From Strigamia acuminata (taxonomy: Eukaryota; Arthropoda; Chilopoda; Geophilomorpha; Linotaeniidae): a DNA stretch of 64,000 nucleotides. Location of the stretch: positions 26,459,118 to 26,523,117 of the forward strand of contig OX442314.1 of NCBI GenBank assembly GCA_949358305.1, written 5' to 3'. The number at the start of each line of letters is the position of its first letter. Positions within the stretch are counted from its first letter, which is position 1. The notes beneath the pieces are model-generated. The model was not told where the DNA came from and searched no databases. It was given only the letters and a program-made list of their open reading frames with translations. Shown piece by piece: positions 1 to 64,000 of the stretch. Position numbers and translations under genes: made by a program.

Positions 1-374
1 TTTTAAAAGTCACTTATGTGCGTCTGCATGCGCATTGCACATTTAACAAAGCTACAGTGGCAGCCATTTTGTTCTCGATGAACACGGTAAATTCACACGT
101 GTGGCACACGGTAAATGGAAATTTTGCTACAAATGAGCTGTGATTGGATGCGGGGAAAAAATGGCGCGGAAAAATAGAAATATTTCCTATTTTTCCGCGC
201 GATTTTTTTTGCAGCCAACTAGCTGTGACAATTCCACAGCATAAATGTTGGTTTTCGCCAAAAGCACGGATATTTCTTATTTTTGCCCATTTGTCGATAA
301 ACAGCATCAATTATTTTGTTCCTGGCCACTGTTTGAATGTACAAGTGCATTAAACAAAATGAAAACAATTTTAC
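1..374. other. upstream region with a perfect 14 bp inverted repeat
   Basis: No exon is supported here. At 164-177 and 187-200 the sequence GCGCGGAAAAATAG and its exact reverse complement face each other across 9 bases. The arms contain TTTTCCGCGC, which resembles an E2F-type site. This could be the promoter region of the following gene or a transposon relic. An upstream exon of that gene could also lie outside the window. Confidence 0.3.
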
Positions 375-3300
375 ATGTTAGTTTTATTGTTATATAGTGA
401 CAAATTTGAAGATACTCATATTCATCCCACAGGATTGGATTCGCCGAAGCAATCACAAACTGTTTCAGGTCTGTGCTTGGTAAAACATTCGACAAACTCC
501 GGACAAATCCAGCCTAAACTAATTCCTAGTAATCAAATATTTGACGTCACTTCGAGCAGTGATTCTGTTACGTCATCTCTCGAGGAAGATGATGACACCC
601 TAAACGACATGAGCTTTCCAAACAGCCTTCCAGATCCACCGCCTAGGACCGTTCGCTTCAGCGAACCTCATCCGCCACCACTTCCCAACCCATGCATTCC
701 CAAATTCCTCCGGCTGGTCGCCGAGAAAGAAAACTTTCAGACGAAATCCACTGATCCGAGACTGCGAGGTGGAGGATGCTACGGACAGATGCAATTTCCT
801 CTACTAAGGGCTCCAGCTATTCAGAATTTCAATGTTGGTGCACCCCCTTGTTTGTCACATTGGGGATTACCTCTGCTCCGGCTTCCCCAAAAGTATTCGA
901 CCAATCAAGCACAGCAGTCATCTCCACCATGTCATGTGTGTGTGGATGTTAACCCTTGCAATCAAAATCTCTATGTTCAGAATATGTTGAGAAGTTATTG
1001 GATTAATGTGAAACAGAATAGATGTCAACAGATGGTGGATTATTCGCTCAATAGGAATTTGGTTGGTCATCAAACTATGGCAGCGGTAGAACCCCAAAGC
1101 GTAGATCAAATGCGGCTACTCAATGGGAAATATTCAAGCAGTGAAGACAATATTCACACCAAATATAACAAGCACGGATTGTCAAATCTTCCTGAACTAA
1201 CGGAAGACACATCTGACATTAGCACACATTTGGAAGACCGGTACAGACAAATTCTTCAATCAGATTCAAGTTGTCAGCAAATAATCCATTCTGCAAATGC
1301 ATGTTCACCAACTAGAATACACAAAAGAAATAAGCCACAACCAAAAACGTTGAGTAGGGCTACTTCTCCAATTAGAATGCCTACAAAAATGGTCACCAGG
1401 ACTACTTCACCGGAGAAAATGGTCACCAGGACTACTTCACCAGAGAAAATAGTTACCAGGACTACTTCACCAGAGAAAATGGTTACCAGGACTACTTCAC
1501 CAGTGAAAATAGTTACCAGGACTGCTTCACCAGTAAAAATGGTTACCAGGACTACTTCACCATATAAAATGTTGTTAAACAAAACAACGTCACCAATAAT
1601 GACATCTTCTGATGAAAGAACTTACAGCCCACCCATTTCTCCGCAAAGAACATTCAGTCCATCCTGTTCTCCCAGAAGAGTATGTGGTCCACCACTGTCT
1701 CCGCAAAGAACATTCAGTCCACCCTGTTCTCCCAGAAGAGCATGTAGTCCACTATCTTCTCCTGAAAGAGTATCTAGTCCAAGGCACTCTCCTTTACGAG
1801 TATCTAGTCCAAGGCATTCTCCTTTAAGAGTATCTAGTCCAAGGCACTCTCCTTTAAGAGTATGTAATCCAAGGTCCACTCCGATAAGAGTACCTAGTCC
1901 ACCTAATTCCCCGAAAAGACCATTTAGTCCTCGCGCTAAAGCATCTTCAGTTGCCAAAAGTAAAAGCTTATCTTCAAGTAAAATGAAGTCTACATATTAT
2001 ACAGGCAGAAGCAGAAGTCCTTCACCTACAAGAAGAAAACATTTAGTCCATTCTTGTAAAAGTTCTCTTTATTCTCCTTCGTATGAAGAGATATGTTCAC
2101 CACCGAAGAGTCCGAAGACTAGTTTTAGCAATCTTAGTTCCTACCCACAGACTGTAATAGAAGAAGATCAATATCTATGTAGCATTTTGGATAAAAAATC
2201 ATCCCTGGATTGTTATGCTGAGATTGATGACAAATTGAAGAGGTTAGTAGCATAACAGTCTTGTTATATACATAGCGACCAAAATAATATTCAACTATGC
2301 TATAACAAAGATGAGTTATTCTGGTGGCTAGTGCTATTAACCTAACTATTATGGGTCTATTTTTTTTTAGAAAGTCAGACACACAACCCAGAACTATTGA
2401 AACTCAAGTAAAGACATTATTTTCTGAATTATTTGCCTTCATAATGAATGCTTTTTTTTTCGTAGGTTGATAGTGACATTTTTCCACCGCAACCTCCAGT
2501 AAGATCATAAAAAGAATAATTTGAGAACAAAAAAGAAAGTAATTAAACTATTTTTAACAGAAAGAACAGAGGCTACCTTTTCAAGATATAAAGCACGGCT
2601 TACTGGATGTGGTCAATGAATTTGCGGAAACTCATCATCATGTAATAAATCAACTGGAGGAAGTTCGTGAACTAATGGTAACACCGTAAACCTAAAAGAA
2701 AATTATTTTATGTAAAAAAAATTGTAAATCAAACAGAAAGAAATGAATAGACAGGATAAAGACAGAGCAATACAACAAACAGATCAAAACATACCACCTT
2801 CAGGTAAATACCATACCACCTAACATTCATTTAACGAAGTGGCTACGTTCATGCCCGACATGAACAGAATGTCGCGTGTATTACAGATCCCCAATGGATT
2901 TCAACCAATCATAGCGCATCATTAAAATAATACGTTTATGTCGGATGTGAACGTAGCCACTGCCTTCATTTAAACATTTCAAATGATGTGTATACATGTT
3001 GCTAATGATTTACAGAAACAAATCAAATAGTTCTCTCTCAGTTGCAAGAAGTACACGACTTCATGGTAAAGATATTAACTATCAAATTTTATAATAAGTT
3101 GATAGACCAATAAATATCTTATTACAATACAGAAAGAAATGCGCCAAAATGATAAGAACTGCAGAGCAATAGACACCATTCAGACCTCTCCGCCTTCAGG
3201 TTGCAACATTGAAGCCTGTTCTGATAATAAGAATTAACTATAAATATTTTTATAAATAATGCAGATGGTGCTTGCCACTTCAGTCCACTGCAGAACGGTC

Positions 3301-6300
3301 GCAAATCACTGCAGAATGAAATGTACCAACCAGATGAGTCAAGGCAACAACAAGAAGAATCTTCAGGTAAATATATTGGAAGTTAATAAAGTCGGATTTA
3401 GACTAAAGCCTGAAGCATGAGCTTAAATACAATAGTAGTTAGTTTCTACCACCTGTAACTGCTTGATATTTTGTAAGTAGAGCAATCACAATGCCTCGAT
3501 GTTCCAAAGGCAAGTTTTGAGAATAGGAAAAGCCGACGACAAACTTGTCAAATCCCATCTCCGCCGAATGTCCCATCCGAACATTCCTCTTGCACTGCAC
3601 CTTTGTATGGTAAAAAGTATACAGACACAAAACACAATTGTCATCCAATCCGCAAACAACCAATTCCCGGCTTGGAAGGATACGACCGTGCCGAAGAGTC
3701 GCCATCACGCGAAAGAAAATGCAAAATCAGAAAAGAAACAAACCCATACCACAATTATTCTCCACACAATTCTTGCATCCCATGGGAGCCTCCAAGTGCA
3801 GATCTCTATGGAAGAATTCCAAGCGATAGTCCCAAGCGGGTTATCCAAACCGACTCAAACAGACGCAAGATTGAAAAGTGTCAAAGCCCTCCAAGTGTTA
3901 GCGGTCAAAGACCCACAATTTCAAAATACTACAATTATGTAGGAGAAAAAACGAGTGAAAATTGTTTGTCCCAGAGACCATGGGCACTCAAATCAACAGC
4001 CAATCACAGGTGCTTGAAAGTCCAAAATGTAAACAATTCAATCATTGCTGAAGAGAGTAGAAAAATCTGTTGTGACAATACATATTGTGTAACTAAAACA
4101 TTTTCTCCAACACACTATGGCAAAACTAGCACAAGTACTAAGCAAACAATGCAAACCAGACCTTTGATCACTTCCCCATATTGTGCTTATTTGCAATGTG
4201 CATCTCCTCTGACTTGTCCTCAGACATCAACTTGTGCTGAATATGTTAGAAAGCAGAGAATATCACCTAGACCAAAGAGTTCAAGAATTAACCCATTTCT
4301 TATAGAAAATATAGCAGAAATGGACGAGGATAAGGAGAATGTGGTACAAATTTGTGACAAAAATTGGCACAGTACTTCAGCAATTCCACCATCAGCAGAC
4401 AAATGCATCCAAAGAAATCTAAGAAGTTGGAGCCATCATCTTTCAAACAAAACTGTTGGTATGTTTCAGTAACAAAATGCAATCACAATTCATAAATCAC
4501 TTAGCCGCAACCATCGCGCGTGCAATTACTGTATTACCCTGCTTTGGAGGGCATGTCCTAAAACCAGTCCCAATTTTCAAGGAAGAATTCGACTTTTATG
4601 GCGTGCAAAAAAAGTACCAGCCAATTAGATGTTGGGATCTGGTCAAACTCGCATTTTAGGGCATTTCCTCCAAAGCGGAGTAATATGGTACAACTATGAA
4701 TGAACAATCCATAGTTTAATGACCAACCAAATTCCTATTGAGCGAATAATCCATACGTATTGTAATTGAATCTGTTTATTAATTTACAGAAAGGGAAACT
4801 AGTGGGGCTGACGAAGGGCGTACTGACAGTGCGAAAGCCGATATTGTTAAACCAGAAAATGATGAATTTATCAACATTCAAGGAGTTAAGAACTATGATT
4901 CTGGAATAGATGTTGAAGATGAGAAGAAATCAATACTGGATTTCCATATTCCTGATATTGCAGAGGATGTAACTATGGTATGTTGATTAGTTCCACAATT
5001 AAATAAAAAAAATTATTCTCTTTGATAGATATTTGAATTGGATGAAGTTGTGTTGATTAATGAGGTGCAGGAAGATAATAATCAGACTTTAAGCTACGAA
5101 GTTGATGATTTTGAAGAAAAGGATAAATCACAAACTCCACAAGTTAAAGCCAGAGATTCTCTCCACCTTAAACTAAAGACCATTAAAGAGCAATGTGACT
5201 TGATGGATGCTATTTCAAACGAGTTACAAATAGATTTTGAAGACAGCAAACAGGTATGATGTAGCTAAAGCACAATTATCAATTTCATTCACTGTTGAAC
5301 AATTTTCGCTTTTCATTTTGGTTGGATCGAGTTTAACAAGTTATTACATCACTTAAGGCAATTGTCACTCGCCAATTACAGGTTAGAAATTTCAAATGAA
5401 CCAATCAGAAGCTGCTACAATTATAAATCAACCAATCAGAAGCTGCTACATTTATAAATCAACCAATCAGATGCTAATAAATTTTTAAATTACTATGTAA
5501 CGTTTTTTTCCAACTAACCAATGAAAAGCCACAAGTTTTTTAAGGTTTCCAATAGAAATCCAATATTTTTCTAAATAATATTTGGTAAAAAACTGTATTT
5601 TTTTAAAATCTTTTAAATTAAGACGCTAGAGGGAGTTTGGTTAGTAGTTGTCATGGAAACAAATTATAAATAAGACTGTGATATGAACTTTACTTAAATT
5701 CCTACAAGATAATGAAATAAAATCAAATATTCCAAAATTTAAAAATGAAATCAAGACTTTCAACCGATATTTCCATACGCACGTGATAAAAATAGTTCAA
5801 ATCTAAATTCGTGAGTTTTTACTCAAATAAATTAACTAACTTGTAAGGTACAGAGTCACAGAATAAATAAAGGTAAACAAAGTGTTGATGTACATTAATA
5901 GACATTACTTTTGCAGTTACTGAATTCGGTCGGCCAGTTAGCAGATAGTAATATGTTTCAGCCATCGCCAAGGAACCACCAGTAAGCAAATACTCGAGTA
6001 TTTAAAATCATTTAACTAGTACAAATACCAACTTAAAAAACGCTTTTCAGTGTTGCAAAAACACTGAAATGTACCGGATTAAGTCTTTTTTTCTGTTTAC
6101 GTAGAATTTACAGGTCCCCACGCTTAACTCTCAACCTAAATCCAAATGCTCAATTAGTCGTCCATCTGCCCAAATCCAAACCCAATTTGAGCTACAACAG
6201 TTACGCGCACGAATACACGAGAATTCACAGCTGCCACGCCAGAGATTACTCGCCAGCCCACAGCTGCCAAGCCAGAAATTACTCGCCAGACTACAGCTGT

Positions 6301-8473
6301 CAAAGCAAGGATTATTCGCCAGTGCACAGTTGTCAAAGCAAAGATTATTCGCCACTGCACAACTATCAAAGCAGATGTTTTACGCCAATCAACAGCTGTC
6401 CGAGCAAACAGACTACGAGCTTGTCCAGTGACACGATCGAACACTTTCCAAGTCCAGCCACGTCGAAGAATGTCGCTTCGGTTCACAGTTCGGTGCATTC
6501 GAAGGAATGCCAGCACAACATGCATGTCAAAATGAGAATGCAGGATGCGTGTGAACTGATGAAAGAACTGCTTTCGTCGGACACAAACGTTGCTAGTTCC
6601 GGCACCGAGCAGTTGGCACTTGCCGAAAACGCCAAGCCGAAGGAGATGAAGCAAATTCTCACAAAAATGGAAGAAACCTTGAAGAAGGATCTTTCCAAAA
6701 TGGGAATTTATAAAGCTCCATATCTCCAGGCAAACAGCTGGGCAACTAATTCAAACGACAGCGCTCAGTTGTACAATACTGTGAAGGAAGACGGCAGAAG
6801 TCGGGATGCGGCAAGCAGCAGCCAAAACGGTCAGTATGGTCAGTATGGTCAGTTTGGGCAGCATGATGGCGACATGACGAAGCCCACGGTTCACCCTCTC
6901 CGCGATCTGTCAAAGACAAAAAAACTGAGTGACAGGTCAGCAAAAAATTTGAAATTCAACGACGTGTTGGTATCAAAAGAGCAGCAATTGGGCAACACGA
7001 TGAAATCTAGAGACCCACAATTGGGCGACATGCCGAAATCTAGAGACCCGCAATTGATCGAAGTGTCGAAATCTAGAGACCCGCAATTGGATGACGTGTC
7101 GAAATCCAAAGACCTGAAATTAAGCGACACGTCGAAATCCAAAGACCCGCAAGTGGGCGACACGTCAAAATCAAGAAACCTGCAATTGGATGACATGTCG
7201 AAATCTAGAGACCTGAAAATGGGCGACACGTCGAAATCCAAAGACCGGAAATTAAGCGACACGTCGAAATCCAAAGACCTGCAAATGAATGATAAATCGA
7301 AATTAAAAGATTGGCAATTAAATGGCATGTCGAAATCAAAAGACCCGCAATTTGGCGACAATTCGAAATCAAAAGACCCGCAATTTGGCGACAATTCGAA
7401 ATCAAAAGACCCGCAATTTGGCGACAAGTCGAAACAAAAAGGTCCGCAATTGGGCGACACGTCGAAATCCAAAGACCCGCAATTGGGCAACGCGTCGAAA
7501 TCCAAAGACCCGCAATTGGGCGACACGTCGAAATCCAAAGACCCGCAATTGGGCAACGCGTCAAAATCAAAAGACCAGCAACTGGACGACACGTCAAAAT
7601 CAAAAAACCTGCAACTGAATTTAAAGTCAAAACCAAAATACCAGCAAGCGCGCACCAACAATATTCCAAAGCCAAACACACGTGTGCCACGTGTGTCACG
7701 TGTTAATGACAAGCCAGTGTCAAATTTGCAACACCTACTGTCGCACTCTCATTTAGACACAGAAATAATGCATGGAGCTTCACATTTGAGCGAGCTAACC
7801 AAGTCTCGTAAACACTCTGCACCCAAAACAAAAATTTCGCATCCAAGTATCGCATCGATGGCCACAATCCAGCGTCCGAGCGTCAGCCAGAAGAAAATCT
7901 CATCCGTGTCAACTACTCAGCCTGACAAGTCGAATAAAATGGCGGACAAATCCGGTCAGCCGGAAAAATTTGGAAAGAAGAAGTCGCGGCGGAAACTGCG
8001 TTTGGCCAAAAAAGGATCGTTTGAACGCAATTCGTTTCACCCGCTCGAACCGAAGACGAGGATCAAATGGTTACATCAGCCACTTCCGGTTCTAGTGCGC
8101 TCAAACAGAACGCAATTTTTGAGGGAGCAAGAAATGTTGAAGACTAAAGGTTTGAGCAATTATTATTATTCTTGTTTGCTCGTTTGTTACGTTTAATTTA
8201 CTTACCAGCGACGTCAGGGGCCGTGCACCCGAAAGTCGGAGTTGTAGATTTGGTTGATAGTGCTGACAATATGGACCTACAAGGTAGATTTAAGTTTGAT
8301 CTGATTTTTTGAGGATTTTCGAGTTTGATTGCCTTTTTATTGCAGAGGATGATGCGCCGTTGCAGAGTGAGTCTGAAAGGTTTTCTATCTCGACCACGAG
8401 CAGTCCGAGCACTTGGAACGTGCCGCGGGATGTGAGGGAAATTATTTATGGTGGAAATAATGATTCTAATTGA
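375..8473 (+). CDS. large disordered SP-repeat protein, 15 exons, function unknown
   Basis: I do not recognise this gene. In-frame exons with GT/AG borders: 375 (or 398 if a TATATAG acceptor is used)-2242, 2371-2407, 2466-2498, 2561-2677, 2737-2803, 3016-3065, 3133-3199, 3265-3366, 3478-4458, 4790-4977, 5029-5253, 5917-5981, 6105-8149, 8209-8283, 8346-8473. They sum to 2,016 codons including the TGA. The 5' end is uncertain. Exon 1 holds about seven copies of a 10-residue unit of the type MVTRTTSPEK, then many SP-centred repeats (SPRHSPLRVS type), which suggest proline-directed phosphorylation. Exon 13 holds about 18 copies of an 11-residue unit of the type KSKDPQLGDTS. The short exons at 2561-3199 encode helical, charged segments and look duplicated. 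The protein is mostly disordered and basic. A cytoskeletal or centrosomal scaffold is possible but is only a guess. Confidence 0.72.
1388..1570. repeat. 30 bp in-frame coding repeat
   Basis: About six tandem copies of a 30-base unit encode a 10-residue repeat (MVTRTTSPEK type) in exon 1 of the disordered protein. The unit length keeps the reading frame. A second coding repeat area, with SP-centred units, follows at about 1621-1930. Confidence 0.9.
2838..2961. mobile_element. foldback MITE, about 124 bp
   Basis: The element starts AGTGGCTACGTTCATGCC and ends with an imperfect reverse complement (…GAACGTAGCCACT), giving inverted termini of about 28 bp. There is no coding capacity. It lies in the intron at 2804-3015. 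One arm of the same family recurs at about 29,450-29,489. Confidence 0.65.
6991..7615. repeat. 33 bp in-frame coding minisatellite
   Basis: Roughly 18 variant copies of a 33-base unit (TCGAAATCCAAAGACCCGCA…) encode the 11-residue KSKDPQLGDTS-type repeat of exon 13. Variation is mostly third-position or conservative, so the repeat appears to be kept as coding sequence. Long open frames on the other strand here come from the period being a multiple of three. Confidence 0.9.
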
Positions 8474-8560
8474 TTGATTTGATTTGATGGATTGTTTGTA
8501 CGAAAAAATTTATTTTTAAAGTTCACAGTTTAATAAGAATAATTTTAAAAATGTATGCTT

Positions 8561-8562
<2 letters not shown>

Positions 8563-8602
<40 letters not shown>
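8563..8602. repeat. 40 bp poly(T) tract abutting the WDR36 stop codon
   Basis: An uninterrupted run of 40 T lies between two convergent genes. Read on the minus strand it is poly(A) and directly follows the last coding bases of the shortened WDR36 gene. Its first bases complete the TAA stop. Such a tract can be the scar of a retroposition event or plain slippage. Confidence 0.85.
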
Positions 8603-8605
<3 letters not shown>

Positions 8606-11600
8606 GGCGTAATAAGATGTTGGATGAATCCGGTATGGTCGGTAGGAAGAATGGGATTAGTTTGGGTTTTGCAGCCGCTGGTTTGAGGTGACTCTTTTTC
8701 TGAAAATGAAAGGAAGAAATTTAAATAAAATCGATTTTGTCAGCATCAGACAAAAAACAATCAACATTTTCAACATTTTCTTGAAATTTATCAGAAATTT
8801 CTCAATTTTCTCGACATTTACAAGAAATTTCTCAATTTACCCCACATTTATCCGAAATTTCTCAATTTTCTCGACATTTATCAGAAATTTCTCAATTTTC
8901 TCGCCATTTACAAGAAATTTCTCAATTTTCTCGACATTTACAAGAAATTTCTCAATTTTCTCGACAGTTATCAGAAATTTCTCAATTTTCCCCACATTTA
9001 TCAGAATTTTCTCAAATTTCTCGACATTTATCAGAAATTTCTCAATTTTCCCCACATTTATCAGGAATTTCTCAAATTTCTCGACATTTATCCGAAATTT
9101 CTCAAATTTCTCGACATTTATCAGAAATTTCTCAATTTTTCCTACATTTATCAGAAATTTCACAATTTTCTCGACATTTATCAGAAATTTCTCAATTTTC
9201 CCGACATTTATCAAAAATTTCTCAAATTTCTCGACATTTATCAAAAATTTCTCAAATTTCTCGACATTTATCAGAAATCAATTTATCAAAAATCAGAAAA
9301 TCAGAAATTCAACATTACCTTTAACATCCTAATCCAAAATGAATTCGGCACATCAACAGTTTGAACCAAATCACTCCTCCTCTCTTCCAACTCCTCCAAA
9401 ACAACTTCAGTTTCAACTTCCATCTCAACATTTTCCTCATCAGTCACGCAAGATTCAGACGACGGCAACTCTAACGTCGCAGGCCGAAAATCCTCCGACA
9501 AAGGCGGCAAAACCCCAATCCGCAATTTCTTTTTCCACAAATAAACACACAACTCGTCTACATGACACGTCGCGAGCGTAAAATCTTTCCAAGACACAGA
9601 CAAACTAATACACGGCGACGTAACGCAAAAACAGTCGATCAAAGCGCCGTTTTGCAAATCCCACGTGCGTATTGTCGAGTCCATCGACGAACTGACCAAC
9701 CAACGCGAATCCGGACTAAAACACTAAAAAAAAAAAAAAATAATTAACTCACAGCAAATAAACTCATCATTAACTATTCATTACCGCATCTGTGATTCTA
9801 TTCGTGTGTCCTTTGAACACTCTGGCCGCTTTTCGCGTACTTGTATCAAATATAAATACGCTGAAATTATCTAAAATACACGCGAGAAGCCCACTGAAAT
9901 ATTATTAAACGATTAATTAATTGTTTAATTAAATTTTACGTCGAAAAAAAATCCATACTTTTCTCTTTTGAGTACGAGTTTTGAAGCAGCGGCATCCAAC
10001 GGCACGCTCTCGATCAATTCCTTCGTTTTAAATTTCCAATATTTCAATCTTGAGTCGATTCCGGCCGTAAAAGTCGTGTGGTTCAAGCCGTCGACAGCGA
10101 CGCCGCTCACCGCCAACTTGTGGGCTCTCGGTACGCCGTACGTGCCTCGCCAAATGCCGGACTGGAGGTTAAAAACATCGACGTGTCCGCTATCGTACCC
10201 GATTATAACAAAATTACCGCAAGACGTCAACGTCACGCACTGGAAACACGAAATAAAATGAATTAAATACGTCTTCTGACGAAACAAAATTAAATTCGCA
10301 CCTTTGCAACGACTTTGAGATCCAATTTGAACCTGTCGTGCCTCAAATAATGCGCTCCCAATTTGCTCCTATGTGTCGACCAGGTGCTGGTTGTGGCGAA
10401 TCCACGATGACACGCAACGACGTTGTCCCATTCACGTTCTCTCGTCGGCTCTGGAGAGCGAATTAATTAATTTTAATAATTATTTGAGTCCGATTTAACT
10501 TACCGGCATCGAAACAAACTATACATGGCATTTTCAAATGCTCGTAGTGATGTTTTTTGTACGATTTCTGGTGCAACGACGCGGTTCCCAAGTTTTTATG
10601 TAAAAGATCGTTAATCGTGGAGAAGGATTTCAAAGTGCTGTCTTGTCCGGCGCTTAAAACGTCGTCCGCGTTGTTTCCGTAAAATCGGATGAAGGTTGGC
10701 GGCGCGCTGTGTCCTTGTCGCAGCTTTAACACCCGCGCTCCGTCGGCGGATTGGTCGAAAATCCAGATTTTTAACGAATTGTCGGGCGACGAAGTGATGA
10801 GAAGAGGTTCTTCGGGTAAAAACTCCATTCCGGTCACGTACGTCGTGTGCGCGTCGCGAATCTGCGACACCAATTTCTTCTTTTCTAAATTCCATATCGC
10901 GATGTGACCGATGGGACTTCCCGTAGCCAATATCGGTTGTCCGTCTGATAATAAAATTTAATTAGATAAATTTTGTAATTTTAATTTTTTTTTTTAATAC
11001 CCGTTCTGAAGGCAATTGAGGTGACGGAGCCCCACTCCTGTTTGAATTTCATCAACGTTTTATCGTGTTCTAAATTGTGGATAATTATTTCGCCGGACGT
11101 TAAACCGATTGCAACAACATCAACGGCCGTGGATTGTTGTATAACGGTTATCTCGGAGTCCCAGCCGTTGTACGAACGACTCAATTGGCTGGTTTCTATG
11201 TTCCATAGTTGCATCTTTCCTTGTTTGCTGCCCAAGAGAATTTCGTCCAAATACGTGTTTGGATGCATTATGGCCGTTATTTCAAAATTCTTTTTGTCGA
11301 TCGTCAACTCCAATTCCATTTCTAAATATAAAATAAATAAATAAATAAAATCATAAAATTGAAAAATTCGAAAAATTTGAACCTTTCGTGTCGATATTCC
11401 ATTTTTTCACGTTATTTTCTTCGTTTACGGAGATTAAAAACGGTCCGAATGGCAACATAAGTCGGACATCACTGTCGTCTTCGTAAGTGTTTATCAACTG
11501 GTAATATATTTCATAATAATTTTAATTTACTTCATTTTATATTTCGTTTATTTTTAATACTTCGCATCCTCTTTTCCAAGAACGAATCACGTTTTGACAC

Positions 11601-11909
11601 CCGGTGTAAATCAAGTATTTATCCGTTGCGGTGCACGTAATATCGCACGGGTGGGATTCGGAGACGGACAATAGACGGAGTTTACTGCACTAAAAATAAA
11701 TAAATACAGAAATTTTTATATTAAATTTAAATTATGTAAAATATTCAATTTTTTTAAAATTTACTTACACCGTAAGTGTTGAAAACTTTTCCGACACAAG
11801 TCACGACTAAATTCTCGCCCCGTCTTTCAATATACCGTGTTCGTAACGGTATGTGATTTGCGACAGAGCCCAGGCTTTTATAACCACAAAATATTTTACT
11901 GCCACTCAT
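8601..11909 (-). CDS. WDR36: WDR36/UTP21 WD40 protein, C-terminal domain missing
   Basis: UTP-B subunit of the small-subunit processome, acting in 18S rRNA maturation in the nucleolus. Exons (high to low): 11909-11769, 11689-11561, 11497-11383, 11321-11001, 10944-10504, 10450-10302, 10239-9959, 9893-9785, 9723-9319, 8699-8601, giving 729 residues. Family-typical stretches include NHIP followed by TCVGK near the N terminus, VDVVAIGLTSGEIIIHN, GHSAPPTFIRFYG and VAVDGLNHTTFTAGIDS. The last exon carries the conserved linker PFFLPTIP. Eight residues later it stops in TAA at the poly(A)-like tract. The whole Utp21 C-terminal helical domain (roughly the last 130-150 residues in relatives) is absent. 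A matching tail lies at 12276-12675, upstream of this gene's own start. The product is probably defective unless the tail is supplied otherwise. Confidence 0.9.
8765..9290. repeat. 30 bp minisatellite in WDR36 intron
   Basis: About 17 copies of a 30-base unit (TTTATCAGAAATTTCTCAAT + TTTCTCGACA) fill the intron between the last two WDR36 exons. Because 30 is a multiple of three, long frames stay open on both strands. They are not genes. Confidence 0.92.
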
Positions 11910-12275
11910 GCCTGCGTTTATTTTATGAAGAAAAACTAAAATGTTAAGAAATTTACACTCTCCGCGACAGCATGGTTGATTCAAGCTTCTAGGTTTCGCC
12001 GCAACAAGCGCAAGAGCGCACCAGGAGTAAATAATGCATCTTCTACACTCACAAGTCAGTCGAAATATGTAAATTTAATTTGAAAATCTAATCCGAAAAA
12101 AGAAAAAAAGTTTTCAGCTGTGATTATCAGTGCATTTGCTTAGGTAGTTAATTCGACAAAAAAAGTCAAAGAATGGTTAATATAATAATCGATGTAGCAG
12201 CTGCTTGATGCATTACACAAGCCTGGAGTGCGGAAGCCAATTTGAAATAAATTTTATTTTTATTTTATTACATTT
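11910..12275. other. 366 bp between WDR36 start and displaced tail
   Basis: AT-rich sequence with no supported exon. It should hold the 5' UTR and promoter of WDR36 and the 3' end of the displaced tail fragment. No transposon was recognised. Confidence 0.5.
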
Positions 12276-12675
12276 TTATAGTACAGGATTTATTATATAC
12301 TTAATCAAACATAACGACTGATTGAATTGCTTCCTCAGTTTTTCCCATGATCCTTTGAGAGCCATTAAAAGGTTCTCAACAACTGGCAGAACATCTTTGT
12401 CAGCCACAACACTGTTGCAAATGGCATCCCAATGAATCTAAGTCAAACGAATTAATTACGGTCAACCGAAAAATTCAACCAAAATACACACAACAAAATT
12501 ACCTGTAAAAATAACGCTAAATATGATTGTACGAGATTATAGCTCAAATTCGAATTGAGCGCAGCTGTAATAACTTTGAGAAATTTAACTGCAGACACCC
12601 GCGATTCCATGCTCGTTACTGCGCTAACACCAACAGGCAAACTCGTTCTTTTTAATTCGTCAATTACTAATTGAT
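12276..12675 (-). pseudogene. displaced C-terminal tail of WDR36/UTP21, two exons
   Basis: Two exons, 12675-12503 and 12437-12276, join in phase with canonical splice sites. They encode about 110 residues that match the end of the Utp21 domain: a segment with FLKVITAALNSN and the motif QSYLALFLQ, then GSWEKLRKQFNQSLCLIKY just before the stop. The first exon starts with a carried-over partial codon, so something should lie upstream. The next sequence upstream is only a 31 bp minisatellite and then the PWP2 stop. The fragment lies 5' of the WDR36 gene that lacks exactly this part. It is either a remnant of a tandem duplication, the product of a rearrangement, or an assembly error. The reading frame itself is intact. 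Confidence 0.8.
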
Positions 12676-12779
12676 CTACAAAATATAATTAAAAAAAACA
12701 TTATGAAAATGAAAAATTATCTTTTTAATGTATAAATCTGCATTAACAGTGACAAGAATCTTTTTAAAAAACCCAAAAT

Positions 12780-12965
12780 GAAACAAAAATGGATATTTTT
12801 GGTCCACAAAATGGTTCTTTTTTGGCCGAAATGGAACAAAAATGGACATTTTTGGCCCAAAATGCAACAAAAATGGACATTTTTGGCCCAAAATGCAACA
12901 AAAATAGACATTTTTGACCCAAAATTGAACAAAAATGGACATTTTTGACCCAAAAATAAACCAAA
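12780..12965. repeat. 31 bp minisatellite
   Basis: About five to six copies of a unit of the form AATGGACATTTTTGGCCCAA + AATGCAACAAA. It lies between the PWP2 stop and the displaced WDR36 tail. If a rearrangement moved the tail, a breakpoint could be near here. Confidence 0.85.
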
Positions 12966-13012
12966 ATGACTTTTGTATGTAAAATAAATGAAATAATTGT
13001 CACTTAGTGCGA

Positions 13013-16000
13013 TTAATTCTCACATTGATCATCCTCTACTTCCCGAATCAGCTTTTCCAAGTCGGAAAACTCGTACAAAACACTGCACACATCCTCTAAC
13101 GAATCTTCTTCCATCTTGTCCATCTTTTCAGCCTTTTCCCTATTTTCCCGCCTCAATTTCCCTTCCTTCAAGATGTATTCTATCTTAAACTTACAGGTAT
13201 CGCACCTAAAACCAAACATCAATTCAAAACCAACACATAATTAAAAATTCCTCGACTTACACTTCCAGGTAAAACGAATATTTTTCGTTCAGAACTTTCT
13301 GCAGCAGAAGATTCGTGGGTCGCGTGCTCACCGCCTGCGACGACATCGAGGCGGTGTGAGCAACGAGCATCGACGAAATCCATTTAATACACAATCCCAA
13401 GTTTTGGCTCTTTTCCAAATACGACGCGAGGAATTTCAAAAACCGTTCCACGTATTTCACATCCAGAGACTGAGCATAGAACGGAACTAAAAACATACAA
13501 AATATAAACAAAAACTTTTCAATTCAATTTATATTTCTTCTTACTTTTATCCCCTGAAATTCTCTCGACAACTTCGACTATCAAATCCATTTCGTTTAAC
13601 CGCAAAGCGTGAGTAATTGCGGTCGAAAAATCCCCCGTTGTTATTTTGTCTCGAATAGTGGCCGGGGTGATGTCAATTTCGAGTTCGAATGGATTAAAAA
13701 CGTATGCGTCGTCCAGGGAATAGATCAAAAGTCCTTCGGTCGTCGTTGCCGCCCAACTGCGGCCTAAAAAACACGCAAAATTCGTTTAAAATATTTGAAA
13801 AAAAAAAAAATTAAATTTTCGTTTTTGTTAATATTCACCTGTCGGGGAGAATATTATACAGTTAACACGAACTTCCGGTTTAAATGTACGGGAAGCCATG
13901 TCCCCTTTCGTGGCGCCAGGAAGCGTTAGAGCCGCGGGTTCGTCGTCGTCCGCGTCGTCACGTTTCTCCACGAGATTTAAATTCCCAAATTCCGCCATTT
14001 TTTTCCTCCGGATGAAATCCTAAACGACATTTAAAGGATTTAAATAAAATTCTCGTCAATCGAATCATCAATTCCTCACGTCCATCCCATCGAACGAATG
14101 ATTTTGCGAAATCTCGAATTTTTTAATCAAAATTTTGTCCGCGCAGCTGTAAATGCAAACGTTCTTCGATTGACCGGCCGCTAGAATGACCCCTCCGTCC
14201 GCCGAATAACAAATCGTAGAAAAAGCTCTGCAAAAAAATAATAAAAATTTAACAAAACAGACAAATAATAAATAAATGAAATAAAAATTTCTTACTTTCC
14301 CTTGAGAACTTTTTTCGGCGTAATTAAATCGGTGTCTCGTCTTCCACTACTTAGATCGTTGCGTCCTTCTATACTTCCGGTTTGATCGAGCGTTGGGATT
14401 TCGAAGAAGGTTATTTGCGCATCCAACGACGCTACGGCCAATTCTTTGCCGTCGGGCCGATACGCAACGGCGAGCACTGCAAAGATATTAAATGAATTAT
14501 TTGAAATTTGATATAAAATTGTTAATAAATAATTTAATTGTACCGTCGGAAGTCATTGTGATAATTTCGCGGTTAGCTTTGTTCTCAAAGACATCCCAAA
14601 AGCGAACCGTTTTGTCCCAGGAACCGCTCGCCAGAACCGTTTGCGTCTGGCTGAACGCTAAACTGCTCACGGGACCCGAATGGCCGCTTAGAATCTGTCG
14701 TAAGTGAGGGAATTAGTTTTCTTAATTCAAAATTTATTTATTTTAAATAAATTACCTCCAACAAACGGCCATTTTTGACGGACCACACAAATATTTCAAA
14801 ACTGTCTTGCGCTCCTGCGCACACAAATTCGCCGCTGGAATCTATTGCGACGCACGAAAATTGCGTTATGTTTGATTCGTTCATAAACGTACGAAAATTA
14901 CGATATCTTAAATAAATAATTAATAAAAGTAAGTCAATTTTCATTAATTGTGTTTAAAATTGTATAATTTTGTGTAAAATTGTATATTTTTGTCTATAAT
15001 TTTATATTTTTGGTAAAATTGTATATTTTTTGTGCGTTTTCGACTACAAACTGCATTTTTAGCTTATAAAAAGCCTTTATGAGGTTATAAGCTGCATTTT
15101 CGTGATTAAAAACTGCATTTTCGTGATTAAAAACTGCATTTTCGTGATTAAAAACTGCATTTTCGTGATTAAAAACTGCATTTTCGTGATTAAAAACTGC
15201 ATTTTCGTGATTAAAAACTGCATTTTCGTGATTAAAAACTGCATTTTCGTGATTAAAAACTGCATTTTCGTGATTAAAAACTGCATTTTCGTGATTAAAA
15301 ACTGCATTTTCGTGATTAAAAACTGCATTTTCGTGATTAAAAACTGCATTTTCGTGATTAAAAACTGCATTTTCGTGATTAAAAACTGCATTTTCGTGAT
15401 TAAAAACTGCATTTTCGTGATTAAAAACTGCATTTTCGTGATTAAAAACTGCATTTTCGTGATTAAAAACTGCATTTTCTTGCTTAAAAACTGCATTTTC
15501 GAGCTTAAAAATAATCTTTCGAGGATAAAAGTTATATTTTTAAGCATAAAGTTGCATTTTCGTGCTTAAAACCGACTTTTTAAGACATAAAATATATTTT
15601 CTCCGTAAAATTAACATTCCATTTTCCGACCCAAACGTACACACCTTTCAAAGTCAAACGCGCGTACAGTTCCATCCAAAGAAGACGACACAAGAAACTT
15701 GCCACTTTTACTAAAAGCAATCCCCGTGATGCTCGCCGCGTGTTCCGAAAACGTTTTAAAACACAATCCCGATGTCGTATCCCACAATTTGACTTTGCTG
15801 TCGTCCCCGCCCGTCGCCAACCGCAGACCGTTGGGCGAATACGCCACACACCGCATGCAATTAACGTGTCCCTGTTGATTCATCACGTACGACTCGCTCT
15901 GCCACTCCCAAACAACTAGTTGACCCAGAGTGGGACAAGCCAACGCGATCCAATCGCCGCTATTATTAATACAAATACTCGAGATCATCAATTGATCTTC

Positions 16001-17997
16001 AATGCTAAAAAAAAAAATTAAAATTAAAAATTAATTTTCTTAAATGATAATCAAATTTCGCACCAGAACGCATAAAGTAATTTCACTTCCGGCATTTCGT
16101 GAAGGAAAAACGAGCCGTTTGAGAAGCCGCAAACGAGAATGTCCATCTTCTTGCTGTAATCGACGGCCGATAAATGAATATTCGCTCCTTGTTTACGGAC
16201 CAAATCGCCCAAATAATGGCGCGCTTTTCTCTTGTAATTCACGTTTTCTATTTCGAATTCTTTGCCGTTGTTCTGGCTCAACTGCTCCTTGGTTTTCATT
16301 ATCAATCCTTTGAAACCAGCGCTGCAAACCCACACGCACACTTGTCCGTTGCGACTGATGCTGTAGACCTGCAATTTAAAACAATGTTTTTCTAATGGTA
16401 AGGACTGAATTTGGTGATTCTACGTACGTCCATTGAGTTTTTCTTAAAGAAACAACCCTTGATCGAGTCGGTGTGGCCGGCGAGAGTGATGCAAAGTGGG
16501 AAATTGATAAATTTCTCGATGGAATAAACTCGCGAAGTCATGTTTTTCGATCCGACGGCTAAAAACCTGATTTTAATCAATGTTAATTAATAATCAATGG
16601 ATTTTTTCAATTTTAGATTTATTCGATTTACCTGGAGTCTGATGACCAATCGAGACTCACGGTGTCGTCGTAAAAGTCTTTGATGATTCTATCTATTGTG
16701 AAATGCCCGTGGATATTGGGCGCTTTAAATACGGTCACGAAACTGTCTTTGGTAACTGCGTAGTACCTACGGATGAAAATAAAATATTATGAAGGAATTT
16801 TATATATATTTATTAATTTCGCACCTTCCATCAGGACTGAATTGAATCGCGCGGATTTTCTTATTGAATCTGTGCGTGCCAACAACTGTACGACTTTCAA
16901 GATCGATAAACGATGCATCACCCTCTGAAAAAATAGTTAAAATACCTCATTTAAATTACTATTACAATTCAAATACAATTCAATGACTTTTTATAAACAC
17001 TGCATTTTTTGTACATTATGGCTTTAAAAATGTATTTGTTTGCTTAAAAAGTGCATTTTTTATATACTTTGGCTGTTAAAATGCATTTATACGCTTAAAA
17101 AACACATTTTTTGTACATTTTAGCTGTTAAAATGCATTTATACGCTTAAAAAACACATTTTTTGTACATTTTAGCTGTTAAAATGCATTTGTACGCTTAT
17201 AAAACACATTTTTTGTACATTTTAGCTGTTAAAATGCATTTATACGCTTAAAAAACACATTTTTTGTACATTTTAGCTGTTAAAATGCATTTGTACGCTT
17301 ATAAAACACATTTTTTGTACATTTTAGCTGTTAAAATGCATTTATACGCTTAAAAAACACATTTTTTGTACATTTTAGCTGTTGAAATGCATTTATACGC
17401 TTAAAAAACACATTTTTTGTACATTTTAGCTGTTAAAATGCATTTATACGCTTAAAAAACACATTTTTTGTACATTTTAGCTGTTAAAATGCATTTCTAC
17501 GCTTATAAAACACATTTTTTGTACATTTTAGCTGTTGAAATGCATTTATACGCTTAAAAAACACATTTTTTGTACAGTTTAGCTGTTATTATAATTTAAA
17601 GATTAATTTTTGTCTATAAATGCTCGATGTCCGTCAGAATATTTACCTTCATTCACTGCAATGAGATTAGTACCATGCGTATCCAATGCCAAACACGTTA
17701 GATTAAATCGTCCTTCGAAAGGCAATGTTTGCGACGTATTACTAACAAAAAAAAACAAATTAAATAAAAAAGACTTTTAATTTTTAACACACAAAATAAT
17801 AATTACTTCTTGAGATCAAATAACGTAATTCGGTTGCCAACAGGACTAATAACAACATTTCCATCATTACTGAAGATCACATTTCCTTTCCGGTACACCG
17901 ATCCCAACAGACTCGAAAACTAAAAAAAAAACCAACAAAAATTAACACTAAACATCAATTCTCAACTGAAATAACCAAAAACCTTAAAATTAAACAT
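13013..17997 (-). CDS. PWP2: PWP2/UTP1, WD40 subunit of the UTP-B complex
   Basis: Twin-propeller scaffold of the small-subunit processome, needed for 18S rRNA maturation. Sixteen exons (high to low): 17997-17983, 17919-17807, 17741-17647, 16924-16825, 16766-16632, 16566-16428, 16368-16064, 16004-15645, 14906-14756, 14694-14544, 14476-14296, 14227-14080, 14019-13839, 13763-13545, 13486-13261, 13205-13013. Together they give 903 residues, close to the family length. Diagnostic parts: FSSLLGSVYRKGN near the start, VISPVGNRITLFDLK, QLVVWEWQSESYV, GTVRAFD followed by RYRNFRTF, AGAQDSFEIFVWSV, GSWDKTVRFWD, and the C-terminal helical Pwp2 domain (NPFELEIDITPATIRD, then ALRLNE). Phases agree throughout. 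Introns 3 and 8 are filled by minisatellites. It shares a 140 bp divergent promoter region with HDAC3. Confidence 0.95.
15085..15500. repeat. 21 bp minisatellite in PWP2 intron 8
   Basis: About 19 nearly identical copies of GCATTTTCGTGATTAAAAAC + T. Homogeneity in the middle and decay at both edges point to recent expansion. Frames stay open on both strands only because 21 is divisible by three. Confidence 0.95.
17000..17590. repeat. 51 bp minisatellite in PWP2 intron 3
   Basis: About 11 copies of a 51-base unit that contains TTAAAATGCATTTATACGCT followed by AAAAAACACATTTTTTGTAC and a short ATTTTAGCTG part. It shares the TGCATTT core with repeats in other introns of this window. Confidence 0.92.
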
Positions 17998-18055
17998 ATT
18001 TCTTCCACGCTTTCAAAAGCGTGCTTTCAAGCATAAGTCTCCCGTTAACCTCTTC

Positions 18056-18075
18056 GCGCATGCGCACTGACGTCA
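18056..18075. promoter_or_regulatory. NRF1-like and CRE-like palindromes in PWP2/HDAC3 divergent promoter
   Basis: The start codons of PWP2 (17997, minus) and HDAC3 (18138, plus) are 140 bp apart. Between them lies the palindrome GCGCATGCGC (18056-18065), which fits an NRF1 site, and two bases further the palindrome TGACGTCA (18068-18075), a full cAMP-response element. Both motifs are common in bidirectional housekeeping promoters. Function is inferred from the motifs only. Confidence 0.55.
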
Positions 18076-18137
18076 ACAAGAACCATCCTCCGTGTAGCAA
18101 AAAAATCACAACGAAACCAGAGGCACCCAACAAAAAA

Positions 18138-21102
<2,965 letters not shown>

Positions 21103-21252
21103 AACTTTTTTTTAAAATTTTTTAATCCATTTTAATTATTTTAATTAATCCGGTGTAATGAACTTCATTTCTGTAAATACACGCTTTTTATATATCACAT
21201 AATCTCACTTTTTTTACACAATAAAATTAAAAAAAAAAAATAATAATTTTTT

Positions 21253-23326
21253 TCAATCGCTCCAATCATCGTTGGTCACATTCACACGTTTGCCGTCCCC
21301 ATTTTGAAGATAATCGCTGTACGACTCCGCCTGATCGTGATACGGAGTCCAGACCAAAATATTGTGGTCGTTGGCGCCGCTGTAGAGCTCGGGATTAAAC
21401 GGATGCACCACGCAGCAATTGACGCTGTTGAAGTGCCCCACGAGTTTGTTTATCAAGAGTCCATTGTGCGTTTCGTAGGCGCAAATTCGTCCTTGACAGG
21501 GCACGAACACGACGCCCGGGTGCGAATTCCTCGTCAAGTCGAATTTAATCGTCTTCCGACTCTCGTTTTCGATTTTTCCGAAGTTGACGGTCTCCTTGCG
21601 ACCCGTGGACAAGTTCCAGGCGAACAAATTGTTGTCGGTGCCGTAGGAGTAGAGGGAAAAGCCGTCGTGGCTGAACGCCAGGCCGTTGACGCGTCCGTTG
21701 TGCGCGCTGCACACTTTGCGCGACGCGCCGCTCTTGTTGTGCGGATCGAAGCGGTGCAGGACAGATTTCGGGGTGCGGATGTCCCAGAGCAGGAGCGAGT
21801 TGTCGCAGCTTCCGGACGCCAGCATGAATTCGTGGTTCGGGGACCATTTGACGCACATGACCATTCCTGAGTGGCCGCGCAGCTCGTGGGTGCTGCAGCC
21901 GGATTTTAAGTCGACTAAGGTGACGTGAGCGGTCGTGCGTGCGGCTGAAATTGGAAATTTTTGGGTCATTTTGTTTTAATTTTGTTTGTTTTTTGGTTTA
22001 CCGGCGATTAGGTTGTGCGAGGTGGCGATGGTGGATATGTGGTGTTGGTAAATGCGTTTGAGGAGTTTGAATTCGCCGACGGTTTTCAGGGTGTTTGTGT
22101 CCCAGATTTTTAAACTTCCGTCCAAATCACTCGAAGTGAACATGCCGGTGTCGATCGGCGACCATTGGACCGTCTCGACGCTAAATTTGTGGCCTTTTTT
22201 GTAATTTCTTCAAATAAAAACGAAAACGTTGTTATCGATAATGTAGAAATTAACCGTATTTTACCATGTGAATACATGCCCCGATTAAACGCCGCACTCC
22301 AATACAAGCAGTGACGTCTAATCAGTAAAATACGGTATTTAACTTGTGATAAATTAGTGTAAAAAACCATAAAATAGCGCAAAATACTGTACAAATCCGT
22401 GAATTACGATAAAATAGCCTAAAATACTGTGAAATACGATATAAAAAAATTAAATACATGAATTGTAAAATGCAATAAAATTAAGTAAACTATTGTAGAA
22501 GACAATAAAACAGCTTAGATTAATGTAAAACACTGAGAAATACGATAAAATAGCGTAAAATAATGTAAAATACTGTAAAATACAATAAAATAGCGTAAAA
22601 TAATGTAAAATACAATAAAATAGTGTAAAATACTGTGAAATACTGTAAAATACAATAAAATACTGTAAAATACAATAAAATACTGTAAAATACAATAAAA
22701 TAGCGTAAATTAACGTAAAAGACGATTTAAAAAAGGTAAAACACGAAAAATGCAATAAAATTGAGTAAAATATAAAATATTAAAAAAACAATAAATTTTA
22801 AAAACAATCTGATAAACACGGTAAAATACAGTAAAACACGGTAAAACACAGTAAAATACAGTAAAACACGGTAAAACACAGTAAAATACAGTAAAACACG
22901 GTAAAACACAGTAAAATACAGTAAAACACGGTAAAACACAGTAAAATACAGTAAAATAGGATATTTATACCAAAAAATATAAACTACCTATCTATTTTCG
23001 ATATTACTTGGCACGTATAGTCCGGTTTACCTCGTAGATTATCTGTATCGTGAATAACTACAGTTCCATCAGAACTCCCCGACAGCATACTAAAAAAAAA
23101 TTGTTTATCGTAAATGAATTAGAAAGTATTTATTTGGAATTTTGTTTACTTACTACCGGCCTTCAATCGACTCGATATCCAACGTGTTAACGCCTGCAGT
23201 GTGCGCTTGTTCCACGTCTACATACTTGCTCAACTCTATGGAATAACTTCTACGCGTACTTTCAGCATAAATTAATGCTGTCGGGTCTAACGTCCCATTT
23301 CTTATGTTATCTAAAAACCGCAGCAT
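21253..23326 (-). CDS. ERCC8: ERCC8/CSA, DDB1-CUL4 substrate receptor in transcription-coupled repair
   Basis: WD40 receptor of the CUL4-DDB1 ubiquitin ligase that acts on stalled RNA polymerase II. Four exons (high to low): 23326-23154, 23089-22988, 22207-22002, 21944-21253, giving 390 residues, about the family length. The start is set by family similarity: the reading frame continues upstream to another ATG, but MLRFL aligns with the family start. Typical parts: AESTRRSYSIELSK, GVNTLDIE, GRYMLSGSSDG (across the exon 1/2 junction), FSVETVQWSPIDTGMFTSS, FDKTLKVWD-like DGSLKIWDTNTL, AHNGRVNGLAFS, GTDNNLFAWN and ELYSGANDHNILVW. All exon phases agree. The 5' flank has a CCAAGATGGC motif on the coding strand (23352-23361). 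Intron 2 is made of simple repeats. Confidence 0.95.
22390..22960. repeat. GTAAAATAC-type simple repeats in ERCC8 intron 2
   Basis: Variable 10-20 base units built on GTAAAATACAATAAAATA, then at 22,816-22,955 a tighter 30-base array of ACGGTAAAACACAGTAAAAT + ACAGTAAAAC. Tyr- and Phe-rich frames on the minus strand are by-products. Confidence 0.9.
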
Positions 23327-23351
23327 CTTTTCACAACAACAAACCAGCAGC

Positions 23352-23361
23352 GGCCATCTTG
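23352..23361 (-). promoter_or_regulatory. YY1-like motif upstream of ERCC8 start
   Basis: CCAAGATGGC lies on the coding strand 26 bases before the ATG, followed by CGC. The motif matches the YY1 core often found just downstream of transcription starts of housekeeping genes. Only the motif is seen. Confidence 0.4.
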
Positions 23362-23399
23362 GATTTGTTTCGGAGCGCCATTTATTGACAAAAATTGAC

Positions 23400-24475
23400 A
23401 TCACCGAAGCTGATCGACTCGGGAATTATTATTGAATCGAATTATTATTGTGATTTGAAATTACTGTTTTTATTTTTTCAGGTTATAATTTTAATTTAAC
23501 GGTTCTTGCAAAATGAACATCAAGAATTAAAACCGGAAACTGGACCCATTACATCGTACACTCAAAACTGCCATTCAGGTTGCCTTGGTTACTAACAAAT
23601 GCAATTATTATTACTACAGAAAATCCACTTTTACATTTCCATTTTCATTCCAGCTGGAATTCAATGTTGGCAAATTTCCATCAGAAAAGTCTAACCAATC
23701 CACCACATTATTAATCCAATTAATGTTTTGAAATTGAAGAAAAATTAAAAATTAAAATTAAAAGATTTTCTTCTTCTTTTCTCTATGTGAGTAAAAATAT
23801 TGAACCAACAAAGCAAGGACAAGAATAAAGTGTATTTACAATCACTTTTTTTTGTATAATTTTTGTATTTTTTGCTTTTTTTTTTTGGTTTTTTTGTGTC
23901 CCCTCCATTTTAATTTATACAAAATTTTATTTTTGCACAACTTGCTAGGATTTTATTTTTAAATTTTTTAAATTTTTCAATTTTTTAGCTCCGATAAATT
24001 CATTTTTCACGTTTCCCCGCCCACTAATACAATATATCGAATTACAACAAAACAAATGGACATGACAAATTTAAAACTTGACCCTTTTTGCTTTTAATTT
24101 TAATTTAAAAAAAAAAAAATAAAATAGAAAAAAAAAATAGAGAAAAAAAAAATATTTTTAAAAAAAAAATATTTTTAAAAAAAAAATATTAAAATAATTT
24201 CTTGTGCAGCTTGGAACAAAATCAATCCTCTTTTTCATCTATAATAAATAAAAGATTTAAAAAAGAAAGAAAGATCCAAATAATTAAATTTTAAAATTTA
24301 AAATTTAAAAAATTTAAAATTTAAAAAATTTAAAATTTAAAAATTTAAAAATTTAGAAATTTAAAAATTTAGAAATTTAGAAATTTGAAATTTAAGAAAG
24401 TAAAAATAAAAAAATTAAAAATTGAAATGAAGATTGGCGTACGGAGAGCTTACATTAGTAAGCCCAGAACCAGGG
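23400..24475. other. AT-rich interval between ERCC8 and DCAF7
   Basis: No exon is supported. The interval should contain the ERCC8 promoter and the 3' UTR of DCAF7. From about 24,100 to 24,420 it is almost pure A/T with many AAATTTAAAA units. Confidence 0.6.
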
Positions 24476-27400
24476 TCACACGCGAAGAATTTCCAAGCAA
24501 TTATTATAACAAATAGCAATCCAATCTGGTTGTGTACACGCCCATTGGATTTGATTAATTTCTCCTTCAGCCGTATACGCAAGAATAGGATCCTCGATTG
24601 CACGGGGCATCTGTTGAATATCCCATATAAGTGCTTGGTGGTCATCCGCTACTTAAAAAAAAAATACAAAATCAATTTCTCATGTTGAAGGAGGCAGCTT
24701 GTTTACAGTTGTAAACAATTTTTTTTTAAAAATAATTCTATTTTTGTTTAAAAATAATTCTATTTTTGTTTAAAAAAAATCAATTTGCTTTTAAAAAATT
24801 AAATTTTTTCTTATAAAACTTAAATCATTTGCAATAAAAATAAAAAAAATTTCTTAAAATTCAATATTTACCGCGGCAACAGTGTACCGCGACACTAAAA
24901 TTCAATTTTTGTCACTAAAATTCAATTTTTGTCACTAAAATTCAATTTTTGTCACTAAAATTCAATTTTTGTCACTAAAATTCAATTTTTGTCACTAAAA
25001 TTCAATTTTTGTCACTAAAATTCAATTTTTGTCACTAAAATTCAATTTTTGTCACTAAAATTCAATTTTTGTCGCTAAAATTCAATTATTATCACTAAAA
25101 TTCAATTTTTGTCACTAAAATTCAATTTTTATCACTAAAATATAATTTTTATCACTAAAATATAATTTTTATCTTTAAAATTTAATTTTTCTAACTAAAA
25201 TTAATAAAAATTAATAAAAATAATTTAAAAAAATAAATTTTTCTTCTAAAAATTCCATTTTTTGAATGTTTACTTTAATGCCGGTCACTTCCAACTCACT
25301 TTCCCATTAAAAAACTCACAATTAATGCAATCTATCTATCAACTCACCTGCAGTACAGATATGACATGATGAATGTGGTGCCCATGCAATTCCATTAACG
25401 CACGCTCTGTGATTATTTAACCGAGCTACAGGTGTGCACGGTACTCTTACATCCAATATAATTACCTAAAAATAATTTGAATTCAAAAAAATAAAAAAAC
25501 AAAAACAAAAAATAAAATAAAAAAAATTACTTCGCATGCATCCATCGCCATTGTAGCTAGATAATTTGGGTCCTGTTTATTCCAAGCAAGTCGCAACAGA
25601 GGATGATGTTGTGGATCTTCGTAAATTATCGTCGAATGCTCCAAATGTCTCAAATCGAACATTCGAACTGAACCATCAGCACCTATTAAACTTCGGCTTT
25701 AATAATGGAATAATAATAATAACATGGCTGTTTCAAAGCGTACCAACACTTGCAAACATATCGCGCCCGCCACCTGCTCGACTGAACGCGATGTCGTAAA
25801 CTTCCTTATCGTGAGCTATCAGTTGTGTTTTTACGTGACCAGAAACTAAGTTAACTCTTCCGAGAACTTGACCCGTCTGCAAATCATAATTTGTTACACA
25901 ATATTGAAAAAAATTAAAAAATCTTGTTTTAGGCAAAAATTTTATATTTTTTTACCTACAAATTGTATTTTTTAAAGCCAAAAATTGCATATTTCACGTG
26001 AAAAATTCAATTTTTAGACAAAAAATGAATAATTAATGAATAATTAATGAATAATTAATTTTCTTGGAAAAAAATTGCATATTTTTAATTAAAAAGTTGA
26101 ATTTTTCCAAGTAAAACTAAATTAAATTGTAAAACTAATCAATTTCAACGCGTTTACCAACAAATTGCATTTTTTAAAGCCAAAAATTGCATATTTCACG
26201 TGAAAAATTCAATTTTTAGAATAAAAACTGCATTATTTTATGTCAATAATTAATTTCTTTAGAAAAAAATTGCACATTTTTAATTAAAAACTTGAATTTT
26301 TCAAAGTAAAACTAAATTAAATTGTAAAACCAATCAATTTGAACGCATAAAAAGCCTAAATTTACTTCTAGTCCCCAAATGGTACATGTTGTATCGATGC
26401 TCGAGGTTCCTAATAAATTCGGATCCACTTCATTCCAGTCAAAAGATGTTAAAGGTGCACAGAAATCAGAATTTTTATTCTACAAACAACCAAACGAAAC
26501 GATTAATTTCCCACAATTGATCCATTATTAAAAAAACAAACAAACCTAACAAACTTACATTGTTTAAAAGACATTCCAATCTTGTTTCCGGATCCCCAGA
26601 TCTCCATACACGCAGATAATCACCACTAGTGGCTAGTAGATCAGGATAAACGCCCTTCTACGAAGAACGCAAATCAAATTAAAATCTTAACGTTTCGAGC
26701 TGCGATTATTCCGCAATCATCAACATACACTGTCTGGAATCCACATAATTTTTGTCGTAGGATACGGGTGATCAAATGTACTTTTGGCTGTGAACTCTGA
26801 AGTGTCTTCATCCAAGGATACAATTTGAACCTGACGAAACGAAAGTTAGCTCATTGATTTTTGTTTAAAAATTACTCTTAATTTCATGTTTGCTAGGATT
26901 GCCAGGCATAAAAAGACAACTCAATAAAATTGATTAAAGTGCACACTTCTTTACAATTTTTTTTTCCTGCAAATTTGAGTTGTTTAATATTTACTACAAA
27001 CATTGCGTTTTTTTTTTAGAAAAATAAAAATTACCTTTTTTTAAACAAAAATTATATATTTTTATACGAAAATTGTAATATTTTAGACGCAAATTGTAAT
27101 TTTTTAGACATAAATTGTAATTTTTTAGACATAAATTGTAATTTTTTAGACAAAAATTGTAATGTTTTAGACGCAAATTGTAATTTTTTAGACAAAAATT
27201 ATTTTTTTTAATTATATTTTTATACGAAAATGTATCATGAAAAAGTTAATTTCGTATCATATAAATATATACTGTAATAAAAAAGATAATTTCGTTTAAT
27301 ATAAATATATAATAAAAAAAGTTAATGTCGCATAATATAAACATATAATAAAAAAAGATAATTTCGTATTTTAAAACCTAAATTGTATTCTTTAGACTAA

Positions 27401-27805
27401 AATTTCGTTTTTAGTACATTTTAACATCTAAATTGTATTTTTTAGACAAAAATTCAATTTATTTTAAACCAAAATTCAATTTTTGCCCAAAATTAAATTT
27501 TCTTTACACCAAAAATTATTTTTTTTTACTAATTAATATTATATCATTTCTTTATTTGGGCACCCTCACCCTTCCCCATGCAATCCTTCCATTTCACTGC
27601 CCCAAAGACCTCACCAAAAACCCCTAAAACCCGGCAATCCCAACACCACAATCCATACTTTGTTATTGTATTCTTCGACGAAACTTCCGAGGGCTAATCG
27701 AAACCTCTTGTCAGGCCTCACACTCCAATTCATGCTATAAACTGTCCAAGGTGCTTCATACTTGTAAATTTCTTTACGTTTTGTTGGAGCTCCATGAACA
27801 GCCAT
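24476..27805 (-). CDS. DCAF7: DCAF7/WDR68 WD40 adaptor
   Basis: Very conserved WD40 protein that binds DYRK1/HIPK kinases and DDB1-CUL4. Eight exons (high to low): 27805-27659, 26830-26729, 26657-26559, 26479-26366, 25876-25744, 25682-25531, 25465-25348, 24648-24476, giving 345 residues, as in relatives. Family-typical parts: [19 protein letters not shown] at the start, [63 protein letters not shown], and the C terminus [17 protein letters not shown]. All phases agree. Introns 1, 4 and 7 hold AT-rich repeats. It is divergent from LMBRD2, with start codons 0.94 kb apart. Confidence 0.96.
24897..25200. repeat. 21 bp minisatellite in DCAF7 intron 7
   Basis: About 14 copies of AATTCAATTTTTGTCACTAA + A, nearly perfect at the start and decaying toward the far end. 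Confidence 0.93.
25930..26350. repeat. duplicated AT-rich block in DCAF7 intron 4
   Basis: A block of about 190 bases containing AAATTGCATTTTTTAAAGCC occurs twice, at about 25,965 and 26,160, with some differences. It includes the ATTGCATTTTT core seen in other introns. Confidence 0.7.
27050..27200. repeat. 21 bp minisatellite in DCAF7 intron 1
   Basis: About six copies of AAATTGTAATTTTTTAGACA + T/A. Looser units of similar content continue to about 27,480. Confidence 0.85.
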
Positions 27806-28741
27806 TTTGAATTTTTCTCCTATTTATTATTATGATTAATACTATATTTTTTTTTTCAACTTTGCAGTTAGAATCCTGGTCTACAGTCCGTTCTCAAGAA
27901 AAATTTGTTGCTTGTGGTATTTAATTTTTTTTTCTTTAATTTTCCGACTTCATTCAATCTAAAAATAACAAAAAACAAAATAATGTTTTTCAAAAAAAAA
28001 AAATAAAAATAAAAATATCGAAAAAATCGAAAAAATAAAATATAAAAAATCCAAAAAAAATATTTTTTTTTGAAAATTTAAAAAATTCAAACTAACTACG
28101 ACGGTTAAAAATGTTACAAACTTATATTTTTTGCAATGAATTCCATTAAAAAGAGAAAAAAAGAGAAAAAAAGAGGAGAAATGGTTTTTATCAGTTACTT
28201 TTACCAGTGCGGACTTCACGCAGTTGATCCATGTTGATGTTTACGTGATTTTGGACATGAATTAGACCTGACGCCCACCAATACAGCGATGAAATTATTA
28301 AAAACTTCTATCCATTTTAATTTTCCTTCTCAAATCATCTATTTTCGCTAGAATTCCGACCGATCACTTACGAGAAGACGGACTGTATCCAGACCAGCGG
28401 AATCTCTTCTAGGGGAAACAAACAATAGCAATAGCGAATATGGCCGCCTTCAACCGCACCCGCCATCTCGTGTCATAACCTCGCATCGCTGCTGACATTC
28501 AAATACATCATGGTGCATGCGCAAAGAAAATGGCGGCTAGAAAATGGTAGGGGTGTGTTTATCCTGCGTGTTTACAACTTCTCCTTCATTCCTCTCGCGG
28601 TTAAAATAGAGTTAAAATACAGTTTGAACAATGGAATCATTTAGGAATTAAATATCTCAAACATCCAAGGTGATTTCGATTTTGTTTCAATATTTAAAGA
28701 GGAAATTTCGATTAATTTATGTATTTTTCATCAATTAACAG
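27806..28741. promoter_or_regulatory. divergent promoter region of DCAF7 and LMBRD2
   Basis: No coding exon is supported. Motifs seen: TGCATGCGCA (28,514-28,523, NRF1-like) and AAAATGGCGGCTA (28,527-28,539, YY1-like), with an ATGGCCGCC at about 28,440. These cluster near the likely start of LMBRD2. One or more non-coding first exons of DCAF7 may lie near 28,200, where a donor GTAAAAG follows a short open stretch on the minus strand, but I cannot confirm them. Confidence 0.45.
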
Positions 28742-31700
28742 ATGTCAGTGGTGCCGCTCACCGTGGAAATTGTGTCCATGTTTGCACTAGCAGCTTTTCT
28801 TATTCATAAGTATGGGAATGTAGCGCGGCAACACGTTGCTGTGACAATTTCGGTTCTTGTGGCTTGGTATTTTTCATTTATAATCATCTTCATCCTTCCT
28901 CTTGATGTTTCTTCTGTAAGTGGTATAAAATAAAATGGTAAAATATTATTATTCATCTTTGTTTTTTGTTTTTTCTAAATTTTCTTTAGACTATATACAG
29001 ACAATGTATGCATAATAATGCCATGTCTATGTCTACTATTGCACCACCGAATATCAGTTCAGAAAACTCTACAAACGTTACTGAAACACCACCAGGTTTG
29101 GAAATTTTCCACTAAGAGTTCGTGCAAACTGCAACACGACTTAAAATTAATTTTTTGTTTCGAATTAAGATTTGACCCCGGCGTGTCTGGTTCCATGGAG
29201 TCACGTTCCGGAAAATGTCTTACCAAATTTATGGAGAATCGTGTACTGGACATCGCAAGTTTTAACATGGTAATATTTCATCAAGACATGGCCCTTTTTG
29301 GTAGGGTAACCTGAACTTAAGATTACAGTAGAACCAAACGATGGTTTAAATGAAAGACGGGTTAACCTTATCCGTTTTTAGCAAAGTTGACAAAATGAGG
29401 ATTTTCATCAATGTATTTCAATGCATCTCTCAACCAATCACAGTGAGTCATGAAAATAATACGTTCACGTCGGACGTGAACGTAGCCACGTCGATGTATT
29501 AAACATTTTTCCCAAGGGATATGTGCACCATCGGTTAAGAAGCGCTGGGTTAAGCAAACAGCGGAAAAAGGCTGATTTTATTTTTCCTGTAATAAGCTTA
29601 GTACTCATATGCAGTTTCCTACGTAAGAAACCAGTCTGCCCACAGAAATTTTGCCTACAGAAAAAACTGGTACTCACTAGTTTTATTCCAGTCTTGGAAT
29701 GTCTGTGAGATATGTTCTGTGACATAAAAAATTAACTTTCTGGCACGTCGATGCAACGGAAAGCTGATTTTCGTTTCCAGATACAGAAACTTCAGTGGCA
29801 CAGAAAGTAGCGATAGGTCTTGATAATTGGTGACCGGTCGTAATTTTTTTATATATGGCAGCAATCAGTTCTGCTAACAAATGCAAACAACTGTATATTC
29901 TATTTATAAAAATAGATTATTAGTTTATAAATAAAATTAAAAACAAACTAGCAAACTTATTCATCCTAACTCCAAAAGAAGCCTTAAAATTTTTTATTGG
30001 CATCCATCTTGTTTCTTTTTCATAGCCATTCACCATTTCTCTTCTGTTGCATAGAGCTGTGAGTACCACACAAAGTCTGGTTTGACAGACTGGCACATGT
30101 TCTGCGACGAGATGATTCTGATAGACTTTTCTGTCAAGTCTATACACACAGAAAAGTCTGCGTGGCCCGATCTATCCAGATTTCCCATTACTAAATTTGT
30201 TCCCAGTGCAGCCCTGAGCGATATCGGGCAAGGGCTTTTCTTGTAGTGCTCTGGCAAACATTTTGCCGCGCGTATCCAAATTAACTTTATTCTACGGTAT
30301 ATGTTTATGTTTCAGGTGAACTATTTTTATTTGGTCAACATATTTTTAATTTTATTTATTTTTGTCCATCATAGGATTATTCTACCGCTAATGCAGTCGT
30401 ATTCTCAAGCCGGCGATTTCAACGTAGCTGGAAAGTTGAAATCTGCTTTGATAGACAACGCTATATATTACGGCAGTTTCTTGTTGATCTTTGGCGTTCT
30501 TTTGATCTACATAGCCGCAAGACCCGATGTTCCATTAGACACGTAAGATCACTCAGGTTGCCATCTGACAAAACCGTTTGAGTTTGAATATTTATCTTTT
30601 AGTGGGAAAAAATTAAAAATTATCTGCATCACTGCAAGTAACACCTGGGGACTATTTCTCTTGGTCCTTTTGTTGGGTTACGGGCTAGTGGAAGTGCCGA
30701 GAACATGCTGGAACAATTCTAAGCGAGGATACATGCTGAATTACAACTACTTCAAAGCATCCAAGTTGAGCATAGAGAAAATGGAAGCGGAGGAAGCGCT
30801 CGAAGACACGCTCGACGACATCGAGCGGATCGCAGAAACAATTACCCAGAGTCATCCGCTGCGGGCAAACTTGGATACCATCTTGGAAAAGGTTTGTGTA
30901 TCATATCAGAGCCACATGGTAGCAGGGCCGCCTTGTGGGTGACAGGCGCCTTTGTGCAGGGTCGTATTTCAGCGCCCCATCTTGCCTGTTGACAGGGCTG
31001 GCGCAAGGGGTGCGGCGGCATCTGTGGGCGCACTATACTCTGACCATGTGTAAGTTTGGTCTAAATCCGAGCCTTTTCCCTGGTGTAGTGATACAAGAAA
31101 ATAGATCCAAACACCAGGATTGCAACCGATCTACTGAAAATAGTAAGCGAACGTTCTAAGATTTTTGGAAGAAGCAAGCAATAAATTCTGAACTATTTTT
31201 CCTGGTGGCAGCACAGAGTGAGTTATGAGGCTCGGATTTAGGCCAAACTTACACATGGCCAGAGTATAACCGATTTTTCCAAAAAAAAATTCTTTTACTG
31301 TTTAAAAGGGTGGCATATGCCTTGCTCGCCTCAGGTGGAAATATGTGTTGCACCGGATCTGCCTGTTGATCAGGAGCACACCGCACGCGGCGGCCCCTTC
31401 ATGATGGCACCGTTCTGTATTACCGTAAATGAAGTAAGATGTTCTAAAGCCAATTTGTCGTACAGTGTCCAGAAGCGCTACAAAACAGGCTCAACAACCC
31501 GAGTTTGCGTCCGCCGAGCGAAGTGCCAGCGCAAGTTGGGTCTGACAAATCATTAGTCCGACTACATCGTCAACTCATCAAAACCATGAAAACGCATCAT
31601 CGAACCCAAACACAGTGGAATAATTTAATCGACAAGGCACTGCATCTGGAAGATGTCGCCCGCAACGAAGGCAGTAACGAGAAATACTTCAAAGCCGCAT

Positions 31701-33530
31701 TCCAAACGCAGAGACCAAGTTGGATAAGAGTGTTTTACACGCCGAGGATCGGTAGGGTTTGGCACGGATCCGGTGCGGAGTTGAGCTTATTTTGAATTTT
31801 TTTATATTCGCTAGAGTGGTATTGGAAATGCTTGTTCCGCGGTTGGGTTTTACGCGGCCTGGCCGTTTGCATGGCTGTGATGTCCTTCATTGTTTTATGG
31901 TCCGAAGTGACTTTTTTCAATAAGGATCCAGTTCTATCCCTTTTTGCGGTGTTTGTGGATTTGGCGAAATCATCATACAATTACCTCCAGATTGAGGTAA
32001 TAATTACAATTTCCTATTTTCTTGGTGCATTTACAATGTCTTTTGTTTGGTGTCCGTACAGATTGTTTCCATCATTACTTTAGCGTATTTGTGCGTGTGC
32101 ACGTACTACACCGTGTTTAAAATCCGAGTTCTTAATTATTATTACTTGGCACCGTGTCACCAAACGGATGAATACAGTTTAATTTTCAGCGGAACACTGT
32201 TGTGTCGTCTTACGCCACCCATGTGCCTCAATTTTCTGGGGCTCATTCACTTGGATAGTCATGTAATTAGTGATAGTAGCATGGAAGAAACATCTTATAC
32301 ACAGGTATGATTTCTCCATGTGTTACGTGCAATTTTTATGTCTGTTTTTGTTCTATTTCCTTTAGATTATGGGTCACCTGGATGTAATTTCTGTCATATC
32401 CGACGGAGTCAACATATACCTTCCAATTTTGATTCTCCTGCTTTGTCTGGCAACTTATTTTAGTTTGGGCTCCAGGTTTCTCCACTTGTTGGGTTTTCAA
32501 CAGTTTATCGGAGATGATGACATGACGACTGATCTTATCGATGAAGGCAAAGAACTTATAAAACGAGGTAGGTACATGATAATTTACAATCCCATATGCA
32601 CGCTCTGTTCTGGTTTAAACATACCCAAGGCACTATGCTAGCATGGAAAAGCAAAGCCCTAGGCAAGCGTGGGAACAAGAAGCTCTAGGCTTGCATGGGA
32701 ATAAGAGACCTCAGGCTCGCATGGGAATAAGAGACCTCAGGCTCGCATGGGAATAAGAAGCCCTAGGCAAGCGTGGGATTAAGAGACCCTAGGCAAGCAT
32801 GGGAATAAGAAGCTCTAGGCTCGCATGGGAATAAGAGGCCTCAGGCTCGCATGGGAATAAAAAGCCCTAGGCAAGCGTGGGAATAAAAGACCCCATGCAA
32901 GCATGGGAATAAAAAGCTCTAGGCTCGCATGGGAATAAGAGGCCTCAGGCTCGCATGGGAATAAGAAGCCCTAAGCAAGCATGGGAAGTGCAAGGCCCTA
33001 GACAAGCTTAAAAATGTGTGGCCTTAGGCAAGCTTATATGTTACTGTTTCACTGACAAGTGAGTTGTGTCAATGTCTGTAACAAGCTTTTGTTTGTGTGG
33101 TAATTATCAGAAAAGAGAAAAAGACAACGAACTGAAGATGGCATTAACCGACGGAAGCGGTTCAACGAAAAATTGAGTGGAGCGGCCGTATACAGGAACT
33201 CGTCTTCGGCAACTAGATGTAAATTTGAAACATTGTATAGTTCTTAATGCAAATGTAAATGATTTGTTGTCACTTTTAGCCGAGAGGTTTTTACGCAGAG
33301 GCGACTCTGCCGAATCCACCCATACCGAATTGCTAAGGGACGTCGAGCCGATTGATTACACTTCCGTAAGCGAACGGGAAAAGTTATCCGAAGACCCTTT
33401 GTCAGCTTCAACAAGGCGCATTGCCAGTGGAAATTCATTGTACCAATCAGACTCTGATCCAACACAATGGACAAATTCTTCAAGAAACTGGACAAGAAAT
33501 CCACCACGAGGAATATTCGACGACGTGTAA
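28742..33530 (+). CDS. LMBRD2: LMBR1 domain-containing protein 2
   Basis: Nine-pass membrane protein of the LMBR1 family, linked in vertebrates to GPCR regulation at the cell surface. Eleven exons: 28742-28915, 28990-29095, 29170-29269, 30375-30542, 30603-30891, 31466-31751, 31815-31996, 32062-32304, 32366-32567, 33111-33218, 33280-33530, giving 702 residues, as expected. Typical parts: [19 protein letters not shown] in the first membrane segment, [91 protein letters not shown], and the short conserved end IFDDV. All phases agree. Intron 3 holds MITE pieces, intron 5 a 235 bp foldback element and intron 9 a minisatellite. Confidence 0.95.
29431..29489. mobile_element. second, partial copy of the 2838-2961 MITE
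   Basis: The stretch AATAATACGTTCACGTCGGA and the following CGTGAACGTAGCCAC match one arm of the foldback element at 2838-2961. The other arm is not clear. It lies in LMBRD2 intron 3. Confidence 0.55.
31034..31268. mobile_element. foldback MITE, 235 bp, in LMBRD2 intron 5
   Basis: Inverted terminal repeats of about 39 bp start with TATACTCTG(A/G)CCATGTGTAA and continue into AAATCCGAGCC with two mismatches. The centre is unique and non-coding. The flanks do not show a clear target duplication beyond TA, so the superfamily is uncertain. Confidence 0.75.
32640..33020. repeat. 25-26 bp minisatellite in LMBRD2 intron 9
   Basis: About 14 copies of a unit like GCATGGGAATAAGAAGCCCT + AGGCAA, in two alternating variants (…GCTCTAGGCTC / …CCTCAGGCTC), which suggests higher-order duplication. 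Confidence 0.92.
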
Positions 33531-34602
33531 AAAGAAGTGTGCCATATTGAAGCATGTTTATTGTATAGCCATATTTTTTATTTAAGCAATATTACAACCA
33601 TTTACTATAGCATTGATGATAAATTATGTAAAGATCTAGATTTTCTTCCGTTCCTTGGTGTGCAATTTTGTGACAATCTCATTTGTAAAGAAAATAATTT
33701 CATTACATTCCATGCAATAAGCGTGCAATGAATCTTCAAAGCTTAAATAAAACATTAATTTAATCTGGCTGCCTTTTTGAAATGCTCTTGCGGTTTTTGT
33801 TACACTGCGCTAATAATTCATTTTGCTGTTACTCAATTTAGCTGTAGGTATGTAATCCCGTACAAAGTGCACGAAACGTGTTCAAAAATGTCCATATCTC
33901 AATGTTGCGTGAATTTTTGCTTACGTGACCGGTTTAGGGGAATGGGGAATAAACGCAAAATCGATTTTATTTATTACAGTCGTTACTGATTGACTGCAGC
34001 CAATTTGACCAAAGTAAATAGGTGTCACCAAGCAACCAGTACTTTTACATAATATTGTTAACTGATAGAAAATAGAAATATCAATACAAATAGTTTGTTG
34101 CTCACCCCAAAAGGTGAGTGTGGACTGGATTCTCATTCATATTTCAGCAAACGGGTCACAGTGTTGCCATTTAACCTTGGGAGTTGTCAACGTGTAGTTT
34201 TCTATCCGAGGAAGTTGTCGGTGGCGGAATTACTGGATACAGAACGTCGCGATAGGATAGTCTACATCACATGTGGTGTACCATAGCAGAAAAACCATAG
34301 TTTAAATGTAAGGTGGGGCCCAAATTATATTTTTGCAGAGGAGTCGAAAATTTGAAGTTCCGCCACAGGAAGTTGTTAAGCAATTTCAATGTCTCTTGAG
34401 ACAAGCAGTGCGTGTGTAGTTCTCCTCGGTGATATTGATTGAGCTACAACAAAAATACTTACTAGGCACAACTATAATTAAGTGTAATTACTATAATAAT
34501 GTTAATGACAATTTTGGACTTTTCAGGTAGTCAAGCCGTCAACGAAACGATTGACATTGGATGAATGTGACCATAAACATCGTATACATAGCAGAGTTGA
34601 AA
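33531..34602. other. intergenic region between LMBRD2 and IR gene A
   Basis: No supported exon. It begins with the LMBRD2 3' UTR (AATAAA at about 33,747) and ends with the promoter of IR gene A. No repeat array or transposon was recognised. Confidence 0.5.
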
Positions 34603-37600
34603 ATGGTTGTATTGAAAGTTTTTGTCCTCGAGATCATTTATTTGTTCACTATTCAATGCCGGAATTTGAATTCAAGTAAAACCATGTTTACTTTGGTAAA
34701 TCATGTAGTAAATAGTGAATTCGAATGACTTTTTTAGATGTTGGTGAAACAAATAGCTTGTATTATTTGAATCAAATGTGTAAGGCTGTAAATGTAGTGA
34801 AATTGGTAAATGCAAGAAGCGTTCTATTCGTTTACGATGAAGGTAAGTGAAGTTTTAAATTCATATTTGAATCAATTTAAATGAGAATGGTCAACAGCAA
34901 TTGTGGATCATGGTATTTGGGGGCTCCAAATTTATATTAATAAAATTAAACCAAAATTTGCCAAGTTTTTATTTTATTTAACTTTAAACTATAAATCTGG
35001 GACCCTGAGCATGTATCAAATTTGCCCATACAATGGATGATGCATCTCTGGTTACCGGTACTGGTAGTACAGAGCACTAGGATTTGGTTGATAGCAACAA
35101 AATCGACATAACCTCACCAGATTAAGGGGAGGAACAAGGAGGCAATTGGCCTTGGGCTCCCTGGTACAGTGTGTATAAAGAATGCATGTTTTTATCCAAA
35201 AACAATTTTTTTTGGGTCTAAAAATGCATTTTTTTTGTCTGAAAATCCATTTTTTGGACTGAAAATGTATTTTTTTAGACTGAAAATGCATTTTTTTTGG
35301 GTTTGAAAATGCATTTTGTGGTCTGAAAATGCATTTTTTGGACTGAAAATGTATTTTTTTAGACCTAAAAGGCATTATTTTTGGGTTTGAAAATGCATTT
35401 TTTCGTCTGAAAATGCAGTTTTTGGTCTGAAAATGCATTTTTTGGTCTGAAAATGCATTTTTTGGTCTGAAAATGCATTTTTTGGTCTGAAAATGCATTT
35501 TTTGGTCTGAAAATGCATTTTTTGGTCTGAAAATACATTTTCATTTCTGAATATTCATGGACTCCCCTGTCGTAAATGCTCCGGAACCCCCCGAAGCCTC
35601 AATCCGGCCCCGTTGGGTCGACAGGATGTGACAAGCATGAGGTCGATAAAACGTGACAGGTAATAACTTAATTAGCCTAATGCCAGACATTACTCTAGCA
35701 TAGCGTGACTTATCAATCCAATGCTTGTCATTTTAAGTGGAGTGTAATTTACCGGTAGTCGTAAAAAAAAAAAAAAAAAAAATTGAAGGTTTGAAAAATC
35801 AACCGGTGCAAAATTGTTTTCTAACATGATTTGTGAAATATTTCTACAACTTTAAATATGTTAAACTGAAAGTGAACAACATTTTTTATTTTTGTATATT
35901 TTGAAACATTTTCATATTCTGTCAAGTTTTTTATTGTAACATCAATATAGTATTTTGATGTATCATTAAAATTGAACAATTTTGCTGTTTACTGTATCTC
36001 ACTAACATATCCTTTTTTTATCCCAGATTTTCTGTCTTCTGCATTTCTTAATTGGCCATACACAGTTAAGCTTACATCGTTACATCTGTCTGGTAACAAA
36101 AACACATCAACAATTTTAGCAGATGGCTGCTTTGATTTATTAATTATCTGGCTCAGACTTCCTACTGATTGGACAAAGATACTTGAAAACGAAGTAGTCG
36201 ATACTAGTTTTTAACATTATAACACTCACTATTTTCTTTTAATGCATTTTTTTTCAGATACCTCAATCGCATTTTGTAATCAAGAAAAAAACCATTATTT
36301 TTATGTCAGAGGATTATTCTCAAGAAGATTTCACTATGAGTACACAAGACTTGTTAATTTGGAAGCAAAACCAGATAATTTTTCTTAACTACGACAAAAA
36401 CCGCGGATGTCAGGTTCAAATACTTCAACATCAAGTGCAATCAGTGTTAATCTTAATTGCTGGTCACCTGCTCTCATTAGAACACAGAAATTAAGCAGCA
36501 TTGAGCCTGGAAATCTCAGTTGTGATTGGCTTACGGTACTGTTTCTTTGGCAAGAACATGTGCCGTCCACATCCAACTGCATTTTCTGTGGTTTTCTCTG
36601 TTCTCGGTATTGTTGAGTAATCAAATCCTGTTCTAATGTCTGGTGTGGGTGGAAAATTAAAGTTTATTTACAGTTTGAATGCTAATTATCTAAGTTTAAC
36701 ATATCTAAGCTAAAAGTTGGCAATGTTCAGTACTTTGAGTTATCTTGGACATTTGCATTTGGGGTTCCTTGATGGCATAATTCACTACACTAGTTTTTTT
36801 AGCACAAGTAGGTTGCTTAGGCGATGGGAACTGCATCTGGAGATGGTCACAGTGCTGGACTGGTCCGGCGGGCTACCAGGAGTTTCCCGGTGGCCCGTGC
36901 CCGCTGTGGCCTGTCCCGACGACATTAATTGTGGCCCGGACACCCAGATTTCCCGGCAATAAATTTGTTCCCAGTCCAGCCCTGGATGGTCATAAGTAAC
37001 GTTTTACGCGCGTTTACAACGGAGATCGGCAATCACAGCTCACCGCCCTCTATTTCCATCTATTTCCACCACCAGACCGCGCAAAATTCAATTTTGCCAT
37101 TTGTCGTGCATGTTTTTTTTATCGCCGGAATGCGTGCCGTACGGTACTGATTGAAAACGACTATTCAAGGTAAGATCCATTTTTTGATTATATTTAAAAA
37201 TTTTTTATGAAATATTTGATTTTATGATGTCTTATTCAATATTTTTTGATTTTTGAAAGGAAATATTAGATTTTTGAAAGGAAATATTAGATTTTTGAAA
37301 GAAAATATTAGATTTTTGCAAAGAAATATTAGATTTTTGAAAGGAAATATTAGATTTTTGAAAAGAAATATTAGATTTTTTAAAGGAAATATTAGATTTT
37401 TGAAAGGAAATATTAGATTTTTGAAAGGAAATATTAGATTTTTGCAAGAAAATATCACTTTTTGAAAAGAAATATCTGATATTTGAAAGAATTGAATTTT
37501 GTGCAGTCTGGTGGTGGAAATAGATGGAGCGACAAGATTGGCTAAATGGGAGGTGAGCTGTGATTGGTGGCGCCGATCTCTCTCATGTGTAAAACTACGA

Positions 37601-40420
37601 ATTCTTCGGTCCACGTGGCTGGTCCACTGCATCTTCGTTCTGGACGTCTGATCAGTCGGAAGCTGGATTCATAAGTGTGGCAAAAGCTGTGATTGGCAAG
37701 AGATCAATGGCTTTTATATCAGGACTGCACTTCCTGTTTAGGGAAGAGCCTTCCTGATTGGGCCAGATCAATCTTGACCAATCATTCTGGATCTACCAAA
37801 ATTTGCATATTCTCCCCCTGGAAGTGGCCGCAATTGGCAATTCTCGTCGTCTGCTTTGTACTTGTGCATTGTCTCTGTCTGTGGCCATTGTCACAATGCC
37901 AAAGTACGAATGAAAGGTTGGGTCTTCAAGAAAGTTGTCCCACAGATTGCAGCTTAATGTTTAACACTCAGTGCACTTGGTTATGCCAAGTTAATTTATT
38001 TGTGGTTATATTTTTTATTATTTTCTCAGAATTTTACCGTCTTTCGCGTGAAATATTTAAAACGATCAAATTGCATTACAAAATCCGAACTACAAATATC
38101 ATGTGCAGAAATTAATTGCATTTCAAACGTTACCGACAATCAAATAATCCCATCCTACCATCCTACCATCTCTATAGGAATCTTTCCTGTAACTATAAAA
38201 TATCTGTGTATCCAGTTGAAGCGGGCAAAGTTTATGTTGCTCTTTTGAACAGTAGAACCGTTAATGTGGAAATACATTTTGATTTATTTACTTTTAGTAC
38301 GTACCAGCAGCGACTGTAATCAAACAATATGACAACGGAACACGTTTATTTCGTGGATTATTTTATGACATAATTATTATATACCTCTGTCCTATGATGA
38401 ATTTAAGGTACCATACTCTCTTAGTACTTTGTCGAAGTACCCTAAACCCAAAATCTGTCTTTCTTACGAGTAGTGTGAATGAAATATATGGAGACAATTT
38501 AACTAATGAAGTCATATACGAAATGATCATTAAAAAGGTAAATCATGACTTTAAGCTGCACAGACAAAAAGTGGAAACGTAAGAGAGCGGGTAAAATTTA
38601 CTTGAAAAAACGGCTAAAAACTCGCCGGTTTGAGCAAACACATTTTTATTCAAAGCTTTGCTTTGAAGCGAGCTTGTACTCACCCGCTCCGATCAAACTG
38701 AATTAGATTTACCAGCTTCAAGCTTGCTGGTGTTTTGGTCATGTGACTTTGACAGCCAATCAGAATCGTGAGGAAATTTATGAAGGAGATTATGGCAGGA
38801 ATTTCTGGCAGCTAGCTTGAGTTCGCCAGTTAAGCTGGTAAGTCAAAAGCGGATCAAATGAGCACGTAAATGAAATGACTCCCTCTTTAAACGTGTACTA
38901 GCAAGCTTTGGAATTTTACACGCTCCCTTGTGTTTCCACCTAAAGGCATTGGTTGATCGTTAAGCCTTTGTGGATTGCTTGGCATATTCCAAGCTTTGCT
39001 GATTTTTCGATATATGTCGGTACTTCTTCAAACATCAAGTCAAGTAATTATTATTATAGGAAGTAGATACAAGCACTACGCCTTACATAATGACATCGGA
39101 CAGGATTGATTATCTGGACGGTACAACTTTGTATATGCAATCAGATAGATATGGCATTGCAATAGCAGCTGGAAAAGAAATTGAAAATTTCATCTGGTTA
39201 ACATTCATCAAACCATTGAGTCGCAACATGTGGATTTGCACCATTGTTATCCTCCTTGCACTTAAATTAATCATTAAAAGAATTGACAGGATAATGACAT
39301 TACACCTCATACAAGGTTGAACCAATTGATTTATTGTAGCTTATTGCTCAACTGAGACAATTTTTTTGTTCATATTTTACCTTCAGATTTAACCAATTCC
39401 GTTAAAATATTCAGTTTTTTGTTTTATCTTTTGTACTTTTACATCACATCAGTTTATGGTTCGGGGCTTTATATTACATTCACTGTAAGACCAAGCAGAT
39501 ATACAATCGAGACTTTAGAAGATTTAATAAAAGATGGAGGATACATGTTCTATGCCCATAAAGATTTCGAAATTCACGATATTGCAAAAGTAACTTTTAT
39601 TTTTATTTTCTTAAATCTTTTGATTTTCTCATATTTTTTTAGCATGCCAAAGGAGGCAACCTCAAAGATTTGCATCATTTACTGAGTAAAAGTCCAAATG
39701 GTGGGATAATATCCGATTTCAACGAAATTTATAAATCCCTTTTGTCCAAACCAAATGCATTCGTTCACTACATGAGTTTACTTCAATTCGACCTTCAACA
39801 CGATTGCAGACATTATCTAATTAAAATGCCTGATAGAATTGGTCTACCAATAGTGTTTGGTAAAGGATCAAAATTTGTCGAAGTGTTCACCCAAAAGTAA
39901 GTGAAGGAATCGATCGATTCGTTTATACATTTCTCAATTTACTCGTTTCTAGATTGATATTAATTCGAGAGTATGGTCTTCTGGCCGCATTGGAGTCGGA
40001 TTACACACCAGAGAGACATTGCGAAACTAATTACAATTTGTTTAAACCATGTACAATACGTCAAACAATAAGTGCATTTATTGTTTTGTTGGCAGGGATT
40101 GGTGTTTCTCTTATCCTTCTTTTAATTGAACAGGTAAAAATAAATAAATTAATTAATTAATTAATAATTTAATTCTTTTTCATAAGATTAGAGAAGTACA
40201 TCCAGAATTAATAGAGAAGCTGAAATCACTTCCGTTTGATCTCATCAAAGTGATTAGATCAACTGCTATTTTCTTACACAAATGCACAAGTGAAGTAAAA
40301 TTTACAACAAAGTTGTGTTTTATATACTGTAATAGCAATTGTTATGATGTTTAGGTGTTTGAAAACATCTACAGATGCATGTTTAAAAGCCATTGTGCTA
40401 AAGACAGTGCAGCCCAATAA
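34603..40420 (+). CDS. ionotropic receptor (IR), gene A, complete
   Basis: Divergent member of the ionotropic glutamate receptor superfamily, of the chemosensory IR type. Thirteen exons: 34603-34675, 34738-34842, 36027-36193, 36258-36413, 38030-38188, 38298-38407, 38474-38537, 39060-39315, 39387-39589, 39643-39896, 39953-40133, 40187-40294, 40355-40420, giving 633 residues. Order of parts: signal peptide (MVVLKVFVLEIIYLF), a short N-terminal region, ligand-binding half S1, first membrane helix after FIKPLSRNMWICTIVILLAL, pore and second channel segment (FSFLFYLLYFYITSVYGSG), the junction RYTIETLEDLIKDGGYMFY typical of IRs, S2, and last helix TISAFIVLLAGIGVSLILLL. There is no large amino-terminal domain as in true iGluRs. 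The start ATG was chosen because it aligns with gene B; an upstream in-frame ATG lies at 34561. Confidence 0.85.
35200..35545. repeat. 20 bp minisatellite in IR gene A intron 2
   Basis: About 15 copies of TCTGAAAATGCATTTTTTGG, perfect over the last seven units. It has the same AAAATGCATTTT core as arrays in PWP2 and HDAC3 introns. Confidence 0.93.
36850..36984. mobile_element. hAT-type MITE, 135 bp, in IR gene A intron 4
   Basis: It begins CAGTGCTGGACTGG and ends CCAGTCCAGCCCTG, inverted termini of 14 bp with one mismatch. It is flanked by GATGGTCA on both sides (36842-36849 and 36985-36992), an exact 8 bp target duplication. There is no coding capacity. A decayed relative of its right end (CCAGTGCAGCCCTG) occurs at about 30,203-30,216. 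Confidence 0.88.
37022..37580. mobile_element. long foldback element with a minisatellite core, IR gene A intron 4
   Basis: The left end (GAGATCGGC…AATCACAGCTCACC…, then CTATTTCCACCACCAGAC and AAAATTCAATT) returns in reverse complement at 37,490-37,580 with small indels. The inverted arms are about 70-80 bp. Between them lies a 21 bp tandem array. The termini have no clear target duplication that I can define. Confidence 0.7.
37255..37470. repeat. 21 bp minisatellite inside foldback element
   Basis: About ten copies of AAATATTAGATTTTTGAAAG + G. The array fills the centre of the foldback element at 37,022-37,580. Confidence 0.92.
38571..38939. mobile_element. MITE, about 369 bp, in IR gene A intron 7
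   Basis: Left end GTGGAAACGTAAGAGAGCGG and right end (reverse complement) GTGGAAACACAAGGGAGCGT, both followed by GTAAAATT: inverted termini of about 28 bp. The interior also holds inverted AAGCTTTG / CAAAGCTT motifs. There is no coding frame and no clear target duplication. Confidence 0.7.
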
Positions 40421-42648
40421 CCATCACCAGTATTATTGCATGGATAAAACAACCAAATACGTATGAAATTCATACAATACATGAATCTATAGTTATGCAA
40501 CCTGCTGCATCAAACAGGAATAAAGCAAAGTGCACAAATGTCAACAATCAAGAGATACTTTTAAAATGCTTTGACAAATGGTTGGCTGTAACTACAAATT
40601 CTTGAAAAATAATTACAAAAAAAAGTAAATTGAGAAACAGAAAAATAAAATTGTTAGCTCCTCCTTCTTAATGTACACTAACCAAAAATATATTGTAACA
40701 CTAAATTCCCACTAGTTGCCCAGAACATTTAACCTAATGGCTAACCAAAATGTTGCTAGTTTAGGCACAGAGCTGAAACTACCAAGTTTACATGAATTGA
40801 GTGCTACCTGCTAATCGGCCTACTACCATGTACAATTTATAGGTAATGCATTCATCAGTTTAATAGTTTTTCTGTAGTTCTGTGAGAACCGAGACTTGTA
40901 AAGATGAAGCAACTAATTAGTTTATTTCAGGCTGAATTTTAAGGAAGGGTTGGGCAAAGTACAAGTGAAAAGTACAAGAATTTGTTATTTGATATTTTAA
41001 GCAATAAGGCGATAATATTCGATATTACTAGCGATATTATTCGATATTACTAGCGATATTATTCGATATTACTAGCGATATTATTCGATATTACGAGCAA
41101 TATTATTCGATATTACTAGCAATATTATTCGATATTACTAGCAATATTATTCGATATTACTAGCAATATTATTCAATATTACTAGCAATATTATTCGATA
41201 TTACTAGCAATATTATTTGATAATGCATTTAACTACACAATCGATAAAACGATATAAAATGTAATTATTATATAATTTCCACAAGTTCGCATTCACAAGA
41301 AATAAATTACTTATTTTTAGTACTCATTGGCAGTTGGAACAAACTGTGTGTAATAACTTGCTGCAAAATTTTAGAAAGTGTTTTCTTTGTAGCCACCGGA
41401 GTGATTGGATAAGTCAACTATAAAAGGTATAAAATTGTGGTGGCCTATTGTTACATGCCCAGACCACTAGATGGCGTCACCTCACTTATGCACTTGACAC
41501 CATCAGATCAGTCAACTTGGGGCTGCAGGGGGCAACAAAGTTTACCTCTTTGGCACCAGACTCAAACAACAAGGCAGATCTGCTCTGAAACTCAAGCTGT
41601 GTCTTTTGCTTGTCTCATGTTCACTCTTTTGGTCTTTTGAGACTGGCACCTTTAGCGCCTGGGCTCTTTAGCCAAAGCCTTAAAAAAATCGAACACCGCT
41701 GTTCGGTTAATCAGACGTTCATATGACCGCCGTTGGGATAACTGTTTAAAAAAAAAAAAATCAGCAAATTGAAATTTTTTATTCTTGTGAAAATAAAATA
41801 ATTTAGACATTAAAAAAAGACAGTGGTTTTTCTTGTTTACTTGCATAATAATGCAAATTTCAATACATTTATTGAAGAAAATCAGTACTTTTGTAGTAGA
41901 AATTTAATTTTTTTCCACAATGGCTGGCTTTATTTCAGCTGATTTGTTTTCATTTTAAAACGAAAACATTTAACTTAAGATGACTAAGATAAGTTGGATA
42001 GTACTAATTTGATGGTGCTCTACAACTTTGTAATTGGAAATTTTGCTCTATCTCAACCAGATAACGAGTTAGCGAATGAAAAGTGCATTGTTGCATGTCT
42101 GGCATAAAATTTGATTACACTATTGGATTTGTCATCCCTACTTTGCTGTAGGCTAGTCTGTTTGGTTTTTTGAAAAAGCATATACTTATTCTGGAAATTG
42201 ACTGTAACGTCTTAAACGAAACACCCTGTATATCAAGCTCTAGCCCACTGTAATTTACGAGTAAACACCTTGCCATCCATGATTTCATATCTGCTGTTTT
42301 ATTCCTAACTATATTGGACATAAGTATACACATACTCGCTTTAGTTAAACATAAATAAAAACTGCCATTTCAAAATCTACCAGCATGTTCCAAATGACCC
42401 CTAATAATTTAATATACTAGTCTATTCCTCACATGTAATTAACCATAAAAATAAGATTGATTGATTTTTTTATTGTATCGTTACAATAAATAAACCAAGC
42501 GTCACCTGCAAAGTGATGGTGTATTGATTTTCTGTCAAAACTAACTGTACTTACCTCCCATGAAATTAATTCCCATGGAAAAGAGCTGCATCCAGTGGTC
42601 ACTGTGTTATGACTACCGGTAAGTGTTGTATGAAATCCGTATTGAACT
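40421..42648. other. intergenic region between IR genes A and B
   Basis: No supported exon in 2.2 kb. The 3' UTR of gene A is followed by a 22 bp minisatellite and then AT-rich sequence without recognised elements. Confidence 0.55.
40990..41225. repeat. 22 bp minisatellite between IR genes
   Basis: About ten copies of CGATATTACTAGCAATATTA + TT, with a GCGATATT variant grouped at the left end. Confidence 0.93.
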
Positions 42649-42994
42649 ATGGCCGTGTTTAAACTATTTGTTAGCAGCATTCTGTATCTGTATTTTGTTC
42701 GATGTTGGAATGTATATTCAGGTAAGTGTAATTAAATTGATGAATTCATTTCACACGCATCTTCTGTTGATGCAACTTCCACAATGTACACAGAAATCCG
42801 AATTTTTTACATTTTTAGGTGTTGATGATATAAAAAGCAAACGTTATTTGCATTTTCATCTGACATGTAAGGCTATAAACATAGTGAAAATGATGAATAC
42901 CAGAAGTGTCCTACTCTTCTATGATGAAGGTAAAGTCATTTTCAAATTTGTCAGAGATTAGTGTTTCATAAGCTTATATCTCGTGTAATATATT

Positions 42995-43390
42995 GAGTGT
43001 GTGAGTGTTCAGACGGACGCCACGTGGTCAGGGGAGGGCCACGAGGCGTTGGACGCAACACACAACGTACGGCGGACGTGGCGCAATTGGACGCTCAGGT
43101 CCCGATGGGTGACAGAGTCACCACGCCGATCGTTTGGTCCGTTTGGGTCGTGCGACCGTCTGGCTTGCTGGCTGTTGGACAACTCGTGGACCACTACAGG
43201 GTCCATCCACTTCCGGAAGGGCACTTCTGGGCCCTGATTCTAATAATCAAGGGCCTGCAGCTCCACCTGATTGCAGAGGACCGCAACAGGCTGCGCAAGA
43301 GACGAGAGGCGCTGGAGCTGCGCCAGGTGCATTGCTGTTGCAGTGCAGTGATCAGCGCGCAGGGGCAGCTGGTCACAAGTGGCAAATGTT
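42995..43390. other. GC-rich block in IR gene B intron 2
   Basis: About 400 bases with clearly higher GC than the surrounding AT-rich intron, and an open frame of about 130 codons on the plus strand (42,997-43,392). I recognise no protein family in any frame. The sharp base-composition change suggests an inserted fragment, perhaps of a transposon. Confidence 0.4.
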
Positions 43391-44845
43391 AACTCAGCAA
43401 TAATTCAAATATCTCTTCTGATTAATGACTTATTCTATTGGAAATTGATCATCTTGTGTTTGTGAGTGTGGATGCAATATTATTTCATCCTAAATGTGAT
43501 AAGCCCAGAACATGTTCAAGTATACCAGGATACTTTTGCCTATCGCAATGGACATTTAGACCAAAAATGTTTTTTCCTGAATTTGCAGTACGCACAATTC
43601 TGTTCTTAAACGGTGGATACATTCCAGAAAAAAACATGTGAAAAAAGAAACTAGCTAACTGCATTTAACAAGTCGTGTTGTAAGTGTTGTAGGTGTTTGT
43701 GTTTTTGTTTTGTGATGTTAAAAGACACAAAACCAAACACCAAAAACATGACTTGTGAATGCAGCTACTGTTTTTTTTTAAAAAAAACTCTTTATACAAA
43801 ATTTACAGAGAGACATAGTAGTTACTATGCCGCAACATAGAACTACATTCCGGCAGGCCGCTAAGAGTTATTGTCGTTTGTTTGTGTTTTTGCTATCAGT
43901 ATTAGTCTGTGGTGAGAGAACTAAGAAATGTGTCTGTGCACATTGGATTATGTATGTTGTTTAAGTGCCATCTCTTCTGCCATTGTTGTGCCATTGTGAG
44001 GTTTGCTTGTCAACTTGTGGTTAGATTAATGTTTTTCTACACTTGGAATTTGCACCAGTGGCTATTTCCGTTGCTGGCGCTGGTTTACATTTCCGCCAAA
44101 AAGAACTGTCCTCTTAGGACGTAGTTCTACGTAAAAACCGTGTTAAATCAAAATAAATTGTGTAAAAAAAGTATTGAATTACTCTTATACTGTAGACCGT
44201 GTAAAAAAAAACAGAATTAGATGTATTTCAAATTGAAAAAAAAATTATTTCTTATGTTTCAGAATTTGTTTCTCCTGCATTTCTGAAATGGCCATACACA
44301 ACTAAACTTACAACATTACAATTGTCTGGTAACAAAAACACAACAGCAATTTTGCCAGATCATCGCTTTGATTTATTACTTGTCTGGTTGAAACATCCAA
44401 TCAACTTGATGAAGATATTTGAAAATGAAGTAATCTGTACAATACTTTACAAATCGAAAACCATATCTACACATTCTATTCCAGGCATTTCGATCACCTT
44501 TTGTGATTGAGAAGAAAACAATCTTGTTTCTGTTAGAAGATTATTCTCAAGTGGATATCACTATGACTACACAAGACCTGTTAATTTGGAAGCAAAACCA
44601 AATCATTTTTCTTACCGATGCAAAAAACCACACTTGTCAGGTTATACTTCAAAATCAAGTGCACTGAGTACAACTAGAATAGTACTAATTTGACTTTTCA
44701 ATTATAAAAAATTATTTTTATAACACTACACTGCCATGCTATTAACGATTAATTTCTGTGTAATTTTGATTAATTTAACAGAATTTTAATATGATTTCAA
44801 TGAAATATGTGAAAAACTTACACTCCCTTAGAAAATGTGGTATAC

Positions 44846-44849
44846 AAAT
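44846..44849. repeat. target site duplication, left copy (AAAT)
   Basis: AAAT directly before the 5' LTR repeats directly after the 3' LTR at 58372-58375. Removing one copy with the element restores IR exon 5 to its expected length. Confidence 0.9.
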
Positions 44850-45845
44850 TGTGGTGACCCGACTGGGGTGGGGCACGAAGAGTTTCTCTCGTGGCCTACA
44901 TACGGGTAAAGAAGGGGAGTCGCACGCGCGCCTCCCTTCCCTCAGAGCATTGACATCCAGTCAATGGACGGGCGTCTGCCCTGGGGGAGTGGGGGAGATT
45001 CGTCTTCTCCACTATTGGGTGGCTTTAGTCACCTGTCACCCCCCGCTTTGTGCAAAGGAATTCGCCTTGCACTGAGCGGAGAGAACCAACACAAAAATCA
45101 ACCAAGATACACGTAAAAGCCAAACGTCCTAAAACGATCAAGCCTAAGTACAAAGACTTCAGGAGTGACCTAGGACAAGGGACTTTCAACGTGAGTACGA
45201 TTGATTTGTGTTAACCTCCGCAGAGTAACCTGCGAAACAAGATTACCACACTATTTTAGCAAGCCAGCTAGAAATAGTAAACCTACTCCAATTTAGCGAG
45301 TTGTGCAGACAAACGGTCGCACAAGCCTAAATTGCAGTAACCACGACGAGCGTTCCCGCCGCTGTGTGTATCGCCGGGAACCACCAAGCGTCCGCCGCTG
45401 TGTGATCGCCGGACACCTACAAAAAACCCTAAACCTAGACAACAGACCAGAAGTAAGACCTTTCAGGCATTCACTCGCGCCCGACCAGCGTGAGCCCGAA
45501 GGACCGAACGAGAAACGTGAGACGAGGACGCCATTCATTGCCACGCCGGCCCAAGACGACACCACGTTGCCACGCGGACGCCATCTTGGATCCACAGCGA
45601 CAAAGGACGACCTCGACCAGTTTCCCGCCAACTTCACACCCCTTTCCTTTTACCTTTTTATTCCCTTACATATTTTATTCCCTTTTAACTGTATATTCCC
45701 GTATAATAAATACATTTATTATATTTACCTTTTACATTGTCTTGCCGTGTTACATTATTTGGGTAACCGCTTGAGTAAAGCGGTATTGCGAGATCAGAGA
45801 GTGACTCATACCACGTATCAGCGACAGACCGAGTTGAGCGCGACA
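44850..45845 (+). repeat. 5' LTR, 996 bp
   Basis: It starts TGTGGTGACC and ends GAGCGCGACA. No difference from the 3' LTR (57376-58371) was seen when read side by side, and both are 996 bases. An AATAAA lies at about 45,704. A strong splice donor AAC/GTGAGT lies at 45,190/45,191 and could feed a spliced subgenomic RNA. The motif CGCCATCTTGG (45,579-45,589) is YY1-like. Confidence 0.95.
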
Positions 45846-45847
45846 CG

Positions 45848-45867
45848 TGGGGGCCTGTCCGGGATCG
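45848..45867 (+). other. presumed primer binding site
   Basis: Two bases after the 5' LTR the sequence reads TGGGGGCCTGTCCGGGATCG. It starts with TGG, as expected for pairing with a tRNA 3' CCA end, and its complement contains GATCCCGG, resembling a T-arm. I could not assign the tRNA. Confidence 0.55.
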
Positions 45868-45913
45868 ATTTAAACGACTCGAATAGAACTTGAGATCATT
45901 TTCATACCCAAAA

Positions 45914-48900
45914 ATGGCAGACAATATCCGAGTAACGGATTCCGACTCCGACGCGAACAAGAGAGCCGGCAGTCGTAAAGGCGCCGACTATCACTTGCGA
46001 TCTGGAGGTCCCTTACCCAAAGCCTCAGCGCACGAAGCGAGGCAAAAACGGCGCAAGCCTAAACCCGATCGCAGAAGCGCATCAGAGGCATCGCACCCGT
46101 CTCGTTCCGAGACGAGGCAGCGATTGGACGAGACAGAGCGGGGTGAAGAGCAATCTCACTCCAAACTGCCGCGTTCTAACCGTGACGGCGAGACGAGCGG
46201 AAACGAGGTTTTATCCCGTAACCCATCGCCTCGTCTAACGCACGACACCGAGGTGGGCAGTCCGAAAGCGGCGTCTCCGATACAAAAGACGGCCTCAAAC
46301 ACGACAGCTAATTCGGCACTAAACACGCCAATTACGCAAAGCCGCCCAGCTTCGGTCAGGTCCGAAGGACACAAGTCCAATGCGTCAAAAACTGAGCGTG
46401 TTCCGAGCCAGCCTTACAGCGTCTCGGCCACATTGGTTGACACGATGCAGTTGGCACAGGCAGAAGGTGTACGATACACTCTGCCAACGGGAAAAATAAC
46501 TGTGTACGAAACATTACAAATCGTACGTGCAGCTTTAAGAGCGCACAGGTTATCCCCAGAAATCACCGTTGTTGAAGACGCATACGCTCAACAAATGGTA
46601 GACTCCGCTCAATTCGAAGCGGATGCCGAGAATGAGGCCCGACAAGCCATCCGCGAGAGAAAGCGGAAGCTGGCGGAAAGAGAAGCGCGAGCTCTCGAGT
46701 ACGGCAAATCCCAGCGCGTTCCGACTACTCCAGAAGAAGTCGAAATAGTTGATCGAGCCTTACATGCACATCGTTATGCATTCCGTTCTCAACAAGAAGC
46801 TGAACAAGCTTTCATGACTAGGCTGCAACGAGACAAACCAAAATCCGTTCGCAAGCCAGAAGTTAGCTCGTCCGAATTGTCCGACGAGAGCGTAGAAGGC
46901 GACCCGAAGCGCACGCCGAAGGTCAGCCCCAAACCCGAGCGAAAAAAGGAAGTGCCAGTCACTCCACGCAAACGGGAAGTCTCGACCGAACAACGCGTTC
47001 GACCTCGCATGATGGCGTTAGACGATAACACTAACAACGCTATCAACCGATTAATAAATGCGAACAACGCGCGTCGTAACGAAGAACAGACTCACACGAG
47101 CCGACAACGCGACGACCCGCGGGGTAACGACTGGCAACAGCCGGTACCCATCCTCAAAGACGACGGACCTTCGAGAAAACCTTCCGAAGACCGCACATCG
47201 TCACGAGAGGAACGTCAACGCGAAAGAGGACAGCAACAGTATCACTACGGAAACAGTGATTCGTCGTCGGATGAACTGGAGTCGAATGCACCCAGTCATC
47301 ACGATTCGGAGAGAGGTTCCGGAGAAAGACGAAGGGAAAGAGAACGCGATGAACGCAGGGAAAGGGAACGTGACGACCGTCGTAGGGGCCGGAAAGAGTC
47401 AAACTCTTCACGGCGCAACCCGCCACGCCGCTCACCGTCTCCTGACCCCAGCTCCGACCCCTCGTCCAACGACGACAGACGAAATGATAAGTCAAGTAAT
47501 CGCCGGAAGAGATCCAACTCTCCGCGCGATAGAGAGAAACGACGTCGATCGGAAAATAGCGACCACCGACGGGAGGAGTTTCAGGACCTTCCCCGACAAA
47601 GCGCGTTTACCGATTCGACGGGTCGGCAGTATACGATGGGAGAGCTTGGAAGAGCCCTGCTTGGCTCGTTAAAAGCCGAAGGAATCGATCTGAGCAAACG
47701 AAATGATCGTAATCGTAACACTGGTGACCGCGTAAAGAAAAAATACGCTGTCTCCCGACGTGACACCATGAGTGTTACCGGGAATATTAGGTGGCAATTT
47801 TATATTCAGAACCGTTTCGACGGGTCATGGAAAGCGGGAGATCGCTTCCTTGACGAAGTAATTCGGATTAAGACTGCCACTAAAGCCACCGTAGGAGACA
47901 TGCTCACCCACGGTATTGTCGAGCTAATGACAGGCTCGGCACGTGAGTGGTACCAAGGATTGAAAGGCGTCAATTGGGACGACTTTTTAATGAGATTCGA
48001 CCTGCGCTACGGCGAGACACCCGAAGAGGTGAGCCGAAAGATGCGAGGTCTTCGCCAGATGCCTGGTGAAACCATAATGGATTACGACATTCGCGCCAGA
48101 TTGTTGTTCGAAAAGGCCCCGATGGAATTTCATGCCACGGGATTCAACCTTTTCTTTCTCGGCGGTTTGTCGGAATACTCGCAACGGGTGCTACTTGAAG
48201 AAAGGGCACCGACAGGAGGCAGCTACGAAGAAATGAGCGCCTTCCTGTTCGAGAACACGATAGATATCGAGAAGAGATATTATTCCGCTTTACCAGAAGC
48301 GGAGAAAGCAGCAACCGCTAAACGTCTCAAGTTGAGTGCGGAAAGATATGGGGCGACAGACAAAATCATGCGCCCTACTGAATATCTTAGCGGTATAATG
48401 GAGCTGGCAGAAGCTAGCGTTGGTTTACAAATAAAAAATAAACTGACATCCACGCTGCCTTCCAACCCATTGGCCGCCCCTAAAAAGGCACCGACAGCGT
48501 CAGCCATGCAAGCGACACTGGAGGAGGTCAAGGAGGGGGAGGAAGCCGAACAAAATGTCGGAAAATCAGACGAAAAAGAAGAAAAAGACGATTATTCGAC
48601 GGACGAAGAAATACGAAGCTATCGCGATACCTTATCAACGGGTTGCGATGAGGAAGGACCGCTAGTACATCTCATCCATCGAGATAGAGCGGTAGAAGAA
48701 TTTCGCGCCAGGTTAAAACCAAATGCCGGCCGAATTCCGAAGTATTTTCGAAAAAATTACACGCCACCGTCGAAAGTAGACCCTGAAAAAAAGAAATCGA
48801 TTGAAGCCCCAAGAGACAAATCAAATATTCGTTGTTTTAAGTGTAACCAACCGGGTCACTATTCCAATGAGTGCCCAAGAACAGCGAAAGAAGACGCTAA

Positions 48901-48994
48901 GTTTGACGCGATAATGAAGCAGATGGCAGAGATTAAACTCGCCATGGCAAAAAACGAGTCAAAAAACGAGTCAGCGCAGGCGGCGAAGAAATAA
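45914..48994 (+). CDS. gag: Gag polyprotein
   Basis: 1,026 residues from the first ATG; the frame is open from 45,890. The first 600 residues are a long charged, Arg/Glu/Ser-rich region without a recognised fold, unusual for a Gag of this group. The capsid-like part is at about residues 620-800 (AREWYQGLKGVNWDDFLMRF, then MRGLRQMPGETIMDYDIRAR), typical of retrotransposon Gag. One CCHC zinc knuckle (CFKCNQPGHYSNEC) lies near residue 975. The C-terminal end overlaps the open pol frame (48,937-48,994). Gag assembles the particle and binds the RNA. Confidence 0.92.
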   Translation: MADNIRVTDSDSDANKRAGSRKGADYHLRSGGPLPKASAHEARQKRRKPKPDRRSASEASHPSRSETRQRLDETERGEEQSHSKLPRSNRDGETSGNEVLSRNPSPRLTHDTEVGSPKAASPIQKTASNTTANSALNTPITQSRPASVRSEGHKSNASKTERVPSQPYSVSATLVDTMQLAQAEGVRYTLPTGKITVYETLQIVRAALRAHRLSPEITVVEDAYAQQMVDSAQFEADAENEARQAIRERKRKLAEREARALEYGKSQRVPTTPEEVEIVDRALHAHRYAFRSQQEAEQAFMTRLQRDKPKSVRKPEVSSSELSDESVEGDPKRTPKVSPKPERKKEVPVTPRKREVSTEQRVRPRMMALDDNTNNAINRLINANNARRNEEQTHTSRQRDDPRGNDWQQPVPILKDDGPSRKPSEDRTSSREERQRERGQQQYHYGNSDSSSDELESNAPSHHDSERGSGERRRERERDERRERERDDRRRGRKESNSSRRNPPRRSPSPDPSSDPSSNDDRRNDKSSNRRKRSNSPRDREKRRRSENSDHRREEFQDLPRQSAFTDSTGRQYTMGELGRALLGSLKAEGIDLSKRNDRNRNTGDRVKKKYAVSRRDTMSVTGNIRWQFYIQNRFDGSWKAGDRFLDEVIRIKTATKATVGDMLTHGIVELMTGSAREWYQGLKGVNWDDFLMRFDLRYGETPEEVSRKMRGLRQMPGETIMDYDIRARLLFEKAPMEFHATGFNLFFLGGLSEYSQRVLLEERAPTGGSYEEMSAFLFENTIDIEKRYYSALPEAEKAATAKRLKLSAERYGATDKIMRPTEYLSGIMELAEASVGLQIKNKLTSTLPSNPLAAPKKAPTASAMQATLEEVKEGEEAEQNVGKSDEKEEKDDYSTDEEIRSYRDTLSTGCDEEGPLVHLIHRDRAVEEFRARLKPNAGRIPKYFRKNYTPPSKVDPEKKKSIEAPRDKSNIRCFKCNQPGHYSNECPRTAKEDAKFDAIMKQMAEIKLAMAKNESKNESAQAAKK
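48949..48967 (+). promoter_or_regulatory. two tandem -1 frameshift heptamers (A AAA AAC)
   Basis: AAAAAAC occurs at 48,949-48,955 and again at 48,961-48,967, each in the gag phase A AAA AAC required for simultaneous -1 slippage. The pol frame is the -1 frame and is open across both sites, with the nearest upstream stop at 48,934-48,936. Each is followed by GAGTC. A downstream pseudoknot was not tested. Confidence 0.8.
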
Positions 48995-49017
48995 CTTCTC
49001 GACCGTCTGCGCCATTC

Positions 49018-52000
49018 ATGAAGAAGAAGGGGTTTAACAAAGGGTTCGATAAACCGCCACCAGTCAAAGAAATGGGTAGTGACATAGCTAACGCCCAGAT
49101 CCAAGACAGGGCCAACAACGCTTTGCAGGTAATTACCGCAAACGCTGAGGCTGAGGCGGAAGAACCAAACCTACTGCTTGAAGAATTACCTCAAGTAGTC
49201 GAAGACACAGAAGAATTTCGTGTTTTCATGTGCAACGTGGCGGTCGAATATACCAGCCGCCTATGTATGCTGCCCATGACAATAGAACGCGAAAAAATTA
49301 TGGGACTGCTAGACTCGGGAGCAGATCGCTCGTTCGTTTCCGAAGACATAGTAGCATCATTGGGTCTCACCGATAAGATAAAAGGCGTTAATAAAAATGT
49401 ACGTCTAAAAACCGCCAACGGAATGGCGCGTCCAAAAGGAGTTATAATATTGACCATGGAGTGGCTCGGAGGGGTAGAACAGCACCCTTTCCTGGTCCTG
49501 CCCACGTGCGACAGAATTTTTCTGTTGGGCTTAGACCTCATGGCGTCAATGGAAATACAACCAAATCCAATAACGAAATCTTGGAATTATATCAGAAATG
49601 ATAGAGAAAGACCCGCAATTGTCGTGCCACCAGCTCTTATCAAAGAAGCGGCCGACAAGACACAGTGGGAGAAAGGCCTAAAGAAATTCGTTCAAGACTA
49701 CAATTTTAAAGCATTCGTAGCAGAATTGCAACGGGACAATGTAGTGGAAACGCTTGTCGCCGACGCCGCTTTAGAATTAAACGAAGCGGCAGCCCTACGA
49801 AGGGTCCTACTTAAATATGAGGGGATCCTGTCGAAAAAACCGGGCCGAACGAATAGGGCTATTCACGAGATTAAATTGACGGATAATAAACCTATACGAG
49901 TTGCGTATAAGGGAATGAACCCGCAAAAACGTGAAATAGTACAAAAAATGTGCCAAGAAATGCTAGACAGTGGCATTGTCTCCGAGGCCCAGGGAGAATA
50001 CGCGACGCGAGTTGTGCTCGTGATGCGCCCGGGCTCGGACCCACGCCTATGCATTGATTACCGCCCATTAAACGCGGTGACAGAGATAGATCCCATACAG
50101 ATGCCGTCTATCGAATCCATTTTGAGAGAGCTTAGCCCCTTTTCTTGGGTTACGACGATGGATCTGTCGAAGGGATACTGGCAAGTTGAGATGAGGCCAG
50201 AGGATAAGCTAAAAACAGCATTTTACTCGCCAATTGGACGGTTGATGTTCAACGTCATGCCGTTTGGTTTAGTGAATGCTCCCAGTACCTTTCAGAGACT
50301 AATCGAAAGCGTATTGGGTGATATCCTGCATCAGTTCGTGTGGGCATACCTAGATGACATAGTTATTGCCTCTAAAACATTCGAAGAGCACATTGAGCAC
50401 ATCGACCAAGTGCTCACCCGGCTGGCGAAAGCTGGGTTACACGTTCATCCGGGCAAGAGCAAGTTCTGCCGAAAGGAGCTTGCCTTCCTGGGTTATCGCA
50501 TTGGAGTCAACGGTTTAGCTATTGGCCCCGAAAAAATCGATGCGATTAATCGTTTCCCACCACCCGAGGACGTTAAAGGTGTCCAACGGTTTATGGGAAT
50601 GATAAACTTCTTCGGCAGGTTGCTACCGGGTCTAGCTGAAGTGGCAGCCCCAGTTACCGACCTCCTGAAGAATGAAAACGAATTTGTATGGTCAAATGAG
50701 TGCAACATCGCATTTAATGCGATAAAGAGGATGCTGACGGAAGTCGGCGTAATGCCTCTACCCGACTTAAACCGGCCGTTCATATTACATACGGACGCCA
50801 GCAGAGTTGGGTTAGGAGCGGCGTTGCTCCAAACACACGTGCGCGACGGAGTCGAACAAGACCTGCCGTGCATGTTTATAAGTCGCAAACTCCAAGGCGC
50901 TGAAAAAAATTACAACGCCACAGAGTTGGAGTGTTTGGCAGTTGTGTGGGCTATAAGGAAATTCAGAGATTATCTCGAATATACCAAATTTGTAGTCCAC
51001 ACAGATCATCAAGCGTTACAATGGCTGATGAAATTAAAGGAGCCAGCCGGTCGACTAGCCAGATGGCAGTTAGAACTGATGGCATGCGACTTGACCATTC
51101 AATACAAGCCCGGCAAATATAACGTCGTGGCTGACGCTCTATCAAGGGCACCAGTGTCAGATCCTATCGACGCTGACGATGATGGCGAGGATGATTCCCG
51201 CATCATTTACTGCCCGACGAGTTGTCACCGTTGGGATTTAAGGAAAATAAATGAAATTCCCACCGCGTCTCCAGCAGATGTAAAATTCTGTGGATTCTGG
51301 ACGCGGTTATACCAACCAGCTGCTGACAATTACCCAAATGCAAAGAAGGAACTTAAGCTAGAGCGGAGAATAAATGACCCGCTTCTAAGCGCCTTCCACA
51401 CTCATGTCGGCAAGCAAATGCGAAGCAATCCCCCGACAAGGGAGGAAATAATTGTGCAACAAAAATTAGACAAGAAATGTCAGGATAGAGCTAGATTCGT
51501 ACTGACAGGAAAATATCCGCCCAACTTAACCAGAAGGCAGAAGCGTCGTTATGCACACGAATCCATAGATTACCTATTGGATGACGGCCTTTTGGTGAAA
51601 CATCACCCAAATCACCAAGATGACTTGAGTGAATCGGACACCGCAGTAAAGGTAGTAATACCTGCTTCCTTAATCGGTCGCGTGCTGTGGTTGTTACACG
51701 GGCACCCGCTTGCGAGCCATGCGGGAGTAAGCAGAACACTCTATCGTGCTACACAGCTTTTTCACTGGACAGGGATGAAAAAAGATATTGCTCTTTTTGT
51801 CCACCAATGTCAGCGATGTCAAGCGTGCAAGCCGAGGAGTAAATCACCATTCGAAACTATTTTCTTAGGGCCTTACGCGCCTTTTGATTGTTTAAGTGTC
51901 GATGTGATGGGCCCAAAACCCGTTACGGGAAATAAAAATGCGTACATTATCGTTATAATGGACGTGGCGACTCGTTGGCCCGAGTTGTACGCCGTCGCTA

Positions 52001-53088
52001 GACCTTCAGCAGAAAAAATCGTTGAATGTATCTACGACGTAGCGTTACGTTACGGATTTCCACGTAAAATGATATCCGACAACGGACCCCAATTTATCTC
52101 GAAAATTTGGGGTAAGTTTTGTGAGAAATTCGGGATTGTGGCGTCACATACTTCGACCTACAATCCCAGAACAAATCCCGTTGAGCGACTCAACAGGGAC
52201 ATTAAATATGCACTAAGTATATTCACTGACATCCACAATAGGTGGGATGAATACTTGAGGGAGATCGCGTTCAGCATACGAACAACAGTCTCGAGGACGA
52301 GAGATTTTTCTCCGGCCTACCTCAACTTCGCCCGGGAGCTACGAGTGCCTTGGGACCCACGAGTGGCAGAGTCAGTAAATGTGGTGGACCCCGAGAAACC
52401 ACATGAGTACGTGTATAAATTGGAGCAAACCATCTCCAACACGTACAAGCACATGATGGCGCACATTTTTAACATGCGCGACCGCATTTTACAAGATAAA
52501 AGCGGTGGAAAATTCGTGAATTTCGAGATTAATGATTTAGTGTGGAAGGACACACACATCCTCTCAAATGCAGCGAGAGGAATCACCGCCAGCTTGGCCG
52601 ACAAAAGAGACGGTCCGTATGTGATCATCGGCAAGCATGGCGGTAACGCGTATAAATTACGTAAGCTCGAGGACAATACCGAGCACAAATCGATCCAGGT
52701 ACGAGAGTTAACTCCGTACATTCCGGAATTCCCGCAAGAAATGTGGGCCAAGGGCCAAGTCAAGTCAAAAACTGACGGCCAAATCGTCGATATGTTCGCT
52801 GGCGAGTCGGAAAAAGCACCGCCAAGTGACAACGAGGAGTATTTCGACGCCCCTTCACCACCGGTAAACGAGATAGTTGAATCCGTTCCGGATCCAATTT
52901 TGGTCGGGGGGGAAACAGGAGAAACTCCTGAAACAAACACAAAAAACACGGATAAAAAAGAAAACAATAATGAGGAGGTACAGACACAAAAAACAACAAA
53001 AAATATCGTACCTGTCTCGACTCATCACCTGCGGCCCCGTGGAAGTAATCCGTTTATAAAAGACGGAAAGGTCGTAGGAAAGGAGTAG
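49018..53088 (+). CDS. pol: Pol polyprotein (protease, reverse transcriptase, RNase H, integrase)
   Basis: The open frame runs from 48,937; the first ATG is at 49,018 (1,356 residues from there). It is probably made by -1 frameshifting from gag. Protease with LLDSGADRSF near residue 97. Reverse transcriptase with MPFGLVNAPSTFQR and active site YLDD near residue 444. RNase H with HTDASRVGLGAALL near 591 and ATELECLAVVWAIRKF. Integrase with an HHCC finger (GHPLASHAGV … QRCQAC), catalytic Asp in CLSVDVMG near 962, second Asp in SDNGPQFIS and Glu in NPVERLNRD. A GPY/F-type module (DGPYVIIGKHGGNAYKL) follows. No chromodomain was seen. The C-terminal 120 residues are acidic and disordered. All catalytic residues are present. 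Confidence 0.95.
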   Translation: MKKKGFNKGFDKPPPVKEMGSDIANAQIQDRANNALQVITANAEAEAEEPNLLLEELPQVVEDTEEFRVFMCNVAVEYTSRLCMLPMTIEREKIMGLLDSGADRSFVSEDIVASLGLTDKIKGVNKNVRLKTANGMARPKGVIILTMEWLGGVEQHPFLVLPTCDRIFLLGLDLMASMEIQPNPITKSWNYIRNDRERPAIVVPPALIKEAADKTQWEKGLKKFVQDYNFKAFVAELQRDNVVETLVADAALELNEAAALRRVLLKYEGILSKKPGRTNRAIHEIKLTDNKPIRVAYKGMNPQKREIVQKMCQEMLDSGIVSEAQGEYATRVVLVMRPGSDPRLCIDYRPLNAVTEIDPIQMPSIESILRELSPFSWVTTMDLSKGYWQVEMRPEDKLKTAFYSPIGRLMFNVMPFGLVNAPSTFQRLIESVLGDILHQFVWAYLDDIVIASKTFEEHIEHIDQVLTRLAKAGLHVHPGKSKFCRKELAFLGYRIGVNGLAIGPEKIDAINRFPPPEDVKGVQRFMGMINFFGRLLPGLAEVAAPVTDLLKNENEFVWSNECNIAFNAIKRMLTEVGVMPLPDLNRPFILHTDASRVGLGAALLQTHVRDGVEQDLPCMFISRKLQGAEKNYNATELECLAVVWAIRKFRDYLEYTKFVVHTDHQALQWLMKLKEPAGRLARWQLELMACDLTIQYKPGKYNVVADALSRAPVSDPIDADDDGEDDSRIIYCPTSCHRWDLRKINEIPTASPADVKFCGFWTRLYQPAADNYPNAKKELKLERRINDPLLSAFHTHVGKQMRSNPPTREEIIVQQKLDKKCQDRARFVLTGKYPPNLTRRQKRRYAHESIDYLLDDGLLVKHHPNHQDDLSESDTAVKVVIPASLIGRVLWLLHGHPLASHAGVSRTLYRATQLFHWTGMKKDIALFVHQCQRCQACKPRSKSPFETIFLGPYAPFDCLSVDVMGPKPVTGNKNAYIIVIMDVATRWPELYAVARPSAEKIVECIYDVALRYGFPRKMISDNGPQFISKIWGKFCEKFGIVASHTSTYNPRTNPVERLNRDIKYALSIFTDIHNRWDEYLREIAFSIRTTVSRTRDFSPAYLNFARELRVPWDPRVAESVNVVDPEKPHEYVYKLEQTISNTYKHMMAHIFNMRDRILQDKSGGKFVNFEINDLVWKDTHILSNAARGITASLADKRDGPYVIIGKHGGNAYKLRKLEDNTEHKSIQVRELTPYIPEFPQEMWAKGQVKSKTDGQIVDMFAGESEKAPPSDNEEYFDAPSPPVNEIVESVPDPILVGGETGETPETNTKNTDKKENNNEEVQTQKTTKNIVPVSTHHLRPRGSNPFIKDGKVVGKE

Positions 53089-53568
53089 AAAACGTTACGA
53101 GTCGATGGCGACGCTGAAAAACAAAAAAATTGACCGATCGACAGCGCTAGCCATCAAAATCCGAGACTCTGAAAATTTCGCTAAGTCCAACAAAGCGGAT
53201 ATCGGTCGAATTCGCGTCACGAGATGGCGTGGAAACGCGGGACCCGTAGCAAAATTATCGGCACGGGTCGGATACCGCGTGCAAAAGACCCCGTAGCAGC
53301 GATCGCGCACGGGCGTAGAAACAAAGGAGCCCCGTAACGTAACATGCGCACGGGCTGTTGCGCACAGTCATAAGCACCTGGTTCTGGAGTAAAATTACCC
53401 AGAACCCACCACGATTGCCTCGTTTTCACCCGGACTTCCGCTAAAATCAGCTGATCGTCGTCCGCACGTGATACACAGCGAGTGCATTTTTAACCAAGTT
53501 TTTGATCCATTTTACGAGAAGTTTTCAAGTTTTTTAATCGTGGTCTGACTGAACGCGCAATCCTCACG
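53089..53568 (+). other. spacer between pol and third gene
   Basis: A 63-codon basic frame (53,105-53,296) begins 17 bases after the pol stop. It has an ATG but no recognised similarity, and I do not call it a gene. A possible splice acceptor AAAATCAG at about 53,451 could serve a spliced RNA that begins in the LTR. Confidence 0.35.
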
Positions 53569-56500
53569 ATGGATGAGGAAGGAGGGGACGAGGAAATGCT
53601 TGAAATACAGCATCATGACGAGAATTGGGACCCGGACATAAACGTAGTTCCACCCGATCAGGTAGTAGTCGGCATCGCCGCACGAGATTTAGCTCCGTGC
53701 GGTCGAATTAAAGATACACTTGACTAATACTTGACATGAACGCTCTGCGTTCGAAATAGTGTATAATTATTATACTAATATCCACGATCGCGAGAGCGAT
53801 TGTATTTTCTCCTATTATTTGTCTTCAAGGACGCGATAGCAGACAAACTGTCGCCTCGCTCCTTGAAGATGACTCACGACAATTGACACGAACGAGACAA
53901 AGGAAACGAGCTTTCTTTTTATATTCCAGAAATGGGAATAATTTATTGGATGGATTTTGAAAGAATTTATAGAACGTTGTTTCTATTTTTATTTGCTATT
54001 TTATTTGCGAATTTTTTCCCGATGACACTAATTTATTATAGATTCGTTTTTTAACTCGACTTTAACTCCGAATTTTTGGAGTTATTATTAGACAAATTTA
54101 TTTCTTTACAAGTTAATTCACGACAAGAACATTTGTTTACATGTTCTAAAATTGTTATTGGAGATTTTCACGAACGATTTCGCGAATTTATTGGTTTAAA
54201 TACAAATTTACAGTTTAATTTTAAATTAAGCAATCCGAAGAAAAATTTCCGGATTAATACGCTCGATTCCGTCTCGTGGTTATCATTGGACGTGAACCAG
54301 ATGTGCCAAGAAGACTCTTTTCTTCCTGACAAGGACGAATCAATGAACAGGAATAGGACTCGACGAGCGGTCGCACGTTTCAGCGACGTTCCTCGAGCCC
54401 ACCCCCTATTTATCTCCGTGTTATTGGCGATTTCATTAATTATTTTGTTTCCATCATTGCAGATGGAGCTCCGAGACACATGGGGAGCGCTCAGCCCCGC
54501 ATGCATAGTGCGAGCGGGCATATATCGAGGCGTACTGCCCGATTTTCTGCGCCGCTGCTTTGGCGAAGATGCGAAGCCATACCGCCTGCGCGTATTATTT
54601 TCGCGCGCCCTCGCCAAGCGTTGGGTTAACGATTGTACACTCCTGGACGCGTTCCCGGAGTCGGTGCGAAACGTCGTCGCTGCAGAGCTCGCTCGCATCG
54701 ATGACCCGAAGTCACCAATCTTCCACCCGGCCCTGTCGAGCCAATACTCCGGCAGGCCGGCGGAGGAGCATGTGTTGTTCGCGTGGCAAGCGGCCGAGAC
54801 CGAGGAGGCCCGCGAAGAAGTGTATCAACACTACCGCCAGCAGCTAATCGACACTGCGCCGGCGGTTGCAGAGCGGATTTTGCAAGACGACGGAATGAGC
54901 ACCGCCGATATACATCTGTGGTGCGAGCAGATTCGGCAGGGAGAAGTTACGCCACAGTGGCGACCGAGAATGGGGATTCTCACGTCACAAGCTGAAATGT
55001 GGCAACTCCACTATTTGGGAATTCTCGGCCCCAAATATAATTTCCCAAGGAAGCGCAAGCGCTCCAAGGGAACCGGGGGCAGCGAATCGCGCTCCCCGGG
55101 ACGGTCGAAGAAACAGTGCGTCGAACAGCACTCGACCGTCAACGATGGAGCGGGAACGTCAGCGCAGCCACCGCGCGACCCCGCGAATTACACCAGACCA
55201 AGGGTGTTCGTCAACCGTCAGATGAAAGACGGTAAAGAGACTCGAGAAGTCTGGATTTCGGGTGACGAAGAGCGAGTCTCTCGTCCCCGTGTCGGCAGAC
55301 ATCCGCTAACTCATCGTGAGCAGCGGAAACGAGACCGCAAAGAGCGGTATTTCGCTCGCTGCGAGGCGCGAGGAATTCCCCTTCCCGAACACGCTCTCAA
55401 AGCAATCGAAGCGAAGGAAGCGAGAGAGGCACGATCGAAGTCGAGTGGCCGATCTTCCGGGGAGCGTCGCGTCCTAGCGCCAGACACGCGGGACCTTCGC
55501 GAGATCATCACCCAGATGAAACGCAAGAAATTGTCTCGTTTCGACCCCGCGATGCAGTTCGCTCGCAAGATGGGCGTCGTCGAGCATGGTACCGTGATTC
55601 CACACGAAGTGGCACGGTGGTTAAGCGAATATGTCAATTCGCGACCGCGTGTAGAAAACGCGCCTACGGCCGTCGTTCCACCGACGAGTACTGTAAGCCA
55701 GCTCCCGGCACTCCAAGTCACGCCGACTGGAGTGCAAGCGACGCTGCCACCGCCAACACAACAGTCTTTGACGTTGCTGTTGCCGACGCAGTCATCAACG
55801 TCGCAACCGTTGCCAGCACAGCAGTCCCTGACGCTGCCGCCGCCGACACAGCCGCTGCCGCCGCCGACGCAGCCCCCGCCGCCGCCGCCGCCGATGCCGG
55901 GTTCGAGCACTACGCCGAACTTGGCCGTCGACGACTCGGTGATGTTGCCCGTTCACCAGAGCATTGCGCGGGAATGCCATAACGCCCGATTCGGAGAATA
56001 TTACCCGAGCAAGGCAAGACACGACCGCACCGCGATGTGGTATGAACAGCGTGACGAAAACGCACGGCTGGCTCGAGAAGCAGCCAATCCATCGATCGAA
56101 GAGCTCTTGGCCTTCGCATTTGTGATGGAGGACCCGAGAGCCGCCGCCGCTGCTCTGCAGGGCGCCGACGTCACTCAGCGCCATTTCATCGAGTGGGGGA
56201 TTTCGATGATGCGGCACCACTCGCGCGCGTTCGCTGCAGATCCTGATCGCAGCAACCCTGTAAATCGGCGCAGTCTACAGCTGGCTTTGACGAAGATCAT
56301 GGTCCAGTTATTGACCCCCTCGCTCTTTGGGGTCGGACGACAGGCGATGGCCTGTTGGTCCGTAGTCGACAGAGAGGGTGTGCAGATACCTCGCGCACTC
56401 GTTGGGGAATGGAGCGCCATTCTCCCCAACCCGGCGATGACTCGCTTCGAGCTGACCCGGGACGTGGTGAACCCCGAATGGGAGGGGTATAAGTTGCGGA

Positions 56501-57336
56501 GCATGGCCTTCCGCCACGCCGTTACCACGTGGGAGCCAACACCGTCAGCGCAGTCACACGCAATGATGGTCACGAGTGAAGAGCCGATGGAGAGCGACGC
56601 CGCCTCTTCGACTGCTTCACGTGGAGCCCCAACTCCACCTCCGCCGCCACCGCCGCCACCGATGCCACCAGCGGCGACACCACAGACACCCGTCCTATCA
56701 AATGCGGCGGGTAGACCCAGACGCTTGTTATGTCGGACGCCACCAACGATGTCCGCCGCTCGCCAGAGCCTGACGCCTCCCGCAGCCCAACAAGCGCGGG
56801 AAGAGACTGTCCAACAAGCGGTAGTTCCGAAGAGCGCCAAGCCAGCGAAAGCGGCGAAGCTTCAGACGAACTATTATGAGAAGTTGTGTGACGAGTTCTC
56901 TCAGCTGTCGATGACGACGGCGACGCGCAAATTCATCCTCGCGCAGAGAGACAAGGGGAAATCGGTATTCGTTTGGCTACACAACCAGGTGCGCCAGACC
57001 ACCGATTTGATCCTCCATCAGCGTTTGCTGAGGGCCCACCGTGCGCCTCGAACGGCCGCGGAGGCGAACGCAATCCGGCACACCAATTCCGGGTTTTCGG
57101 CGTTCATTCCGCGGGTTTGGCTGCATGAGAGGAGGCGTGCCCCGTACGAGCCAGCCGGCGGCCACGATTTGTGCTTTATTTCCGAGCACAAGGACCCCCG
57201 CGACCAGTCTTCAGCCTTGGTTGGAGATCTGGTTTTGCCGCCCGGCGCTGTGCCGCCCGGCGCTGAGCCGCCCGTCCCTGGAGTGAGTTTCGCCCAGGCG
57301 ATGGATCCAGCGTCGGGTCCCAGCAAGAAGGATTGA
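53569..57336 (+). CDS. third retrotransposon gene (ORF3), spliced, function unknown
   Basis: I do not recognise this family. Proposed exons 53569-53661 (31 residues, starting MDEEGGDEE) and 54463-57336, joined in phase 0 (CAG/GTAGTA donor; TTGTTTCCATCATTGCAG acceptor), 988 residues. Similarity to the third gene of the minus-strand element begins exactly after this acceptor. Conserved blocks: LRDTWGALSP … LFSRALAKRW (residues about 33-85); a middle block around PRALVGEWSAILPNP; a C-terminal block with LILHQRLL, RVWLHE and ISEHKDPRDQSS. Between them are a basic stretch (PRKRKRSKG) and long Pro-rich linkers. There is no signal peptide and no clear membrane anchor, so it is not an obvious envelope protein. 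An unspliced frame is open from 54,076 but has no early ATG. Confidence 0.75.
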
Positions 57337-57360
57337 TCGCTCCGAACACCGGCGGTCAGA

Positions 57361-57373
57361 GCTGGGAGGGGGA
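57361..57373 (+). other. polypurine tract
   Basis: GCTGGGAGGGGGA ends two bases before the 3' LTR and would prime plus-strand synthesis. Confidence 0.75.
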
Positions 57374-57375
57374 CG

Positions 57376-58371
57376 TGTGGTGACCCGACTGGGGTGGGGC
57401 ACGAAGAGTTTCTCTCGTGGCCTACATACGGGTAAAGAAGGGGAGTCGCACGCGCGCCTCCCTTCCCTCAGAGCATTGACATCCAGTCAATGGACGGGCG
57501 TCTGCCCTGGGGGAGTGGGGGAGATTCGTCTTCTCCACTATTGGGTGGCTTTAGTCACCTGTCACCCCCCGCTTTGTGCAAAGGAATTCGCCTTGCACTG
57601 AGCGGAGAGAACCAACACAAAAATCAACCAAGATACACGTAAAAGCCAAACGTCCTAAAACGATCAAGCCTAAGTACAAAGACTTCAGGAGTGACCTAGG
57701 ACAAGGGACTTTCAACGTGAGTACGATTGATTTGTGTTAACCTCCGCAGAGTAACCTGCGAAACAAGATTACCACACTATTTTAGCAAGCCAGCTAGAAA
57801 TAGTAAACCTACTCCAATTTAGCGAGTTGTGCAGACAAACGGTCGCACAAGCCTAAATTGCAGTAACCACGACGAGCGTTCCCGCCGCTGTGTGTATCGC
57901 CGGGAACCACCAAGCGTCCGCCGCTGTGTGATCGCCGGACACCTACAAAAAACCCTAAACCTAGACAACAGACCAGAAGTAAGACCTTTCAGGCATTCAC
58001 TCGCGCCCGACCAGCGTGAGCCCGAAGGACCGAACGAGAAACGTGAGACGAGGACGCCATTCATTGCCACGCCGGCCCAAGACGACACCACGTTGCCACG
58101 CGGACGCCATCTTGGATCCACAGCGACAAAGGACGACCTCGACCAGTTTCCCGCCAACTTCACACCCCTTTCCTTTTACCTTTTTATTCCCTTACATATT
58201 TTATTCCCTTTTAACTGTATATTCCCGTATAATAAATACATTTATTATATTTACCTTTTACATTGTCTTGCCGTGTTACATTATTTGGGTAACCGCTTGA
58301 GTAAAGCGGTATTGCGAGATCAGAGAGTGACTCATACCACGTATCAGCGACAGACCGAGTTGAGCGCGACA
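57376..58371 (+). repeat. 3' LTR, 996 bp
   Basis: Same length as the 5' LTR and no difference seen. Followed by the right copy of the AAAT duplication (58372-58375), after which IR exon 5 resumes. Confidence 0.95.
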
Positions 58372-59307
58372 AAATATCTTGTACAGCAAAATTATGTACC
58401 CCAAGCATAATTTCAACTCAAATAATTCCTTCTTTCCATTACAATATCTCTATAGGAATTGAACCTGTGAGTAAAATACAAATAATGTAAACTTTTTATT
58501 TCTTTTTTAATCATTTATTTTTAGTTTATGCCTGATGCAATTGTGATTAAAAAATATGACAATGGAACAATTTTGTTTCGTGGATTTGTCTATGACTTAT
58601 TGATTTCTTACCTCTGTCCCACAATGAAATTAAGGTTTGTGTCATTAAATAGAGAAACTACTGAACTAAAATTAATTTTTTTTTGTAAATAGTGTGATCG
58701 AAGTGTATGGAGACCATTTAAATAATGAAGCAATCTATGAAATGATAATTAAAAAAGTAAATATGGGTCATAGAATGTAAAATGCACTATTTTTCCATAT
58801 AGTTTAAAGAAATTTCTTAAAACGGGATGCGTCTTAACCCTAACAGTACAAACCTAAAATGCCTACTCACCCAACCGGGTCATTTCGATGATTTTAGTAA
58901 AAAAAAGTTAGTTTGGACCAACAAAAGACATTTTGGACCATAACAAATGACATTTTGGGCTACAACAAATGACATATTCTACCTAAAAATTATGTTTTTC
59001 TTTTAAAATCCAAATAATGTCTAATTATTATTTTACGTGTTTTCTTAGAAAATTGATACAAGCACTACACCCTACATTATGACATCATGTCGAGTTCCCT
59101 ATGTGGACAGTGTGGCTTTAGAAATGAAGCGTGATAATTTGGCAATTGCAGTAGTACTTTCATCTCAAATCGAAGACTTCATGTGGTTCACATTCATCAA
59201 ACCATTCAGTTGTAACATGTGGATTTGCTCAATTTTGCTTAGTCTTTTGTTAAAATTTATTTTTGAAGCAATTCTTCGTACAAAGAAATTGGACAATTCA
59301 AATACTC

Positions 59308-59552
59308 GTAAGTTATATTGCTTGTTGACACAGACCAAGCAAGCCAGCTCTGAACATTCAATCCAATTGATGCGGCGATCCGGGTTTTTACTTAATAAAT
59401 CGGGGAGACTTATAAAGCAATCGTCGTAGAAATGCCGTACAGGACTTCTACTCTGTGGCCAAATGTTTGTCTAGGGGAATGATTTTACACAGAGTAAAGG
59501 AAAAATTAGATAGTTTTAATCGTTCAAAATACAAAGGAGGTATTATTTAAAA
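59308..59552. other. IR gene B intron 8 remnant
   Basis: After the donor at 59,308 there is AT-rich sequence without an exon 9. It ends at the presumed LTR border of the minus-strand element. Confidence 0.5.
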
Positions 59553-60433
59553 TGTTTGGGGTCGATCTGGCTTCTTCTTCAAATGTACACTCACAGTTGA
59601 CCGTTGGCTCCAAGATGGCGTCGATGGCGTCGTGTGAGCGCGGGATTTTAGCGGAGTAAACTCAACGCTAAAATACCTTGCTGAATATACTAAAATCCTC
59701 GTGGAGCACGCTCGACACGAGAATACGTCTTGCACACAGCGGTTCGATTATTACGGAGCAAGCTCGACGTAACAATCGGTCTTTACACAAATCGCTTTGT
59801 GGAGTTAAACTCGACACAAAGCCTTCAAACTAACAGAGTAAACTCGATGTTAGTTTCACACAGAAATGGCTTAAATTACGCGTAGTAATTCAAGCTAGAA
59901 AGTTGCTATTCCGTACAGTGGGTACAGACCAGCGATGAAACTCAATTCGTCCAAGAATCACAGATCACACTTTGCAGTTTTGGCAGAAGTTTGACACGGT
60001 TGTGAACAGTTTGGAGGTAGAATCAAGAGTGCGGGAAGAGTGGGCCAAAACCGTTTGGCTCACTTCTAAATCTGCTCAGAAAAGCTGCGCAGATGACGAG
60101 TTGCACAAAGATCACACACGGCCGCCTTCGGGTCGTGTGCAACAATTGAGCCGGGCACGCGCGAGGGGAAGGGATGCTCCGCCCAGGCACACGCCTAGCA
60201 GCATCATCAAAGCAATGCACGCTGCAGCGTGATTGGTTGACGCTGTTGCTGGGCCAAAACTTGCTGCAAAACACAATATTATTTGGGTAATATTGTGTCT
60301 TGTTTTATATTTTATTAATGTATGTTTTATTTCAATTTACATTGAAACAAAACATATAAGCTTGTTGAATATGTTTATAAGACAATTTGGAAATATGGTG
60401 CGCACTCAAATAGGAATATTTGAGGTCACCACA
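59553..60433 (-). repeat. 3' LTR of a second LTR retrotransposon, minus strand
   Basis: On the minus strand it starts TGTGGTGACC at 60,433, the same ten bases as the LTR of the first element, directly after a polypurine tract. The inner end is less sure: a CA at 59,553 fits, giving 881 bp, but the partner LTR lies outside the window, so it cannot be checked. It contains CGCCATCTTGG (59,610-59,620 in complement) in the same orientation as the first element. The rest differs clearly. Confidence 0.65.
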
Positions 60434-60435
60434 CT

Positions 60436-60448
60436 TCCCCCCCTTTTA
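60436..60448 (-). other. polypurine tract of second element
   Basis: On the minus strand AAAAGGGGGGGGA-type sequence directly precedes the LTR start. Confidence 0.65.
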
Positions 60449-60605
60449 AGAAAGAATCTTATTCTTTTCCAAAAAGAGACAGGTAAGTATAGGAATAAAT
60501 ACACAAGGTTTCAAAGTAAAAATGGAACAGGATATTTATTCTTTTTTATTACAGTAAAAAAAAATAAAAAAGGAATTATTTTTAATGAATGGGCATGTTC
60601 CCTAA

Positions 60606-63441
60606 TTATTTAGGCAACATGTCCGTTGAATGATCGTTTGGATCTTTGTGCTCTGTGACGGTGCACAAAGATCGGCCGGCGTTTGGTCCTGACCGGAAGC
60701 CAGGGTTGATGTGGAGCCACACTTGCTTTATGCGGTCTACACCATCCCTTCGTCCAAAACCCATCTCGAAATACTCCTGCGGGTCTTGAGGCGTAATTCG
60801 GGCGAACACCAGGCGTTGATGTAGGATCCACGGCTGTTGTTCCTTGATGTGGTTTTCCAGCCACGCGAGGACTCGGTTGCATAAATCTTCGCTGTTCTGG
60901 AGAATCGTTTTCGTCGCGCTCGTTATGTAGCAAAAGGCGTATAACGAGCGCAAACGTTGATAGGCGGTGAGGTGGGTGGCCATATTTGATCCCCTATCTC
61001 TCGGCGGCGAATCCTTTGGAGGAGGCGGCGGTGGTGGCGACTTCTTGCAGATCGAGAGGGATCTGGATCTGCGCGAAGCCGGGGCGCGCGTCTTTGGTCT
61101 GGCACCGCTGGCCACAGGCACGACGAACTCGCGATCGTCGCTGTCGAGCCACTCCATTGGAGACGAGATGTTGCAACTCGGTGCCTCGGTTGCACGGGAA
61201 ACACTCGACGTTGCCGTGATGGCAGCGTGGAGTGGAGCTGCGGATGACGGTGGTGCGCCAGCGGGACGGGCGGTGGCTCGTTCCGTTGTGCGCTGCTGCT
61301 TCAGTGTAGCCCATTCCTGCCGTAGTCGAATGGCGGATCCAGCCGGAGTTTCGCCAGTCGCCTCGGCTTGTTGCGTCAATTCGGCGAGCATCGTTGGAGG
61401 ATCGGGGCGAACTGACTCCCAATCGCCCAGCAAGGCTCGTGGAAGCCCTAACGGCACGGTCCACAATCGAGTGGCGGCCGCCAGAGCAATCTGTGGGTCG
61501 GGAAAGACTCCTTGGAACAGGATTCGAAGAAGTCCCTCCGACAACTTCCTGTTCATCTTCTGCAGCGCCCGTTGCAGTTGCTTGTCGGACTTGCACGACG
61601 CAAGCTCTCGCGCAAGCCATTGCCATTCCTTCTCACCTTCGCGGATCTGAGCGAGTTGGTATTCGTCCAGATGCGCGAGGTACATCGCTTGGGCTGTCTC
61701 GGGAAACGATGAGAATCGCCTCCAGAGATCAGCGCACTCCTGTGCTGGAAATGGTTCGGGAGGAACGTATCCCTCGAAACGGATGACAGTTGTCACTTGT
61801 GGCACGGGCACAGACGTATCGGGTCGCATGTCGCTGGTGACTGGACGGCAAGCGAACGGCAAAGAGGTGTTGACGTCTCCTTGACCGGCTTACAATGCGG
61901 CGATGCGTTGATCTTCTTTCGCTATCTCGTCCGACCAGTCAATCCGGCCGGAGGAGGAAGCGCTAAGCTGTGAAGCGTTGGACCTTTCTTCACGCGACGA
62001 GAGTGAACTCCTCGTGGAAGATTGGCGCGATTGCACTCGAGGTCGGCTTCGGGATGTGGGTCTCGACACGGACTTCGAATGTCTTTTTGGCGGCGTCGAC
62101 TCGCGTCGGTGATGTGAGCGATGACGAGCTTTCTGGAGTGGAGGTAACCCTCCAATGGCGCCTTCCCCCGACGACTGTGTTGGGGAGGAGCGACGGCCAC
62201 TGTAGGGCGACCTCGATGATCGTGACCTCGACGTGGAGCGCGGTGGCACCACGTGGATGGTGGAAGCGACCTGTACCCGGGGCTCGGGCTCTGGATACGG
62301 GTTTGGCACGAAATCAGCATGGAAACATCCGCCCATGGCTAGTTGATGCATCTCCGATTGGCATGTCGGCACCCAACGTTTCTTTCCGTCTGTGGTTGGC
62401 CGGAAAGATTCGTGGTAGAGGCGCACAACCTCGGCCTTGGTTTGATCAAGACGTTGGAAAATGTCCTCCAAAATCTGTCGACGCTCCCACGCAGGAGCGT
62501 TGAAATAACGGCGATGGTCTCGCGTTTCTTGAGCGATCACTACGAAGGCGAAGTCGAGCAACACGTTTCGTAGTGGTCCGAAGGTGTCGCGCTTCATTGC
62601 CCATTCGAGGGCGTCGCGATGACCGAATCCATCGATTAAATAGGCGATCCGAAACTTTGTTCCCCATCGCTTGTTTAAGGCTTTGGAGAATTTGTGTCGG
62701 GCCGCCCAAAACGTCAGTCTTCCTTTAGACTTGATGATTTCTGGCGGCAATGCATGTCGCCAGACTCCAGGAGCTGTTGGAACATCGGGGTGCAGTTCGA
62801 GATGTGTTTCCCGAAGCTGGATGATCTGTAAAATATTCGAAGAAATAATTAAAATCCATTTTTTCGCTAAAATTAATTATTTCCGAATTTTCAGTGAATA
62901 AAATCACGGGTGAGATTTCATTCGACGGTTTAGATTCGTTAAATTTTTCAAAACATTTGAAAAATCGTGAAAAACGTTGTCTCTGACGGCTATGTTTCAG
63001 TGTTTGGAGCGTTACCGTAGCAACGCCTCAAAAATGAGACACAGCGCCATCTGATGGTAAAAATGGCGGCGTCTTCTTGCGAAGACGTTACCAACGAACT
63101 TTTTGCTTTTTCCGAGTGAAAATGCACTTTTAATTACTTTTCATGACTGAAAGGTAATTTTATTTTAAATTATTTACCCGTTCGTGTCTCTGTGCACGAG
63201 TTTCGCCGTTTGGATCGGCGAATAGGCCTCCTCGTAGTTGTGGTCGGGGCGGCGTGACTGGCAAACGGGCTGCAGCGTCGGCCAGAGCGGCTTGAGCTTC
63301 GGCTGACGCTTCGGCGGATGCCTCGGTGACATCCACGGATGCATTCGAGGTGTTTGCGGAACCAAGCAACGTCGAATTTGTTTCTAATTCGAGGCTGTTG
63401 GCGCCGGCTTCGCTTCCTTCTTTCGGTTCCTCTTCTTCCAT
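60606..63441 (-). pseudogene. third gene (ORF3) of second element, one in-frame stop
   Basis: Proposed exons 63441-63178 (88 residues, starting MEEEEPKEG) and 62825-60606, phase 0 (CGG/GTAAAT donor; ATTTTACAG acceptor). After the acceptor it matches the ORF3 of the first element: QLRETHLELHPDV … KFSKALNKRW, RNVLLDFAF, GLPRALLGDWESVRPDPP, WILHQRLV, QVWLHINPG, VTEHKDPNDHS. A Pro run and Arg/Ser-rich linkers lie between, as in the first copy. A single TAA at 61,890-61,892 interrupts the otherwise open frame between the N-terminal and C-terminal blocks. It is either a disabling mutation, a programmed readthrough or a split into two proteins. No envelope features are seen. Confidence 0.72.
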
Positions 63442-63647
63442 TTGAACGACTAATCCAAATGGAAAAGAAAAACGAAAATTAATTTATTAGTTTTTCCTTG
63501 GAAAATTCCAAAGAAAAAACTACTTACAATCGGAGATTCTGGGACAATTAATCCTGTCGTTTCGCTTTTGGTTTGGGATGAGCACTTAACACACGTGTGA
63601 GATCGAAGTGAACTCAGACGCGAAGTGATCAGTTCAAATACCGGAAG
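63442..63647 (-). other. spacer between pol end and ORF3 of second element
   Basis: About 200 bases without a supported frame, corresponding to the 480-base spacer in the first element. Confidence 0.4.
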
Positions 63648-64000
63648 TTACGTTTGGGTAACGTCGCGGTTAGTGACGTCATCCAATCTTATTGTTTGAT
63701 TGGTTTGCGTATGGCTTGGGGAATTGCTCCTTACGTCATACGGCTGATCCCTGGATCTCGAGGTTATCGAGGGGAGAAGACACATGTTGTTTTTTCCTCT
63801 CGGTTTACGAGTCCGAAGATTATATCTCTTTGTCGGTGAGGGATTTATTGTATTTAAATTGCCGTCTTCATTGTCATCGGAGACTGAGTCAGATGAGTCT
63901 TTTATTTCAGATGTTTTTTGTTTCTTTTCTAAAAACACCTTTTTATTTAATTTTTTAGCAATTTCAAGCTTTTTGAAACTGTCACGAAGTTCAACGTCGT
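63648..64000 (-). CDS. C-terminal end of pol-like polyprotein, partial
   Basis: The frame is open from the window edge to the stop at 63,648, about 117 residues. It begins with a charged helical stretch (RDSFKKLEIAKKLNKKVF), then an acidic part and the motif KRYNLRTRKPRG. Such an Arg-rich tail after an acidic region resembles the end of Pol in the first element (HHLRPRGSNP). The identity is inferred mainly from position. Confidence 0.5.
   Translation of the reverse strand, partial: DVELRDSFKKLEIAKKLNKKVFLEKKQKTSEIKDSSDSVSDDNEDGNLNTINPSPTKRYNLRTRKPRGKNNMCLLPSITSRSRDQPYDVRSNSPSHTQTNQTIRLDDVTNRDVTQT

What the first reader, a model, noticed from the sequence alone, without database searches (positions are those of the whole stretch)
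53569..63441. Unrecognised third gene shared by two diverged LTR retrotransposons
The element at 44,850-58,371 (+) and the one entering at 59.55 kb (-) both carry a long gene between pol and the polypurine tract. By eye the two proteins share an N-terminal block (LRDTWGALSP / LRETHLELHP and ALAKRW / ALNKRW), a middle block (PRALVGEWSAILPNP / PRALLGDWESVRPDP) and a C-terminal block (ILHQRL, VWLH, EHKDP), in the same order with disordered Pro-rich linkers between. The two LTRs are diverged, yet the gene has been kept, which suggests a selected function for the element. It lacks a signal peptide, a clear membrane anchor and known envelope motifs, so it does not look like a retroviral envelope acquisition. 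I cannot place it in a known family.
Basis: partly seen in the sequence, partly recalled or inferred. Interest (0 to 1): 0.88.

Follow-up and report, generated by a model that had tools for sequence, protein, structure and literature searches.

The report
Spliced orphan gene in arthropod retrotransposons
Several families of virus-like jumping DNA in what is probably an arthropod genome carry the same previously unseen gene, read from spliced RNA and kept intact by natural selection, which probably helps the element manage its own RNA rather than act as a virus coat.

Summary
Two Ty3/gypsy-type elements (A, 44850-58371 +; [quoted passage not shown] Its three blocks align in order (BLASTP E 6e-5, 1e-6, 1e-17). 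A third family, C, lies elsewhere in this genome.

ORF3 has two coding exons. In all three families a phase-0 intron lies at the same place, just before the N-terminal block. Copies lacking that intron show that it is spliced: 1 of 40 A exon-1 places, 7 B copies (2 of 27 readable among the 30 best matches), 1 of 4 C copies. ORF3 is constrained almost like gag and pol: dN/dS 0.114 against 0.056 and 0.089 in B, 0.12-0.18 in C.

No relative was found in Pfam, NCBIfam, the PDB, IMG/VR or 5.8 billion proteins, where pol gives 2077 hits. No membrane-type stretch was seen. Best reading: an orphan, spliced regulatory gene working like CERV of Cer1 or Rev, letting intron-containing genomic RNA be used. 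That function is inferred; no RNA or protein data were available.

The parts
44850..45845 (+). Element A 5' LTR (996 bp)
   Evidence: no mismatch to the 3' LTR over 996 bp; TGTGG...GCGACA; AAAT at both element flanks
45890..48994 (+). Element A gag ORF (1034 aa)
   Evidence: Pfam Retrotrans_gag and zf-CCHC
49018..53088 (+). Element A pol ORF (1356 aa: protease, RT, RNase H, integrase)
   Evidence: Pfam RVT_1, RT_RNaseH, Integrase_H2C2, rve, aspartyl protease
53089..53568 (+). Element A spacer between pol and ORF3 (leader, possibly promoter)
   Evidence: sequence only
53569..53661 (+). Element A ORF3 exon 1 (31 codons, acidic)
   Evidence: 40 genomic places listed, all 100% identical; junction seen in the intronless copy L061
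53662..54462 (+). Element A ORF3 intron (801 nt, phase 0)
   Evidence: absent exactly (53661|54463) in L061; present at 39 of 40 places, 36 by spacing and 3 by reading
54463..57336 (+). Element A ORF3 exon 2 (957 aa; N, middle and C blocks, two poly-Pro tracts)
   Evidence: blocks align to element B; 41 of 42 scored matches without a stop
57376..58371 (+). Element A 3' LTR
59371..60433 (-). Element B 3' LTR
   Evidence: start TGTGGTGACC by eye; end from the match to the LTR piece before gag
60606..62825 (-). Element B ORF3 exon 2 (739 codons; in-frame TAA at 61892-61890 in this copy)
   Evidence: 22 of 30 fetched B copies are open throughout exon 2
62826..63177 (-). Element B ORF3 intron (352 nt, phase 0)
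   Evidence: exactly absent in 7 distinct copies, present in the other 26 of 33 readable ones
63178..63441 (-). Element B ORF3 exon 1 (88 codons)
   Evidence: no stop in 9 of 9 copies, dN/dS 0.215
63450..63527 (-). Element B 5'-leader intron upstream of the ATG
   Evidence: GTAAGT donor and TTAG acceptor; removed in L046/L032; an analogous leader intron is missing in C copy L057

Best explanation
ORF3 is a real third gene of a Ty3/gypsy lineage, probably of an arthropod: two coding exons with an acidic first exon, three conserved blocks (predicted mostly helical, with low confidence) and Pro-rich linkers, made from a spliced RNA. [shown: gene, exon structure, splicing, selection] I infer that it is a nuclear-acting regulator of the element's own RNA. 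Spliced mRNA yields ORF3 protein, and the protein then favours export or use of the unspliced, intron-containing genomic RNA that encodes Gag-Pol and is packaged. In effect it works like CERV of Cer1 or Rev, with an unrelated protein. When this control fails, spliced genomic RNA is packaged and reverse transcribed, leaving the intronless copies seen in all three families. [inferred]
For: Same position (pol to 3' LTR) and same intron position and phase in three families whose proteins are 22-44% identical. Intron loss at the predicted bases in A and B copies whose pol is contiguous, so the introns were spliced from genomic RNA. The B losses need 5 changes on the tree, at least 4 forced. Yet most copies keep the intron (39 of 40 A places; 25 of 27 readable among the 30 best B matches), so the RNA usually reverse transcribed is unspliced: the problem that Rev and CERV solve. 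Constraint near that of gag and pol. No membrane-type stretch. A carries NLS-like basic runs and B an RS-rich linker (17 RS/SR in 100 aa, 0 of 500 shuffles). [quoted passage not shown]).
Against: No RNA, localisation or binding data. NLS-like runs: three in A, one in C, none in B; a leucine-rich NES-like motif only once, in A. The RS-rich linker is clear in B only; C2 is marginal (15 of 500 shuffles), A and C1 are not enriched (173 of 500 each). The introns fold well in silico (z -6.5 to -9.6; -5.5 for B and -2.9 to -5.4 for 350-nt pieces of A), but so does the whole element (window means -3.3 to -3.8; host -0.8), so no RRE-like element is shown; only 1 of 114 pairs covaries within B. Intron sequences of B and C are at best weakly alike (8 and 30 of 200 shuffles reach the scores) and neither resembles A. 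Simple retroviruses export unspliced RNA with no such protein, so the layout does not require one.
Confidence: 0.4

Rival explanations
1. ORF3 is a transcriptional or anti-silencing regulator made from an internal promoter between pol and ORF3, as in foamy viruses (Tas/Bet, recalled), acting on LTR transcription or on host silencing rather than on RNA export.
For: Family C has two perfect CRE sites (TGACGTCA) 56 bp apart with TATA-like motifs between them (TATAAG and TATAAT in L039, TATAAT in L057), just upstream of a GTAAGT-bounded leader exon; only these two of the four C stretches cover that place. A separate leader exon close to the gene suits an internal start. The same nuclear-type features fit.
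Against: No CRE in the A spacer; in B the site lies inside the end of pol. No DNA-binding domain in Pfam. Intronless A and B copies come from RNA that runs through pol, so spliced LTR-driven RNA exists.
Confidence: 0.25
2. ORF3 is a virion, assembly or trafficking factor (second nucleoprotein or adaptor) that binds host SH3, WW, EVH1 or profilin partners through its conserved poly-proline tract.
For: A run of at least 7 prolines precedes the C block in the four proteins of three families that were checked. Blocks are predicted mostly helical.
Against: No profile similarity to the elements' own Gag (hhalign probability 2.3%, low depth). Models are of low confidence (mean pLDDT 45-46) and no fold match is meaningful.
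Confidence: 0.17
3. ORF3 replaces an envelope: a divergent fusogen or cell-to-cell transmission factor, read from a spliced mRNA like errantiviral env.
For: Position and spliced expression are those of env (EMBO J 2025 passages). Envelope-free transmission by an accessory protein is reported for MDG1 elements (PMC11952523, abstract and sections 7 and 10).
Against: Highest 19-residue hydropathy 1.39 (A), 1.25 (B), 0.88 (C), below that of pol (1.67); 1-3 N-glycosylation sequons in exon 2; about 1% Cys; no Pfam envelope match.
Confidence: 0.08
4. ORF3 is a captured host gene with a host-related activity, now too diverged to recognise.
For: An intron-containing gene could come from a host gene; other LTR elements have captured ORF3 genes (PMC5408684, abstract).
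Against: No relative among the best-matching 7992 candidates scored in each of two searches of 5.8 billion proteins, a set that does hold arthropod and other eukaryotic proteins; a captured cDNA would not be expected to bring an intron. The host genome was searched with ORF3, but only the best-scoring places are listed, and those looked at are element copies.
Confidence: 0.08

Closest known systems
CERV of Cer1 (C. elegans Ty3/gypsy element; PMC10309623)
   Same: Third gene between pol and 3' LTR, spliced mRNA, orphan, not an envelope; CERV has structured domains joined by flexible linkers, and conserved blocks with Pro-rich linkers are seen here; both elements keep spliceable introns in genomic RNA
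   Different: CERV exons 1-3 are in the gag frame, it has 5 exons, 517 aa and a cysteine-rich region; here the first coding exon lies after pol, exon 2 is 739-957 aa, and no Cys-rich loop is seen. No sequence relation found. Function shown for CERV, inferred here
Envelope of errantiviruses (iERVs)
   Same: Position after pol, spliced expression
   Different: No membrane-type stretch and no Pfam env match
MDG1-group sORF2 (FAST-like; PMC11952523)
   Same: Accessory gene of insect gypsy elements with low dN/dS reported
   Different: sORF2 is 63-107 aa with a membrane helix, mostly upstream of gag and on unspliced RNA
ORF3 genes of bdelloid LTR elements (PMC5408684) and Retand TRP28 (PMC11963269)
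   Same: Extra gene after pol
   Different: From the abstracts: those are recognisable enzymes or env-like proteins, or lie antisense; ORF3 here matches no family and is in sense
Rev/Rex of complex retroviruses, foamy virus Tas/Bet (recalled)
   Same: Regulatory product of spliced RNA, at or near the 3' end
   Different: Mostly much smaller proteins; no direct sequence comparison was made

Membership tests
Ty3/gypsy (Metaviridae) element | gag, then pol in the order protease-RT-RNase H-integrase | tested here: met
   Pfam domains and order for element A
Ty3/gypsy (Metaviridae) element | LTRs with TG...CA ends and a short target-site duplication | tested here: met
   Element A: 996-bp LTRs, no mismatch, AAAT at both flanks
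CERV of Cer1 | Gene between pol and 3' LTR read from a spliced mRNA | tested here: met
   Position in families A-C; intronless genomic copies in all three, exact to the base in A and B and to the residue in C; the mRNA itself was not seen
CERV of Cer1 | First coding exons in the gag frame | tested here: not met
   Exon 1 with its own ATG lies after pol in all three families; the mRNA 5' end is unknown
CERV of Cer1 | Cys-rich (C4-type) region | tested here: not met
   0.7-1.4% Cys in exon 2; a single Cys is invariant across the nine aligned proteins
CERV of Cer1 | Sequence homology to CERV | tested here: inconclusive
   No hit in the large protein set; the CERV sequence itself was not in hand for a direct comparison
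CERV / Rev-like export factor | Nuclear protein required for export of unspliced genomic RNA | not testable with these tools
   needs cells
Retroviral or errantiviral Env | Signal peptide and membrane anchor | tested here: not met
   Max 19-residue hydropathy 1.39 or lower in A, B and C exon 2, and 0.52 or lower in A and B exon 1; hydropathy scan only, no dedicated predictor
Retroviral or errantiviral Env | Match to an envelope family | tested here: not met
   No Pfam family at E<=1 for 9 of 9 aligned members
sORF2/FAST-like | Short (63-107 aa) membrane protein | tested here: not met
   739-957 aa exon 2, no membrane stretch
Gag/capsid duplicate | Profile similarity to Gag of the same elements | tested here: inconclusive
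   hhalign probability 2.3%, but Neff about 2; model of low confidence
Foamy-virus-like internal-promoter gene | Internal promoter before the 3' gene | tested here: inconclusive
   Two CREs and TATA-like motifs in the C spacer (L039, L057), no CRE in A

The most novel reading that the evidence does not exclude
ORF3 founds a protein family of its own that solves the intron-containing-RNA export problem in arthropod LTR retrotransposons, a separate invention of the Rev/CERV strategy. Retained ORF3 introns act as the switch between regulator mRNA and packaged genome, and recurrent intronless copies are a fossil record of its failures.
Probability: 0.3. Interest if true: 0.82.

Novelty: new variant of a known kind. 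Interest (0 to 1): 0.66.

Why it matters
LTR retrotransposons are usually treated as gag plus pol, sometimes with env. A large orphan gene constrained nearly like gag and pol, kept in at least three families and spliced, points to a regulatory layer known from complex retroviruses and from Cer1. The mixture of intron-bearing and exactly intronless copies in one genome gives a natural readout of how often spliced genomic RNA is reverse transcribed, which makes the export question directly testable.

Tried and rejected
Relatives: none for ORF3 in 5.8 billion proteins (family A exon 2, E<=0.1; three-family C-terminal alignment, E<=1; in each only the 7992 candidates sharing most words were scored), against 2077 hits for the pol of the C copy L039 as a control. 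None in IMG/VR (B C-terminal half and A exon 2), Pfam, PDB sequences or NCBIfam. PHROGs gave one chance-level hit (0.053). I read this as orphan within these libraries; the 0.55-1.75 length window and split eukaryotic gene models could hide relatives.

RRE-like RNA element in the intron: looked striking at first (z -7.8, -9.6, -6.5) but was rejected as evidence. 350-nt windows over the elements average -3.3 to -3.8 with several below -6, against -0.8 for 50 host windows, the B intron drops to -5.5 with other shuffles, and covariation is poor.

RS domain as a family-wide feature: rejected, clear in B only. ORF3 as a Gag duplicate: no support. Promoter scan uses bacterial consensus and was ignored.

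Literature: (open-access PMC only; I read listings and the papers named) gave no paper describing this gene; absence from print beyond that set was not tested.

Weak points: dN/dS in B uses copies chosen by the search for high protein score, which lowers dN somewhat; pol and gag of the same four or three copies are the control. Copy counts are lower bounds. Five of the seven intronless B copies, and the C one, were picked for their long open frames; the less biased rate is 2 of 27. L040 and L041 (65% and 84% relatives of B) were not scored for the intron. On the tree, 35 of 500 label shuffles need as few changes, so some clustering of the losses is not excluded. The family A exon-2 re-search did not complete.
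Full report
OBSERVATION. The window (C1:26459118-26523117 of a 237.5-Mb assembly) holds two LTR elements. Element A is complete: 996-bp LTRs without mismatch, AAAT at both flanks, gag and pol with Ty3/gypsy domains. Element B lies on the minus strand and runs out of the window. Both have a long gene after pol. Cut into blocks the two proteins match at E=6e-5 (N block), 1e-6 (middle) and 1e-17 (C block). This is not chance. The N block was weak (0.09) only because the B frame was taken from a later start. Against family C the N block is clear for B (6e-17) but weak for A (0.026).

HOST. TTAGG repeats run from base 1 of contig C1 (18,704 overlapping 30-base matches in the genome), and the TTAGGC 30-mer occurs once. 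Together with pol relatives in a pseudoscorpion, a tick, a centipede and insects among the named hits (fish, a starfish and others are there too), this makes an arthropod likely. The species is not known to me.

GENE STRUCTURE. In A, an ATG at 53569 opens a 31-codon exon ending CAG|GTAGTA; the acceptor TTGCAG precedes 54463. In B, 88 codons end CGG|GTAAAT and exon 2 begins after TTTTACAG at 62825. In C the layout is the same, e.g. in L055 ...CAAGAGAGG|GTAAAT ... ATAG|ATCGAGAGG. In all three the intron has phase 0 and lies just before the N block (LRDT, LRET, RDRET). All three exon 1 sequences start with an acidic stretch.

SPLICING IS REAL. Copies without the intron exist, cut at the predicted bases. 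A: of 40 listed exon-1 places (all 100% identical), 35 stand at the intron-bearing spacing to an ORF, 1 at one base less, 3 were read and hold the intron, and 1 (L061) joins 53661 to 54463 with 100% identical exons; its pol is contiguous (99.8% over 2001 bp). B: of 36 distinct copies looked at, 33 could be read; 7 lack the intron, 26 have it. Five of the seven were picked for their long frames; among the 30 best-scoring matches, 2 of 27 readable ones lack it. C: L057 (picked for its long frame) lacks it, three others have it; here the junction was judged from the translation. L046/L032 and L057 have in addition lost a short leader intron upstream of the ATG. On the exon-2 tree the seven B copies need 5 changes, at least 4 forced by well-supported branches; 35 of 500 label shuffles do as well. 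Recombination with spliced cDNA would give the same pattern and also needs spliced RNA. Two intronless copies (L046, L047) have open gag, pol and fused ORF3 frames over the stretch read.

SELECTION. Matches free of stops in the matched part: 41 of 42 (A), 92 of 100 (B C-terminal query; the 100 include partial and split copies and, last, the C copy), 55 of 59 (C). dN/dS: B, 30 copies, 435 pairs, C-terminal part, 0.118; in the same four B copies ORF3 exon 2 is 0.114 against pol 0.089, and gag 0.056 in three of them (two of the four are intronless copies); exon 1 is 0.215 (9 copies). C: 0.12-0.18 in six pairs at dS 0.20-0.68, and in the pair L039-L055 no block of 95 codons above 0.29. A copies are too alike for more than a trend: 28 pairs of 8 copies, with ratios from 0 to 0.68 on few changes. 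So ORF3 is constrained nearly like the enzymes of the element.

PROTEIN. No Pfam, NCBIfam or PDB relative, none among the candidates scored from 5.8 billion proteins, no locus in IMG/VR; the pol of L039 gives 2077 hits in the same protein set. Conserved features are the three blocks, a run of at least 7 prolines before the C block in the four proteins checked, and a positive net charge in exon 2 (A +27, B +31, C +16). NLS-like runs: three in A, one in C, none in B. RS-rich linker: clear in B, marginal in C2, absent in A and C1. No membrane-type stretch. Structure predictions are mostly helical but of low confidence, and fold searches with the C-half model are uninformative.

MECHANISM. Shown: the element's genomic RNA contains spliceable introns; spliced genomic RNA is sometimes reverse transcribed; most copies come from unspliced RNA; the protein is under selection. 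Inferred: the protein is the reason why unspliced RNA reaches the cytoplasm and the particle. [quoted passage not shown] abstract, passages and sections 9 and 15 read). ORF3 resembles CERV in layout, but it is not filed as a CERV: the first coding exon is not in the gag frame and no cysteine-rich region is seen. A foamy-virus-like internal promoter and transactivator (recalled) is the main rival; two CRE sites with TATA-like motifs in the C spacer favour it a little, and A has no CRE.

RNA ELEMENT. The introns fold far better than shuffles, but so does much of the element, and covariation within B is weak. I do not claim a response element.

VERDICT. A real, constrained, spliced orphan gene shared by at least three retrotransposon families of one genome, probably an arthropod's; function inferred as a nuclear RNA regulator (0.4), with a transcriptional regulator next (0.25). 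The kind (accessory regulatory gene of an LTR element) has a precedent; the family, and its exon layout after pol, are new to the libraries and papers searched. Papers: PMC11952523 (abstract, sections 7 and 10), PMC12992720 (passages), PMC5408684, PMC11963269 and PMC12440569 (abstracts).

Noticed in passing
window 58480-59340: Between the two elements the + strand reads like exons of an ionotropic-receptor gene (MPDAIVIKKYDNGTILFRGF......FTFIKPFSCNMWICSILLSLL...), recalled resemblance only; one exon had no Pfam hit.
   Followed up: partly
window 59001-60263 and L045 (far end): At least 1263 bp of B LTR plus its downstream flank recur at 99.8% upstream of the same B element, so the decayed B copy seems to sit in a local duplication; its 5' LTR appears truncated.
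   Followed up: partly
L044 (C1:49946500-49956000): Upstream of the family C copy of L039 the pol frame gives way to a 1637-aa open frame on the same strand that looks like a Copia polyprotein by eye (nested insertion?).
   Followed up: no
window 15077-15569: Short tandem repeat open on both strands (MQFLITK repeated, a 21-bp unit by eye).
   Followed up: no
window 6187-8196: A 669-aa open frame with many repeats of a short Lys/Ser/Asp-rich unit (SKSKDPQLGD...).
   Followed up: no
elements A and B as a whole: RNA of the elements folds better than shuffles over most of its length (mean z -3.3 to -3.8) while host windows do not on average (-0.8); cause unknown.
   Followed up: partly
L039 and L057 spacers: Two perfect CRE octamers (TGACGTCA) with TATA-like motifs between them, between pol and ORF3 of family C.
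   Followed up: partly
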